From Ectothiorhodospiraceae bacterium (GTDB lineage Bacteria > Pseudomonadota > Gammaproteobacteria > XJ16 > Halofilaceae), in the NCBI GenBank assembly GCA_007134775.1, contig SLKC01000162.1, positions 1 to 50,699 on the forward strand: a stretch of DNA of 50,699 nucleotides, read 5' to 3'. The notes beneath the pieces were generated by a model that worked only from the letters and a program-made list of their open reading frames with translations, was not told the origin of the DNA and ran no database searches. A program made the translations under genes and the position numbers. This document shows positions 1 to 50,699 of the stretch, piece after piece; positions within the stretch are counted from its first letter, which is position 1, and each line of letters starts with the position of its first letter.

Positions 1-14
1 CATGGGCGCTTGGG

Positions 15-36
15 GTGCGGCCATCCCTGGCCGCAC
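15..36. terminator. Hairpin, possible terminator downstream of ETF-QO
   Basis: A perfect 9-bp inverted repeat (GTGCGGCCA / TGGCCGCAC) encloses a TCCC loop. It lies about 115 bases beyond the stop of the minus-strand ETF-QO gene. It has no clear U-tract on either strand, so it may be a Rho-independent-like terminator, a transcript-stabilising hairpin, or part of a gene outside the window. Confidence 0.35.
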
Positions 37-85
37 ACGCCCCCTGCGAAGGACCCACCACTCCGCTGCCTTTTGGCTCTTCTTA

Positions 86-138
86 CTCCTTGGCGTGCTC
101 CGCGCCTTGGCGAGAGATAACTCCTGCTCGCGAACGCC
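86..138. repeat. Dispersed intergenic repeat, copy 1
   Basis: The stretch carries CTCCTTGGCGTGCT, then GCGCCTTGGCGAGAGAT, then TGCTCGCGAACGCCC. The same blocks in the same order occur at about 35548-35595, between hutU and hutI, and the core occurs again inverted at 35506-35540. Near-identical sequence in two unrelated intergenic spots makes this a dispersed repeat rather than gene-specific control DNA. Its function is unknown. Confidence 0.6.
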
Positions 139-152
139 CGTCGTCGTGAGGT

Positions 153-1811
153 CTACATGTTCGGGTAGTTGGGCCCGCCGCCGCCCTCCGGAGCGATCCA
201 GTGGATGTTCTGCTTCGGGTCCTTGATGTCGCAGGTCTTGCAGTGGATGCAGTTCTGCGCGTTGATCTGCAGCCGTGGGTTGCTGCCATCATCGTCGCGG
301 ACGATTTCGTAGACCCCGGCCGGGCAGTAGCGTTGGGCCGGTTCGTCGTAGCGCTTCAGGTTGTGCTCGATTGGGATCGATTCGTCCTTGAGCGTGAGAT
401 GAACCGGCTGCTCTTCTTCGTGGTAGGTGTTGGTCAGGTAGACGCTCGAATTGAGATCGAAGCTGACGATGCCGTCGGGCTTCGGATACTCGATCTTCGG
501 CATTTGCTCGGCCGGCTTCAGGGACTCGTGGTCCGCATGCCCGTGGTGCAGCGTCCAGGGCAGCTTGCCGCGCAGCACCTTGAGGTCGAGTCCCGCGTAC
601 AGCGAACCGAGCACCATGCCGAACTTCGCGGCGGCGGGGCGGAAGTTACGCGCGGTCTTGAGTTCGTCGTGGACCCAGGAGTTGCGATAGCGCGATTCGT
701 AGTCGGTCAGCGTCTTCGGGGCCTGCTCGCCCTGCGTCAGTGCGTCGGCGACGCTCTCAGCGGCGAGCATGCCGGTCTTCATCGCGGTGTGGTTGCCCTT
801 GATCTTGGGCACGTTGAGAAACCCCGCGGAGCAGCCGATCAGGCAGCCGCCGGGGAAGGCGAGTTGCGGGACCGACTGGTAGCCGCCTTCGTTGAGCGCG
901 CGCGCGCCGTAGCAGACGCGGCGTCCGCCTTCGAGGACTTCCCGGATCGCGGGATGGGTCTTGAAGCGCTGGAACTCCTTGAACGGGTTCAGGTGCGGAT
1001 TCTGGTAATCGAGGCCGACGACGTAACCGACGTACACCTGATTGTCCTCAAGGTGGTAGAGGAATGAGCCACCCCAGGTCTTCGTATCCATGGGCCAGCC
1101 GGCCGTGTGCCAGACCGTTCCCTGTTTGTGCTTGGCGGGATCGATCTCCCAGAGTTCCTTGAGCCCGATGCCGTAGGTCTGCGGGTCGGCATTGTCGCGC
1201 AACCCGAAATGCTCGATGAGCTGCTTTGAGATGTGGCCGCGGCAGCCTTCCGCGAACAGCGTGTACTTGGCATGCAGCTCGATGCCGGGCTCGAAGCTGT
1301 CCTTGGGCTGCCAGTCACGGCCGATGCCCATGTCGCCGGTGCGCACGCCCTTGACGTTGCCATCGTCGTCGAAGAGTGCCTCCTGGGCGGGAAAGCCGGG
1401 GTAGATCTCGGCGCCCATGGCTTCGGCCTGTTCACCGAGCCAGCGGCAGACGTTGCCCATCGAGACGACGTAGTTGCCGTGGTTGTCCATCTCGCGCGGC
1501 AGCAGCGCGATCGGCACGCTCAGTGAGCGTTCCTCGCCGAGCATCAGGAACTTCTCGTCGGTGACGGGTGCGTTCAGCGGTGCGCCCTTGTCGGCCCAGT
1601 CGGGGATGAGTTCGTTGAGCGCGGTCGGCTCGAGCACGGCCCCGGACAGGATGTGGGCGCCAACTTCGGAGCCCTTCTCCAGCACGGCGACCGAGATGTC
1701 ATTGCCGCTCTCCTCGGCGAGCTGACGCAGCCGGATCGCGGCGGCGAGGCCGGACGGGCCGGCGCCGACGATGACGACATCGTATTCCATCGCATCGCGT
1801 TCGATTTCCAC
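153..1811 (-). CDS. Electron transfer flavoprotein-ubiquinone oxidoreductase (ETF-QO)
   Basis: This membrane-associated flavo-iron-sulfur enzyme passes electrons from reduced ETF to ubiquinone. That links ETF-dependent dehydrogenases (acyl-CoA, dimethylglycine, sarcosine) to respiration. The product is about 552 residues, normal for the family. An FAD-binding GAGPSG motif lies near residue 16, and the C-terminus has the 4Fe-4S cysteines (CPAGVYEI, then [12 protein letters not shown]) and ends in [10 protein letters not shown], as is typical. The GTG start at 1811 is preferred because AAAGGGGG lies about 7 bases upstream and family members have a short acidic lead before YDVVIVGAG; an ATG at 1790 is the alternative. 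It diverges from the BHMT-like gene. Etf subunits are not in the window, but the dimethylglycine-dehydrogenase-type enzyme at 40-42 kb could be a user. Confidence 0.93.
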
Positions 1812-2001
1812 GCTGACCCCCTTTGGCTCGACGCGAGCCGTCGCCTGCGACAGCGCGTGTGCCGCAGATGTTGAAATGCTTGCAAGGATTCCGCTCGGAC
1901 GGCAAATTTTGCCCGACGCCACGGGGGGTTACAAGAGACTGTGGGCGCACTTGACCCCATCGGCTACACTGCAGGTTGTGATTCTCCACGGGATGGATGG
2001 C

Positions 2002-3045
2002 ATGAGTGATCCACTGCGCAGTATGTTGGCCGAGCGAGGGGTACTCCTCGCCGATGGCGCGACTGGCACGAGCCTGTTTGCGTTGGGTCTGGCCACGGGC
2101 GAAGCGCCGGAGATCTGGAATCTGGAGGAGCCGGAGAAGATTCGCGCGCACTACCGCAGTTTTGTCGACGCGGGCTCCGATATCTTTTTGACCAATACTT
2201 TCGGGGGCACGTCGTATCGGTTGAAGCTGCACGACTTCCAGGATCGGGTGACCGAGATCAACGAGGCGGGTGCCCGACTGGGTCGCGAGGTCGCCGATGC
2301 TGCGGATCGTCGTGTGCTCGTCGGTGGCAGCATGGGCCCAACCGGTGAGCTGTTCGAGCCGATGGGGGCGCTTACGCACGCGGCCTGCGAGGCGGCGTTC
2401 CGGGAGCAGGCGGAGGCGCTGGCCCGCGGGGGCGCCGATGTGCTCTGGATCGAGACCCTCTCTGCGCAGGAGGAGGTGGATGCGGCGATTGCCGCGGCGC
2501 GCTCGACCGGTCTGCCCGTTGTCTGTACGGTCAGCTTCGATACGAATGGCCGCACGATGATGGGGATCACACCGGAGCGCTTCGCTCGCCACTGCCGTTA
2601 CGAGCTGGCCGAAGGGCCGGATGCGTTTGGTTCGAACTGCGGTACCGGTGCAGCAGAACTGGTTGCGGCGGTGGTGAACATGCGGGCCGCCGTTGATGAC
2701 GACGCCATTGTGGTCGCGAAGGCGAATTGCGGTATCCCGGAGTGGCACGGCAGTGAACTCACCTACAACGGTACGCCCGAGCTGATGGCCGACTACGCCG
2801 TGCTCGTGCGCGATGCGGGCGCGAATATCATCGGCGGCTGTTGTGGGACGACGGCAGAGCACATCCGGCGTATGCGCACGACGCTCGATGAGACGCCGCC
2901 GGGTGCGACACCCGATGCGGAGACGATCGTGCGCCGCCTGGGTGAGGTCAGTGGCGGTGCGGAGAAGCAGCTCGCCGGGGAGGCCGAGGCGGCCGACACC
3001 GGTGGCGGGCGCGGCGGCCGGCGCCGACGACGGGAACGCGGCTGA
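2002..3045 (+). CDS. Betaine/homocysteine S-methyltransferase-like protein
   Basis: A zinc-dependent homocysteine S-methyltransferase of about 347 residues, closest in appearance to bacterial betaine-homocysteine methyltransferases. It would transfer a methyl group from glycine betaine (or a related donor) to homocysteine, giving methionine and dimethylglycine. The DGATGT motif is near residue 18 and GEAPEIWN follows. The three zinc cysteines are visible: C213 in GSNCG and C280/C281 in GGCCGTT. The ATG at 2002 (MSDPL) is preferred over 1993 because the homologous N-terminus starts there. A TACACT -10-like hexamer lies at 1965-1970. The last dozen residues form an Arg-rich tail (GRGGRRRRRERG) outside the barrel. 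The next gene begins one base after the stop, so this is probably the first gene of a five-gene operon. Donor specificity cannot be read from sequence. Confidence 0.85.
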   Translation: MSDPLRSMLAERGVLLADGATGTSLFALGLATGEAPEIWNLEEPEKIRAHYRSFVDAGSDIFLTNTFGGTSYRLKLHDFQDRVTEINEAGARLGREVADAADRRVLVGGSMGPTGELFEPMGALTHAACEAAFREQAEALARGGADVLWIETLSAQEEVDAAIAAARSTGLPVVCTVSFDTNGRTMMGITPERFARHCRYELAEGPDAFGSNCGTGAAELVAAVVNMRAAVDDDAIVVAKANCGIPEWHGSELTYNGTPELMADYAVLVRDAGANIIGGCCGTTAEHIRRMRTTLDETPPGATPDAETIVRRLGEVSGGAEKQLAGEAEAADTGGGRGGRRRRRERG

Positions 3046-3046
3046 C

Positions 3047-3913
3047 ATGGCGGCCCCGTCACCCGCCGATCAACTGCGCGCGCTGCTGGCCGAGGACCGG
3101 TTGCTCCAGATGCCGGGCTGCTTCGATGCGATGTCGGCCCGCCTGATCGAGGAGGCGGGTTTTCCGCTCGCCTTCATGAGCGGTTTCGCGGCCTCGGCCT
3201 CGCATTTGGCGGAGCCCGACACAGGGCTGATGTCGCTGGGCGAGATGCTCGACCGCGGCCGCGAGATCTGCGCGGCTACCCCATTGCCGGTGATCGGTGA
3301 TGGCGATACCGGCTTCGGCAACGCGGTCAGTATGCGGCGCACGGTGCAGGGCTACGCCCATGCCGGCTTCGCCTGCATCATGGTCGAGGACCAGGTGAGC
3401 CCGAAACGCTGCGGCCACACGGCGGGTAAGTCGGTGGTCCCGCGCCGCGAGGCGGAGGTCCGCCTGCAGGCGGCCCTCGACGCGCGGGACGAGGGCGCGG
3501 ATATCCTCATCATGGCGCGCACCGATGCCCGCGGTCCCCACGGCCTCGATGAGGCGATCGCGCGCTGTCAGCGCTTCATGGAGCAGGGCGCGGATATCAC
3601 CTTTCTTGAGGCGCCGACGGACGAGTCGGAGATGGCGCGCTACTGCGCCGATGTGCCGGGGCCGAAGATGGCCAACCTGATCGAGCATGGCCGCACGCCG
3701 ATCCTGTCGCCGGCGCGACTCGAGGAGCTTGGCTATACCATCGCCGTCTATCCCCTGACCCAGCTCTCGGCGGCGATTCGCGCCATGCGCGAGAGCCTGG
3801 CGGCGATTGCCCGGGGCGGGGAGCCGCCCGGGATCCTCCGTTTCGACGAGCTGACCGAGGCGGTCGGCTTCGACCGTTACCACCGTTTGGCGAGTCGCTA
3901 CGCGGACGAATGA
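3047..3913 (+). CDS. Isocitrate lyase/PEP mutase family enzyme
   Basis: A 288-residue single-domain TIM-barrel lyase of the isocitrate lyase/phosphoenolpyruvate mutase superfamily (PrpB, oxaloacetate decarboxylase and carboxyphosphonoenolpyruvate mutase relatives). These cleave or form C-C or P-C bonds of 2-hydroxy or 2-oxo acids with Mg2+. Visible motifs are GDGDTGFGN (metal-binding Asp region), VEDQ, and PKRCGH with the catalytic-loop Cys at about residue 122; the latter is typical of C-C lyases rather than phosphonate mutases. The ARTDA motif follows. The start is one base after the BHMT-like stop, and the end overlaps the SAM hydrolase start by 4 bases, so the three are translationally coupled. 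Methylisocitrate lyase is possible, but prpC/prpD are absent, so substrate is left open. Confidence 0.85.
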   Translation: MAAPSPADQLRALLAEDRLLQMPGCFDAMSARLIEEAGFPLAFMSGFAASASHLAEPDTGLMSLGEMLDRGREICAATPLPVIGDGDTGFGNAVSMRRTVQGYAHAGFACIMVEDQVSPKRCGHTAGKSVVPRREAEVRLQAALDARDEGADILIMARTDARGPHGLDEAIARCQRFMEQGADITFLEAPTDESEMARYCADVPGPKMANLIEHGRTPILSPARLEELGYTIAVYPLTQLSAAIRAMRESLAAIARGGEPPGILRFDELTEAVGFDRYHRLASRYADE

Positions 3914-4629
3914 TCCTGCTGGCGACCGACTACGGGTGGCGCGGACCGTGGGTGGGGCAGGTCCACGCCACCCTGGCGAGCGCAGTACCCGCTGTGCGCG
4001 TCATCGATTGGATCCACGATCTGCCCGCCTTCGAGCCCGCGGCGGCGGCACACCTGCTCGCTGCCCTGATCCCGGATGCCCCGGAGGGGGCGATCGTCCT
4101 GGGTGTGGTCGACCCCGGTGTGGGCACGACGCGTGACGCGGTCGTCGTCGAGGCGGATGGCCGCTGGCTCGTCGGGCCGGGCAATGGCCTGTTCGATGTG
4201 GCCTCGGCGCGCGCCCAGACGGCCCGATGGTGGCGGATCGAGCGTGCGCCGGAGCGCGATAGCGCCACCTTCCACGGCCGGGACCTGTTCGCGCCGGTCG
4301 CGGCCGCGATCGCACGCGGGGAAGCGGTGCCGGGGGAGAGGATGGAACCGCCGCACGGCGAGGCCGCGGCGCGCGATCGCGCGGCCGTCATCTATGTCGA
4401 TGGCTTCGGCAATGCGGCAACAGGTCTGCGGCCGGCACCGACGGAGAGGCGCGCGCTCTGTGTGGGCGAGGACCGCCTGGCGCGTGGGCGGACCTTTGCC
4501 GATGTCACGCCCGGTGCCGCAATGTGGCTCGTCAACAGTATCGGGCTCGCGGAGATCGTGATCAATCGGGGCCATGCGGCCCGGCGACTCGGGCTCGAGG
4601 TCGGCACGCCCGTGTCCTGGGCGAATTGA
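3910..4629 (+). CDS. S-adenosyl-L-methionine hydroxide adenosyltransferase (SAM hydrolase, DUF62 family)
   Basis: A 239-residue member of the SAM-dependent chlorinase/fluorinase superfamily. Non-halogenating members use water or hydroxide to split SAM into adenosine and methionine. The family landmarks are present in order: TDYG near the start, VDPGVGT, GPGNGLF, then FHGRDLFAP, and later YVDGFGNAATG. The Arg and His of HGRD are part of the Asp-Arg-His set that activates water in hydrolytic members. The ATG overlaps the preceding stop (ATGA). Sitting two genes after a methionine-forming enzyme, it may recycle surplus SAM; this is inference. Halogenase activity is unlikely but not excluded by eye. 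Confidence 0.88.
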   Translation: MILLATDYGWRGPWVGQVHATLASAVPAVRVIDWIHDLPAFEPAAAAHLLAALIPDAPEGAIVLGVVDPGVGTTRDAVVVEADGRWLVGPGNGLFDVASARAQTARWWRIERAPERDSATFHGRDLFAPVAAAIARGEAVPGERMEPPHGEAAARDRAAVIYVDGFGNAATGLRPAPTERRALCVGEDRLARGRTFADVTPGAAMWLVNSIGLAEIVINRGHAARRLGLEVGTPVSWAN

Positions 4630-4674
4630 GCCAACGGGGTTCTCCAGCGAAGACGTAGACCGGGGGCGGAGGCG

Positions 4675-5352
4675 ATGACAGGCATGAGCGAGCCGTTCGA
4701 CTGGCGGACCTGGCGGCGCGGGATGCGCCGCGATCTGATCGCGGCGCGGCGGGCATTGCCTGCCAGCGAGCGTGCGGCGCGCAATACGGCGATCGATGAG
4801 CAGCTCGAGATGGGCTTCGCCCCGGTGGCAGGGCATACGGTCGCCTTCTGCTGGCCCGTCGCCGCGGAGCCCGAGCCCCGATTCGCCGTGCGGCGCTGGC
4901 GCGCCGGCGGCAGCGTCGCCGCGCTCCCGGAGGTCGTCGGCCGCGGTCAGTCACTCGCTTTCCGTGTCTGGTGGCCGGGTGTGACGATGACGCCCGGTGT
5001 CTACGACATACCGGTACCGCAAGACACGGAACGGGTCACGCCGGCGGTCGCCCTGGTGCCGGTCAACGGCTTCGATGGTGCGGGCTATCGTCTGGGGTAC
5101 GGCGGCGGCTACTTCGATCGCACGCTGGCAGCACTGCCGCAGCGCCCGCTCTGCATCGGGCTCGGTTACGAGTTCGCGCGCCTTCCCACCATCCATCCGC
5201 AGATGCACGATATCCCCTTCGATTTCATTGTGACTGAGGCGGGCATCGAGAGTCGGCGTCAGCAACGGCTCGTTGCCATCGAGGCCGAGCAGGCCGCTCG
5301 TGAAGTGGTACGGCGGCTGGCGGGCCTCACCGGAGCGGGCCATGAGCGATGA
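4675..5352 (+). CDS. 5-formyltetrahydrofolate cyclo-ligase
   Basis: It converts 5-formyl-THF to 5,10-methenyl-THF using ATP, returning a stored folate form to the active C1 pool. At about 225 residues the protein is slightly longer than usual (180-200). The N-terminal R-R-D-L..RR segment binds ATP and phosphate in relatives, and the diagnostic GYRLGYGGGYFDR motif is at about residues 138-150. Start choice is uncertain. GGAGG at 4668-4672 is only 2 bases before the ATG at 4675 but 11 bases before a second ATG at 4684, while GGGGG at 4662-4666 suits 4675. The gene follows SAM hydrolase by 45 bases and overlaps the next gene by 11 bases. Confidence 0.88.
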   Translation: MTGMSEPFDWRTWRRGMRRDLIAARRALPASERAARNTAIDEQLEMGFAPVAGHTVAFCWPVAAEPEPRFAVRRWRAGGSVAALPEVVGRGQSLAFRVWWPGVTMTPGVYDIPVPQDTERVTPAVALVPVNGFDGAGYRLGYGGGYFDRTLAALPQRPLCIGLGYEFARLPTIHPQMHDIPFDFIVTEAGIESRRQQRLVAIEAEQAAREVVRRLAGLTGAGHER

Positions 5353-6094
5353 GCTTGAGCACAGCCACGAGCTGGAGGCGATCCGGCGGCGGCTCAACGA
5401 GAAACCGCAGCCGAGCTACCTACGCGATGCCATCCTCGGTGGGATCGATGGCTGCATCACCACGATTGCGGTCATCGCCAGTGTGGCGGGCGCAGGTCTG
5501 CCCGGTGCCATTGCTTTCGTGCTGGGAGTGGCGAGCCTGGTCGCTGATGCGTTCAGCATGGGCGTCAGCAACTATCAAGCCGTGAAGAGTGATGACGATG
5601 CCCGTCGCCGCCTTCGTGAGCAGGAGAAGCGCCACATTCAGCAGGTCCCCGAGGGTGAGCGCGAAGAGATTCGCGAGATCTTCCGGCGCAAGGGCTTCGA
5701 GGGCGAAGCGCTCGACCGGATCGTGGAGACGATCACGGCCGACCGGCGGCTCTGGATCGACACCATGATCCAGGAGGAGCATGGCCTGGCCCTGCACGGC
5801 CCCAGTCCCGCACGGGCGAGTCTGGCGACCTTCAGCGTCTTCTTCGGCGTCGGTGCGCTGCCGCTGATCCCCTTCCTCGTCCCTGTGCTGAGCGGCACGG
5901 AATACTTTGTCGCCAGCGGTATCGTGACGCTGTTCGCCCTGTTCGGTATCGGTTGGGTCAAAGGCGTGGTGCTCGACACACCGCGGTGGCGCGCCGGCGC
6001 GGAAACCCTGCTGATGGGCGGGGCAGCGGCGCTGGTTGCCTTCCTGTTCGGGTATTTCCTCGAGCCGATGTTGGGCGATCTGCGCATCGGCTGA
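5342..6094 (+). CDS. VIT1/CCC1 family membrane protein (putative Fe/Mn transporter)
   Basis: A 250-residue integral membrane protein of the VIT1/CCC1 family, whose characterised members move Fe2+ or Mn2+ across membranes. Features are YLRDAILGGIDGCITTIAV starting the first membrane segment, GVASLVADAFSMGVSNYQ with its metal-site-like Asp and Met, then a charged cytoplasmic stretch (about 85-150) rich in E, D, R and K corresponding to the metal-binding domain, and three more hydrophobic segments to the C-terminus. The start lies inside the end of the preceding gene, with GGAG upstream. It is the last gene of the run, followed by a hairpin at 6118-6136. The ion carried is unknown. Confidence 0.82.
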   Translation: MSDELEHSHELEAIRRRLNEKPQPSYLRDAILGGIDGCITTIAVIASVAGAGLPGAIAFVLGVASLVADAFSMGVSNYQAVKSDDDARRRLREQEKRHIQQVPEGEREEIREIFRRKGFEGEALDRIVETITADRRLWIDTMIQEEHGLALHGPSPARASLATFSVFFGVGALPLIPFLVPVLSGTEYFVASGIVTLFALFGIGWVKGVVLDTPRWRAGAETLLMGGAAALVAFLFGYFLEPMLGDLRIG

Positions 6095-6117
6095 CCGCAA
6101 TGCGAGTCGCCGCCAGG

Positions 6118-6136
6118 GACCGCCGCCACGGCGGTC
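6118..6136 (+). terminator. Hairpin terminator after the C1 gene run
   Basis: GACCGCCG and CGGCGGTC form a perfect 8-bp stem around a CCA loop 24 bases beyond the VIT1-family stop, followed by GGGTTT. The short T-run makes it a moderate intrinsic terminator. Confidence 0.5.
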
Positions 6137-6180
6137 GGGTTTCGCCGTGTCGTGCGGGTGGACTCACCCTCATACCAAAT

Positions 6181-6195
6181 GGGCATGAAAATTGC
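6181..6195 (+). promoter_or_regulatory. Candidate sigma-54 promoter
   Basis: GGGCATG-AAAA-TTGC matches the sigma-54 consensus TGGCACG-N4-TTGC at 9 of 11 fixed positions, including the -24 GG and -12 GC with correct spacing. It lies about 95 bases upstream of the response-regulator start. No enhancer-binding protein gene is nearby, so the call rests on the match alone. Confidence 0.35.
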
Positions 6196-6289
6196 CTCGT
6201 TTTGGGGGAGGGTGGTTGGCGGTCGGCAAGGCCCGGCAGGCACCCAACGGTAGTCAGCGACGAGTCATGGGGTCGCAACGGGGGTGGAA

Positions 6290-7447
6290 ATGCAGATCGA
6301 CGCGGGCGCATTGCCGAGGATCCTGATCGTGGACGATTCGCGCATCGTTCGGGTCAGCGCGCAGAAGATGCTCTGCGATCAGTTCGATGTCGCAGTAGCG
6401 GAGTCGGGAGAAACTGCCTGGGCCCGAATCAATTCGGATCCGGGCATTCTCGCCGTATTCACCGACCTGTCGATGCCGGGGCTCGATGGTGATGAAGTCC
6501 TGCGACGGATCCGCGCGGACGAGCGCGAGCTGATCAGTGGACTTCCCGTGATCATCGTGACCGGTCACGACGACGAGGCGGCGCGCGAGCGCGCGCTCGC
6601 AGCCGGTGCCACGGACTTCATCATCAAGCCCTTTGACCGTGCACAGCTCGTCGCCCGGGCCCATGCCCATGCGACACACGACCGCATGCGGCGCAAGGCC
6701 ACCGCACTGGAGAAGAGTCAGACCCAGGATACGGTCACCGGCTTGGGGAACTTTCGCTATTTCAAGAGCCGACTGAGCGCCGCGCGCGCCTACGCCTTGC
6801 GCCACGAGCGGCCGATGGCGCTGATTCGCATCGATGTTGCGGGTATCGAGGAGGCGACGGCTGGCATGACCCGCGCACGGGCGGAACAACTGCTGCAACA
6901 GGCGGGGCACGTCCTTGCCCACCAGGTGCGCGAGGAGGATGTGCTGGCCCATCTCGCTCCCGGGCGCTTCGCGGCGATCTGCCCGAACTGCACCGCCGAA
7001 GGCGCGCAGCGGCTCGCGCAGCGCCTGATCGAGGCGGTCGGGGACGCGGCGGACGCCGACGGCGAGTATGTGCTCGCGGCCACGGCGGGGGTCCATGTCC
7101 CGGCCAACGACAGCCGTGTCGATTTGCAGACAGTGTATGACGCTACACGGACAGCGGCGGATGAGGCGCGAGCGCGGGGGCAGGGTGGGCTCGTCGTCGC
7201 CGCCGGTGAGCACGGTACGACCAGTGCAACGGAGACCGAGCCGACGCTCGACGAGGCACTTGCCATGCTCGCGACAGCAGAGGGAACCGAGCGCCTGCGC
7301 GCCCACATGCCGGCACTGTTGGAACGCTGCGCACGCCTTTTCGAAGCAGCGCCTAGGGATGTGGCGGCGCCTGTCGTCGAGCGTCTCCGGCGTCGCATCG
7401 GGCGCCAAGCCGAAACCTCTGCGGGGCATCGATCCGGTCGCGATTGA
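6290..7447 (+). CDS. Response regulator with degenerate GGDEF domain
   Basis: A 385-residue signalling protein. Residues about 10-130 form a receiver domain with the acidic pair DD near 15-16, phospho-acceptor D59 in FTDLSMPGLDG, the Thr switch in VTGHDD, and Lys in IIKPF. Residues about 145-290 align with a diguanylate cyclase fold, beginning DTVTGLGNFRYF (normally DxLTGLxNRR). The catalytic GGDEF is replaced by APGRF in HLAPGRFAAI, so cyclase activity is not expected; such domains can bind GTP or c-di-GMP or act as docking parts. The ATG at 6290 is preferred over GTG at 6284 because GGGGGTGG precedes it. No partner histidine kinase is adjacent. The C-terminal end may be frameshifted: the next frame continues protein-like to 7601. 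Confidence 0.8.
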   Translation: MQIDAGALPRILIVDDSRIVRVSAQKMLCDQFDVAVAESGETAWARINSDPGILAVFTDLSMPGLDGDEVLRRIRADERELISGLPVIIVTGHDDEAARERALAAGATDFIIKPFDRAQLVARAHAHATHDRMRRKATALEKSQTQDTVTGLGNFRYFKSRLSAARAYALRHERPMALIRIDVAGIEEATAGMTRARAEQLLQQAGHVLAHQVREEDVLAHLAPGRFAAICPNCTAEGAQRLAQRLIEAVGDAADADGEYVLAATAGVHVPANDSRVDLQTVYDATRTAADEARARGQGGLVVAAGEHGTTSATETEPTLDEALAMLATAEGTERLRAHMPALLERCARLFEAAPRDVAAPVVERLRRRIGRQAETSAGHRSGRD

Positions 7448-7475
7448 GGAGTACGCTCGCAACGCGGGCCTGCTG

Positions 7476-7601
7476 GTGAGTCGATGGATCTGGAATCGGG
7501 ATGCCGACCTACTGCGCCTGGCGGTCGGTGGGGGGATGATCGCTTTCTCGTTGTGGGTCAACGCATGCTGCTCGCGCCGGGCGGTGCTGCGTATGGCGTG
7601 A
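7476..7601 (+). other. Possible small membrane ORF or frameshifted tail of the response regulator
   Basis: After the response-regulator stop, a different frame stays open to a stop at 7601. It reads like real protein: IDPVAIEEYARNAGLLVSRW followed by a hydrophobic stretch near LRLAVGGGMIAFSLWV. A GTG at 7476 could start a protein of about 41 residues, but no good ribosome site precedes it. Alternatively the frame is the true C-terminus of the preceding gene, displaced by an indel near 7380-7440. Confidence 0.25.
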
Positions 7602-7620
7602 CCTCTCGACTTGGCGAGTT

Positions 7621-7646
7621 GTTCCCGGGCGCTGCGGCCCGGGAAC
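7621..7646. terminator. Bidirectional hairpin terminator
   Basis: GTTCCCGGGC and GCCCGGGAAC form a perfect 10-bp stem around GCTGCG. It sits between the plus-strand response-regulator gene and the convergent minus-strand gene ending at 7667, and so could stop both transcripts. The T-rich stretch after it (GATCGTTTCC) is weak. Confidence 0.5.
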
Positions 7647-7666
7647 GATCGTTTCCTTGCAGGCCT

Positions 7667-8122
7667 TCAGGTCGCGTCCGTGCGCACCTGTCCGACCGAT
7701 GTCTCATCGGCGTCGGGATCTCCCCTCTCCCATTCGGCGAGGATATCTCCACAGTGGGAGGAGATGCGGCGATTCGGCCGCGTCTCGCCCGGCATCAGTG
7801 CCCAGTCGCCGCTCTCGACGTACTGTGTACGCTGAAACCGCGAGCGCATGCCCTGCAGCTCACTCAGCCGTTCAATGGCATCCGCGTCCGCGAGAAAGCG
7901 CTGCGCGCACCAGTCTCCTGCAAGCTCCATGGTCGCTTGGCGCACTTCGGCGCGGGCTATCTGGCTTGCCTTCGACGATGAAACCCAGGCACCCGAGCTG
8001 AATCCGAGGTACATGGTGGCGGCGACTGCGCCGGCCATCAGGAAGAAGGTTCCCTTCTTCGAAGGGCGGTACTCCCGCCACCGATTCATCATGCTCTGCC
8101 TGGCATTTCCCGTTTCTTTCAT
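7667..8122 (-). CDS. Hypothetical single-span membrane protein
   Basis: A product of about 151 residues that I do not recognise by function. A basic N-terminus (NRWREYRPSKKG) precedes one hydrophobic segment at about residues 25-47 (FFLMAGAVAATMYLGF), followed by a soluble, probably periplasmic region containing two Cys (in DWCAQRF and SSHCGDIL) that might pair. The ATG at 8122 is chosen because AAAGGGGA lies 8 bases upstream; the in-frame ATG at 8128 sits almost on top of that site. It is monocistronic, convergent with the response regulator and divergent from the DUF2845 gene. Confidence 0.6.
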   Translation of the reverse strand: MKETGNARQSMMNRWREYRPSKKGTFFLMAGAVAATMYLGFSSGAWVSSSKASQIARAEVRQATMELAGDWCAQRFLADADAIERLSELQGMRSRFQRTQYVESGDWALMPGETRPNRRISSHCGDILAEWERGDPDADETSVGQVRTDAT

Positions 8123-8360
8123 TCTCATTCCCCTTTGATTGATCCAGTTGCCACGTCACGTGGCGGCGAGGCAGCGGGCGTCCCTTCTCAGTGGCGGTCG
8201 TTCGTCTTGGTCCGATCGCCGGCTACTGCGCTGCCTACAAATCCTTAGACCCGGGGGGCACGGCGAGTTCAACGGGCTGTGACACTTTGTTGGGTGCTCC
8301 GGGCACCGCCCGGGCCGGTATGCTATTCTCGATCGATCGGCGTGAGCGTGTGGAGCGTCT

Positions 8361-8642
8361 ATGCCCCGGATCCTGTTGCCGACCGTGCTACTGATTGCCC
8401 TGATCAGCGCTCCTGCGGTGCAGGCGGACGGTTTGCGCTGTGGCAACGAACTGGTCCAGCGTGGCGACAGCATCGTCAGTGTCGAGAAGGCGTGCGGCGA
8501 GCCGATGCGCAAAAGCAACCTCGTGAACGACTACGGCAAGGTCATCGGGACCGTGCTCTATTTCGAGGGCGGCTACGGACGCTCCGATCGGCGCGTGGTC
8601 TTCCGCGGCGGCCGCGTCGTCGATATCGAGCGTCTGCGCTAG
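8361..8642 (+). CDS. DUF2845 family secreted protein
   Basis: A 93-residue protein with a Sec signal peptide (MPRILLPTVLLIALISAPAV, likely cleaved after VQA at about 22). The mature part fits DUF2845: LRCGNELVQRGDS, VEKACGEP and then a short beta-rich end (VLYFEGGYG, VVFRGGRVVDIE). The two Cys could form a disulfide in the periplasm. Function is unknown for the family. A TATGCT hexamer at 8319-8324 is a possible -10. The stop lies 19 bases from the convergent tdh stop. Confidence 0.75.
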   Translation: MPRILLPTVLLIALISAPAVQADGLRCGNELVQRGDSIVSVEKACGEPMRKSNLVNDYGKVIGTVLYFEGGYGRSDRRVVFRGGRVVDIERLR

Positions 8643-8661
8643 CGCTACGCGTCGGCCCAGG

Positions 8662-9705
8662 TCAGGGGGCGGGCCAGTCGAGGATGACCTTGCCGCAGTT
8701 GCCGGCGCGCATCGCCTCGAAGCCCTGCTCGAAGTCCTCAATGTTCAGGCGATGAGTGATGACCCCGGCGACGTCGAGGCCGCCCTGGACCAGGGCGATC
8801 ATCTTGTACCAGGTCTCGAACATCTCCCGACCGTAGATCCCTTTCAGGGTCAGCATCTTGAAGATGACCTGATTCCAGTCGATCTCGAAGGCGGTTGGCG
8901 CGATGCCGAGGATGGCGATCTGCCCGCCATTGTTCATGACATCGATCATCTGCCGGAATGCCGGGGCCGCGCCCGACATCTCCAGACCCATGTCGAAGCC
9001 CTCGGTCATGCCGATCTCCTGCATGACCTCGTGCAGATCCTGCTCGCCCGTGTTCACGACATGCACCAGCCCCATGCGGCGCGCGAGCGCGAGGCGCTCC
9101 GGGTTGATGTCGGTAACGACGACGTTGCGCGCACCGATCCGCTGCGCTACGAGCGCACCCATGATGCCGATCGGTCCGGCGCCGGTGACGAGCACGTCTT
9201 CGGCTGTCAGGTTGAATGTGAGAGCCGTGTGCACGGCGTTGCCGAGGGGATCGAAGATCGCGGCGATGTCGTCGGGGATGTCCGCGGGGATCGGGATGAC
9301 GTTCATCTCGGGGATGCAGACATACTCGGCGAAGCTGCCGGGGCGATGGACGCCGACGCCGCGCGTGTTGTGGCAGAGTTGCCCGCGGCCGGCACGGCAG
9401 TTGCGGCAGGTACCGCAGACGATGTGGCCCTCGCCGCAGACGCGTTGCCCCGGCTCGTAACGGGTGGCGGCGGTGCCACTGGCGACGACCTCGCCGACGA
9501 ACTCGTGGCCGACAACCATAGGTACGGGGACGGTGCCGGCCGACCACTGGTCCCAGAGGTAGATGTGCAGGTCGGTGCCGCATATGGCCGATTTGCGTAC
9601 GCGGATGAGGACGTCGTTCGGGCCCGGCTCGGGCACGGGGACCTCCTGGAGCCAGAGGCCGGGTTCGCGGTGCGCCTTGACCAGCGCTCGCATTGTTGTC
9701 GACAT
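8662..9705 (-). CDS. tdh: L-threonine 3-dehydrogenase
   Basis: A zinc- and NAD+-dependent medium-chain dehydrogenase of 347 residues that oxidises threonine to 2-amino-3-ketobutyrate, which Kbl then splits to glycine and acetyl-CoA. Catalytic-zinc residues are seen in ICGTDLHIY and GHEFVGE. The structural-zinc cysteine set is in [15 protein letters not shown] with a fourth Cys in QLCHN. The NAD fold begins at GAGPIGIMG. The ATG at 9705 has GGAGG 7 bases upstream. It lies 14 bases after the kbl stop, giving the classical kbl-tdh operon. Confidence 0.95.
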
Positions 9706-9719
9706 GCGTGTCCTCCAGC

Positions 9720-10910
9720 TCAGTCGATGACGCCCAACTCGCGGCCGACCTCGGCGAAGGCCGTCAGTGCCCGCTCGATGTCGTCCGGTTCGTGCGCCGC
9801 CGACATCTGGGTGCGGATGCGTGCCTGGCCGCGCGGGACCACCGGGTAGGAAAAGCCGATGACGTAGACGCCGTGCTCGAGCAGGCGCTCCGCCATGCGG
9901 TGGGCGAGGGCGGCGTCGCCGAGTACGACCGGGATGATCGGGTGATTGGCGCCGGTCAGCGTGAAGCCGAGTTCGACGAGTCCCTCGCGGAAGCGTCGCG
10001 TGTTGTTGAACAGCCGTTCGCGCAGCGGGTCACCGCCTTCGATCAGCTCGAAGGCGGTCAGTGAAGCGCCGGCGATGACCGGTGCCAGGGTGTTGGAGAA
10101 CAGATAGGGCCGCGAGCGCTGGCGCAGCCACTCGACGATCGGCCCGCGGGCGGCGGTGTAGCCGCCCGCGGCTCCGCCCAGCGCCTTGCCCAGCGTGCCG
10201 GTGAGGATGTCCACCCGTTCGGCTACGCCGCAATACTCGGGGGACCCCCGGCCATGGGCACCGAGGAAGCCGGTCGCATGGCAGTCGTCGACCATCACCA
10301 GGGCATCGTAGCGGTCGGCCAGCTCGCAGATATCGGCGAGGCGGGCAATGATGCCGTCCATGGAGAAGACACCGTCGGTCGCGATGAGCCGGAAGCGGGC
10401 GTCCCGGGCTTCCTGGAGCTGCTTCTCCAGGTCTGCCATGTCGTTGTTCGCGTAGCGGAATCGCCGCGCCTTGCACAGCCGGATCCCGTCGATGATCGAG
10501 GCGTGGTTGAGCGCATCCGAAATGACCGCGTCCTCGGGGCCCAGCAGGGTCTCGAACAGGCCGGTGTTGGCGTCGAAGCAGCTCGGATAGAGGATGCTGT
10601 CCTCGGTACCGAGGAAATCGGCGATCTTCGCCTCCAGTGCCTTGTGCACGGTCTGCGTCCCGCAGATGAAGCGCACTGAGGCCATGCCGAAGCCGTAACG
10701 CTCGAGCGCCTGCTGCCCCGCTTCGATCAGCGCCGGGTGGTCGGCGAGCCCGAGATAGTTGTTGGCACATAGGTTGAGCACGCGCGCACCACTGGCGACC
10801 TCGATCGATCCGGCCTGTTTCGAGGAGATGACCCGTTCCGGCTTGTACAGGCCGTCGTTATGCAGCTGCTCGATCTCGGTGTTGATGTGCGCCAGAAAAC
10901 GTTTGGACAT
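9720..10910 (-). CDS. kbl: Glycine C-acetyltransferase (2-amino-3-ketobutyrate CoA ligase)
   Basis: A PLP-dependent alpha-oxoamine synthase of 396 residues, essentially the length of the E. coli enzyme. It cleaves 2-amino-3-ketobutyrate with CoA to glycine and acetyl-CoA. CANNYLGL is near residue 48, DDCHATGF near 208 has the Asp that contacts the PLP pyridine nitrogen, and the PLP Lys is about K242 in [10 protein letters not shown]. The C-terminal [10 protein letters not shown] matches the family. The ATG at 10910 (MSKRF) has GGAG just upstream. It is first in the kbl-tdh operon. Glycine from sarcosine oxidase in this window could meet this pathway. Confidence 0.95.
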
Positions 10911-11200
10911 GGGGCTCCGGGGGTGCGTAGTGCTGACAGTGGCCTCCGATTGTCCGACGGGGATCGATCCCGCGGCAAGAGTGCGTGATGTCCGCGCATC
11001 ACCGCGGAGCGCCAACCGCCCGCGACGCCGGTGGGCATGATACGCTCGGTCGTGTTGATGACGACCACCGGAACAACGACGAGGCGGGTGCCTGTTGCGC
11101 GGCAGTCTCTATCGGCACAGCTGCCGGCGGTGTCGGCGCGCTTCGGCGCCGGGAGCCCCCGGGCGCCTCACGAGCCTGATTGACAACGAGGGAGGGTCCG
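10911..11200. other. Divergent intergenic region kbl / peroxiredoxin-like gene
   Basis: Nearly 290 bases without a gene-like frame. It must hold the promoters for kbl (minus) and the peroxiredoxin-like gene (plus). I see only small hairpins (for example GCGC TTCG GCGC near 11137) and no riboswitch core. A TTGACA at 11180-11185 is too close to the start codon to serve as a -35. Confidence 0.4.
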
Positions 11201-11746
11201 ATGGCCGAACACTTGCCGCGTCCTGCCGAACCGCTGTTACTGACCGATGTCCATGGTAACCGTGTCCCGATCGGGCGCGATGCAGGGCGTCCGGTCGTGC
11301 TCAGTTTCTTTCGCGAGGCCTCCTGCCCCTATTGCAACTTCCGGATCTACGAACTCACCAACAACGTACCCCAGCTTGGCAAAGGGCGTGTCGAACTCGT
11401 CGCCGTACTCGCTTCGACCGAGGATGAGGTCCGGCGCTTTCTACTCCAACGCGAACGTCCGATCACATTCGTCGCCGATCCGGACCTCGATGCCTTCGAA
11501 ACCTACGGCGTGGCGCGCGAAGGCGCACTGTCCAAGCTCAAGGCGTTGCTGCGGCGGTTGCCCGCGCTGTTGCGTGGCTACCGACTCCGCGAGGGGGAGG
11601 GCCCGAAGGCCCGCGACTCGCGAATCATCCCGGCGGACTTCCTCATCGATGCCGATGGCCGTGTCGTCGACGAGTACTATGGCGAGGATATCGGCGATCA
11701 CATCGCGATCGAGCGCATCCAGCAGTTTGTTCACCGTGCCGTGTGA
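11201..11746 (+). CDS. Peroxiredoxin-like (AhpC/TSA, thioredoxin-fold) protein
   Basis: A cytoplasmic thioredoxin-fold protein of about 181 residues. After a short lead, VVLSFFREASCPYCNF provides a redox CxxC pair (C42 and C45) where peroxiredoxins have their peroxidatic Cys. Later VLASTEDEV, FVADPDLDAFETYGV and PADFLIDADGRVVDEYYG match AhpC/TSA-like proteins. The family reduces peroxides or thiols; the substrate here is unknown. The insert LKALLRRLPALLRGYRLREG is basic and unusual for a small peroxiredoxin. The ATG at 11201 has GGGAGGG directly upstream. It stands alone, 92 bases before the TRAP lipoprotein gene. Confidence 0.78.
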   Translation: MAEHLPRPAEPLLLTDVHGNRVPIGRDAGRPVVLSFFREASCPYCNFRIYELTNNVPQLGKGRVELVAVLASTEDEVRRFLLQRERPITFVADPDLDAFETYGVAREGALSKLKALLRRLPALLRGYRLREGEGPKARDSRIIPADFLIDADGRVVDEYYGEDIGDHIAIERIQQFVHRAV

Positions 11747-11838
11747 CCCGTTGATCCCTGGAATCTTTGCGGTGCGCTAGGGTCTACTCTGCACGGGTAC
11801 CGTTGCCCGCAAGGGGCTCAAGGAAAGGAGAAGCGACA

Positions 11839-12876
11839 ATGAAATGGATCAGAGTAGGGATGGCCTGCGCAGTTCTCGGTTTCGCGATCGTGGCCTGTTC
11901 GCCCGACGATGACGACGGTGTTCGCGAACAGAACTGGCGTTTTGGCCTTGAGGAGATTGAGGGCAGCGTCCAGCACGAGTATGCGGTTCGCTTCGGCGAG
12001 ATCGTCGAGGATCTCAGTGAGGGCCGCATCACGGTGCAGAATTTCCCTTATGGCCAGCTCGGTGGTCTGACCGACATCTACGAACAGGTCCAGGACGGCG
12101 ACATCCAGCTCGGATTCGGTTCGGGCTTTCTCGGCGGCACGGTGACCGAGAGCCAGATCATGAGCCTGCACTTCATCTGGTCGGAGAGCGAGGAGATCAA
12201 CAATGAGGTTTTGAACTCCGAGGCGTTTCTTGAAAGCGATGCGCTGATCGACTCCTACCGTGCGGCCGACCTCCATCCCATCGCCATGGTCCCCGAGGGC
12301 TGGCAGGTCTGGAGCGCCAACAAAGAGATTCGGACACCCGGGGACATGGAAGGCGTTCGCATTCGCGTGATGGACAACCGCATCCTCAACCGGCAGAAGC
12401 GGGCCTACGGGGCCGATCCGACGGCGATCGAATATGGCGAGCTCTACTCGGCACTGCAACTCGGCATCGCCGACGCCGCGGTGCAGCCGGTTTTTGCCCA
12501 CCAGGAAATGGGTTTCTACGAGGTGCAGGATTACCTCATCAACCCACGGCACCTGCCCTTCCTCGCCAGCGTCATGGCGAATGCCGAATGGTATGACGGC
12601 CTCAGCGACGAGGCCCGGGACATCCTCCATCAGGCGCGGAAGCAGCTCGTCGACGAAATCCACGAGGTGCAACAGGCGTTCAACGCGCAACGCCTCGAGG
12701 AGATGCTTTACGACATTGAGTACACGGAGCTGACGAGCGAGGAGCGCCAGGCGTTCATCGAACTCGCCATTCCCGTGCGTGACTTTTTCGTGAGCGAGAC
12801 AGGCGAGCGCGGCGAGGCGCTGATGAACATCATCCTCGAGGAGGTCGAGCGCCTGGAAGGAGAGCAGGACGGCTGA
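11839..12876 (+). CDS. TRAP transporter substrate-binding lipoprotein (DctP family), orphan
   Basis: A 345-residue extracytoplasmic solute-binding protein of the tripartite ATP-independent periplasmic class. A lipoprotein signal peptide ends at I-V-A-C with C20 as the lipidation site, followed by DDDD. Family features are NFPYGQLGG, DIQLGFGSG, the conserved ligand-binding Arg region GVRIRVMDN, and YGELYSALQLGIADAAVQPV. The mature protein is very acidic, as in halophile or marine proteins. AGGAAAGGAG precedes the start. No DctQ or DctM membrane genes occur in the window, so it must work with permeases elsewhere or act as a receptor. A strong terminator follows. The ligand is unknown; an organic acid is the family norm. 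Confidence 0.85.
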   Translation: MKWIRVGMACAVLGFAIVACSPDDDDGVREQNWRFGLEEIEGSVQHEYAVRFGEIVEDLSEGRITVQNFPYGQLGGLTDIYEQVQDGDIQLGFGSGFLGGTVTESQIMSLHFIWSESEEINNEVLNSEAFLESDALIDSYRAADLHPIAMVPEGWQVWSANKEIRTPGDMEGVRIRVMDNRILNRQKRAYGADPTAIEYGELYSALQLGIADAAVQPVFAHQEMGFYEVQDYLINPRHLPFLASVMANAEWYDGLSDEARDILHQARKQLVDEIHEVQQAFNAQRLEEMLYDIEYTELTSEERQAFIELAIPVRDFFVSETGERGEALMNIILEEVERLEGEQDG

Positions 12877-12931
12877 CCGCTCCCCATGTGCAGGGCGAAC
12901 GGCCTCTCGTCGAGGCTGCATGGCCGCTGCG

Positions 12932-12966
12932 GGGGCATGGCCGAAAGACTGGTCATGCCCCTTTTC
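12932..12966 (+). terminator. Intrinsic terminator after the DctP gene
   Basis: GGGGCATGGCC pairs with GGTCATGCCCC (11 bp with one G-T wobble) around GAAAGACT and is followed directly by TTTT. It lies 56 bases after the dctP stop and is the most canonical Rho-independent terminator in the window. Confidence 0.8.
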
Positions 12967-13097
12967 CCGTCTCCAGGTGAGGTTGTCGCTGTGCCCGAGA
13001 GACCGTTCACGTGCACCCAGTTGGCCTGCCCGGGCGAAGTCCCGGATGCAGTGATCGGTAATGGGGCAGGGCGGCGCTGCCGGCCGCCATCACCGCC

Positions 13098-14069
13098 TCA
13101 AACCGAGCGTTGCGTCGACGGGACTTCGGCCTGTGCGTCCCGATATTCGGGATGGACCACGGGCTCTTTCGCCGTGAACAGGTAGCTCGACAGGATCTCG
13201 CAGTAGCCGCGGAAGCGGTAGTTGCCGTTGGCGGCGAGAACCGCATCGCGGTGCTCACGATAGCGCTGCGGCAGTGCGTACCACGGAATGCCGGGCTCGT
13301 GGTGGTGCAGCCAGTGCAGATTATTGTTGAGAAAGAGCAGGGCCAGCGGCCACGAGGCTTCGACCACGACCGAACGGTTTTCCGGGTCCTCTTCTGCGCG
13401 ATGCTCGGCGAAGGAGCGCAGCAGGGTCAGCGAGATCCCCGGATAGACGAACAGGGCGAGGTACTCGATCAGCGGGATGCCGCAGACGGCGACGACCCAG
13501 AACAGGACCAGGGCCACAGCGGGGACATGCAGCGCCCACGCCTTGACGGCGCGTCTCTCGCCCCGCATCAGCCGCGGAATCTCCTGGCGCAGCAGTGCGA
13601 TGACCGCGATGGCGGGGCCCAGCAGCAAGCGGCCTGCGACCGTATTGCGTACGCGCATGACGAAGCGCATCACCGGGCTAAGGCGCTGCCAATCCGCGGC
13701 GGTCATGTAGAACGATTCCGGATCGTCCAGCGGATCGGTCAGGCGCTCGTCGCGATGGTGGGCCAGATGGGTGTCGCGGTAGATGCGATAGGGCATCCAC
13801 AGCCACAGATTGGGCAGCACGAAGAGTTCGTTGAGCCAGCGCCGACGCGTGGGGTGGCCGTGCATCGCTTCGTGTTGCAGCGAGCCGTGCCAGGCGAGCA
13901 GCCAGGCGCCAGCAGGCAGGACGAGCCACCAGGGCAGCGCGTGGTAGAACCAGGTCAACAGGATGAAGCCGCCGTAGATGGCGACGGTTACCAGCAGTGT
14001 CGGCCACTCCAACGGTCGCCGCAGGGCATGCGGCGATGCGCGTTCGGGCAGGGTGGCGGATGCGGTCAT
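13098..14069 (-). CDS. Fatty acid desaturase-type di-iron membrane protein
   Basis: A 323-residue integral membrane protein with the three histidine boxes of membrane desaturases and hydroxylases: HEAMH (about residue 67), HLAHH (about 105) and HWLHHH (about 255). Four or so hydrophobic segments surround them, including WFYHALPWWLVLPAGAWLLAW. The boxes bind two irons for O2-dependent desaturation or hydroxylation. The substrate could be a fatty acid, sterol-like or carotenoid-type lipid and cannot be fixed here. AGGAGG lies 6 bases before the ATG at 14069. It is divergent from XRE regulator 1, and a palindrome overlaps its probable -10 box, suggesting control by that regulator. Confidence 0.82.
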   Translation of the reverse strand: MTASATLPERASPHALRRPLEWPTLLVTVAIYGGFILLTWFYHALPWWLVLPAGAWLLAWHGSLQHEAMHGHPTRRRWLNELFVLPNLWLWMPYRIYRDTHLAHHRDERLTDPLDDPESFYMTAADWQRLSPVMRFVMRVRNTVAGRLLLGPAIAVIALLRQEIPRLMRGERRAVKAWALHVPAVALVLFWVVAVCGIPLIEYLALFVYPGISLTLLRSFAEHRAEEDPENRSVVVEASWPLALLFLNNNLHWLHHHEPGIPWYALPQRYREHRDAVLAANGNYRFRGYCEILSSYLFTAKEPVVHPEYRDAQAEVPSTQRSV

Positions 14070-14080
14070 TGATCCTCCTG

Positions 14081-14102
14081 ATTGTTGATTAGGATAAACA
14101 AT
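14081..14102. promoter_or_regulatory. Operator-like palindrome upstream of the desaturase
   Basis: ATTGTT-N10-AACAAT is an inverted repeat with further matching bases inside (AT on both sides), centred about 22 bases upstream of the desaturase ATG. It covers the predicted -10 box (TATCCT on the minus strand). A second TGTTGATT follows at 14102-14109. The location between the two divergent genes points to an XRE-type operator; this is inference. Confidence 0.45.
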
Positions 14103-14120
14103 GTTGATTGCGACACACAA
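14091..14120 (-). promoter_or_regulatory. Candidate sigma-70 promoter of the desaturase gene
   Basis: On the minus strand, TTGTGT (14115-14120) and TATCCT (14091-14096) are separated by 18 bases and lie about 25 bases before the start codon. Four of six bases match in each box or nearly so. The -10 lies within the palindrome at 14081-14102. Confidence 0.4.
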
Positions 14121-14133
14121 ACGTTACACAAGG

Positions 14134-14139
14134 TATGAT
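14134..14139 (+). promoter_or_regulatory. Candidate -10 element of XRE regulator 1
   Basis: TATGAT, 62 bases before the regulator start, matches the -10 consensus at 5 of 6 positions. The region upstream is AT-rich compared with its surroundings, but no strong -35 is correctly spaced. Confidence 0.3.
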
Positions 14140-14200
14140 TTGCTGACAAGTACCATGGCACTTCGCCCCCATGCGAGGGGCTGTCATCGGGAGTGTGAAC

Positions 14201-15070
14201 ATGGATCCGACTGACCGCCGCCAGGCGGTGGCGACATTCCGCCAGCGCCTGTTCGAGCTGATGGAGCGCGAAGGCCTGTCACGCTCCGGCCTGTCGGTCC
14301 GTGTGGGCATGGACCGCTCGACCATCACGCAACTGCTGTCGCAGGAGAATCAGCGCCTGCCCCGGGCCGAGACCGTGATCGCGATCGCGAGCGCGTTCGG
14401 TGTCAGTACCGATTGGCTCCTGGCCGTGAGCCAGGATGGCGGCGGCCAGCGCACCGAACTGGTCGGGCTTGCAGGGGCGCCGCTGGAGATCGAGGCCAGG
14501 GCGGCCTCACCACTCGATGAGCGCCTGATGCGCTGGCACCGGGAGGCGAGCGGCTACAAGATCCGCTATGTGCCGACCACACTCCCCGACCTGCTCAAGA
14601 CCGAGGCCGTGATTCGTTATGAGTGTCCGGACCTGAACACGGCGGCGCCGGAGACCAGTCTCGAGCAGAGCGCGTTCCGCCTCGATTACAGTCGTCATCC
14701 GGACACCGAGATGGAGGTGTGCTGCGCGCGTGAGACCCTTGCAGCCTTCGCCGGGGGTGAGGGGATCTGGGCCGATCTGCCCGCGCACGATCGCCGCACA
14801 CAGATCGAGCGCATGATCGAACTCGTCGATGAACTCTATCCGACCTTTCGCTGGTTCCTCTACGATGGCTTGCGCCACTACTCCGCGCCGGTCACCCTGT
14901 TCGGGGCGCAGCGGGCGGCGCTTTACGTCGGCGACCTCTACTTCGTCGTGAATACCACCGAACACATCCGCGCCCTGACCGCACACTTCGACGGTTTGGT
15001 GAAGGCCGCCACCGTGCAATCCACCGAGATGGGTGAGCACCTGCGCGCGCTGTATCGGCGACTGGAGTGA
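14201..15070 (+). CDS. XRE-family transcriptional regulator 1 with C-terminal sensor-like domain
   Basis: A 289-residue regulator. Residues about 5-70 form an XRE helix-turn-helix (GLSRSGLSVRVGMDRSTITQ, then the typical FGVSTDWLL end). Residues about 105-285 form a domain I do not recognise, also present in regulator 2 at 31870: both contain HREA-GYKIR-VPT, PD-LKTE-V, a YP--R--L-D segment, YSAP---FG and HFD-LV--A. The layout recalls actinobacterial XRE proteins with a C-terminal DUF5753-like part, a weak analogy. The ATG at 14201 has GGGAG 8 bases upstream. hutG starts 5 bases after the stop, so the regulator is probably cotranscribed with it. It is divergent from the desaturase. Confidence 0.85.
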   Translation: MDPTDRRQAVATFRQRLFELMEREGLSRSGLSVRVGMDRSTITQLLSQENQRLPRAETVIAIASAFGVSTDWLLAVSQDGGGQRTELVGLAGAPLEIEARAASPLDERLMRWHREASGYKIRYVPTTLPDLLKTEAVIRYECPDLNTAAPETSLEQSAFRLDYSRHPDTEMEVCCARETLAAFAGGEGIWADLPAHDRRTQIERMIELVDELYPTFRWFLYDGLRHYSAPVTLFGAQRAALYVGDLYFVVNTTEHIRALTAHFDGLVKAATVQSTEMGEHLRALYRRLE

Positions 15071-15075
15071 ACCAC

Positions 15076-15867
15076 ATGGCTGATTTACCGACCGAGCCCT
15101 ATGTCTTCGAGCCCGGCGAATCGCCCCTGCTGGTCAGCATCCCCCATGCCGGTACGGCGCTGACGCCCGAGGTCGAGGCGGGCTTGAGCGCGACCGGGGC
15201 CACGCTCGGCGACACGGACTGGCATGTGCCGCGCCTCTACGGCTTTTTGCGCGAGCACGCGGTGAGCGTGATCCGTGGCTGCTATTCGCGCTATGTGGTC
15301 GATCTCAACCGGCCGCCTGACGACACCCCGCTCTACAGCGGCGCGACCACGGGATTATTCCCGACGATCAACTTCGATGGCGAGCCCCTCTTCCGGGCCG
15401 GGTGTGAACCGACGGCGGCCGATCGCCAGCGCTACCTGGAGCAGATCTGGCGACCCTACCATGAACGCCTGGCGAGCGCGTTGCAGGCGCTGCGTGCGAC
15501 CCACGGCCACGCCGTCCTCCTCGACGCCCATTCGATCCGCTCGCAGGTGCCGCGCCTGTTCGAGGGCACGCTGCCCGATCTCAATCTCGGGACGGTCGAT
15601 GGGACGAGCGGTTCCCCGGCGCTGGAGAAGCAGCTCGCGGCATTGTGCAGCGGTTCCGGCTTCACCACGGTCACGAATGGTCGCTTCAAGGGTGGGTACA
15701 TCACCCGCGCATACGGCGATCCGGCGGCGGGCATCCACGCCATCCAGCTCGAACTCGCGCAGCGCAACTACATGGACGAGGAACCGCCGTTCCCGTATCG
15801 CGAACAGCGCGCCATCGACCTGCAGGCGTTCCTGCGCCGCTTTGTCGCGGCGCTGCTGGATTGGTAG
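15076..15867 (+). CDS. hutG: N-formylglutamate deformylase
   Basis: A zinc hydrolase of 263 residues that converts N-formylglutamate to glutamate and formate, the last step of the five-step histidine pathway. Family motifs are SIPHAG (metal His), VDLNRPPD, LLDAHSIRS and LPDLNLGTVDG. The ATG at 15076 is preferred (GGAG 8 bases upstream, within the end of the regulator gene); a GTG at 15067 overlaps the regulator stop and is possible. It is convergent with hutF, whose product supplies its substrate; the two stops are about 40 bases apart. Confidence 0.92.
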   Translation: MADLPTEPYVFEPGESPLLVSIPHAGTALTPEVEAGLSATGATLGDTDWHVPRLYGFLREHAVSVIRGCYSRYVVDLNRPPDDTPLYSGATTGLFPTINFDGEPLFRAGCEPTAADRQRYLEQIWRPYHERLASALQALRATHGHAVLLDAHSIRSQVPRLFEGTLPDLNLGTVDGTSGSPALEKQLAALCSGSGFTTVTNGRFKGGYITRAYGDPAAGIHAIQLELAQRNYMDEEPPFPYREQRAIDLQAFLRRFVAALLDW

Positions 15868-15908
15868 GGCGCCGCCGGTCTTGGCTCTCCAAGCGCTCGC
15901 TCCTGCGC

Positions 15909-17282
15909 CTACTCGCGGTAGAGCACGTCACGGCAGACCGGGTGGAAGGCCTCGGCCGCCTCGGCTGCCTGCGGATGGTGGCCGTCATCGACCACGGTGG
16001 CGCCTGCCACGCGTACTTGGCGGATGGCGCGTTCCCCCGCAGCGAAAAGCCAGCGATTGAGGCGGTGGGCAGGCGGACACGCGGCGAGCAGGGGGTCGTC
16101 GGGGTCAAGGACGAGCAGATCGGCGCGCCGACCCGCCTCGATGCGTCCGACGGGCTGCCCAGTGGCGCGGGCGCCGGCCTCGGCCGCGCTCATGTAGAGC
16201 TGTTCGCCCACGATGGCCTGGTCGGGGCGAGTCATCCGGTTGCGTCGGCCTGAGACGAGGCGCTGACCATACTCGAGCCAGCGCAGCTCCTCGCTGACGC
16301 TGAGTGAGACGTGGCTGTCCGAACCGATCGCCAGCGGCACCGCCCGCCCCGCCATCTCCTCGGCGCGCGCGATGCCATCCCCGAGATTCGCCTCCGTGGT
16401 CGGACAGAGCCCGATCACCGGGCCGCGTTCGGCGAGTCCCGCGAGTTCGTGGTCGTCGAGATGTGTGGCGTGGATCAGGCACCAGCGCCCGTCCACGGGC
16501 AGGTTGTCGAGCAGCCACGCGACCGGGCGCTGTCCCGACCACTCGAGGCAGGCGTCGACCTCGGGCTGCTGCTCGGCGACATGGATATGCACGGGCAGAT
16601 CCCCGGGCAGGGCGGCGAGCACCCGGGTGATGTCGGCCGCCGTGGTGGCGCGCAGGGAGTGGAAGGCGATCCCCATCGTTGCCCGCGGCCGCGATCGAGT
16701 GGCTTCTTCGAGGGCTGCGTGGAGCGCGAGATAGGCGTCGACATCGTGGATGAAACGGCGCTGGCCCGGCGTCGGCGGCTGTGCCCCGAACCCGGAATGG
16801 CGGTAGAGCACGGGCAGCATGCTCACGCCGATGCCGCTGGCATCGGCCGCGCGCAGCGCCCGCAGGCCGAGCTCCGCCGCTTGCGGGTAGGGCTGGCCGT
16901 CCGGCTGGTGGTGGACGTAGTGGAACTCGCCGACGCTGGTGTAGCCGGCGCGCAGCATTTCGATGTAGACGTGGCGGCAGACCGCTTCGAAGGCGTCGGC
17001 GTCCAGGGCCAGGGCCGCCCGGTACATCGCCTCGCGCCAGCTCCAGAAGCTGTCCGTGGGGTCTTCGGCGATGTCGGTGTAACCGGCGATCAGGCGCTGG
17101 AAGGCGTGCGAGTGGACGTTGACCATACCGGGCAACGCCGGGCCGGGCAGGCGCTCGTCCGCGGCCTCGGCGGCCACGTCGGTCTCGATCCGCTCGATGT
17201 GGCCGTTGGCGTCCAGATGGAGGCGCACGTCGCGGGCCCAGCCATCGGGGAGTAGCGCATCGCTGCAGTGGAGTCGGGTCAC
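15909..17282 (-). CDS. hutF: Formimidoylglutamate deiminase
   Basis: An amidohydrolase-superfamily enzyme of about 457 residues that deiminates N-formimino-L-glutamate to N-formylglutamate and ammonia. The zinc motif NVHSHAFQR is near residue 55; other features are GEFHYVHH, HIHVAEQ, LIHATHLDD, LCPTTEANLGDG and the catalytic Asp region IGSDSHVSLS. The N-terminus CSDALLPDGWARDV matches HutF. The GTG at 17282 is the only in-frame start that gives family length. It has no Shine-Dalgarno (CCCCCC precedes it), so initiation may be leaderless or otherwise unusual. It is divergent from the ammonia-lyase homologue and separate from hutUIH, which lies 16 kb away. Confidence 0.9.
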   Translation of the reverse strand: MTRLHCSDALLPDGWARDVRLHLDANGHIERIETDVAAEAADERLPGPALPGMVNVHSHAFQRLIAGYTDIAEDPTDSFWSWREAMYRAALALDADAFEAVCRHVYIEMLRAGYTSVGEFHYVHHQPDGQPYPQAAELGLRALRAADASGIGVSMLPVLYRHSGFGAQPPTPGQRRFIHDVDAYLALHAALEEATRSRPRATMGIAFHSLRATTAADITRVLAALPGDLPVHIHVAEQQPEVDACLEWSGQRPVAWLLDNLPVDGRWCLIHATHLDDHELAGLAERGPVIGLCPTTEANLGDGIARAEEMAGRAVPLAIGSDSHVSLSVSEELRWLEYGQRLVSGRRNRMTRPDQAIVGEQLYMSAAEAGARATGQPVGRIEAGRRADLLVLDPDDPLLAACPPAHRLNRWLFAAGERAIRQVRVAGATVVDDGHHPQAAEAAEAFHPVCRDVLYRE

Positions 17283-17347
17283 GGGGGGTCGCTTGGTGTC
17301 GGATGTGGGCGATATGTAATCATTGCACGTTGCGGTCGACAAGCGGA

Positions 17348-17408
17348 TGGATCCACCGGGGGCGTACCGTGTGGTGCGCTCCCGGCGCGTTGGCCCCCTG
17401 GATCCACC
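17348..17408. repeat. Paired direct repeat in the hutF / ammonia-lyase divergent region
   Basis: TGGATCCACC occurs at 17348-17357 and again at 17399-17408, 51 bases apart (about five helical turns), flanked by GGGGGC and GCCCCC. Only 139 bases separate the two divergent genes, so the pair is well placed to be a double operator for a looping regulator. The binding protein is unknown. Confidence 0.4.
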
Positions 17409-17421
17409 ACGGGAGACCCAC

Positions 17422-18864
17422 ATGAGCGTAACGATTGACGGCCGCCGGGATATCGGTCTGGCCGCCGTTGAGCGCGTGGCTTGGCACGGTGAGGGCGTGG
17501 CTCTGGCCCAGGCCGCCGTCGAGCGCATGCAGGCGAGCCGCGAGGGCTTCCTGCGTTTACTGGAGCACCCGGATGTCGTGATCTACGGCGTGACGTCGGG
17601 CTACGGGCAGATGGCCCATGTCCGGCTGGATGCGGACGAGCGCCTGCGCCATGCACGCCGTCCGCCGCACGCCAACCAGGTGACGTTCGGTGAGGCCTTT
17701 CCCGAGCGCGTCACGCGCGCGATTGTCCTGGCACGGTTGGCGAACTACGTCGATGGCCATGCGGCGATCACGCCGGCACTGGCCGTTGACGTCGCCGCCA
17801 TGCTCAATGGCGACGTCCTGCCCCGTGTGCCGCTGGAAGGCCACGGCGGTGCCGGCGAAATCCTGATCCTGGGTGAGCTCTTCGGCCCGCTCGCCCAACG
17901 CGCGGAGCCGCGGGAAAAGGACGTCCTGGCACTGATCAACGGCAGCCCCGGCGCGGCAGCGCTGGTGGCCGATGCCGCACTCGTTGGTCGACGTCGCCTG
18001 GCGCTGATCGAGGAGGTGTTCGCGCTCGCCTACGAGGCCTTCCAGGCACCGCTCGAACACATCGATCCGGTGCTCGCCGAGCTGTGGAACGACGCCGATG
18101 AGGCCGATGCGGTCAATGCGCTGGCGCGCCTGCTCGCCGGTGCCGATGGCACGCGCCGGCCCTATCAGGCGCCGGTGAGTTTCCGCATCCTGCCGCGTCT
18201 GCTCGGCCGCTTGCGGCGCGCCGTCCGGCAGGCGGAGGCGGCGGCCGAACGCTCGCTGCAGTCAGTCACCGACAACCCGATGTACATCCCGCCGAGCCGC
18301 GAACACCCCGATGGCCGGGTGCTGTCCAACGGCGGCTTCCACAACACGCTTGCGTCGCCAGCCCTCGACGAGCTGGCGGCGATCTACGCCGACCTATGCA
18401 CGCTCGCGGATCGGCAGACGGCGAAGCTGTTGAACGGTGCGGTGTCGCGGCTGCCGGATCAGCTGCGCGCTGACGGGGACGATCCGCGCTACATGGGCTG
18501 CCTGCCCATGGTGCAGGTGGGTCTGGGCGAGGCCGCACGGCGCGCCGCGCAACGTACCTTCCTCCCGGGCAGCGAGAGCGGCGGTTTCGGCCAGAACGAT
18601 GTCGCCACCAATGCCGTCACCGCTTGGCGGGCGCAGGCGGAGGCCGGGCGCTTGCTCGAGGGAACGCTGGCGCCGCTCGCCCTGGTCGCGAGCCAGGCGC
18701 TGCACGTCACTGGGCGCGATGCGCCGTCGGCCCTGAAGGAGCGGCTGGCGGGCGTGCGCTCGGCCGCCCCCGTGCTCGACCCCGACATGCGCCCCCTCGG
18801 GCCCGATGCAGGTCAGCTCGCCGAGCGGTTCCGTACCGAGATCCTCGATGGGAGTCCGTCATGA
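17422..18864 (+). CDS. Aromatic amino acid ammonia-lyase homologue lacking the MIO serine
   Basis: A 480-residue member of the HAL/PAL/TAL superfamily. Normal members deaminate His, Phe or Tyr using a cofactor (MIO) made from an internal Ala-Ser-Gly. Here the aligned segment reads VLPRVPLEGHGGAGEIL against [17 protein letters not shown] in hutH of this window, so Ala-Ser-Gly is Ala-Gly-Glu (A144-G145-E146) and MIO cannot form by the known route. Other sites are partly kept: the catalytic-loop Tyr (VIYGVTSGYG, Y55), Asn of LINGS and TDNP are present. QDPYSLR has become QAPVSFR, losing a second active-site Tyr. The frame is intact, so it is a maintained gene rather than debris. It overlaps the next gene by 4 bases (ATGA). 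Its reaction is unknown. Confidence 0.82.
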   Translation: MSVTIDGRRDIGLAAVERVAWHGEGVALAQAAVERMQASREGFLRLLEHPDVVIYGVTSGYGQMAHVRLDADERLRHARRPPHANQVTFGEAFPERVTRAIVLARLANYVDGHAAITPALAVDVAAMLNGDVLPRVPLEGHGGAGEILILGELFGPLAQRAEPREKDVLALINGSPGAAALVADAALVGRRRLALIEEVFALAYEAFQAPLEHIDPVLAELWNDADEADAVNALARLLAGADGTRRPYQAPVSFRILPRLLGRLRRAVRQAEAAAERSLQSVTDNPMYIPPSREHPDGRVLSNGGFHNTLASPALDELAAIYADLCTLADRQTAKLLNGAVSRLPDQLRADGDDPRYMGCLPMVQVGLGEAARRAAQRTFLPGSESGGFGQNDVATNAVTAWRAQAEAGRLLEGTLAPLALVASQALHVTGRDAPSALKERLAGVRSAAPVLDPDMRPLGPDAGQLAERFRTEILDGSPS

Positions 18865-19874
18865 CCGAATCCGCCACTGAGCCCACACTGCTGCTGACGG
18901 CGCGCGATGTCGCCGAGATCGCGCTGACCGATGCGGAAGTCATTGCCGCGGTAGAGCGCTCGCTCGCCGCGCAGGGACGCGGCCAGACCGTGATCGAGCC
19001 GCGCGTCCACCTTGTGCCCGAGTCCTCGGACAAGGGCCACTTCAATGTCCTGCGCGGCTATGTGGCCCCGCTCGCCTCCGCCGGTGTCAAGGTCGTCGGC
19101 GACTTCTATCGCAACTACGAGCGCGGCCTGCCCTCGGAGCTGGCCGTGCTCAATCTCTTCGATCCAGAGACGGGCGCGTTGCGCGCGATGGTCGAGGCGA
19201 CGGGCATCACGAGCATGCGCACGGGGGCGTTGACCGCCATTGGTGCGAAGCATCTTGCACGCCCGGACAGCCGGGTGCTCGGCCACATCGGTACGCGGGG
19301 GACGGCCTACTGGAACGTGCGCCTGCTCGACGGCCTGTTCGACTTCGACGAGATCCGGGTCCACTCCCGCCGCCCTGAGAGTCGCCAGGCCTTTGCCGAT
19401 CAGTTGACGACCGATCTGGGCAAACGGGTCACGGTGGTCGAGGACTGGGCATCCTGTGTCCAGGGCGCGGACATCGTCGTCGAGGCCTCGCGCCTACCCA
19501 GTCCGCAGCCACTGCTGAAGACCGAATGGATCAAGCCGGGCGCGCTGGTGGTCCCCTACGGCACGATGAGCGCGGTCGAGCTGTCGCTGACCGACATCAT
19601 GAGCAAGGTCGTGGTCGACGATTGGGGGCAGTGCAAGCCGGGGCGCCCGTACGGTGCGCTGCGCGAGCATGTCGACAGTGGCCGCGTGACCTGGGAGTCA
19701 CTGCACGCCGAGCTGGGGCAGATTGTCGCCGGTCTGCGACCGGGACGCGAAACCGCCGAGGAGAAGATTCTGTTCTGGCACCGGGGGCTCAGTACCAGCG
19801 ATGTCGCCCTCGGCCATGCGCTGCTCGAGGCGGCGAAGAGCCGCGGTCTGGGGCAGTGGCTGGCGTTTCATTGA
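18861..19874 (+). CDS. Ornithine cyclodeaminase/mu-crystallin family protein
   Basis: A 337-residue NAD(P)-dependent protein of the OCD/mu-crystallin family, which includes ornithine cyclodeaminase, alanine dehydrogenase, ketimine reductases and the EutC protein of ectoine catabolism. Visible features are the N-terminal LLLTARDVAEIALTDAEVI, VKVVGDF, the conserved TSMRTGALTAIGAKHLAR segment contacting substrate carboxylate and cofactor, a Rossmann turn (GHIGTRGTAYWNV) and a C-terminal LSTSDVALGHALLE. The Lys of typical OCD catalysis was not located with confidence. Translationally coupled to the MIO-less lyase homologue, it probably acts in the same pathway. It is convergent with the ABC transporter operon. 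Confidence 0.82.
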   Translation: MTESATEPTLLLTARDVAEIALTDAEVIAAVERSLAAQGRGQTVIEPRVHLVPESSDKGHFNVLRGYVAPLASAGVKVVGDFYRNYERGLPSELAVLNLFDPETGALRAMVEATGITSMRTGALTAIGAKHLARPDSRVLGHIGTRGTAYWNVRLLDGLFDFDEIRVHSRRPESRQAFADQLTTDLGKRVTVVEDWASCVQGADIVVEASRLPSPQPLLKTEWIKPGALVVPYGTMSAVELSLTDIMSKVVVDDWGQCKPGRPYGALREHVDSGRVTWESLHAELGQIVAGLRPGRETAEEKILFWHRGLSTSDVALGHALLEAAKSRGLGQWLAFH

Positions 19875-19912
19875 CGTCGCACGGGCGTAGCGGTCGCCGG
19901 TCATGGTCATTG

Positions 19913-19947
19913 TCGGGTTGCGCCCCGCGGTGCGCGGCGCAACCCGA
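19913..19947. repeat. REP-like palindrome A
   Basis: TCGGGTTGCGCC and GGCGCAACCCGA form a perfect 12-bp stem around 11 bases. It lies in the convergent gap between the OCD-family gene and the ABC operon and could terminate either transcript. A similar palindrome follows 50 bases later, so the pair looks like a small cluster of repetitive extragenic palindromes. Confidence 0.6.
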
Positions 19948-19998
19948 TCTCCGCGCTCTGCCGGATGGGTCGGAGGGGCGATTGCGGTAATCGCTGCC

Positions 19999-20035
19999 GT
20001 CGGGCTTCGCGCCACTGTGCGGCGCTCAGCCCGAC
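19999..20035. repeat. REP-like palindrome B
   Basis: GTCGGGCT-TC-GCGCC pairs with GGCGC-TC-AGCCCGAC: two stems of 8 and 5 bp with a symmetric 2x2 internal loop and a 7-base apical loop. It has the GTCGGG...CCCGAC signature shared with palindrome A. No REP-associated transposase gene is in the window. Confidence 0.6.
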
Positions 20036-20050
20036 CTACGTGTCGGCCGC

Positions 20051-22141
20051 TTAGCCCACCGATTCGCTCGCCGGTTCGTGGTACTCGAACACGGGCTTGG
20101 CGCGCTTGAGCTCCTCGATCGGGATGTGGCACGTGATCGTGTGTCCGGGACTGACCTCGCGCTCCGGCGGGGGCTCATTGTCACAGATCTCGCCAATCCG
20201 GTGCGGGCAGCGTGTCGAGAAGGGGCAGCCCTTCGGCGGCGCCATGACACTCGGGAGGTTGCCCTCGAGCAGGATCTCGCGCTTCTGGATGTTCGGATCG
20301 GCGATCGGGACGGCCGATAGCAGGGCCTCCGTATAGGGATTGTAGGGCGGCGAGAAGACCTCGTCGGTGGTCCCGCGCTCCATGATCCAGCCCAGATACA
20401 TGACGACCACGCTGTCGGAGAGGTAGCGCACCGTCGATAGGTCGTGGCTGATGAACAGCAGCGTGGTGTGGTGTTCTCGCTGGATGTCCATCAGCAACTC
20501 GGTGACCGCCGCGGCGACCGAGACATCGAGGGCGGATACAGGCTCGTCGGCGACGACCATGGCCGGATTGCCGGCGAAGGCGCGGGCGATACCGACGCGC
20601 TGTTTCTGGCCACCGGAGAGCTGGCGCGGGCGCCGGTAGTAGAAGTCGCGCGGCAGCTTCACGATGTCGAGTAGCTCGAATACCTTGTCGCGGATGCGGT
20701 CCTGGCTGCGCGCATTGGTGAAGCGCTGGATGACGCGACCGATCTGCGGGCCCACGCGGTGGCTGGGGTTGAGCGTGTCGAACGGATTCTGGAACACCAT
20801 CTGTAGCGCAGAGATGCGATCCGGGGGGCGCTTGCGCACAGGCTGATAGGCGATTTCCGTGTCTTCGAGCTTGATCGAGCCGCCCGTGGCGGTCTCCAGT
20901 CCCATCAGGACCTTAGCGAAGGTTGATTTGCCGCAGCCGGATTCGCCCACGATCGCCACGGTCTCCGCCCGGCGGGCGTTGAAGGTGAGCGACTCGTTGG
21001 CCTTGACGTGGCGTACGCGCTCGCCGCGCAGGATCGCCGGTATCGAATTGTTGTACACCGGGTAATACTTCTGCATCCGATCGATCTTGAGGACCACTTC
21101 ACCGAGCGTGAGGGGGTCCTTTTGTTCGGGCTTTGATTCGGCCTGATCGTGCTTGATCTCCTCGATGCGGACGCAGCGTGCGTAATGCCCGCGCTGTTCG
21201 TCGACCCGCCTGTGCGGGATCGTGTCCTGGTCGCAGCGCCCGGCCTTGAAGAAGTCGCAGCGGGGACCGAAATTGCAGCCCGGCGGGCGTTCATGCGGTA
21301 GCGGTAGCTGCCCGCGGATCGGCTTCAGCGGCGTCGCGTTCTTGTCCATGCTCGGCGATGCGATGCAGCCGAACAGGCCGTGCGTATACGGGTGCCGCGG
21401 GTTGCGGAAAAGCTGGTCGATCGAGCCTTCCTCAACCACTTCGCCCGAGTACATGACGAAGACCCGGTCGCAGGTCTCGCGGATCAGCCCCAGATTGTGC
21501 GAAATGTAGATCTGGGCCGTACCGAAGCGGCGGCTGATGTCGCCGATCAGTTTGATGATCCCAGCCTCGACGGTCACATCGAGCGCCGTGGTCGGCTCGT
21601 CGAGCACCAGCAGCGAGGCGTTCGCGAGTAGGCCCATGGCGATGACCACGCGCTGCTGCTGGCCGCCCGAAAGCTGATGCGGGAATGCCTCCATCACCCG
21701 TTCGGGATCGGGGAGCTGGACATCGCGCAGGATCTGCAGGGCGCGGTCGCGCGCCTCGCTCTCCGAGGCGCCCTCGTGCGTTAACGGGATCTCCATGAGC
21801 TGCTGGCGGATCTTCAAGCTCGGATTGAGCGAGGCGAACGGCTCCTGGTAGATCATGGCGATCTCGGAGCCGCGCGTCTTGCGCAGCTCTTCTTGCGACA
21901 TCTCCGCCATGTCGCGGCCCTTGTACAGCACCTGACCACCGACGATGGCGCCATTGGTACCCATGTGCTGCATGATCGCCATCGCAACGGTGGATTTGCC
22001 GCAGCCGGATTCGCCGACGATACCGATGGTCTCCCCGGCGTGGACCTCGACACTGAAGTCGATCACAGCGGGGATCTCGCCGGCACGCGTGTAGTACGAG
22101 ATCGACAGGTTGCGTGCTTCGAGTACGGGTGGCTCTGCCAT
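20051..22141 (-). CDS. Peptide/nickel-type ABC transporter, fused double ATPase (DppD-DppF-like)
   Basis: A 696-residue protein with two complete oligopeptide-type ATP-binding domains in one chain. Each has Walker A GESGCGKST (about residues 43-51 and again near 395), LSGGQ (QLSGGQQQR, QLSGGQKQR), Walker B (VLDEPTTALD, VADEPVSALD) and a switch His (YISHNLG, FISHDLS). Each ends with the oligopeptide-ATPase extension containing clustered Cys (CNFGPRCDFFKAGRC and CPFSTRCPHRIGEIC), which in related transporters can hold an Fe-S cluster or bind near the permease. It powers the two permeases encoded just upstream. The DppD and DppF equivalents are usually separate genes. Confidence 0.92.
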   Translation of the reverse strand: MAEPPVLEARNLSISYYTRAGEIPAVIDFSVEVHAGETIGIVGESGCGKSTVAMAIMQHMGTNGAIVGGQVLYKGRDMAEMSQEELRKTRGSEIAMIYQEPFASLNPSLKIRQQLMEIPLTHEGASESEARDRALQILRDVQLPDPERVMEAFPHQLSGGQQQRVVIAMGLLANASLLVLDEPTTALDVTVEAGIIKLIGDISRRFGTAQIYISHNLGLIRETCDRVFVMYSGEVVEEGSIDQLFRNPRHPYTHGLFGCIASPSMDKNATPLKPIRGQLPLPHERPPGCNFGPRCDFFKAGRCDQDTIPHRRVDEQRGHYARCVRIEEIKHDQAESKPEQKDPLTLGEVVLKIDRMQKYYPVYNNSIPAILRGERVRHVKANESLTFNARRAETVAIVGESGCGKSTFAKVLMGLETATGGSIKLEDTEIAYQPVRKRPPDRISALQMVFQNPFDTLNPSHRVGPQIGRVIQRFTNARSQDRIRDKVFELLDIVKLPRDFYYRRPRQLSGGQKQRVGIARAFAGNPAMVVADEPVSALDVSVAAAVTELLMDIQREHHTTLLFISHDLSTVRYLSDSVVVMYLGWIMERGTTDEVFSPPYNPYTEALLSAVPIADPNIQKREILLEGNLPSVMAPPKGCPFSTRCPHRIGEICDNEPPPEREVSPGHTITCHIPIEELKRAKPVFEYHEPASESVG

Positions 22142-22157
22142 GGTTGTTACTCCCGGC

Positions 22158-23045
22158 TCAGTCGCGCAGCGAGATCTCGCGCAGACCGTCGGCCATCATG
22201 TTGAATCCGAGAATGAGGCTGGAAAGGGCAGCCGCAGGTGCCAGCATCACGTGGCCCGCGTGCGCTCCCAGCTCGACGGCTTCGTTGATCATCATGCCCC
22301 AGTCGGGCTCCGGTGGCGGCAGCCCGAGGCCGAGGAAGCTCAGGGTCGCGATCGCGACCACGGTATAACCGAAGCGCAGACAGACATCGACGATCAGCGG
22401 TCCGCGGGCATTGGGCAGCAGCTCGACGAACATGATGTAGAGCGAGGACTCCCCTCGTGTCTGCGCCGCCGCGACGTAGTCCCGCGTTCGCAGATCCATG
22501 ATGAGTCCGCGCACGATTCGCATCACGATCGGCGCCGTGGTGAAGGTCACAGCGATGACGATGTTGACGCCGGAAGCGCCGAGGAACGCGATGATCAGCA
22601 CGTAGAGGACCAACACGGGGAACGAGAGCAGGATGTTCGCGAAGAACGAGACGACGTCGTCGACCAGGCCGCCGAGATAACCCGCGAGCACGCCCATGGT
22701 GATGCCCACGGCGTAGGCGCAGAGGATCGCGAGCATAGCCCAGACCATGACGCGCTGTGAGCCCCAGATCACGCGGGAGAGGACGTCTCGTCCCCGGTTG
22801 TCGGTGCCCAGCCAGTGGGTGCCGCCGTCGAAGGCCTCGCCGCCCGGTGGCACGAGGCGTACCGAGGCATCCAGTGGGTCGTAAAGAGGTAGCAGGGGGG
22901 CGAGGATCGCCATCAACACCCAGAACAGGACGATGGCCGCTCCGATCATGCCGAACCACGATTCGCGGAGCAGGGCGATCGAGCGGAGGAAACCCATGAT
23001 GCGGGAGGGCCGGGCGCTGGCGGTTGCTGTTGGATTATCGCTCAT
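22158..23045 (-). CDS. Peptide-type ABC transporter permease (DppC/OppC-like)
   Basis: A 295-residue inner-membrane permease. The N-terminal membrane segment (GAAIVLFWVLMAILAPLL) and a periplasmic loop with HWLGTDNRGRDVLSRVIWGSQ are typical of the DppC side. The remaining spans contain an EAA-type coupling loop (AAAQTRGESSLYIMFVELLPN). The stop lies 16 bases before the fused ATPase start, and its own start is 4 bases after the DppB-like stop. Substrate class follows the whole operon: short peptides, opines or other amino-acid derivatives. Confidence 0.9.
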   Translation of the reverse strand: MSDNPTATASARPSRIMGFLRSIALLRESWFGMIGAAIVLFWVLMAILAPLLPLYDPLDASVRLVPPGGEAFDGGTHWLGTDNRGRDVLSRVIWGSQRVMVWAMLAILCAYAVGITMGVLAGYLGGLVDDVVSFFANILLSFPVLVLYVLIIAFLGASGVNIVIAVTFTTAPIVMRIVRGLIMDLRTRDYVAAAQTRGESSLYIMFVELLPNARGPLIVDVCLRFGYTVVAIATLSFLGLGLPPPEPDWGMMINEAVELGAHAGHVMLAPAAALSSLILGFNMMADGLREISLRD

Positions 23046-23049
23046 GGCA

Positions 23050-23982
23050 TCAACTCACGCGGATCCGGGGGTTCAGGAACATGTAACCAATATCGGACAG
23101 GAAGTACGACAGCACCGCCACGAAGACCGCGACCAGCGTGCATGCCTGGATTACGAAGATGTCGCCGAACAGAGCGGCGTCGAGCAGCAGTGTGCCGAAG
23201 CCGCGGTAGGCGAAGAAGACTTCGACGACGATGACCCCCGAGAGCAGGTAGTTGAGCTGCAGCATGATCACGGTGAACGGTGCGATGAGCGCATTGCGCA
23301 ACGCGTGTTTGAGGATCACCTTGCGATACGGTAGTCCTTTGAGAATCGCAGTGCGTATGTATTGCGAGTTCATGACCTCGGCCATCGATGCGCGTGTCAT
23401 GCGGACGACGTAACCGCCGCCGTAGAGCAGGAGTACGAGCACAGGCAGGATGATCTGCCGCGTATCCCAGCCGTCGTACATACCCGAGGTGCCCGGTAGC
23501 CAGCCGAGCCAGAACACGAATATCGCCGTCAGGAACGTGGCCGAGGCGAACTCCGGAACCGAGGTCGTGCCAACGGCGCCGATCGATATGACGCGATCAC
23601 GCAGCGAGCCCTCCTTGATGCCGGAGAGCACGCCGAACAGCAGCGCCAAAGGGATCATCAGTGCGAACAGCCAGAAGCCCAGGATGGCCGTCATTCGCAG
23701 TCGGTCCCACAGGACTTCGTTGACGGGAACGCGCAACTGATGGGAGTAACCGAAGTCGCCTTGCAGGACACCCCACACCCATTCGAAGTAGCGCCCCACG
23801 GCGGGCTCCATGTATCCCTGCTGTTCGAGCCAGAGTTGGCGCTGCTCTTCGGTCGTATAGGGGCCTAGGACCTGACCTGCCACATTCATCTTGTTGAATT
23901 CGAAGATGGTGAACAGGATGATCGTCACCACGATCATGATGAGCAGCATCTGGCCAAGTCGTCGGGCAATGAAAATCAACAT
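23050..23982 (-). CDS. Peptide-type ABC transporter permease (DppB/OppB-like)
   Basis: A 310-residue permease beginning MLIFIARRLGQMLLIMIVVT, the standard DppB first span. A long periplasmic insert (about residues 30-90) is followed by GDFGYSHQLRVPVNEVL and the coupling motif region VVRMTRASMAEVMNSQYIRTA. A hairpin at 24074-24105 separates it from the binding-protein gene upstream, and it is nearly contiguous with the DppC-like gene. Confidence 0.9.
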   Translation of the reverse strand: MLIFIARRLGQMLLIMIVVTIILFTIFEFNKMNVAGQVLGPYTTEEQRQLWLEQQGYMEPAVGRYFEWVWGVLQGDFGYSHQLRVPVNEVLWDRLRMTAILGFWLFALMIPLALLFGVLSGIKEGSLRDRVISIGAVGTTSVPEFASATFLTAIFVFWLGWLPGTSGMYDGWDTRQIILPVLVLLLYGGGYVVRMTRASMAEVMNSQYIRTAILKGLPYRKVILKHALRNALIAPFTVIMLQLNYLLSGVIVVEVFFAYRGFGTLLLDAALFGDIFVIQACTLVAVFVAVLSYFLSDIGYMFLNPRIRVS

Positions 23983-24073
23983 GGCGCGGCAAACCCCCGC
24001 TGGTTCTGGTGCCGGGTCGGGGCCGGCATGCCATTAGTTATCGTATTGGCGGCGCACCGGATACCCGGAAACT

Positions 24074-24105
24074 ACTGGGGCCCGCCGTTGCCGGCGGGCC
24101 CCAGT
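24074..24105 (-). terminator. Strong intercistronic hairpin between binding-protein and permease genes
   Basis: CTGGGGCCCGCC and GGCGGGCCCCAG form a perfect 12-bp stem (13 with the outer A-T) around six bases, 14 bases after the binding-protein stop. Hairpins here commonly cause partial termination or protect upstream mRNA, giving more binding protein than membrane components. On the minus strand the bases after it (TAGTTTCC) contain only a short T run. Confidence 0.7.
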
Positions 24106-24118
24106 GACCGATGCGACT

Positions 24119-25810
24119 TCAGTCGTCGATCCACACCTTGTGGAAGATGTGATAGAGCGTCGGCTGCCCCGGGAAGTTCTTGACGTAATCCTTCGCCGCC
24201 GTGAAGCGCGGTGCCCAGACCGGTTGGCAGATTACGGCGTCTTCCTGCAGGATCTCCATCGCTTGCCGGAGGACTTCGCTGCGCTCGTCGGCATCGAGGA
24301 TGGACTCGGCCTGGTCCATGATTTCGTCGAACTCCGGATTGGCGTAGTTGGTCTCGTTCCAGGCGGCCCCGCTGCGGTAGGCCAGACTCAGGACCATGGT
24401 ACCGAGCGGGCGGTGGACCCACTGCGTCGCGCCGAGCGGGGTCTCGGTCCAGATCTCCCAGTACCGCGATGACGGCATCATGTTGATACGTAGATCGACG
24501 TTGATGGCACGCAGGTGCTGTGCCCAGAGTTCGGCCATCTGCTGGTCGGTGGGGCCACCGACATTGCCGACGTCGATGCTGATCTCCAGTCCGTCGCCGT
24601 AACCCGCCTCCTCGAGAAGTGCACGCGCCCCCTCGATATCCTGCTCCATCTCGGGGAGCTGGTAGTAGTCGGGGTGGATCGGATGGACGTGGTGATGCTC
24701 GCCATGCTCACCCTCGTCGTTGAACATCAGCCGGTTGTAGGCCGGGATGTCGATCGCCTTGAGCAGCGCTTGGCGCACGCGCTTGTCGTCGAAGGGTGGT
24801 TCATTGACATGCATGCGCATCACTGTGCACGTCGCCGAATCGACAGTGACGATATGGGCGTCGTCCATGTCCTCTGCCATGCGCAGGTTGTCGATGTCGA
24901 ACTCGTAGACCGCATCCGCCTGGCCACCCTGCAGTGCGGCGACATGAGATGACCCGTCTTCGCCGACGTCGATATAGACGATCTCGTCGAGGTAGATCGG
25001 CCCGCCGATGTAGGGGTCATCGAGGTCCTCGCCCCAATAGGGCCGATCGGCGCGCTGCAGCACGGCACGGCTGCCGACCCGGTGCTCGGCGAGCGTGTAC
25101 GGCCCGGTGCCGTTCGGGTTCGCGGAGAGGTCGCCATCGAAGTCGCGATGCACGATCGCCGTGGGATAGTTGAACAGGTTCTCCGGGATCGCGAGCTGGC
25201 CCGTACGCATGCGCAGCTTGACCGTGTAATCATCGACCTTCTCGACCGCACCATCAATCATGCGGCGTTCGCCGTTGACCTCCTCGGTCATGGCGGAAAA
25301 CAGGCTCATGTTCGGCGAGCCGGTGGCGGGATCGAGCCAGCGCTCGAAGTTGAACACCACATCGTCGGCGATGAAATCGTCGCCGTTGTGCCACTTGATG
25401 CCCTGGCGGAGGTGGAAGGTCCACTCCCGCAGGTCCTCGGAGGCTTCCCACTCCCGCGCCAGGTAGGGGCGCGTGACGTTGTCGGCCCCGGTGCAGGTGA
25501 GATACTCGACGATATGTCGGGAAAGGTTGGAGCGCTCGACCCAGTCGAAGGTGGCCGGGTCCTGCATCTCCTGGACCTGCATCGCGACGCGCAGGCGCCC
25601 GCCCATTTTACCGTTGTCGCCCGCGTGTGCCGGCGCGACCAGTGGGTTCCCCGTGATCTTGCCGATTAAGCTATAGGACGCTGCGGCGGACATGCCCAGC
25701 AGGGTGCTGGTGCGGAGGAAGTCTCTGCGACTCATCTTGCCTTGCCGCAGGTCTTCGGCAAGCTTGGGAATGGCCGGGTGTTTGGGCCGTTTCAATTCAT
25801 CTTCGTTCAT
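24119..25810 (-). CDS. Peptide-type ABC transporter substrate-binding protein with Tat signal
   Basis: A 563-residue family-5 extracellular solute-binding protein (DppA/OppA type). The N-terminus carries a twin-arginine motif (SRRDFLR) and a hydrophobic stretch (LLGMSAAASYSLIG) after a longer than usual n-region, so export folded by Tat is likely. The mature part has the family pattern REWTFHLRQGIKWHNGDDF, NGTGPYTL, and KRVRQALLKAIDI. It is first in a four-gene minus-strand operon (binding protein, B, C, fused ATPase). The ligand is unknown. The MIO-less lyase/OCD pair converges on this operon, suggesting but not proving a shared substrate. Confidence 0.9.
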   Translation of the reverse strand: MNEDELKRPKHPAIPKLAEDLRQGKMSRRDFLRTSTLLGMSAAASYSLIGKITGNPLVAPAHAGDNGKMGGRLRVAMQVQEMQDPATFDWVERSNLSRHIVEYLTCTGADNVTRPYLAREWEASEDLREWTFHLRQGIKWHNGDDFIADDVVFNFERWLDPATGSPNMSLFSAMTEEVNGERRMIDGAVEKVDDYTVKLRMRTGQLAIPENLFNYPTAIVHRDFDGDLSANPNGTGPYTLAEHRVGSRAVLQRADRPYWGEDLDDPYIGGPIYLDEIVYIDVGEDGSSHVAALQGGQADAVYEFDIDNLRMAEDMDDAHIVTVDSATCTVMRMHVNEPPFDDKRVRQALLKAIDIPAYNRLMFNDEGEHGEHHHVHPIHPDYYQLPEMEQDIEGARALLEEAGYGDGLEISIDVGNVGGPTDQQMAELWAQHLRAINVDLRINMMPSSRYWEIWTETPLGATQWVHRPLGTMVLSLAYRSGAAWNETNYANPEFDEIMDQAESILDADERSEVLRQAMEILQEDAVICQPVWAPRFTAAKDYVKNFPGQPTLYHIFHKVWIDD

Positions 25811-26149
25811 GATCTACCCCGCTGGAGCTGCATAGGATGAAGACCCCCTCGATGGCTTGCTGACCACTTGTATTCGGGGGTGCGACGATGGGAGGAGACA
25901 GCCGATACAGGACGCATCGGTGCCGGGTTGGCCGAAGGGCAATGATGGCTCGAGGCCATGCGGAACGCGTGTGCTTTCGACAAATTCACTTCCCCTTCGG
26001 GGCTTCTTTCACGAATCTAGCGCCTAAACCGCAGTGGTGCAAACACGGATCGAATGTTACTGATCGAGTTGTACCGGCCATTGCGCTTGCGGTGAAAGCA
26101 CTCACGCTCACCCCCGGCCGCTGACGCTGCGCCGATGGTAGACCGGAGC

Positions 26150-26162
26150 AGTCACTGTGACT
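26150..26162. promoter_or_regulatory. Palindromic operator-like site
   Basis: AGTCAC-T-GTGACT is a perfect inverted repeat of 6+1+6 in the divergent gap between the ABC transporter and aldehyde dehydrogenase genes. A further CAGTGACTT half-site lies at about 26172-26180. The size suits a dimeric repressor; no cognate regulator gene is adjacent. Confidence 0.35.
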
Positions 26163-26324
26163 CGCCACACACCAGTGACTTAGCGCCACTTACAAGCACC
26201 TGCCTGCGGCTTTGGGCATTGCCTCTTCAACCATGTGTAACGGTTCTGTAATTGGGGGGTATGCGGCTATCCGGTTGCCGACCAAAATTCTCTCCGGTGC
26301 GACCCAGCCTCGCGGAGTCATCCA

Positions 26325-26391
26325 GAACAAGCATTCTCGTCCGAGTGAACAAGCAATTCTCGGCCAAGTGAACAAGCATTCTCGGCCGAGT
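26325..26391. repeat. Three-copy tandem repeat, 22-23 base unit
   Basis: Units at 26325-26346, 26347-26369 and 26370-26391 share GAACAAGC-ATTCTCG-CC-AGT with one inserted A in the middle copy and three substitutions overall. The two-turn period fits repeated protein-binding sites on one DNA face, but replication slippage would leave the same pattern. There are no spacers, so this is not CRISPR. It lies about 310 bases upstream of the aldehyde dehydrogenase start. Confidence 0.7.
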
Positions 26392-26699
26392 GGCCGATTC
26401 CGGTTGCAGTCGCAGGACGGACATCGATTGGTGGTGGATCGATCGATCCATTGGGTGGGCTTCGGTGGACGATAAGATCTGGCTTGCGGTCGCTGCGAAT
26501 GGGCAACCTGATGCCGTCCGCGACGTGTCGTTCGGGGGCTGATGGGCTGGGTTGCAGTTGCACATCGCATCCCGATACCGCACGATGATCGCTTGCTCAA
26601 GGTTCGACCTCTCCCTTCTCACGAATCCGCACTCGCTGCGATGTCCGGTTGGCGTCGGTGCCGCCCTTGCGGTGCCCGCGTGCCGGCTTGGAGACCCCG

Positions 26700-28199
26700 A
26701 TGACAGACACACAGCAAACCGACTGGCATGCACGTGCCGCTACACTGGATTTGCCGGTTGATCCGTGGATCAATGGCGAGCCGGTGACCACGACGCAGGG
26801 CGGCCGCTTCACTCGCATCAATCCGGCGACCGGGGTGCCCCTCGCGGAGATCGGTGAATGTGATGCCACTGATGTGGATCACGCCGTGCGTACCGCGCGG
26901 GACTGTTTCGAGCGCGACGAATGGCGGGGACTGGATCCGGGTGAGCGCAAGTCCCGGATGAAGCGTTGGGCGGATCTGATCCGACAGCATGCCGATGAAC
27001 TCGCCCTGCTCGAATCGCTGGATACGGGCAAGCCAATCGGCGACACGACCAGCGCCGATGTGCCGGCCTGTGCGGCCACTATCGACTGGTACGCCGAGGC
27101 GCTGGACAAGCTCTATGACGAAGTCGCGCCGACCGGTACCGATGCCGTGGTGACGATCACGCGCGAGCCCGCCGGTGTCGTCGCGGCCGTGGTGCCGTGG
27201 AACTATCCCCTGATCATCGCATCGTGGAAGATCGGCCCGGCGCTCGGGGCGGGGAATTCGGTGATCCTGAAGCCGGCCGAGCAATCCTCCCTGGCGAGCC
27301 TGCGGCTGGCGGCGCTGGCCGTTGAGGCCGGTATCCCCGGAGGCGCCTTCCAGGTCATCACCGGGCGTGGCCACATCACCGGCGAGGCGATCGGGCGCCA
27401 TCCGGATATCGACGTGGTCGCATTCACCGGCTCGACCGAGATCGGCCGCCGCTTCCTCGTCTATGCCGGCGAGTCGAACATGAAACGGATCGCCCTGGAG
27501 TGCGGCGGCAAGTCGCCTCAGGTCGTGGCCCGTGACTGCCCCGACCTCGACCGTGCGGCCGCCGCGATCGCGGGCAGCATCTGGTACAACCAGGGCGAGA
27601 CCTGTCACGCCAGCTCGCGGGTGATCGTCGACCGCGCCGTGCGCGAGGCACTGCTTGAGCGCGTCGAGGCCTGGATGCCCGAGTTCGAGCCCGGGGATCC
27701 GCTCGATCCGCGCACGACGATGGGCGCGATGATCGAGGCCGAGCACCTCGACCGGGTGCAGGGCTATCTCCGGGTCGCCGGCGAAGAGGGGGCCCGCGTG
27801 CGTGCCGGGGGCGAGCGTGTGCGCGCAGAGACGGGGGGCTACTACATGCGCCCGGCGATCCTCGATGGCGTCGACAATCGTATGCGGGTGGCCCGCGAGG
27901 AGATCTTCGGCCCCGTCCTCGCCGTGCTCGAGTGCGATGGCCTGGATGAGGGCATCGCGCTCGCCAATGATACCGACTATGGCCTGGCGGCTTCGATTTG
28001 GACGAACAGCGTGGGTGCGGCCCATCGCGCGGCGCGCGCCCTGCGTGCCGGTACGGTCTGGGTCAATACCTACGACCAGACCCCGATTGTCACCCCCTTC
28101 GGAGGCTACAAGCAGTCGGGTATCGGCCGTGACCGCTCGCTGCACGCCTTCGACAAGTATACGGAGATCAAGACCACCTGGGTCGATACCACGGTGTGA
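26700..28199 (+). CDS. Aldehyde dehydrogenase (PuuC/betaine-aldehyde dehydrogenase-like)
   Basis: An NAD(P)+-dependent aldehyde dehydrogenase of 499 residues. The catalytic Cys is residue 302 in NQGETCHASSR, the general-base Glu is in LECGGKSPQ, the cofactor loop is FTGSTEIG, and VPWNYPL and EEIFGPVL are standard. It resembles the PuuC/BetB group acting on amino-aldehydes such as betaine aldehyde or gamma-aminobutyraldehyde derivatives. The ATG at 26700 has GGAG 6 bases upstream. It is alone on its strand and convergent with the EamA exporter gene (10 bases between stops). Oxidation of betaine aldehyde would fit the betaine theme, but no choline dehydrogenase is present. Confidence 0.88.
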   Translation: MTDTQQTDWHARAATLDLPVDPWINGEPVTTTQGGRFTRINPATGVPLAEIGECDATDVDHAVRTARDCFERDEWRGLDPGERKSRMKRWADLIRQHADELALLESLDTGKPIGDTTSADVPACAATIDWYAEALDKLYDEVAPTGTDAVVTITREPAGVVAAVVPWNYPLIIASWKIGPALGAGNSVILKPAEQSSLASLRLAALAVEAGIPGGAFQVITGRGHITGEAIGRHPDIDVVAFTGSTEIGRRFLVYAGESNMKRIALECGGKSPQVVARDCPDLDRAAAAIAGSIWYNQGETCHASSRVIVDRAVREALLERVEAWMPEFEPGDPLDPRTTMGAMIEAEHLDRVQGYLRVAGEEGARVRAGGERVRAETGGYYMRPAILDGVDNRMRVAREEIFGPVLAVLECDGLDEGIALANDTDYGLAASIWTNSVGAAHRAARALRAGTVWVNTYDQTPIVTPFGGYKQSGIGRDRSLHAFDKYTEIKTTWVDTTV

Positions 28200-28209
28200 G
28201 CGTGCGCTG

Positions 28210-29151
28210 CTAGCGTTCCGGAGTCGCCGCGAGCGGGCGTTCGCGGCGGTTGCGGATCGTCTCCCGCCGCAGGATGTAGAGCCCGGCGGCGGCGACGATG
28301 ACCATGCCGCTGACCGCGAGATGGTTGGGCAGATCGCCCCAGATGAGGAAGCCGAGGGCGGTCGCCCACAGCAGCGCGGTGTACTCGAAGGGCGCGATCG
28401 TCGCGGCCGGGCCGAGCGCGAACGCGCGGATAAAGCAGAACATGCCGCTACCGGCCACGATGCCGAGCGCGCAGAACAGCAGCAGATCGAGCCAATCGGG
28501 GGCGACCCAGACGAAGGGCAGGGCGACGCCACAGCCGATGATGAAGATCACGGTGGAGTGGGCCATGGTGCACACGGTTGCGTCGAACCGACTCAGCCAG
28601 CGTGTCGTGAGCATCATCAGGGCGTGCAGCGTGGTCCCGAGGATGGCCCAGAAGGCCACGGGATCGAACATCGCTGTTCCGGGCTGGATGATCAGCAATA
28701 CCCCGAAGAATCCCACCGCGACCGCGCACCAGCGGTGCAGCCCGACCGATTCGGCCAGCAGCGGCACGGACAGCAGCGTGACGATGATCGGCGCCGCATA
28801 ACTGATCGCGAGCGTATCGGCGAGCGGCATGGAGCGGTAGGCGAGGATAAAACAGATGATGCCGCCCAGAGCGAGGCTGGCGCGCAAGACTTGCAGACTC
28901 GGTCGCCGGCTGATGAGCGTGGGCGGGGGCGCGCGCTCCCACAGCAATAGCGCCGCCAGTGGCAGCAGGCCGAACAGCCCGCGGAAGAACACGATCTGGA
29001 ACGGGCTGTAATCGGCGGCGAGCCATTTTGCCAGCGCATTGAACAGCGCGAACAGGAACGTCCCGATCACCATGAAGAGGATGCCGCGGCCCACGGTGCT
29101 TGTCGTGCCTGGGGTGGCGGTCGCTCTCGTGCTGGATTGGGGCAGTGACAT
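28210..29151 (-). CDS. DMT superfamily (EamA) transporter
   Basis: A 313-residue membrane protein with about ten hydrophobic segments arranged as two EamA repeats. Repeat one starts GILFMVIGTFLFALFNALAK with the following FFRGLFGLLP. Repeat two starts near FWAILGTTLHALMMLTTRWL and ends in EYTALLWATALGFLIWGDLP. The family exports amino acids and metabolites, or imports them in a few cases. It follows the MttB-like gene by about 100 bases on the same strand and may be in its operon. The substrate is unknown. Confidence 0.85.
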   Translation of the reverse strand: MSLPQSSTRATATPGTTSTVGRGILFMVIGTFLFALFNALAKWLAADYSPFQIVFFRGLFGLLPLAALLLWERAPPPTLISRRPSLQVLRASLALGGIICFILAYRSMPLADTLAISYAAPIIVTLLSVPLLAESVGLHRWCAVAVGFFGVLLIIQPGTAMFDPVAFWAILGTTLHALMMLTTRWLSRFDATVCTMAHSTVIFIIGCGVALPFVWVAPDWLDLLLFCALGIVAGSGMFCFIRAFALGPAATIAPFEYTALLWATALGFLIWGDLPNHLAVSGMVIVAAAGLYILRRETIRNRRERPLAATPER

Positions 29152-29252
29152 CGGGCTTCGTGGTTCGACCGTGGGAGCCGGCAGTGCCGGCGCCGGCCCG
29201 GTAATCGCGCGCGACCGGCGGGCGCGCAGCGCTGTTCGGGTAGCCGCTCCGG

Positions 29253-30815
29253 CTAGAAGTCGGTCGGCGCGCCACCCTCCTCCTTGCGTCGGGCGACAAA
29301 GGCCTCGAGCTCGTCGCGGATCGCGGGGTCCATGGCCGGTGGCTCGTAGGCCGCGATGATCTCCTTGTAGATGCGATGCGCGCGCTCGTGCGCCTTCTCC
29401 GCGCCGGCCTCTTCCCAGGCTTCGTAGTTGCGCCAGTCGGAGAGGAATGGCGCATAGAAGGCGTCACGATAGCGGGCCTGCGTGTGGGCGCTGCCGAGGA
29501 AGTGGCCGTGCGGTCCGACCTCGCGGATCGCCTCGACGGCGAGATCGTCGGGCTCGGTCGGAACCGGGCGGTGATACCACGTCCATTGCTGCAGCATCTC
29601 GCAGTCCATGACGAACTTCTCGAAACTGGCGGTCAAGCCCCCCTCCAGCCAGCCCGCGGCGTGGAATACCAGGCTCGCGTGGGCGCTCAGGGCGCCGTTG
29701 AGGGAATTCGCCGTCTCCCACACGGCCTGGCCGTCGGGGTAGTTGGTCGCGTTCGCGTTCGATGCGCGCCAGGGCAGGTGGTAGCGCCGCGCCATCTGGC
29801 CGGACATCTGCATCGCGCGCATGTATTCCGGTGTGCCGAAGGCCGGGGCGCCCGATTGCATGTCGACGTTGGAGGTGAAGGCACCGAAGCCGACCGGCGT
29901 GCCCGGATTGATCCACTGCAGCAGGGCGATGGCGGCGAGGCATTCCGCGGTCTGCTGTGCGATGGCGCCCGCCAGGGTGATGGGGGCCATCGCCCCGGCC
30001 AGGGTGAAGGGCGCAATCACCACGGGTTGGCCCCGCCGCGCCATGCGCATGGCGCCGTCGAGCATCGGCCAGTCGTGCTTCAGCGGCGAAGACGAGTTGA
30101 TGTTGGTGAACATGCGCGGGGCAGCGTCGAATTCCTCGTGACTGAGCCCCCCCGCGATGCGCACCATCTCGATGGCGTCATCGACGCGCTCGGCCCCCAG
30201 CGAATAGGTGTGGACCACCTTGTCGGTCAGTGTCAGCAGGTCGTAGAAGGCATCGAGATGCCGCACCGAGGCGTGGATGTCGACCGGTTCGACCGGGTAG
30301 CCGCAGTTGAAATGGATGATGTTGAAGCTCTGGGTGAGCTTCAGCAGCGTCTGGAAATCGGCGCGATTGCCGTTGCGACGGCCGCCCTCAAGGTCGCTGA
30401 CATTGGGCGGGCTGGCCACCGAGCCGAAGGCGCAGCGGCCATCTCCCCAGGTGATACGGCGTTCGGGATTGCGCGGTGTGAGCGTGATGGCATCGGGCGC
30501 CTTCGCCACCTGCTCCATGACGAAGTCGCGCCCCATACGCACCGTCGGCCCGTCGCCGTCGATGCTGCAGCCGGCCTCGGCGAGGATGCGCCGGGCATCC
30601 TCGTGGAGGAAGTCGATGCCGATCTCCTCGAGCACGCGCATCGCGGCATCGTGGATGCGTTCGACACCCTCGGCATCCAGCGGCTCGATGGGCGCATCGC
30701 AGTAGCGCAGCTGCTCCCACGCCATCTGGTCGATGGGGAACGCCGTGCCGCCTGCAGCGGCATCGGCCTGACGTTGGGCGCGGCGTGCCGCGCGGCCACC
30801 CCGGGAACGGGCCAT
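29253..30815 (-). CDS. Trimethylamine methyltransferase (MttB) family protein, non-pyrrolysine type
   Basis: A 520-residue member of the MttB superfamily. True MttB demethylates trimethylamine with pyrrolysine encoded by an in-frame amber codon. This gene has no internal TAG and reads through at full length, so it belongs with non-Pyl relatives, of which MtgB methylates a corrinoid protein from glycine betaine. Features are IGIDFLHEDARRILAEAGCSID, the FNIIHFNCGYPVEPVDIHASVRHLD-like barrel segment (split here by eye), NSLNGALSAHASLVFHAAGW and GPHGHFLGSAHTQ near the C-terminus. A basic N-terminal extension (SRGGRAARRAQRQAD) is present. AGGAGG precedes the ATG at 30815. It is downstream of the PhyH gene by 94 bases. 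No corrinoid protein or RamA-type activator is in the window. Substrate is open: betaine, carnitine, proline betaine or hercynine are candidates. Confidence 0.85.
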   Translation of the reverse strand: MARSRGGRAARRAQRQADAAAGGTAFPIDQMAWEQLRYCDAPIEPLDAEGVERIHDAAMRVLEEIGIDFLHEDARRILAEAGCSIDGDGPTVRMGRDFVMEQVAKAPDAITLTPRNPERRITWGDGRCAFGSVASPPNVSDLEGGRRNGNRADFQTLLKLTQSFNIIHFNCGYPVEPVDIHASVRHLDAFYDLLTLTDKVVHTYSLGAERVDDAIEMVRIAGGLSHEEFDAAPRMFTNINSSSPLKHDWPMLDGAMRMARRGQPVVIAPFTLAGAMAPITLAGAIAQQTAECLAAIALLQWINPGTPVGFGAFTSNVDMQSGAPAFGTPEYMRAMQMSGQMARRYHLPWRASNANATNYPDGQAVWETANSLNGALSAHASLVFHAAGWLEGGLTASFEKFVMDCEMLQQWTWYHRPVPTEPDDLAVEAIREVGPHGHFLGSAHTQARYRDAFYAPFLSDWRNYEAWEEAGAEKAHERAHRIYKEIIAAYEPPAMDPAIRDELEAFVARRKEEGGAPTDF

Positions 30816-30909
30816 TATGGTCCTCCTGTATTTGTGGTTCTTGCCGAACGGACGCGACCCATCAAGTCGGCGGCACGTGTGGCAAGGGGCCGGGTCGCCT
30901 GCCGGCGCA

Positions 30910-31740
30910 TCATGGGGCGGTGGCTCCGCGAATCGTCGGGAACCAGTCTTCGCGCAGGCGCTGGCCACTCACCATCCCGTGGCCGGGGAAGGGTGGCGAT
31001 GTGCGCCCGGGGCGCTCGACATACCGGGCATCGTCACCGAGCCAGCGCAGTGACAGCACACGCCGGCGCTGGCGGGTCATGTTGCCGCGAGCGCCGTGCA
31101 CCGTGCGGTAGTGGAAGGCTACCACGTCACCCGGTTGCAGGGTCCATTCGACGACGCGGTAGCGCTCCGGCTCGTTGTCGGGGTCCGGGACATCGACAAA
31201 GGTGTCATCACCATTGGCGTAGAAGGCGCTGTCGTCGGCCCAGCTCACCGGGCGAACCATGCGCTCCCAGCGGTGAGAGCCGGCGATGAAGCGCAGCGTC
31301 GCTTCCTCGACCGGATCCACGGGGATCCAGAAGCTTACCATCTGGCTGCCGTCGACGAAGTAGTAGGGCAGATCCTGGTGCCAGGGCGTGGCCTTGGCCG
31401 TGCCCGCCTCCTTGACCAGCACATGGTCATGGAAGATCTGCGCGGAGTGCGAGCGCATCAGCGCCGCGGCGATGTCCGGTGCCGGAGACTCGCGGACCAC
31501 GCGCTCGAATTCGGGGAGGCGCTGCCAGTTGCAGTAGTCGTCGAAGAACTGACCGCCTTCGCCGGGTGCGGCGTTCTCGCTGGCGTATTCGCCGGGCTCG
31601 CGGAGGTTGCGCTCGATGCCGGCGGCGATGACATCGACCCAGTCCCGCAGCGCGCCGCGCAGACAGACCGCGCCGTCGCGCTCGAAATCGCTGATCGCTT
31701 CCGCGGTCAAACCTTGCTCGGCGAGATCGGCTGTCGTCAT
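30910..31740 (-). CDS. Phytanoyl-CoA dioxygenase (PhyH) family Fe(II)/2-oxoglutarate oxygenase
   Basis: A 276-residue non-heme iron oxygenase. The metal triad is likely His and Asp of WHQDLPYY (about residues 121-123) and the distal His of YRTVHGARGN, followed by the Arg-rich RRRVLSLRW that binds 2-oxoglutarate. Members hydroxylate or demethylate small molecules (for example phytanoyl-CoA, ectoine, quaternary amines). AGGGGAA precedes the ATG. It is the first gene of a minus-strand run with the MttB-like gene and the EamA transporter, divergent from XRE regulator 2. A role in preparing or N-demethylating the methyltransferase substrate is inference. Confidence 0.85.
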   Translation of the reverse strand: MTTADLAEQGLTAEAISDFERDGAVCLRGALRDWVDVIAAGIERNLREPGEYASENAAPGEGGQFFDDYCNWQRLPEFERVVRESPAPDIAAALMRSHSAQIFHDHVLVKEAGTAKATPWHQDLPYYFVDGSQMVSFWIPVDPVEEATLRFIAGSHRWERMVRPVSWADDSAFYANGDDTFVDVPDPDNEPERYRVVEWTLQPGDVVAFHYRTVHGARGNMTRQRRRVLSLRWLGDDARYVERPGRTSPPFPGHGMVSGQRLREDWFPTIRGATAP

Positions 31741-31869
31741 GGGTTTCCCCTGTCTTGGCTGCGAACAAGGGTCAGGCTAGGCAAGCGCGGTCCCGCGCAC
31801 AATTGCGAACCTTGTAAATGGAAATCGTCGTTTGTTGAGAAAAAGCGTCAAGATGGTGAGAATAGGCGC
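31741..31869. promoter_or_regulatory. Divergent control region PhyH gene / XRE regulator 2
   Basis: An AT-rich patch (31800-31860) stands out from GC-rich surroundings. On the minus strand CTTGACG (from 31853) could be a -35 for the PhyH gene, though no good -10 is spaced correctly. TTGTTGA at 31832-31838 also occurs in the palindrome upstream of the desaturase at 14082-14088, the control region of the paralogous regulator, so it is a candidate half-site. Confidence 0.3.
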
Positions 31870-32712
31870 ATGTTGGACAAGCGCAACCGTTCCCGCATCT
31901 TCCGTGACAGGCTCGAGTCCGCAATCGCCAGCGCCGGCTCCAGCCGGAGTGCACTGGCACGCGATACCGGCTTCGATCGCTCGACCCTGACTCAAATCCT
32001 CAACGGCGACGCGCCGCGGTTGCCGAACGTGCACCTGGCCGCGCGCTGTGCCGAGGTGCTCGGGGTGAGCGCCGACTGGCTCCTCGGCCTGTCCGATCGC
32101 CAGGAGCGTGCCGTCGACATCCTCTCGGCGTCGTTCGAGATGCAGCGCGCAACCCGCACGCCGGCCGATGAGTTCGTGCAGGCCTGCCACCGCGAGGCGG
32201 CGGGCTACAAGATCCGTCATGTGCCGACCTCGATTCCCGATGCGCTGAAGACGGAGTCGGTCCTGGAGTATGAGTACCGCGCCTTTCTCGGCAAGACGCC
32301 CGAGCAGGCGATCGTGGCGATGCGCGACCGCCTCGACCATGTGCGGGCACCGGGCTCCGATGTCGAGGTCTGTGCGCGTCTCGACATCCTGCTCGATCTC
32401 GCCGCAGGGGCCGGCTACTGGCACGGCCTCGCCGCCGAGGCGCGGCGCGAACAGCTCGCCCACATCGCGCGCATGGCGCGCGACTTCTACCCGTCTTTGC
32501 GCCTCTACCTGTTCGATGCGAAGAAGGTCTACAGCGCGCCGCTGGCGATCTTTGGGCCCCTGCTCGCCACCGTCTATGTGGGCCAGTTCTATCTCGTCTT
32601 CCGCCATCGTCAACAGGTGATTGCCTTCAGTCAGCACTTCGATGAACTGGTCCGCAGCGCCGAGGTCGATGCCCGTGCGGTGGCCGACTTCATTGAGGAG
32701 CGGTTTCTCTGA
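31870..32712 (+). CDS. XRE-family transcriptional regulator 2, paralogue of regulator 1
   Basis: A 280-residue regulator with an XRE helix-turn-helix at about residues 8-75 (RSALARDTGFDRSTLTQILN, ending LGVSADWLLGLS) and the same C-terminal domain as the protein at 14201: HREAAGYKIRHVPTSIPDAL, EYEY, YPSLRLYLFDA, YSAPLAIFG and HFDELV. The Shine-Dalgarno is weak (AGG 4 bases upstream). It heads a plus-strand run with the PhnD-like gene and hutU-hutI-hutH and is divergent from the PhyH/MttB block. No HutC-type GntR regulator is present, so it is a good candidate to control the downstream hut genes. Confidence 0.85.
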   Translation: MLDKRNRSRIFRDRLESAIASAGSSRSALARDTGFDRSTLTQILNGDAPRLPNVHLAARCAEVLGVSADWLLGLSDRQERAVDILSASFEMQRATRTPADEFVQACHREAAGYKIRHVPTSIPDALKTESVLEYEYRAFLGKTPEQAIVAMRDRLDHVRAPGSDVEVCARLDILLDLAAGAGYWHGLAAEARREQLAHIARMARDFYPSLRLYLFDAKKVYSAPLAIFGPLLATVYVGQFYLVFRHRQQVIAFSQHFDELVRSAEVDARAVADFIEERFL

Positions 32713-32799
32713 GGGTGATCGCGGGCCGGCTTGCAGGCGGCGCACACTGCGCCGTAGGCTCGCCAACCCCGTGTCCGCAACGCGAACGCCGAGGCCATC

Positions 32800-33591
32800 A
32801 TGATCGCGAGCCTGCCCATGTACGACCTGCCGCGCCTGCGTCGGGCGACGGACGCCTGGTGGCGGGGGCTCGCGCGGCACATGCAGGCAGCGGGCATCGA
32901 CGATGTCCCCGATGCCCTCGAGCGCGAATCGGCCTGGACCGCCCCGGATCTGCTGTTCAGCCAGACCTGCGGTTACCCGCTCACGCACGACCTCGCCGCC
33001 ATCGTCGAGCCCGTCTGCACACCCGCCTATGCGGCACCCGGATGCGAGGGCGCACGCTACAGCAGCGCCATCTGCGTCGCCGAGGATGCGCCGGCGGACG
33101 GCATCGCCGATCTGCGCGGCAGCGTGGTCGCCTACAACAGCCGCGACTCGCACTCGGGGTATAACGTCCTGCGGTACATGGTCGCCGAGCTGACCGAGGA
33201 CGGTCGCTTCTTCGCCGGCAAGCACGAGTCGGGCGGCCATGTCGCCAGTCTGGCCGCCGTCGCCGCGGGACGTGCCGATGTTTGCGCCATCGATGCGGTG
33301 ACTCATGCGCTCTGTGCCCGCTGGGAGCCTGAGCGCCTCGCCGGTACGCGGGTTTTGCGTTACTCGCCCTCTGCACCGGGCCTGCCCTATGTGGCCGGCC
33401 GCAGCGTCACGCCAGCGACACGCGAGCGTCTCCGTGGCGCCGTGCACGCGGCCTTGACAGACGCGGGGCTGGCCGAGACGCGGGCGGCATTGTTGCTTGC
33501 GGGTGCAGAAGATCTCCCGCGCTCGGCGTATGCCACGATCACGGCCATGGAGCGGGCGGCGATTGGGGCCGGCTATCCCGAGTTGTACTGA
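32800..33591 (+). CDS. PhnD-like (phosphate/phosphonate-type) solute-binding protein without signal peptide
   Basis: A 263-residue protein with the PhnD/SsuA-like periplasmic-binding fold: SLPMYDLP at the N-terminus, LLFSQTCGYPL, DLRGSVVAYNSRDSHSGYNVLR and ALAAVAAGRADVCAIDAVTHAL-like segments. Family proteins usually begin with a secretion signal, but this one starts directly at the first beta strand (MIASLPMYDLP) with no hydrophobic leader and no in-frame upstream start that would add one. It may therefore be a cytoplasmic ligand-binding or enzyme-like protein. It lies between XRE regulator 2 (87 bases) and hutU (72 bases) on the same strand. Phosphonate specificity is not implied; a histidine-pathway compound is possible. 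Confidence 0.7.
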   Translation: MIASLPMYDLPRLRRATDAWWRGLARHMQAAGIDDVPDALERESAWTAPDLLFSQTCGYPLTHDLAAIVEPVCTPAYAAPGCEGARYSSAICVAEDAPADGIADLRGSVVAYNSRDSHSGYNVLRYMVAELTEDGRFFAGKHESGGHVASLAAVAAGRADVCAIDAVTHALCARWEPERLAGTRVLRYSPSAPGLPYVAGRSVTPATRERLRGAVHAALTDAGLAETRAALLLAGAEDLPRSAYATITAMERAAIGAGYPELY

Positions 33592-33663
33592 CACAAAGGG
33601 GGTGGCCTTGCGCAACCGCGGGCGATTTGATTGAGTGATCGGCCCCTTGACCGGAGACCGTTG

Positions 33664-35346
33664 ATGCCTGCCAGTCCGTCGAACCGCCGCGATCCCGATC
33701 GTGTCATCCGTGCCCCACGCGGCAGCGAGCTTCGAGCACGCTCCTGGCTGACCGAGGCGCCGCTGCGCATGCTCATGAACAATCTGGACCCGGAGAACGC
33801 GGAGAATCCGGCCGAGCTGGTCGTCTACGGCGGGATCGGTCGGGCCGCTCGCGACTGGGAGTGCTACGACCGCATTGTCGCGACCCTGGAGCGCCTCGGC
33901 GACGACGAGACCCTGCTGGTGCAGTCGGGCAAGCCGGTCGGGGTGTTTCGCACCCACGCCGACGCGCCCCGCGTGCTGATCGCGAACTCGAATCTGGTGC
34001 CCCACTGGGCGACGTGGGAGCACTTCAACGAGCTCGATCGCAAGGGCCTGATGATGTTCGGCCAGATGACGGCGGGCTCGTGGATCTACATCGGCAGCCA
34101 GGGCATCGTCCAGGGGACCTACGAGACCTTCGGCGAGGCAGCCCGCCAGCACTACGATGGCACCACAAGGGGGCGCTGGGTTTTGACCGGGGGCCTCGGC
34201 GGCATGGGCGGTGCCCAGCCGCTGGCCGCAACCATGGGCGGGCTGTCGATGCTCGCGGTCGAGTGCCGCCAGGATCGGATCCAGCGGCGTCTCGATACCG
34301 GCTATCTCGACCGCGGCGTGGACAACCTCGATGAGGCGCTGGCGATCATCGAGCGGTCGCGGGACAGCGGCGATGCCGTTTCCGTCGGCCTCCACGCCAA
34401 TGCCGCCGAAGTCTTCCCCGAGCTCGTGCGTCGCGGCGTCCACCCCGACATGGTCACGGACCAGACCAGCGCCCACGATCCGCTCAACGGCTACCTCCCC
34501 GCTGGCTGGACCTGGGAGGAGGCCGAGGCCCTGCGCCCCGCCGACCCCGAGCGCGTGGTGCGTGCGGCGAAGGCTTCGATGGCCGAACAGGTGCGCGCAA
34601 TGCTCGCTTTCCAGCGCGCCGGTGTGCCGACCTTCGACTACGGTAACAACATCCGCCAGATGGCGCTCGAGGAAGGCGTCGACGAGGCCTTCGATTTCCC
34701 CGGCTTCGTCCCCGCCTACATCCGGCCGCTGTTCTGCCGCGGCGTCGGCCCGTTCCGCTGGGTCGCGCTTTCCGGCGATCCCGAGGACATCTACCGCACC
34801 GACGAGAAGGTCAAGGCGTTGATGCCGGATGACGCCCATCTGCACAACTGGCTCGACATGGCGCGCGAGCGCATCCACTTCCAGGCACTGCCGGCACGCA
34901 TCTGCTGGGTCGGCCTCGGCGATCGCGCCCGCCTCGGCCTTGCCTTCAACGAGATGTACGCCCGCGGCGAGATCGGTGCGCCCGTGGTTATCGGCCGCGA
35001 CCATCTCGACAGCGGCTCCGTCGCCAGCCCCAACCGCGAGACCGAGGGCATGATGGACGGCTCCGGCGCGGTCTCCGACTGGCCGCTACTCAATGCCCTG
35101 CTCAATACCGCGAGCGGCGCGACCTGGGTGAGCTTGCATCATGGCGGCGGCGTCGGCATGGGCTACTCCCAGCACGCTGGTCAGGTGATCGTCTGCGACG
35201 GCACCGAGGCCGCCGCGCGGCGCATCGCGCGCGTGCTCACCAACGACCCGGGCACGGGCGTCATGCGCCACGCCGACGCCGGTTACGACGAGGCGATCGC
35301 CTGCGCCCGCGAACAGGGCATGGACTTGCCGATGCTGAATCGCTGA
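33664..35346 (+). CDS. hutU: Urocanate hydratase
   Basis: Adds water to urocanate to give 4-imidazolone-5-propionate, using tightly bound NAD+ as an electrophile. The 560-residue length is normal. Motifs: [24 protein letters not shown], the NAD-binding [25 protein letters not shown], and [17 protein letters not shown] with the conserved Cys. The C-terminal [16 protein letters not shown] is diagnostic. GGAG lies 9 bases before the ATG at 33664. The gap to hutI is 331 bases and contains repeat DNA, so hutI may have its own promoter. Confidence 0.97.
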
Positions 35347-35677
35347 GCGGGCGTGTTTTGCCGAACGGTACGCGAATGAGGGCCTTGCCGTGGGATCTCG
35401 CCGCGGCGCAGGGCGCGCGGAGGAAGAGCGAAAGCTTGCCGTGCGCGGTTCGCGTCTCCGCCCGAGTCGATCGTCCGGTGGTTACACAACCTCTGACGAA
35501 GAGCAATCTCGCCAAGGTGCCCAGCACGCCAAGGAGAGATTTTCTGCGCGTGCTGGGCGCCTTGGCGAGAGATCACCGTTGCTCGCGAACGCCCCTTGAG
35601 GCGGCGTCGTTGGTGCAGCGAAGCGGCGGCTCCTTCTCTGGGGCCGCACACGCCGTAGCCTGTAAGGAAGGAGGTCC
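35347..35677. other. Intergenic region hutU-hutI carrying dispersed repeats
   Basis: 331 bases interrupt the otherwise tight hut run. They hold the inverted repeat at 35506-35573 and the repeat tail to about 35595, and end in a very good ribosome site (AAGGAAGGAGG) for hutI. Apart from that I see no gene. The insertion-like character suggests repeat DNA entered an ancestral hutU-hutI junction. Confidence 0.5.
35506..35573. repeat. Large inverted repeat, copies 2 and 3 of the dispersed repeat
   Basis: The left arm (35506-35529) and right arm (35548-35573) are near-perfect inverse complements over about 23 bases, with core GTGCTGGGC and CCTTGGCGAGA, able to form a long hairpin. Each arm also matches the single copy at 86-138, and the right copy continues into TGCTCGCGAACGCCC exactly as there. 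This is a REP- or MITE-like element, not an intrinsic terminator, since no T-run follows. Palindromic size (about 70 bases) fits a non-autonomous element. Confidence 0.7.
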
Positions 35678-36907
35678 ATGCGTACGGTATGGTTAAACGG
35701 CCGGGCGGCGACGATGGCCGCCGGCTCGGCGTGGGGCGAGATCGACGACGCCGCGATCGTCGCGCGCGACGGCCGCATCGAGTGGGTTGGCGCACGCGGT
35801 GACCTCGGCGCGACCGACGATGCCGAGGTCGTCGACCTCGGGGGCCGTTGGGTGACGCCGGGACTGGTGGACTGCCATACCCATCTCGTCTATGGCGGCA
35901 CCCGTGCCCGCGAGTTCGAGATGCGCCTGCAGGGCGCGAGCTACGAGGAGATCGCCCGCGCCGGCGGCGGTATTGTCTCGACGGTGCGTGATACGCGCGC
36001 GGCGTCGGAGGAGGAGTTGTTCGCCGGGGCACTCGAGCGCGCCCGCGAGCTGCTGGCCGAGGGCGTTACCGTGCTCGAGGTGAAGTCGGGCTACGGCCTC
36101 GACGCCGAGACCGAGCTGCGCATGCTGCGCGTGGTGCGCCAGCTCGGCGAGGCGATCCCGGCCACGGTCCGTGCGACCTGTCTCGCCGCCCATGCGCTGC
36201 CGCCGGAGTATGATGGCCGCCACGACGCCTATATCGACGAGGTCTGCGTACCCGTCGTCGAACGCGCCGCCAAGCTCGGTCTCGCCGATGCGGTCGACGG
36301 GTTCTGCGAGCGTATCGCCTTCGATCGCGAGCAGATCGCCCGCGTCTTCGATGCCGCCCGTGCCCAGGGGCTACCCGTGCGTCTCCATGCCGAACAGCTC
36401 TCTGACCAGGGTGGGACGCAGATGGCGGCAGGCTATGGTGCCCTGTCGATGGACCACCTTGAGTACGTCACCGCAGACGGCGTACGCGCGATGGCGGCGG
36501 CGGGCAGTGTGGCGGTGATCATGCCGGGGGCCTTCTATACCCTGCGCGAGACGCGCCTGCCACCGATCGATCTCTTCCGCGGGCACGGTGTGCCGATGGC
36601 GGTCGCCACCGATGCGAACCCGGGCTCCTCGCCGGCGCGTTCGCTGCTACTGATGCTCAACATGGTCTGCACGCTGTTCCGTATGACGCCGGCTGAGGCC
36701 TTCGCCGGGGTCACGCGCGAGGGCGCACGGGCGCTCGGTCTGGGGCACGAATACGGTACGCTGGAGGCGGGCAAGTGCGCGGACCTCGCGGTATGGGATT
36801 TCGATCACCCGGCCGAGCTGGCCTACTGGATCAAGGCCCCGGCCCCGGTGGCCGTCTACCGCCACGGCTCGCCGGTGAGGCGATCAATCCCCCTGGGTGA
36901 GTCATGA
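35678..36907 (+). CDS. hutI: Imidazolonepropionase
   Basis: A metal-dependent amidohydrolase that opens the ring of 4-imidazolone-5-propionate to give N-formimino-L-glutamate, the HutF substrate. The 409-residue length is typical. Metal ligands: [10 protein letters not shown] (about residue 67), [10 protein letters not shown] (about 238), and the Asp of [10 protein letters not shown]. It has an exceptionally strong ribosome site (AGGAGGTCC before ATG). Its stop overlaps the hutH start (ATGATGA). Confidence 0.96.
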
Positions 36908-38436
36908 TGAACACTGAAATCCGTATCCAGCCCGGCAAACTCTCGCTCACCCAGATACGCGCCATCGAACGTGAGGACGCACCGGTCGTGCTCAGTGGGG
37001 ACTGGCGCTCGGCGGTCGACGCCGCGGCCACTACGGTTGACCGTGTGCTTGATGAGGGGCGGGTCGTCTACGGCATCAACACCGGCTTCGGTCTGCTCGC
37101 CCAGCAGCGCGTCTCGCCGGACCAGCTCGCCGAACTCCAGGTCCGCCTGGTGCGCTCGCACGCCGCCGGTACGGGTGAGCCCCTGGCGCCGGAAACGGTG
37201 CGTCTTGTGCTGGCGTTGAAGGCGGCGTCGCTGGCGCAGGGCTACTCCGGGGTGCGCGAGTCCACGGTCGATCTGCTGCTGGCGATGCGCAATGCGGGCG
37301 TCCTGCCCGTGATCCCCGCCAAGGGCTCGGTCGGGGCGTCGGGCGATCTCGCGCCGCTGGCGCACCTGGCCCTGGTGATGATCGGCGAGGGTGAGGCGAT
37401 GATCGAGGGGCGCCGCATGCCCGGCGCGCAGGCGCTCGCCGCCGCCGGTCTGGCGCCGATCCGGCTCGCGGCCAAGGAGGGATTGGCGCTGCTCAACGGC
37501 ACCCAGGTCTCCACCGCGCTCGCGCTGCGCGGCCTGCTCGCCGCCGAGGATGGTTTCAAGGCGGCGCTGATGGCGGGGGCACTGAGCGTCGACGCGATGA
37601 AGGGCACCGATGCCGCCTTCGACCCGCGCATCCAAGTGCTCGTCGATCATCCCGGTCGCGCCGAGGTCGCCGCCACCCTGATGGAGCTGATGGCGGGCAG
37701 CCGCATCCGCGAGAGCCACCTCGACTGTGATCGGGTCCAGGATCCCTATTCGCTGCGCTGCCAGCCCCAGGTCATGGGCGCCTGCCTGGACCAGCTGCGG
37801 ACCGCGGCGCGCACCCTGCTCACCGAAGCCAACGGCGTCTCCGACAACCCGCTGGTATTCCCCGATACCGGTGAGGTCCTCTCCGGGGGTAATTTCCACG
37901 CCGAAGCGGTGGGCTTTGGCGCCGACCAGATCGCCAACGCGATCGCCGAGATCGGGGCATTGTCGGAGCGGCGCACGGCGCTGTTGGTGAATCCCGCGAT
38001 GAGCGGACTGCCCGCCTTCCTGACCCCGGACCCGGGGGTCAACTCGGGCTTCATGATCCCGCAGGTGACCGCGGCCGCGCTGGTCAGCGAGAACCGCCAG
38101 CGCGCGACGCCGGCCAGTGTCGATAGCCTGCCGACGTCGGCCGACCAGGAAGACCATGTCTCGATGGCGACCTACGCGGCGCGGCGGCTGCTCACGATGA
38201 CGGCGAATCTGCACGCGATCGTCGCCGTGGAGCTGATCGCCGCAACCCAGGGGATCAGCTTCCACCGCCCCCTCGCGTCGTCGCCTGCCCTGGAGCGGTG
38301 CATGGCGGAGATCGTCGCCGTGGCGCCACTGCGAGGCGAGGATCGCGCCTTCGCCGACGAGATCGAGGCGACCCGGGACGGCATCCGCACCGGCCGTTTC
38401 CAGGATACCGTGGTGCAGGACATTACGGTCGGGTGA
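36904..38436 (+). CDS. hutH: Histidine ammonia-lyase
   Basis: Deaminates L-histidine to urocanate, the first pathway step. The 510-residue protein has the MIO triad intact ([13 protein letters not shown]145-S146-G147), YGINTGFG with the catalytic Tyr, [20 protein letters not shown] and [10 protein letters not shown]. It is therefore the active paralogue, in contrast to the MIO-less homologue at 17422. The start may be the ATG at 36904 or 36907. Coupled to hutI. A weak GGCCCG/CGGGCC hairpin at 38439-38458 follows the stop. Confidence 0.97.
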
Positions 38437-38438
38437 GT

Positions 38439-38458
38439 GGCCCGGTGCGTGTCGGGCC
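38439..38458 (+). terminator. Weak hairpin after hutH
   Basis: GGCCCG and CGGGCC can pair around eight bases right after the hutH stop. There is no T-run, so this is only a possible terminator. The rest of the 287-base gap to the HD-GYP gene shows an AT-rich TATTGATATGACAATG patch near 38546 that could hold its promoter. Confidence 0.25.
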
Positions 38459-38723
38459 GGAGCTTCGGCGCTTGTCGCGGGGCGTGGCGTGTACCCCCAT
38501 GGCCGTGGGTCAGCTGGAGGCCGGCGGGGGCGTGTGGTATCGTCTATTGATATGACAATGCATCGGGAGCGTTGCTGACAGGCGAGGGGATACGCTAGCC
38601 GCGGGTTGTGTCGGCAACGCGCACTCAAGCACGGCAGGAGTGTCACGGAGCACGGGAGGGAGACGTTCACGGGTTGTAGACAGGATATGGCCCGACCAGT
38701 CCAAGCCGAACCGGAAACGATCC

Positions 38724-40082
38724 ATGGCCGTAAGTACGAAATGCGTCGCCTGCAGCGTCGATGACCTGCGCCCCGGACTCTTTGTTGTCGAGCCGGATGT
38801 CCCCTGGACCGAGCTGCCGTTCCTGTTTCAGGGATTCGAGATCGAGAGCGAGGACGAGATCCGGGTCTTCCGCTCCCACTGCAGCCACGTCTACGTCGAT
38901 CCCGAGCGTTCCAGTGAGATGCCGGAACCGGCCGTGACCCCCGCGGCGGCGGTCGCGAGGCAGAAACCGGGCAAGTCAGAGCCGCGCCCCGACGCCGGCG
39001 CTGAACAGCACCTGCCCCGGCGTCGACGCACGAATACCGCGCGCACTGCCCCGAGCGAGGCGCTCGACTCCGACGATCGCTATCCCGATGTCGACAGTTT
39101 CCGCGAGGAGGTCGAGTCGGTCAGTCGTGTGCGCGAGACGGCGCGAAAGTACGTCGAGGAGGCCTTCAAGAGCGCCAATCAGGGCGCATCCCTCGATGTC
39201 GACGGTGCCCGCTCGGTGATTAGCGACCTGATGACGCGCATTACCGAGAAACCGACCGCCTCGGTTTGGTTGACCAGCCTGAACGACTGCGACGATTACA
39301 CCACCTCGCATTCGGTCAATACCTGCGTGCTGGTGCTCTCCTTCTGCATGCGGGCCAAACTGGATGCACAGAAGCTCGAGGTCATCGGGCTCGGCAGTTT
39401 GCTCCACGACGTCGGCAAGAGCGAGCTGCCGCCCGAACTGCTCAATAGGCCGGAGCCGCTCACCGAAGCAGAGTGGGAGCAGGTCAAGCAGCATCCGCTG
39501 GTCGGCCGCCGTATGCTCGCCGACAGCGGCAACGTGCCGCGGGGCGCGCTCAATATCGTCGCCATGCACCATGAGCGCCGCGATGGCGGTGGCTATCCGC
39601 AGGGACTGATGGGGAGCGATCTCCCCGATTACGTGCTGCTGTCGTCATTGGCCAACCGCTATCACGCGCTGACCAGTCCGCGCCCGTATCGCGAACCCGC
39701 GGCACCCGACAAGGTGTTGCAGGACTTCTACAACGAGGCCGATGCAAGCTATGGCACTCATGTGGTGCAGGCCTTCATGCGCAGTGTCGGGCTCTATCCC
39801 GTGGGCAGTATCGTCGAACTGGACAACGGGGCCCTCGGCGTGGTGGTGAGTTCGCGTCCCAACGCGCGTCTGCGCCCGACCGTGCTGCTCGTGCGCACCC
39901 CGGACGGCCTGCCCTACCAGAAGACGGTGTTGCTGAATCTGGCCGCCGAGCACGAACGTCGCTTCGGCAACAGCGACGACGACAGCCATGCGCACAAGGT
40001 CAAGCGCGTGCGCAGCCCGGGCCAGACCGGCATCGATCCCGGCGCCGTGATCGCCGACGCGTTCGGGATCGCACTCAAGTAA
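38724..40082 (+). CDS. DUF3391/HD-GYP domain protein, likely c-di-GMP phosphodiesterase family
   Basis: A 452-residue cytoplasmic protein. Residues about 1-65 are the DUF3391 region (VDDLRPGLFVVEPDVPW...), a low-complexity charged linker follows, and residues about 185-360 form an HD-GYP domain. HD-GYP proteins hydrolyse c-di-GMP with a two- or three-metal centre. Present: H of TTSHSVN, HDVGK (H228-D229), H of KQHPLVG, and HHERRDGGGYP (H281-H282). The later consensus A-D-x-x-D-A-L-T reads A-N-R-Y-H-A-L-T (D to N and D to H), so the metal site is altered and activity may be reduced or different. ATG at 38724 (MAVSTK) chosen for the DUF3391 N-terminus. It is convergent with the dimethylglycine-dehydrogenase-type gene. 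Confidence 0.85.
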   Translation: MAVSTKCVACSVDDLRPGLFVVEPDVPWTELPFLFQGFEIESEDEIRVFRSHCSHVYVDPERSSEMPEPAVTPAAAVARQKPGKSEPRPDAGAEQHLPRRRRTNTARTAPSEALDSDDRYPDVDSFREEVESVSRVRETARKYVEEAFKSANQGASLDVDGARSVISDLMTRITEKPTASVWLTSLNDCDDYTTSHSVNTCVLVLSFCMRAKLDAQKLEVIGLGSLLHDVGKSELPPELLNRPEPLTEAEWEQVKQHPLVGRRMLADSGNVPRGALNIVAMHHERRDGGGYPQGLMGSDLPDYVLLSSLANRYHALTSPRPYREPAAPDKVLQDFYNEADASYGTHVVQAFMRSVGLYPVGSIVELDNGALGVVVSSRPNARLRPTVLLVRTPDGLPYQKTVLLNLAAEHERRFGNSDDDSHAHKVKRVRSPGQTGIDPGAVIADAFGIALK

Positions 40083-40118
40083 GCGTCAGGAGGCCGCCCT
40101 TCCCCTTGGGGCATGTGG

Positions 40119-40159
40119 GGTCGATCCGCGGGCGAGACGGCCGGCCGCGGATCGACCCA
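40119..40159. terminator. Bidirectional hairpin terminator
   Basis: GGGTCGATCCGCGG and CCGCGGATCGACCC form a perfect 14-bp stem around 13 bases, in the 82-base gap between two convergent stops (40082 and 40165). The stability and position strongly suggest a shared terminator, although no T-tract is evident. Confidence 0.65.
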
Positions 40160-40164
40160 TCCGG

Positions 40165-42585
40165 TTACCCGCGCATCCGCTTTGCTTCCGGGTCGAAGAG
40201 CGGCTTCGTCGTGACCGTGGCCGTGCGCAGATCACCCAGGATCTCGATCTGGAATGCCTCGCCATCCACCGCCAGCTCGCGCGGAACGAAGCCGAGCGCG
40301 ATGGAGCGCTCGACGTAGTGGCCGTAGCCGCCGCTGGTGACGAAGCCAACGATCTCGCCATCGCGGAAGATGGGCTCGTCGCCGGCGACATCGGCGTCGT
40401 CGGCGTCGACGACCAGTGTAGTCAGCTTGCGCGCGGGCGGATTGTCGCGCTCGGCGAGTGCCGCGTCGCGGCCGATGAAGTCCGACCTGTTGAAGTCGAT
40501 GAACGCATCCATGCCGTTTTCGGCAGGCGTGTAGTCGGGCTTGTTCTCGAGGAGCCAGGCGCTGAAGGACTTCTCCAGGCGCAGCGACAGCATCGCCCGC
40601 ATACCGAACGGGCACAGGCCCAGATCCTCGCCCGCTGCTTCCAGGGCGTGGAAGAGCGCGATCTGGAAGTCCACGGGGACGAAGATCTCGTAGCCGAGGT
40701 CACCGGTGAAGGTCACGCGCCCGACGATGGCGGGGCAGTTGCCGACGTGCATCTCCTTGACCGACATGAAGCGGAATGCCGCGCTGGAGACATCGGGGTC
40801 GGCGACGCGCTGGAGCAGTTTGCGCGCATTGGGCCCGGCGATCTGGAAGCCGACACGCTCCAGCGAGACGTTGCGGATGTCGACACCGCTGGCGGGCAGG
40901 TGATGCTCGAACCAGCGCATGTGATAGGCCTGCGCATTGTAGGCGGCGATGAGCTGGAAGCGCTCCGGGCCCAGCTTGGCGATCGTGAAATCCCCGATGA
41001 TGCGGCCCGATGGGCTGAGCATCGGTGACAGCGTCATGCGTCCCTCGCGCGGCAGGCGACCCGCCATGATGCGACCGAGCCACGCCTCGGCATCGGGGCC
41101 GGTGACCTCGTACTTGCCGAAGTTGTGGACCTCGTTGATGCCGACCGCGGTACGCACGTTGCGACACTCGGCGCCGACCGTGGGGAAGGCGTTGGAGCGG
41201 CGGAAGGTCGGCGTCTCGTAGCGCGGCTCGCCCTCGGGGGCGAAGTAGTTGACATGCTCGAGGCCGTAGCCCTGGCCGAACACGGCCCGGCGGGCGTCCC
41301 ACAGCCCATAGGCCGGCGTCGTGTGCAGCGGGCGCCCGGCGGGCAGCTCCTCGTTGGGATAGGAGACGGTGAAGCGGCGCTCGTAGTTCTCGCGCGCCTT
41401 CGCCCGCGTGTAGGGCTGAGTGCAGGTATCGCCGAAGCGGGCGACGTCCATGGCGAAAACATCCTGCGAGGTCTCGCCCGCGACCATCCACTCGGCCAGT
41501 GACAGCCCCACGCCGCCGCCCTGACTGAATCCCGCCATCACGGCACAGGCCGTCCAATAGTTGGTCAGCCCCTGCACCGGGCCGATCAGGGGATTGCCGT
41601 CGGGGGCGAAGGTGAAGGGGCCGTTGATGACCTGCTTGATGCCCGCGCGCTCGAGTACGGGATAGCGGCGGAAGGCGAAGTCGAGGGCGTCACCGATGCG
41701 CTCGAGATCGTTGGGCAGCAGCTCGTGGCCGAAATCCCACGATGTCGTGCGATCGGCCCAGGGCGTCGCGTTGTGCTCGTAGAAGCCGATCACCAGGCCG
41801 CGCCCTTCCTGGCGCAGATAACTCTCCCCCTGCGGGTCCATGACATGGGGCAGTTCGGTGTAGTGGTCGTGGACCTCGGGGATGTCGTCGGTGATCAGGT
41901 ACTGGTGCTCCATCGGGTGCAGGGGCAGCTCGACCCCGGCCATGCGCCCGACCTCGCGCGCCCACAGCCCGGCGGCATTGACGACGTGCTCGGCGACGAT
42001 CGTCCCCTTGTCGGTGACCACATGCCATTCGCCGTTCGTCTGCTGTTCAAGGCGCTCGACCATCGTGTGCAACTGCACCGTCGCGCCGTTCTCGCGGGCG
42101 GCCTTGGCGTAGGCCTGGGTGGTGCCATAAGGGTCGAGGTGGCCATCGAGCGGATCGTAGAGGGCGGCGAGGATACCCTCGGTGTTCGTGATCGGCGACA
42201 GCTCGCGGATCTGCTCGGGGCCGACGATCTCGGTCTCAAGCCCCATGTACCGGTGCTTGGCGCGCTCGGCGCGCAGCTGGTCGAGGCGCTCGGGCGTCTC
42301 CGCCAACGTCAGCCCACCGACGTGGTGCAGGCCGCAGGACTGTCCACTGAGCTCTTCGAGTTCGCGGTAGAGCCGGATGGTGTAGCCCTGCAGGGAGGCC
42401 ATGTTGGTGTCGGCGTTGATGGTGTGGAAACCACCCGCTGCGTGCCAGGTTGAACCGCTGGTCAGCTCGGAACGCTCAACCAGCATTACGTCGGTCCAGC
42501 CGAATCGGGTGAGGTGATAGAGCACGCTGGCGCCTACGACGCCGCCGCCAATGACTACTACCCGCGCCTGTGTCTTCATGCTCAT
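40165..42585 (-). CDS. Dimethylglycine/sarcosine dehydrogenase-type flavoprotein (FAD + GcvT domains)
   Basis: An 806-residue two-part enzyme. Residues about 8-400 are a DAO-type FAD domain with VVVIGGGVVGASVLYHL and the likely covalent-FAD His48 in SGSTWHAAGG. Residues about 430-800 are aminomethyltransferase (GcvT)-like folate-binding domains, including EVTGPDAEAWLGRI, YNAQAYHMRWFEHH and FTGDLGYEIFV. Relatives oxidise dimethylglycine or sarcosine and pass the methyl carbon to THF as 5,10-methylene-THF, with electrons to ETF in dehydrogenase types. ETF-QO is encoded at the start of the window. The ATG at 42585 is used; 42579 is also possible. It follows soxG by 107 bases on the same strand and thus probably ends the sarcosine-oxidase operon. 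Confidence 0.88.
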   Translation of the reverse strand: MSMKTQARVVVIGGGVVGASVLYHLTRFGWTDVMLVERSELTSGSTWHAAGGFHTINADTNMASLQGYTIRLYRELEELSGQSCGLHHVGGLTLAETPERLDQLRAERAKHRYMGLETEIVGPEQIRELSPITNTEGILAALYDPLDGHLDPYGTTQAYAKAARENGATVQLHTMVERLEQQTNGEWHVVTDKGTIVAEHVVNAAGLWAREVGRMAGVELPLHPMEHQYLITDDIPEVHDHYTELPHVMDPQGESYLRQEGRGLVIGFYEHNATPWADRTTSWDFGHELLPNDLERIGDALDFAFRRYPVLERAGIKQVINGPFTFAPDGNPLIGPVQGLTNYWTACAVMAGFSQGGGVGLSLAEWMVAGETSQDVFAMDVARFGDTCTQPYTRAKARENYERRFTVSYPNEELPAGRPLHTTPAYGLWDARRAVFGQGYGLEHVNYFAPEGEPRYETPTFRRSNAFPTVGAECRNVRTAVGINEVHNFGKYEVTGPDAEAWLGRIMAGRLPREGRMTLSPMLSPSGRIIGDFTIAKLGPERFQLIAAYNAQAYHMRWFEHHLPASGVDIRNVSLERVGFQIAGPNARKLLQRVADPDVSSAAFRFMSVKEMHVGNCPAIVGRVTFTGDLGYEIFVPVDFQIALFHALEAAGEDLGLCPFGMRAMLSLRLEKSFSAWLLENKPDYTPAENGMDAFIDFNRSDFIGRDAALAERDNPPARKLTTLVVDADDADVAGDEPIFRDGEIVGFVTSGGYGHYVERSIALGFVPRELAVDGEAFQIEILGDLRTATVTTKPLFDPEAKRMRG

Positions 42586-42692
42586 AGAGGATTCCACTGT
42601 TTGCCGTTGCTGCACGTACGCGGCATCGGAACCGGCACGTGCGGGATGGTCAGCGAAGCGAGCCTGCGATCGAGCAACCCGAAGGCCGCCGC

Positions 42693-43313
42693 TCAGCCCG
42701 CTTCCGTGTAGCCTAGTCCCTCGAGGACCTCGTAGCCGAATGGTGCCGCCAGATCGAGCAGGTAGCGCCAGGTGCCCGCCGCGTAGGTGTGGGGCAGGTA
42801 GAGGTCGAATGTTCCCGGATCCGCAGTCCGGCACTGGAGCATGACGGGGACCTGATGGAACATCGTGCGTGCGGCGCGGTTTACCGGGAATGCGTCGGCG
42901 GCGAGGTCGGCAGCGATCTCGCGCGCGAGCAGGCGACGCACGCCCGGTCCCTGCAGGCGGATGCGGATGTGGCTGTGGCCGAGCTGGGTGAGGCAGCCGG
43001 TGGCGTCAGTGATCGCGCCGTCGAGCTGCGCGAGGCGGGCATCACCCGCCGGCGCGATACACCAGTAGCGCTGCGGTGCCGCGGCGATGATCTCGGTCGC
43101 GTCATTCGCCGTGAAGTAACCGGGTGCGGGTGGAGGCAGCCCGAGCGTGTCGCTCAGGGCGGCCTCCAGCGCCTCCTCCTGCCCACGCCAGCAGGCGGCC
43201 TGCACGATGTCCCAGCCGACGACCTCGCGGAGCTGGACGGTGGGCTCGCCGCCTGCGGCCCCATGGCGGCCGAGCGGGTAGTGCTGCGCCAGCGGGGAGC
43301 GGATATCAGGCAT
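42693..43313 (-). CDS. soxG: Sarcosine oxidase gamma subunit
   Basis: The smaller folate-binding-fold subunit of heterotetrameric sarcosine oxidase, 206 residues. It starts MPDIRSPLAQHYPLGRHG and has WCIAPAGD, GCLTQLGHSHIRIRLQGPGVRRLLARE and MFHQVPVMLQCR, matching SoxG. It assembles with alpha, beta and delta subunits in the cytoplasm and probably stabilises the complex. The start overlaps the soxA stop by 8 bases, a normal coupling in this operon. Confidence 0.92.
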   Translation of the reverse strand: MPDIRSPLAQHYPLGRHGAAGGEPTVQLREVVGWDIVQAACWRGQEEALEAALSDTLGLPPPAPGYFTANDATEIIAAAPQRYWCIAPAGDARLAQLDGAITDATGCLTQLGHSHIRIRLQGPGVRRLLAREIAADLAADAFPVNRAARTMFHQVPVMLQCRTADPGTFDLYLPHTYAAGTWRYLLDLAAPFGYEVLEGLGYTEAG

Positions 43314-46269
43314 GGAGGCGACTCCCTTCGGGATCGATGAACACGGGTGAAACGATCTCGACCTGGAGGCGTTCGTCGTGCACGGGCGAAACCGCGTCGA
43401 CGATGTCGCCCTCGCGCTCGCGGCCGCCTTCGACCAGGGCGAGCGCGACATGCGTCTGCAGCTCAACGCTCCAGGTTACCGACGTGATGTGGCCGATACC
43501 GTGGCCCTCGACCCGGGCGCTGTTCGGAAAGACCAGCCCACCGGCGCGCAGCGGCTGGCGCGGATCGATCGGCTTGAGCCCGACGAGCCGCCGGCGGTCG
43601 GCCGCCGCCAGGGCAGGGCGGTGGCGCAGGACATCGCCGACGAAGCGCTTGTGACCGCGATCCATCGCGCCGAGGCCGATATCCTCCAGGGTCGTGCGTC
43701 CGTCGATCTCGCTGGCAATGGGGTGGCCCTTCTCGATGCGCAGGCCACCGAGGGCCTCAAGGCCGTAGGCGGTGATGCCGAAGTCGGCACCGGCCGCCTC
43801 GATGCGGCGCCACAGCGCATCGCCGTAACCGGCGGGCGTGTACACTTCGTAGGCGCGCTCGCCGGAGAAGCTGACCCGCAGCAGGCGCACGGGCAGTCCG
43901 TCGCCACAGACGTCGTCGCGCACCCCCATCGGGGGGAGTTCGCCGTCGTCGAGGTCGACGCCGCTCAGTGCGGCCTCGAGCACCCGCTTGCTGTTCGGGC
44001 CGGCGACAGCGATCGCGGCCCACTGGTCCGTCACCGAGGTGACATGCACGCGCAGTTCGGGCCAGGCTGTCTCCAGCAGATACTCCAGCCAGCTCATCAC
44101 AACCGCGGCCTCGCCCGTGGTCGTGGTCATGAAATAGTGGTTTTCGCCCAGCCGGGAGGTCGTGCCATCGTCGAGCACGAAGCCATCGTCGCGCAGCATG
44201 GCCCCGTAGCGGCAGCGCCCGACGGGGAGCTTGCGCCAGCCGTTGACGTAGACGCGATCGAGGAAAGCCGCTGCGTCGGGGCCCTGGACGTCGATCTTGC
44301 CCAGCGTCGAGGCATCCACCATGCCGACGTTCTCGCGCACGGCGCGCATTTCGTGGATAGAGGCGGTATCGACATCATGGCCGTGCGTGCGGTAGTACCA
44401 GGGCCGCAGCCATGCCCCGGCGGTGACGAAGGCCGCATCCCGCTCGCAGTGGAGGTCGTACATCGGGGTGCAGCGCTGCGCCCGGAAGTGGGGGCCGGCG
44501 CGGCGGCCCGCCAGCGCGCCCAGGGCGACGGGCGTGAACGGCGGGCGGAAGGTGGTCGTGCCTGTGGTCGGGATGTCCTGACCGCGCAGACTGGCCATCA
44601 GCTTCAGGGCGTTGATATTGCTCGTGCGCCCCTGGTCGGTCCCCATGCCGAGGGTGGTGTAGCGCTTGAGGTGCTCCACCGAGCGATAGCCTTCGCGCCA
44701 GGCCAGCTCGACATCCTTGACCGAGACATCGTTCTGCCAATCGACGAAGACCTTGCCCTGTTGCGGGCGCGGCTCACCGACGTCGGTGTTGTTGGCCGCC
44801 AGGTAGCCGGGTGCAGCCGCAGTGGTCGGTGCGGCGATCGCCTCACCGGCGTCCGTGCCTGCCGCCTCGCCGCCGACGCGCCAACCTTCGGCAACGGCAT
44901 CGGCGGTCGCGAGCGTGCCGGCCACGGCGCCGGCCGTGGCGATATCGTCGGGTAGCCCGGCGGGGACGAAGGCTCCGAGATCGCACCGATACGTGGGACG
45001 TTCGCCGCGCTGGGCGGCCAGATGGACATTCGGCGACCAGCCGCCGGCGACGCAGACGAGGTCGCAGCGCCGCTTGTGGCGGCCATCGGGGCCATGGAGC
45101 GTCACACCCTCGACGCGGAGATACCCCTGGGCGCTGTCGATGCGGCTGGCGGGCGCGATCGTCGCTCCCGCCGCCGCCGCTGGCTGGATCACGGTGTCGT
45201 CGAGATTCGCGCGGGTGTCGGCGACGTGTACGTTGGCGCCGGCGGCGGCGAGTTCGGCGGCCGCTGCATAGGCGCTGTCGTTGTTCGTCTGCACCACGAT
45301 CCGCCGTCCCGGCAGGACCGCGAAATGGTTCAGATAGCGGCGCGCCGCCTCGGCCAGCATGATCCCGGGGCGGTCGTTGTTGCCGAACAGCAGCGGGCGT
45401 TCGGTGGCACCGGTGGCGAGCACGATGCGCTCGGCATGAAGGTTCCAGGTGCGTTGGCGCGGGGTGTCGGCCGGCGGCACGGGCAGGTGGTCGCTGACGC
45501 GCTCGACGGCGCCGACGACGCCGCCGTCATAGAGGCCGAACGCGGTCGTGCGTAGCAGCAAGGTGACGTTCGGCTGTGCCGTGAGTTCATCGAGGCACGC
45601 ACGCCGCCACTGCTCCGCATTGGAGTCGGCGGGTTCGGACAGGAGTTGGCCGCCAGCGACGGCGTGCTGTTCGAGCACGAATACGCGTCGGCCGGCGCGA
45701 GCGGCGGCGAGAGCAGCCGCGAGCCCGGCTGCGCCGCAGCCGACCACGAGCACGTCGCAGAAGGCGTGCTCACGCTCGTAACGGTCGGGATCGGCGGTGT
45801 GGGTGGGCTTGCCCAGCCCGGCGGCGCGGCGAATCCACGGTTCGTAGTACATCCAGGCGCCGCGGGTCGGCCCCATGAAGGTCTTGTAGTAGAACCCGGC
45901 AGGCAGGAACCGTGAAGCCAGATCGTTGATGGCCAGGGCATCGAAGGCGAGGCGGGGCCAGCGGTTCTGACTCTTCGCCTGCAAGCCGTCACAGAGCTCG
46001 GCCATGGTCGCCGGGATGTTGGGCTCGGTCCGCGAGTGCGAGCGCAGGGTCAGCAGGGCGTTGGGCTCTTCGACGCCAGCGGAGACGATGCCGCGAGGAC
46101 GGTGCAGCTTGAAACTGCGGCCCGTCAGGTGGACGCCGTTCGCCAGCAGGGCGGAGGCGAGGGTATCGCCGGCCAGGCCCTGGAACTCGTCGCCGTCGAA
46201 GCGGAAGCGGCGGGGGTTGTCGCGATCGACGCGGCCCCCGTGGGGCAGGCGCATGAACTGCTCAGCCAC
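43306..46269 (-). CDS. soxA: Sarcosine oxidase alpha subunit
   Basis: A 987-residue subunit carrying noncovalent NAD+ and folate sites of the sarcosine oxidase complex. The N-terminal part (about 1-110, RFDGDEFQGLAGDTLASALLANG) is the 2Fe-2S-ferredoxin-like domain without cysteines for a cluster. A nucleotide-binding domain follows (DVLVVGCGAAGLAAALAAA, about residue 170). The C-terminal 370 residues are the GcvT-like THF-binding part (GMVDASTLGKIDVQGPDAAAFLDRVYVN, SFSGERAYEVYTPAGYG), which takes the formaldehyde-equivalent to 5,10-methylene-THF. soxD ends 8 bases inside its start. Confidence 0.95.
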   Translation of the reverse strand: MAEQFMRLPHGGRVDRDNPRRFRFDGDEFQGLAGDTLASALLANGVHLTGRSFKLHRPRGIVSAGVEEPNALLTLRSHSRTEPNIPATMAELCDGLQAKSQNRWPRLAFDALAINDLASRFLPAGFYYKTFMGPTRGAWMYYEPWIRRAAGLGKPTHTADPDRYEREHAFCDVLVVGCGAAGLAAALAAARAGRRVFVLEQHAVAGGQLLSEPADSNAEQWRRACLDELTAQPNVTLLLRTTAFGLYDGGVVGAVERVSDHLPVPPADTPRQRTWNLHAERIVLATGATERPLLFGNNDRPGIMLAEAARRYLNHFAVLPGRRIVVQTNNDSAYAAAAELAAAGANVHVADTRANLDDTVIQPAAAAGATIAPASRIDSAQGYLRVEGVTLHGPDGRHKRRCDLVCVAGGWSPNVHLAAQRGERPTYRCDLGAFVPAGLPDDIATAGAVAGTLATADAVAEGWRVGGEAAGTDAGEAIAAPTTAAAPGYLAANNTDVGEPRPQQGKVFVDWQNDVSVKDVELAWREGYRSVEHLKRYTTLGMGTDQGRTSNINALKLMASLRGQDIPTTGTTTFRPPFTPVALGALAGRRAGPHFRAQRCTPMYDLHCERDAAFVTAGAWLRPWYYRTHGHDVDTASIHEMRAVRENVGMVDASTLGKIDVQGPDAAAFLDRVYVNGWRKLPVGRCRYGAMLRDDGFVLDDGTTSRLGENHYFMTTTTGEAAVVMSWLEYLLETAWPELRVHVTSVTDQWAAIAVAGPNSKRVLEAALSGVDLDDGELPPMGVRDDVCGDGLPVRLLRVSFSGERAYEVYTPAGYGDALWRRIEAAGADFGITAYGLEALGGLRIEKGHPIASEIDGRTTLEDIGLGAMDRGHKRFVGDVLRHRPALAAADRRRLVGLKPIDPRQPLRAGGLVFPNSARVEGHGIGHITSVTWSVELQTHVALALVEGGREREGDIVDAVSPVHDERLQVEIVSPVFIDPEGSRLHA

Positions 46270-46543
46270 GGTCCACCTCCGTTATGCGGTCGCGCGCCAG
46301 GTGTGTGGCCCCGATCTCGTGAGTGCGGGTGTTGCGCTCGACCACAAGCCACGCCCGGCAGCCGCCGGTATGTTGCCAGTACTCCTGCATCCAGCCGGCG
46401 GGATTGGTGCGCACGAAGACGTATTGGTACCACGCCTCCATCGAGCGCTCACTCAGCGCGGGGCGCTCGACGGTGGCATCACCGCCGTAGGTGAATTCGT
46501 GGTGATCCCGTAGCCCGCAGAAGGGGCAGTTGATGCGTAGCAT
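46262..46543 (-). CDS. soxD: Sarcosine oxidase delta subunit
   Basis: A 93-residue zinc-binding subunit. CPFCG at residues 6-10, then H and a later Cys (GGCRAWL), provide the zinc site; MEAWYQYVFVRTNPAGWMQEYWQH is a SoxD signature region. GGAG lies about 10 bases upstream of the ATG. It is separated from soxB by a hairpin-containing gap of 75 bases and coupled to soxA. Confidence 0.95.
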   Translation of the reverse strand: MLRINCPFCGLRDHHEFTYGGDATVERPALSERSMEAWYQYVFVRTNPAGWMQEYWQHTGGCRAWLVVERNTRTHEIGATHLARDRITEVDRG

Positions 46544-46580
46544 CGTTGCGTTTCTCCGCACATTCGATTGTTGTGTTGTG

Positions 46581-46607
46581 GGCGGAGCGGGTGGCACCCG
46601 CTCCGCC
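46581..46607 (-). terminator. Perfect hairpin between soxB and soxD
   Basis: GGCGGAGCGGGT and ACCCGCTCCGCC form a 12-bp stem around GGC, 11 bases after the soxB stop. Lacking a T-run, it may act as a partial terminator or mRNA stabiliser, setting soxB expression above the downstream genes. Confidence 0.6.
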
Positions 46608-46618
46608 GTCTCGCACGT

Positions 46619-47881
46619 TTAGTGGAGACGGGGGAAGGGGCCGGTGCCCTCTTCGTCGAGCTGCACGCCGTGGCGGAAGCGGTCCAGTGAATAGCAGGCG
46701 TTGAGTTCGTGCGGCGCGTCGTTCGCGATGGTGTGCGCGAAGGTCCAGCCAGACGCCGGTGTGGCCTTGAAGCCGAGGTAGTTCCACCCGCCGTTGAAAT
46801 AGAGGTTATCGATCGGCGTCTTCGAGATGATCGGGCTGCCATCCATGGACATGTCCATGACGCCACCCCAGTGGCGCAGCAGGCGCAGGCGCGAGAAGCA
46901 GGGGGCGACGGCACAGGCGAGTTCGGCGACGTTATGCACGATCGGGAGGTTACCGCGCGCGGCGTAGCTGTTGTAGCCGTCTATGCTACCGCCGAAGACG
47001 AGGCCGCCCTTGTCCGACTGGCTCAGGTAGAACAGTTCCGCACCGAAGGCGATGACGTGATCGACGAGCGGTTTGACCGGTTCGGTGACGAACGCCTGCA
47101 GGACGTGGCTCTCGATGGGCAGTTCGAGGTCGAGCTTGCGCCCCAGTTCGCTGCTGTGGCCGGCCACCGCCAGGCCCACACGTTCGGCGCGGATTGTACC
47201 CTGCGAGGTCTCGACACCTTTGATTCGCCCGCCTTCCACAATGAAGTCTTCCACCGCGCAGTTCTCGATGATCTCGACACCGAGGCGGTCGGCGGCGCGG
47301 GCGTAGCCCCAGGCAACTGCATCATGGCGTGCCGTGCCGCCGCGGCGCTGGACGATCGCGCCGTGGAAGCGAAAGCGTGCATCGGGGGCGTCGTTGAGGT
47401 AGGGCACTTCGCGCAGCAGGGCGTCGCGATCGAGGATTTCGGCGTCGATGCCGTGGGCGCGCATCGTGTTTGCCTTGCGGGTGAAGGCGTGGAGCTGGTC
47501 GGCGCTGTGCGCGAGGATCATATGGCCGCGTTGCGAGAGCATGACGTTGAAGTTGAGATCGTGCGCCAGGCCTTCCCAGAGCTTCATCGACCATTCGTAG
47601 AACGGCGTATTACCGCCGATCATGTAGTTCGAGCGCACAATGGTGGTGTTGCGCCCGACGTTGCCGCCGCCGATCCAGCCCTTCTCCAGCACCGCCACGT
47701 TGCGGATGCCGTGGTTGCGGGCCAGGTAGTAGGCCGTGGCGAGGCCGTGGCCGCCGCCACCGACGATAATGGCGTCGTAACCACTCTTCGGCGCGCGCTT
47801 GCGCCACGCCTCGGGCCACTGCTTGTGGCCGCGCAGGGCGTGGGTGAACAGGTTCCAGGCGGAATAGGCTTGCATGGACAT
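46619..47881 (-). CDS. soxB: Sarcosine oxidase beta subunit
   Basis: The catalytic flavin subunit, 420 residues, oxidising sarcosine to glycine with O2 to H2O2. DAIIVGGGGHGLATAYYLARN (split in two by eye) is the FAD site, GGTARHDAVAWGYAR near residue 186 includes the His expected to carry covalent FMN, and NYMIGGN and GGWNYLGFKATPASG match SoxB. The ATG at 47881 is used; 47875 is equally likely. It is first in soxB-soxD-soxA-soxG followed by the dimethylglycine-dehydrogenase-type gene. Its product glycine can enter the kbl/tdh branch. Confidence 0.95.
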   Translation of the reverse strand: MSMQAYSAWNLFTHALRGHKQWPEAWRKRAPKSGYDAIIVGGGGHGLATAYYLARNHGIRNVAVLEKGWIGGGNVGRNTTIVRSNYMIGGNTPFYEWSMKLWEGLAHDLNFNVMLSQRGHMILAHSADQLHAFTRKANTMRAHGIDAEILDRDALLREVPYLNDAPDARFRFHGAIVQRRGGTARHDAVAWGYARAADRLGVEIIENCAVEDFIVEGGRIKGVETSQGTIRAERVGLAVAGHSSELGRKLDLELPIESHVLQAFVTEPVKPLVDHVIAFGAELFYLSQSDKGGLVFGGSIDGYNSYAARGNLPIVHNVAELACAVAPCFSRLRLLRHWGGVMDMSMDGSPIISKTPIDNLYFNGGWNYLGFKATPASGWTFAHTIANDAPHELNACYSLDRFRHGVQLDEEGTGPFPRLH

Positions 47882-48010
47882 TACCGGGGTGTGCGGCGCT
47901 TGCCACCGGGTGTGACGGCGGATGATGCGGGGACGCTACCGCCATTGACGGCGCGAATCAACGGGGCCGGGGGCGGCGACGCAGTTCACGGCAGGTGGAG
48001 GGCCGGCAAC

Positions 48011-48913
48011 TCAGCGCAGACGATCAGACAGACCCTTGGTCAGCTTGTTTTGATACATGGCCCGATCGGCTGCCGCATAGAGTGTTTCGGGGTCGCTGCC
48101 GTCGCGCGGGTAGAGGGCAATGCCCAGACTGATACCGGTGCACAGATTGCCTTCGAGCTGTGGCCAGAGCCGGGTGAGGGCTGCATTGATGCGTGCCAGG
48201 ATTTCGTTCTCGGTGGTCCGCGGATCGACGGTTTCAAGCAATACCGCGAACTCGTCGCCGCCGACGCGGGCGATGGTGTCCGCGTCGCGGAGGCATTCGC
48301 GGAGGGCATCGGCAACCTGGATCAGCAGGCGATCGCCGGCCGTGTGGCCGCGCAGATCGTTGACCGCCTTGAAGTTGTCCAGGTCGAGGAAAAACACGCC
48401 GACGGTGGTGCCATAGCGCTGCGCGCGGCGTACCAAATGGGCGAAGCGGTCCCAGAACAGGCGTCGGTTGGGCAGCTCGGTCAGGGCGTCGTGATTGATC
48501 ATGAACTCGAGGCGGCTACGGGCCTCGTACATGCGGTCCATGTCGATGAACAGGTCCATGAAATACTCGAGTTCGCCGTCGGCATCGCGGAGGGTGCTGA
48601 CTGTGAGCAGCGCGGGGAAGAGTTCGCCGTTGCGCTTGCGCCGCCAGACCTCGCCCTGCCAGTGGCCCTGCTCGTGGAGCTGGTGCAACATTGCCGGGTA
48701 CTCTTGATCGGCGGCGAAGCCGGAACGCAGTACAGACAGCGGTTGACCAACGATCTCGTGTGGTGGGTAGCCGGTGAGTGCGGTGAATTCGTGGTTGACC
48801 CAGACGAAACGGATGTCGGGCGTGTACAGCGCCACGGCCTCCTTGACCTGTTCGAGCGCACGGGCGCCGACTTGCGCCAGATCCGGTGCGCAGCCCTCGC
48901 TGGTTGGGTGCAT
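48011..48913 (-). CDS. PAS-GGDEF diguanylate cyclase
   Basis: A c-di-GMP synthase of about 300 residues. PAS domain at about 15-125 (FVWVNHEFTALTGYPPHEIVG, then WQGEVWRRKRNGELFP), then GGDEF domain with NHDALTELPNRR, FFLDLDNFKAVND, and the active-site ARVGGDEFAVLLE. An RxxD inhibitory I-site (RDAD) lies exactly five residues before GGDEF, so product feedback is expected. There are no membrane spans, so sensing is cytoplasmic. The ATG at 48913 gives the cleanest PAS N-terminus; 48964 is possible. It converges on nothing and lies just downstream of the soxB promoter region. Confidence 0.88.
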   Translation of the reverse strand: MHPTSEGCAPDLAQVGARALEQVKEAVALYTPDIRFVWVNHEFTALTGYPPHEIVGQPLSVLRSGFAADQEYPAMLHQLHEQGHWQGEVWRRKRNGELFPALLTVSTLRDADGELEYFMDLFIDMDRMYEARSRLEFMINHDALTELPNRRLFWDRFAHLVRRAQRYGTTVGVFFLDLDNFKAVNDLRGHTAGDRLLIQVADALRECLRDADTIARVGGDEFAVLLETVDPRTTENEILARINAALTRLWPQLEGNLCTGISLGIALYPRDGSDPETLYAAADRAMYQNKLTKGLSDRLR

Positions 48914-49115
48914 GGCTGTCAATCCGTCCGTGTAGCCAGCATCTGTTTCACGACACGCTATCATATGGGCGCCGACCGCGCGAGCTTCTTGTACGCCATG
49001 TCGCCATGGGTGGGTGGGCGTCCGTACCATCCCGGGGCGTGCCTCTGGTCGGCGTTGGCACGGGTGCGGGACAATGGGGCCAATGTAGCGACAATGATCC
49101 ACGGGAGGGCGTGTT

Positions 49116-49526
49116 ATGAGTGAACAACAGATGCCGGATATGAGCATGGATGTGGCCACGCTCTACCAGGAGGAGAGCTTCACCGATGGTCAGGTCGGGG
49201 AGATCCGCCGTCTCACCCCCGTGACGACGGACGGCAGCCGCGACGAGACGCGCAGCGTGCGCTTCACCGGCAGCACCCAGATCATGACCTCGGCCGGGCC
49301 GATTCCGCTTTCGTTCGAGATCGAGGCGGATACCCTCGAGCAGGCGGTCGCCGCCTTCGGCAAGCATGCGCAGGACAAGCTCGAGGAGACCACGCGCAAG
49401 CTCGAGGAAATGCGCAAGGAACAGGCCTCGGGCATTCTCACGCCGGACCAGTTGGGCGGCGGAGGCGGCCAGGGCGGCGCCGGCGGCGGCATGGGCGGCG
49501 GCCTCGGCGGCTTTCAGATGCGTTGA
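49116..49526 (+). CDS. Hypothetical protein with Gly-rich C-terminus
   Basis: A 136-residue protein I do not recognise by function. The first 80 residues are acidic and beta-rich (GQVGEIRRLTPVTTDGSRDE, RSVRFTGSTQIMTSAGPIPLSFEIEADTLEQAV broken by eye), followed by a helix KLEETTRKLEEMRKEQ and a tail of mostly Gly (about 20 residues, ending GFQMR). GGGAGGG precedes the ATG. It is divergent from the diguanylate cyclase. The soluble domain plus flexible Gly tail recalls small bacterial chaperone-like or cytoplasmic proteins of unknown role. Confidence 0.7.
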   Translation: MSEQQMPDMSMDVATLYQEESFTDGQVGEIRRLTPVTTDGSRDETRSVRFTGSTQIMTSAGPIPLSFEIEADTLEQAVAAFGKHAQDKLEETTRKLEEMRKEQASGILTPDQLGGGGGQGGAGGGMGGGLGGFQMR

Positions 49527-49527
49527 A

Positions 49528-49552
49528 GCCCGCCGGCGTTGCCGGCGCGGGC
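49528..49552. terminator. Bidirectional hairpin
   Basis: CGCCGGC-GTT-GCCGGCG gives a 7-bp stem with a 3-base loop, extended with a bulge to GCCC/GGGC. It lies in the 31-base gap between convergent stops (49526 and 49558). Confidence 0.5.
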
Positions 49553-49557
49553 GATGT

Positions 49558-50250
49558 TCAGGCGACCAGTTCCCCGGCCGTGAAGCGACGGGCGCGCTCG
49601 GTGGCCGGGCGGGTGAAGAACTCGCGGGCGGGGGTGTGCTCCTGCAGGCGGCCGCCGTGCAGGAAGACGATGTCGTCGGCGAGGCGCCGTGCCTGGCCGA
49701 GATCGTGCGTGGTCATCACGATCTTTACACCATTGCTGTGGAAATGGCCGATCGCGGCCTCGATGGCCAGCGCCGATGCCGGGTCGAGTGACGCGGTCGG
49801 CTCGTCGAGAAACACCACGCCCGGCTCCAGCGCCCAGCAGCGCGCCAGTGCAAGGCGCTGCTGTTCGCCGCCCGAGAGCACCCGCGCCGCGCGCGCGGCG
49901 AGGTGTCCCAGGTCGAATCGTTCCAGCGCCTCGCGCGCACGCGCCACGCGCCGGTCACGGGCAGCACCGGCGACCTTGAGTGCATAAACGATATTGGCCA
50001 GGACCGAGCGCCGAAGCATGACCGGGCGCTGGAATACCATCGCTTGCCTGGGCGCGAGGCCCAGCCAGTAACTGCGGCCCTGCGTGGGTTGCAGCAAGCC
50101 GTGAGCAATGCGCAGGAGCAGGGTCTTGCCGGCGCCGTTGGGGCCGAGGATCAGCGTGCGCGCCGATGCGTCCAGGCGTAGATCGACGTTGTCGAGCAGC
50201 GCCTGGCCGCGGTGGTGAAACCCGATTTCCTCGAACACCAGTGCGCTCAT
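49558..50250 (-). CDS. tupC: Tungstate-type ABC transporter ATP-binding protein
   Basis: A 230-residue single ATPase domain: Walker A LILGPNGAGKTLLLR (about 34-48), Q-loop FQRPVMLRRSV, signature LSGGEQQRLALAR, Walker B VVFLDEPTASLD and switch His TTHD. It fits the TupC/PhoT-like group, and the neighbouring TupA-type gene identifies the likely substrate as tungstate. The encoded tupA ends 138 bases upstream with no permease gene between them. Confidence 0.8.
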   Translation of the reverse strand: MSALVFEEIGFHHRGQALLDNVDLRLDASARTLILGPNGAGKTLLLRIAHGLLQPTQGRSYWLGLAPRQAMVFQRPVMLRRSVLANIVYALKVAGAARDRRVARAREALERFDLGHLAARAARVLSGGEQQRLALARCWALEPGVVFLDEPTASLDPASALAIEAAIGHFHSNGVKIVMTTHDLGQARRLADDIVFLHGGRLQEHTPAREFFTRPATERARRFTAGELVA

Positions 50251-50388
50251 GCACGGCTCCCCGGCGCAGGATCTCCACTGTCATCATGCATCAGAATCCG
50301 GTTCCATGGCTGGCAGGACCCGGTCGCGAGCGCCCGTCGCGGAATTCATGCATCTCCATGCAGCTTCCTGCTCCCGCGCCACGGCCGC

Positions 50389-50699
50389 CTACTCCGCGTT
50401 GGGGAAGAACAGCTGCTGGCCGCGCAACGCGTAGGCGCCTATGGCTTCCTGGCCCTCGGCGGACAACAGCCACTCGTGCCACTCGCGCGCCAGATCATGC
50501 TTGAGATGGGGGTGGCGCTCCCGGCTGAGCAGCAGGCTGCCGTACTGGTTGAACAGCACTTCATCGCCCGCGAACAGGATTTCGAGGTCCTGGCGGTTGT
50601 CGAACGCGATCCAGGTGGCCCGGTCGGTGTAGGCGTAGGCGTCCATGGCGGCGGCGGTGTTCAGCGTCTCGCCCATGCCGCTGCCGAGTTCGCGGTACC
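50389..50699 (-). CDS. tupA: Tungstate ABC transporter substrate-binding protein, 3' part (truncated by window end)
   Basis: Only the last about 103 codons are in the window; the frame runs to the window edge (YRELGSGMGETLN) with no start. The fragment has features of TupA: LGSGMGETLNTAAAMDAYAYTDRATW, split in two here, EILFAGDEVLFNQYGSLL, and the C-terminal QQLFFPNAE. The TDRATW/FNQYG pattern is close to known tungstate-binding proteins, hence the gene name. It is periplasmic in relatives, but the signal peptide lies outside the window. Confidence 0.8.
   Translation of the reverse strand, partial: YRELGSGMGETLNTAAAMDAYAYTDRATWIAFDNRQDLEILFAGDEVLFNQYGSLLLSRERHPHLKHDLAREWHEWLLSAEGQEAIGAYALRGQQLFFPNAE

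Follow-up and report, generated by a model that had tools for sequence, protein, structure and literature searches.

A conserved ammonia-lyase homologue without the MIO serine, and an overlapping OCD-family gene, in a histidine-use island

Textbook accounts treat the MIO group as the defining feature of the superfamily that includes histidine ammonia-lyase (HAL). What, then, might an intact member do that lacks the Ala-Ser-Gly motif? The question is raised by a locus in 50,699 nt of DNA from an Ectothiorhodospiraceae bacterium (GCA_007134775.1, contig SLKC01000162.1, forward strand), hereafter the window. There, an open and complete reading frame for a MIO-less PF00221 lyase of 480 residues (P0001; 17422-18864, plus strand) overlaps by four bases, ATGA, an intact frame for a 337-residue protein of the OCD/mu-crystallin family (P0002; 18861-19874, plus strand). 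A preliminary description, made from the DNA letters, took the lyase for a conserved family that uses its scaffold for a different reaction, with the OCD protein handling an imine; its account of the frames, the loop and the overlap was verified.

The gene pair and its surroundings

The lyase is a member of PF00221 (Lyase_aromatic profile, 199.8 bits against a cut-off of 27.3) and falls below the HutH equivalog TIGR01225 (152.5 bits, cut-off 539.15). P0002 matches the solved OCD/mu-crystallin family members 1omo and 1vll over residues 9-336 (E ~2e-41), which places it in that family, and it scores below every curated cut-off, its similarity to EutC being sub-threshold. The OCD frame converges, as first described, with a peptide-type ABC operon. 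This adjoining dpp-type operon for a peptide/nickel-type importer (20051-25810, minus strand) comprises a fused DppD-DppF (20051-22141), two permeases and a substrate-binding protein (24119-25810), all on the minus strand. The fusion unites the two ATPases, DppD and DppF, in one protein of 696 residues. At another locus, L084, a dpp-type ABC also sits between lyase and OCD.

As hutH, hutU, hutI, hutF and hutG are all present in the window, the pair belongs to a histidine-use island. Divergent from the lyase is hutF (formimidoylglutamate deiminase; 15909-17324, minus strand; TIGR02022, 599.9 bits, over the cut-off). An XRE-type regulator (14171-15070, plus strand) overlaps hutG (N-formylglutamate deformylase; 15067-15867, plus strand; TIGR02017, over the cut-off). 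The remainder lies beyond the importer on the plus strand: a PhnD-like (Phosphonate-bd) protein (32800-33591), whose relatives stand beside OCD in other loci, adjoins hutU (33631-35346), the sole urocanase of the genome, followed by hutI (an amidohydrolase; 35678-36907; 59% to a hutI-like frame of L087) and hutH (36904-38436). This last is the genuine MIO-type paralogue already recognized, a canonical histidine ammonia-lyase with Ala-Ser-Gly (TIGR01225, 658.7 bits, over the cut-off).

Genes for the use of methylated amines also lie near these hut genes. On the strand opposite to the lyase, the window encodes an MTTB-family methyltransferase homologue (29253-30968) and a dimethylglycine/sarcosine dehydrogenase-like protein together with a sarcosine oxidase set (40165-47881).

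Searches at class and family level turned up the lyase in the window genome only. It is absent from both congeneric genomes, which also hold no close OCD (best match 28%) and no second PF00221 gene (one carries a single member, which scores 528.5 bits, and the other has none); with lyase and OCD missing from both, the pair is accessory in the genus.

Loop, fold and family of the lyase

The lyase loop GHGGAGEILILGELF has no Ala-Ser-Gly, unlike the loop of the window's own HutH. By alignment, the codons for Ala144-Gly145-Glu146 (17851-17859, plus strand) lie at the place of Ala-Ser-Gly(-Asp) in HAL. These letters are as first reported, where they were taken for a substitution of Ala-Ser-Gly by Ala-Gly-Glu. 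We dropped that part, as an alignment of 50 superfamily members puts the gap in the lyase (GGA-GEIL against GASGDLAP in HutH) at the MIO serine column, which is occupied solely in the canonical HutH group, and Glu146 in the column of HAL Asp145. On this alignment, loss of the serine (A-S-G-D to A-G-E) is the better reading. About 24 residues past the loop are also missing relative to HutH. The serine is deleted in all members of the window lyase family, so none has the Ala-Ser-Gly of MIO-dependent lyases and aminomutases (HAL, PAL, TAL and TAM).

A second active-site tyrosine had been said to be valine, and alignment does put Val252 (codon 18175-18177, plus strand) in place of HAL Tyr280 (QAPVS in the lyase, QDPYS in HutH). 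The position of HAL Glu414 is Asn or Asp in the window lyase family. Retained are Tyr55 (HAL Tyr53; codon 17584-17586, plus strand), Asn173 (Asn195), Gln249 (Gln277) and Arg255 (Arg283). The lyase is thus like HutH in fold, in these four residues and in its hut neighbourhood, and unlike it in the valine and in lacking Ala-Ser-Gly, hence MIO. An AlphaFold model from 28 sequences (mean pLDDT 89.5, pTM 0.91) matches HAL, tyrosine aminomutase and ergothionase about equally well, so the fold alone does not discriminate between them.

A scan of genome contigs with the single lyase sequence returned no matches. Two orthologues on Rhizobium megaplasmids, 53% identical, were included in a three-sequence alignment that served as the seed of a further contig scan. 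This yielded 55 loci, nearly all of the same MIO-less type with an invariant Gly-Glu pair; one of them, L060, is an ordinary Ala-Ser-Gly lyase. The roughly 50 orthologues, which keep the loop, come from Alphaproteobacteria, Chloroflexota (L055) and Actinomycetota (L057-L059). G145 and E146 are invariant in 28 family sequences, and dN/dS between close lyase pairs is 0.05-0.15. Judged by the invariant loop across phyla and by these ratios, the window lyase belongs to a conserved MIO-less family, as the preliminary description held, and is neither a sporadic mutant nor a decaying gene. A decaying or non-catalytic (binding or regulatory) copy would account for the lost active-site residues and for sporadic broken copies, but, against the same invariance and ratios and with Tyr55, Asn173 and Arg255 retained, we find it scarcely credible. 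The broken copies, with a frame break or in-frame stop, are at L049, L050, L056 and L064, in some Mesorhizobium and Inquilinus records, and a few such copies are expected for an accessory gene. Most of the Mesorhizobium loci have a solitary lyase.

Mycolicibacter carries two tandem lyase copies (L057, 9908-12642; L058, 8697-11359), the second of which is without Tyr53, Asn195 and the Gly-Glu loop (GPDEA). To judge by their residues, the tandem copies look as though they encoded a heteromer in which one type of subunit is inactive.

Superfamily members without MIO are already known through ergothionase, described as a PF00221 member that lacks MIO and frees trimethylamine from ergothioneine (PMC13405746, citing Maurer 2019). 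A search of the open literature for MIO-less lyases returned no relevant paper beyond ergothionase. The enzyme of Treponema denticola (PDB 6s7j/6s7q) has the PF00221 fold in common with the window lyase (TM-score ~0.85); it too is without the MIO serine (loop SSIGE-GDITTL in 6s7j), has Tyr280 replaced and retains Tyr53 and Arg283. The two differ in that they are 19% identical in the fold alignment, the window lyase lacks about 24 post-loop residues, and its loop reads A-GE-I rather than E-GD-I. A maximum-likelihood tree unites ergothionase with thirteen OCD-paired lyases and with those from urocanase/S-Me-THD/hydantoinase operons in a single group (100/100); the window lyase family forms its own 100/100 clade, whose stem measures 2.8 changes per column. 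As an AU test does not reject a topology that joins the two MIO-less groups (p = 0.33), MIO may have been lost once or twice. At two positions that the ergothionase group conserves, Lys383 and Glu411 in 6s7j numbering, the window lyase family has Met and Asn/Asp. Given the separate clade and these residues, we keep the window lyase apart from the ergothionases, whose mode of action it may nonetheless share.

The OCD clade and shared operon partners

The clade of P0002 is a discrete one: among 398 genomes of the phylum, 11 have it at 70% or above, with nothing else within a limit of 1e-75. A MIO-less PF00221 gene lies within 9 kb of the OCD gene in 14 of 17 loci (the window and L080-L095), which are loci rather than events, several being near relatives and six coming from one genus, with at least eight genera represented. 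By rough estimate, given that a genome has between one and four PF00221 genes, a lyase would be that close by chance in ~1% of loci. Among the remaining loci, L089 has canonical HutH in a hut operon, and L085 and L086 have no lyase. The OCD protein was seen paired with the window lyase family in the window only; elsewhere its partner is always ergothionase-type, with loops, each checked, that read GSIGA-AD, GSIGA-GD, GSIGA-DD, GSLGA-AD or GSVGA-AD. Recurrence of lyase and OCD together across genera, which had been proposed as a check, therefore holds for MIO-less lyases at large and fails for the window lyase family. That the gene order recurs within this family was rejected, most of its members having no adjoining OCD. 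Order also varies between loci, from lyase-OCD in the window to OCD (9023-10024) then lyase (10021-11538) at L093, with a four-base overlap in each. Judged from these neighbourhoods, the OCD-fold partner is repeatedly recruited alongside MIO-less lyases.

In the clade alignment, the OCD proteins keep the family-typical K, R and DDWGQ segments. The clade lacks the Asp of the GADGPG segment, which reads GTMSAV in P0002, and P0002 has GTRGTA for the glycine motif GCGTQA (clade pattern G-(A/T)-R-G-T-(A/S)). By sequence, P0002 has its fold family in common with archaeal alanine dehydrogenase AF1665, ornithine cyclodeaminase and EutC, and it is unlike all three in both segments; it has neither the Asp in a G(A/G)D segment nor the GxGxxA motif of an ornithine cyclodeaminase. 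With the Asp gone and the glycine motif altered, the suggestion that this protein handles an imine is not supported so far. A search of the open literature for OCD with ergothioneine returned no relevant paper.

Five OCD cassettes (L080, L081, L083, L087 and L091) include betaine-type OpuAC proteins, which are 55-68% alike. Two LLM-class flavin oxidoreductases (6609-9004) directly precede the OCD-lyase pair of L081, on a Sinorhizobium plasmid. Additionally, a PhnD-like binding-fold protein of 263-280 residues recurs in OCD-lyase cassettes (L081, 11504-12316; L084, 2734-3576) and next to hutU in the window; its role may be enzymatic or regulatory and not that of a transporter part.

The window lyase family and ergothionase-type lyases have operon partners in common in three settings. 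Hydantoinase (62-64% identical), M20 carbamoylase (50-53%) and UbiD (70%) are shared between loci of window-type lyases (L005, L018 and L034) and of ergothionase-type lyases (L073-L075 and L078). In Chloroflexota, the window-type lyase of L055 lies within a urocanase/S-Me-THD/hydantoinase/M20 set, whose urocanase and S-Me-THD are 57% and 42% identical to those of L073; this ergothionase-like operon is whole in L055, partial in L005, L018, L034 and L045, and absent from the window. The third slot is that of the OCD gene itself, as the window OCD is 69-76% identical to OCDs adjoining lyases of the ergothionase group. These three partner sets are the main argument that both lyase types do analogous work, and since the window family occupies ergothionase's operon slot elsewhere, the lyase probably splits methylated amines off histidine-like compounds.

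UbiD, often with UbiX, adjoins MIO-less lyases of both kinds (L004, L005, L018, L034, L043, L045, L047, L052 and L078), and several of these loci also have hydantoinase and carbamoylase, without urocanase. It is frequent beside Rhizobium members of the window lyase family.

Candidate reactions and their wider meaning

Among the options first offered for a different reaction on this scaffold (elimination, cyclisation or binding), non-MIO elimination is the best supported. Our best reading, held with moderate confidence, is that the lyase eliminates a methylated amine from a betaine of the histidine type without the help of MIO, hercynine being the likeliest substrate here. The lyase would be an amine-eliminating enzyme of the HAL/PAL fold that works on ergothionase's principle. 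Its leaving amine would already be quaternary (trimethylammonium), which, we propose, is why the electrophilic MIO would not be needed; the retained Tyr/Arg pocket, with the acidic Glu146, would remove the beta-proton. Hercynine (N-alpha-trimethylhistidine) would give trimethylamine and urocanate, urocanate would be taken to glutamate by hutU-hutI-hutF-hutG of the same island, and the OCD protein would be a dedicated partner of such pathways. We infer the betaine class of substrate, hercynine as the substrate and the catalytic role of Glu146.

A betaine substrate is supported by deletion of the MIO serine in both the window family and the ergothionase group, by the operon slots held in common with ergothionase-type lyases, the OCD slot included, and by the five OCD cassettes with OpuAC together with an Opu-type ABC that adjoins the lyase of L005. 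The hut operon of L087 combines OpuAC, a BCCT carrier, OCD and two MIO-less lyases with hutU, hutI and hutG; the stretch read has no Ala-Ser-Gly-type lyase, and the genome has one elsewhere. Hercynine was detected in nine of ten cyanobacterial strains (PMC3826126). A search of the open literature for hercynine with urocanate and trimethylamine returned no relevant paper.

Carriers of the QAT type are also used for plain histidine in hut operons, which weakens the argument from transporters to support rather than proof. A betaine substrate is further weakened by the window's adjoining transporter, which is of peptide/nickel type and not betaine type, by the same OCD in the hut operon of L089 with canonical HutH, and by the solitary lyases of Mesorhizobium. 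The separate long-stem clade and the unconserved Lys383 and Glu411 mean that the chemistry may differ from that of ergothionase. Finally, a route from hercynine to urocanate has no place for UbiD and leaves its association in Rhizobium unexplained.

Alternatively, the lyase could eliminate a beta-substituent or yield an enamine or imine from an amino acid derivative, leaving the OCD protein to reduce or isomerise the product, as in the EutB/EutC pair of hydroxyectoine use. The strong OCD coupling, with four-base overlaps in both gene orders and MIO-less lyases near most OCD genes, would fit, as would the sub-threshold resemblance to EutC. However, this OCD clade lacks the Asp of cyclodeaminases and alanine dehydrogenases and has an altered glycine motif, its lyase partners are closest to a trimethylamine lyase, ergothionase, and most of the window lyase's own family has no adjoining OCD; we consider this chemistry unlikely. 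Were the elimination the same and the substrate another aromatic betaine (of tryptophan, tyrosine or phenylalanine) or a partly methylated histidine, the downstream genes might be expected to vary by locus as they do (UbiD/hydantoinase; CoA-transferase/MaoC in L083; urocanase), as if there were several substrates, but the close hut linkage in the window, L087 and L089 makes this distinctly unlikely. Ergothioneine, or its S-methyl or sulfonate derivative, is suggested by the operon around the L055 lyase and is in our view very improbable: in the window genome, which is 99.6% complete, S-Me-THD, a second urocanase and a close hydantoinase are all missing (hydantoinase relatives are 26% identical only). 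With the thio-route genes absent from its genome, ergothioneine was set aside as an unlikely substrate in the window organism, and the same gene content fits best with urocanate as the product, passed on through hutU.

It is possible, though we hold this only tentatively, that the lyase represents a second family of MIO-free amine lyases, separate from ergothionase and equipped with catalytic residues of its own, which feeds hercynine into the hut pathway, and that its partner belongs to a new OCD-fold enzyme class found repeatedly beside MIO-free lyases of several lineages. If true, a separate MIO-free family acting on hercynine would define hercynine catabolism and a general betaine-lyase module.

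The lyase is a variant of a known MIO-less theme, one that is real, conserved and under-described. Common soil and marine bacteria carry several MIO-less clades, in some cases within or next to operons for histidine use, and these clades would offer a candidate route for histidine betaine breakdown and a source of environmental trimethylamine. Such genes are automatically annotated as hutH or histidine ammonia-lyase (for example, in L080, L081 and L083), and deletion of the loop serine provides a sequence rule for correcting these annotations.

A third PF00221 clade (support 100/99) has lost the whole MIO triad, with the loop GSVGY---LTHMAH (L066, 1447-2976; L067; L068; L070; L087, 14478-16112; L096, 8570-10063). 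Its members are often annotated hutH and in several cases stand beside canonical hutH.
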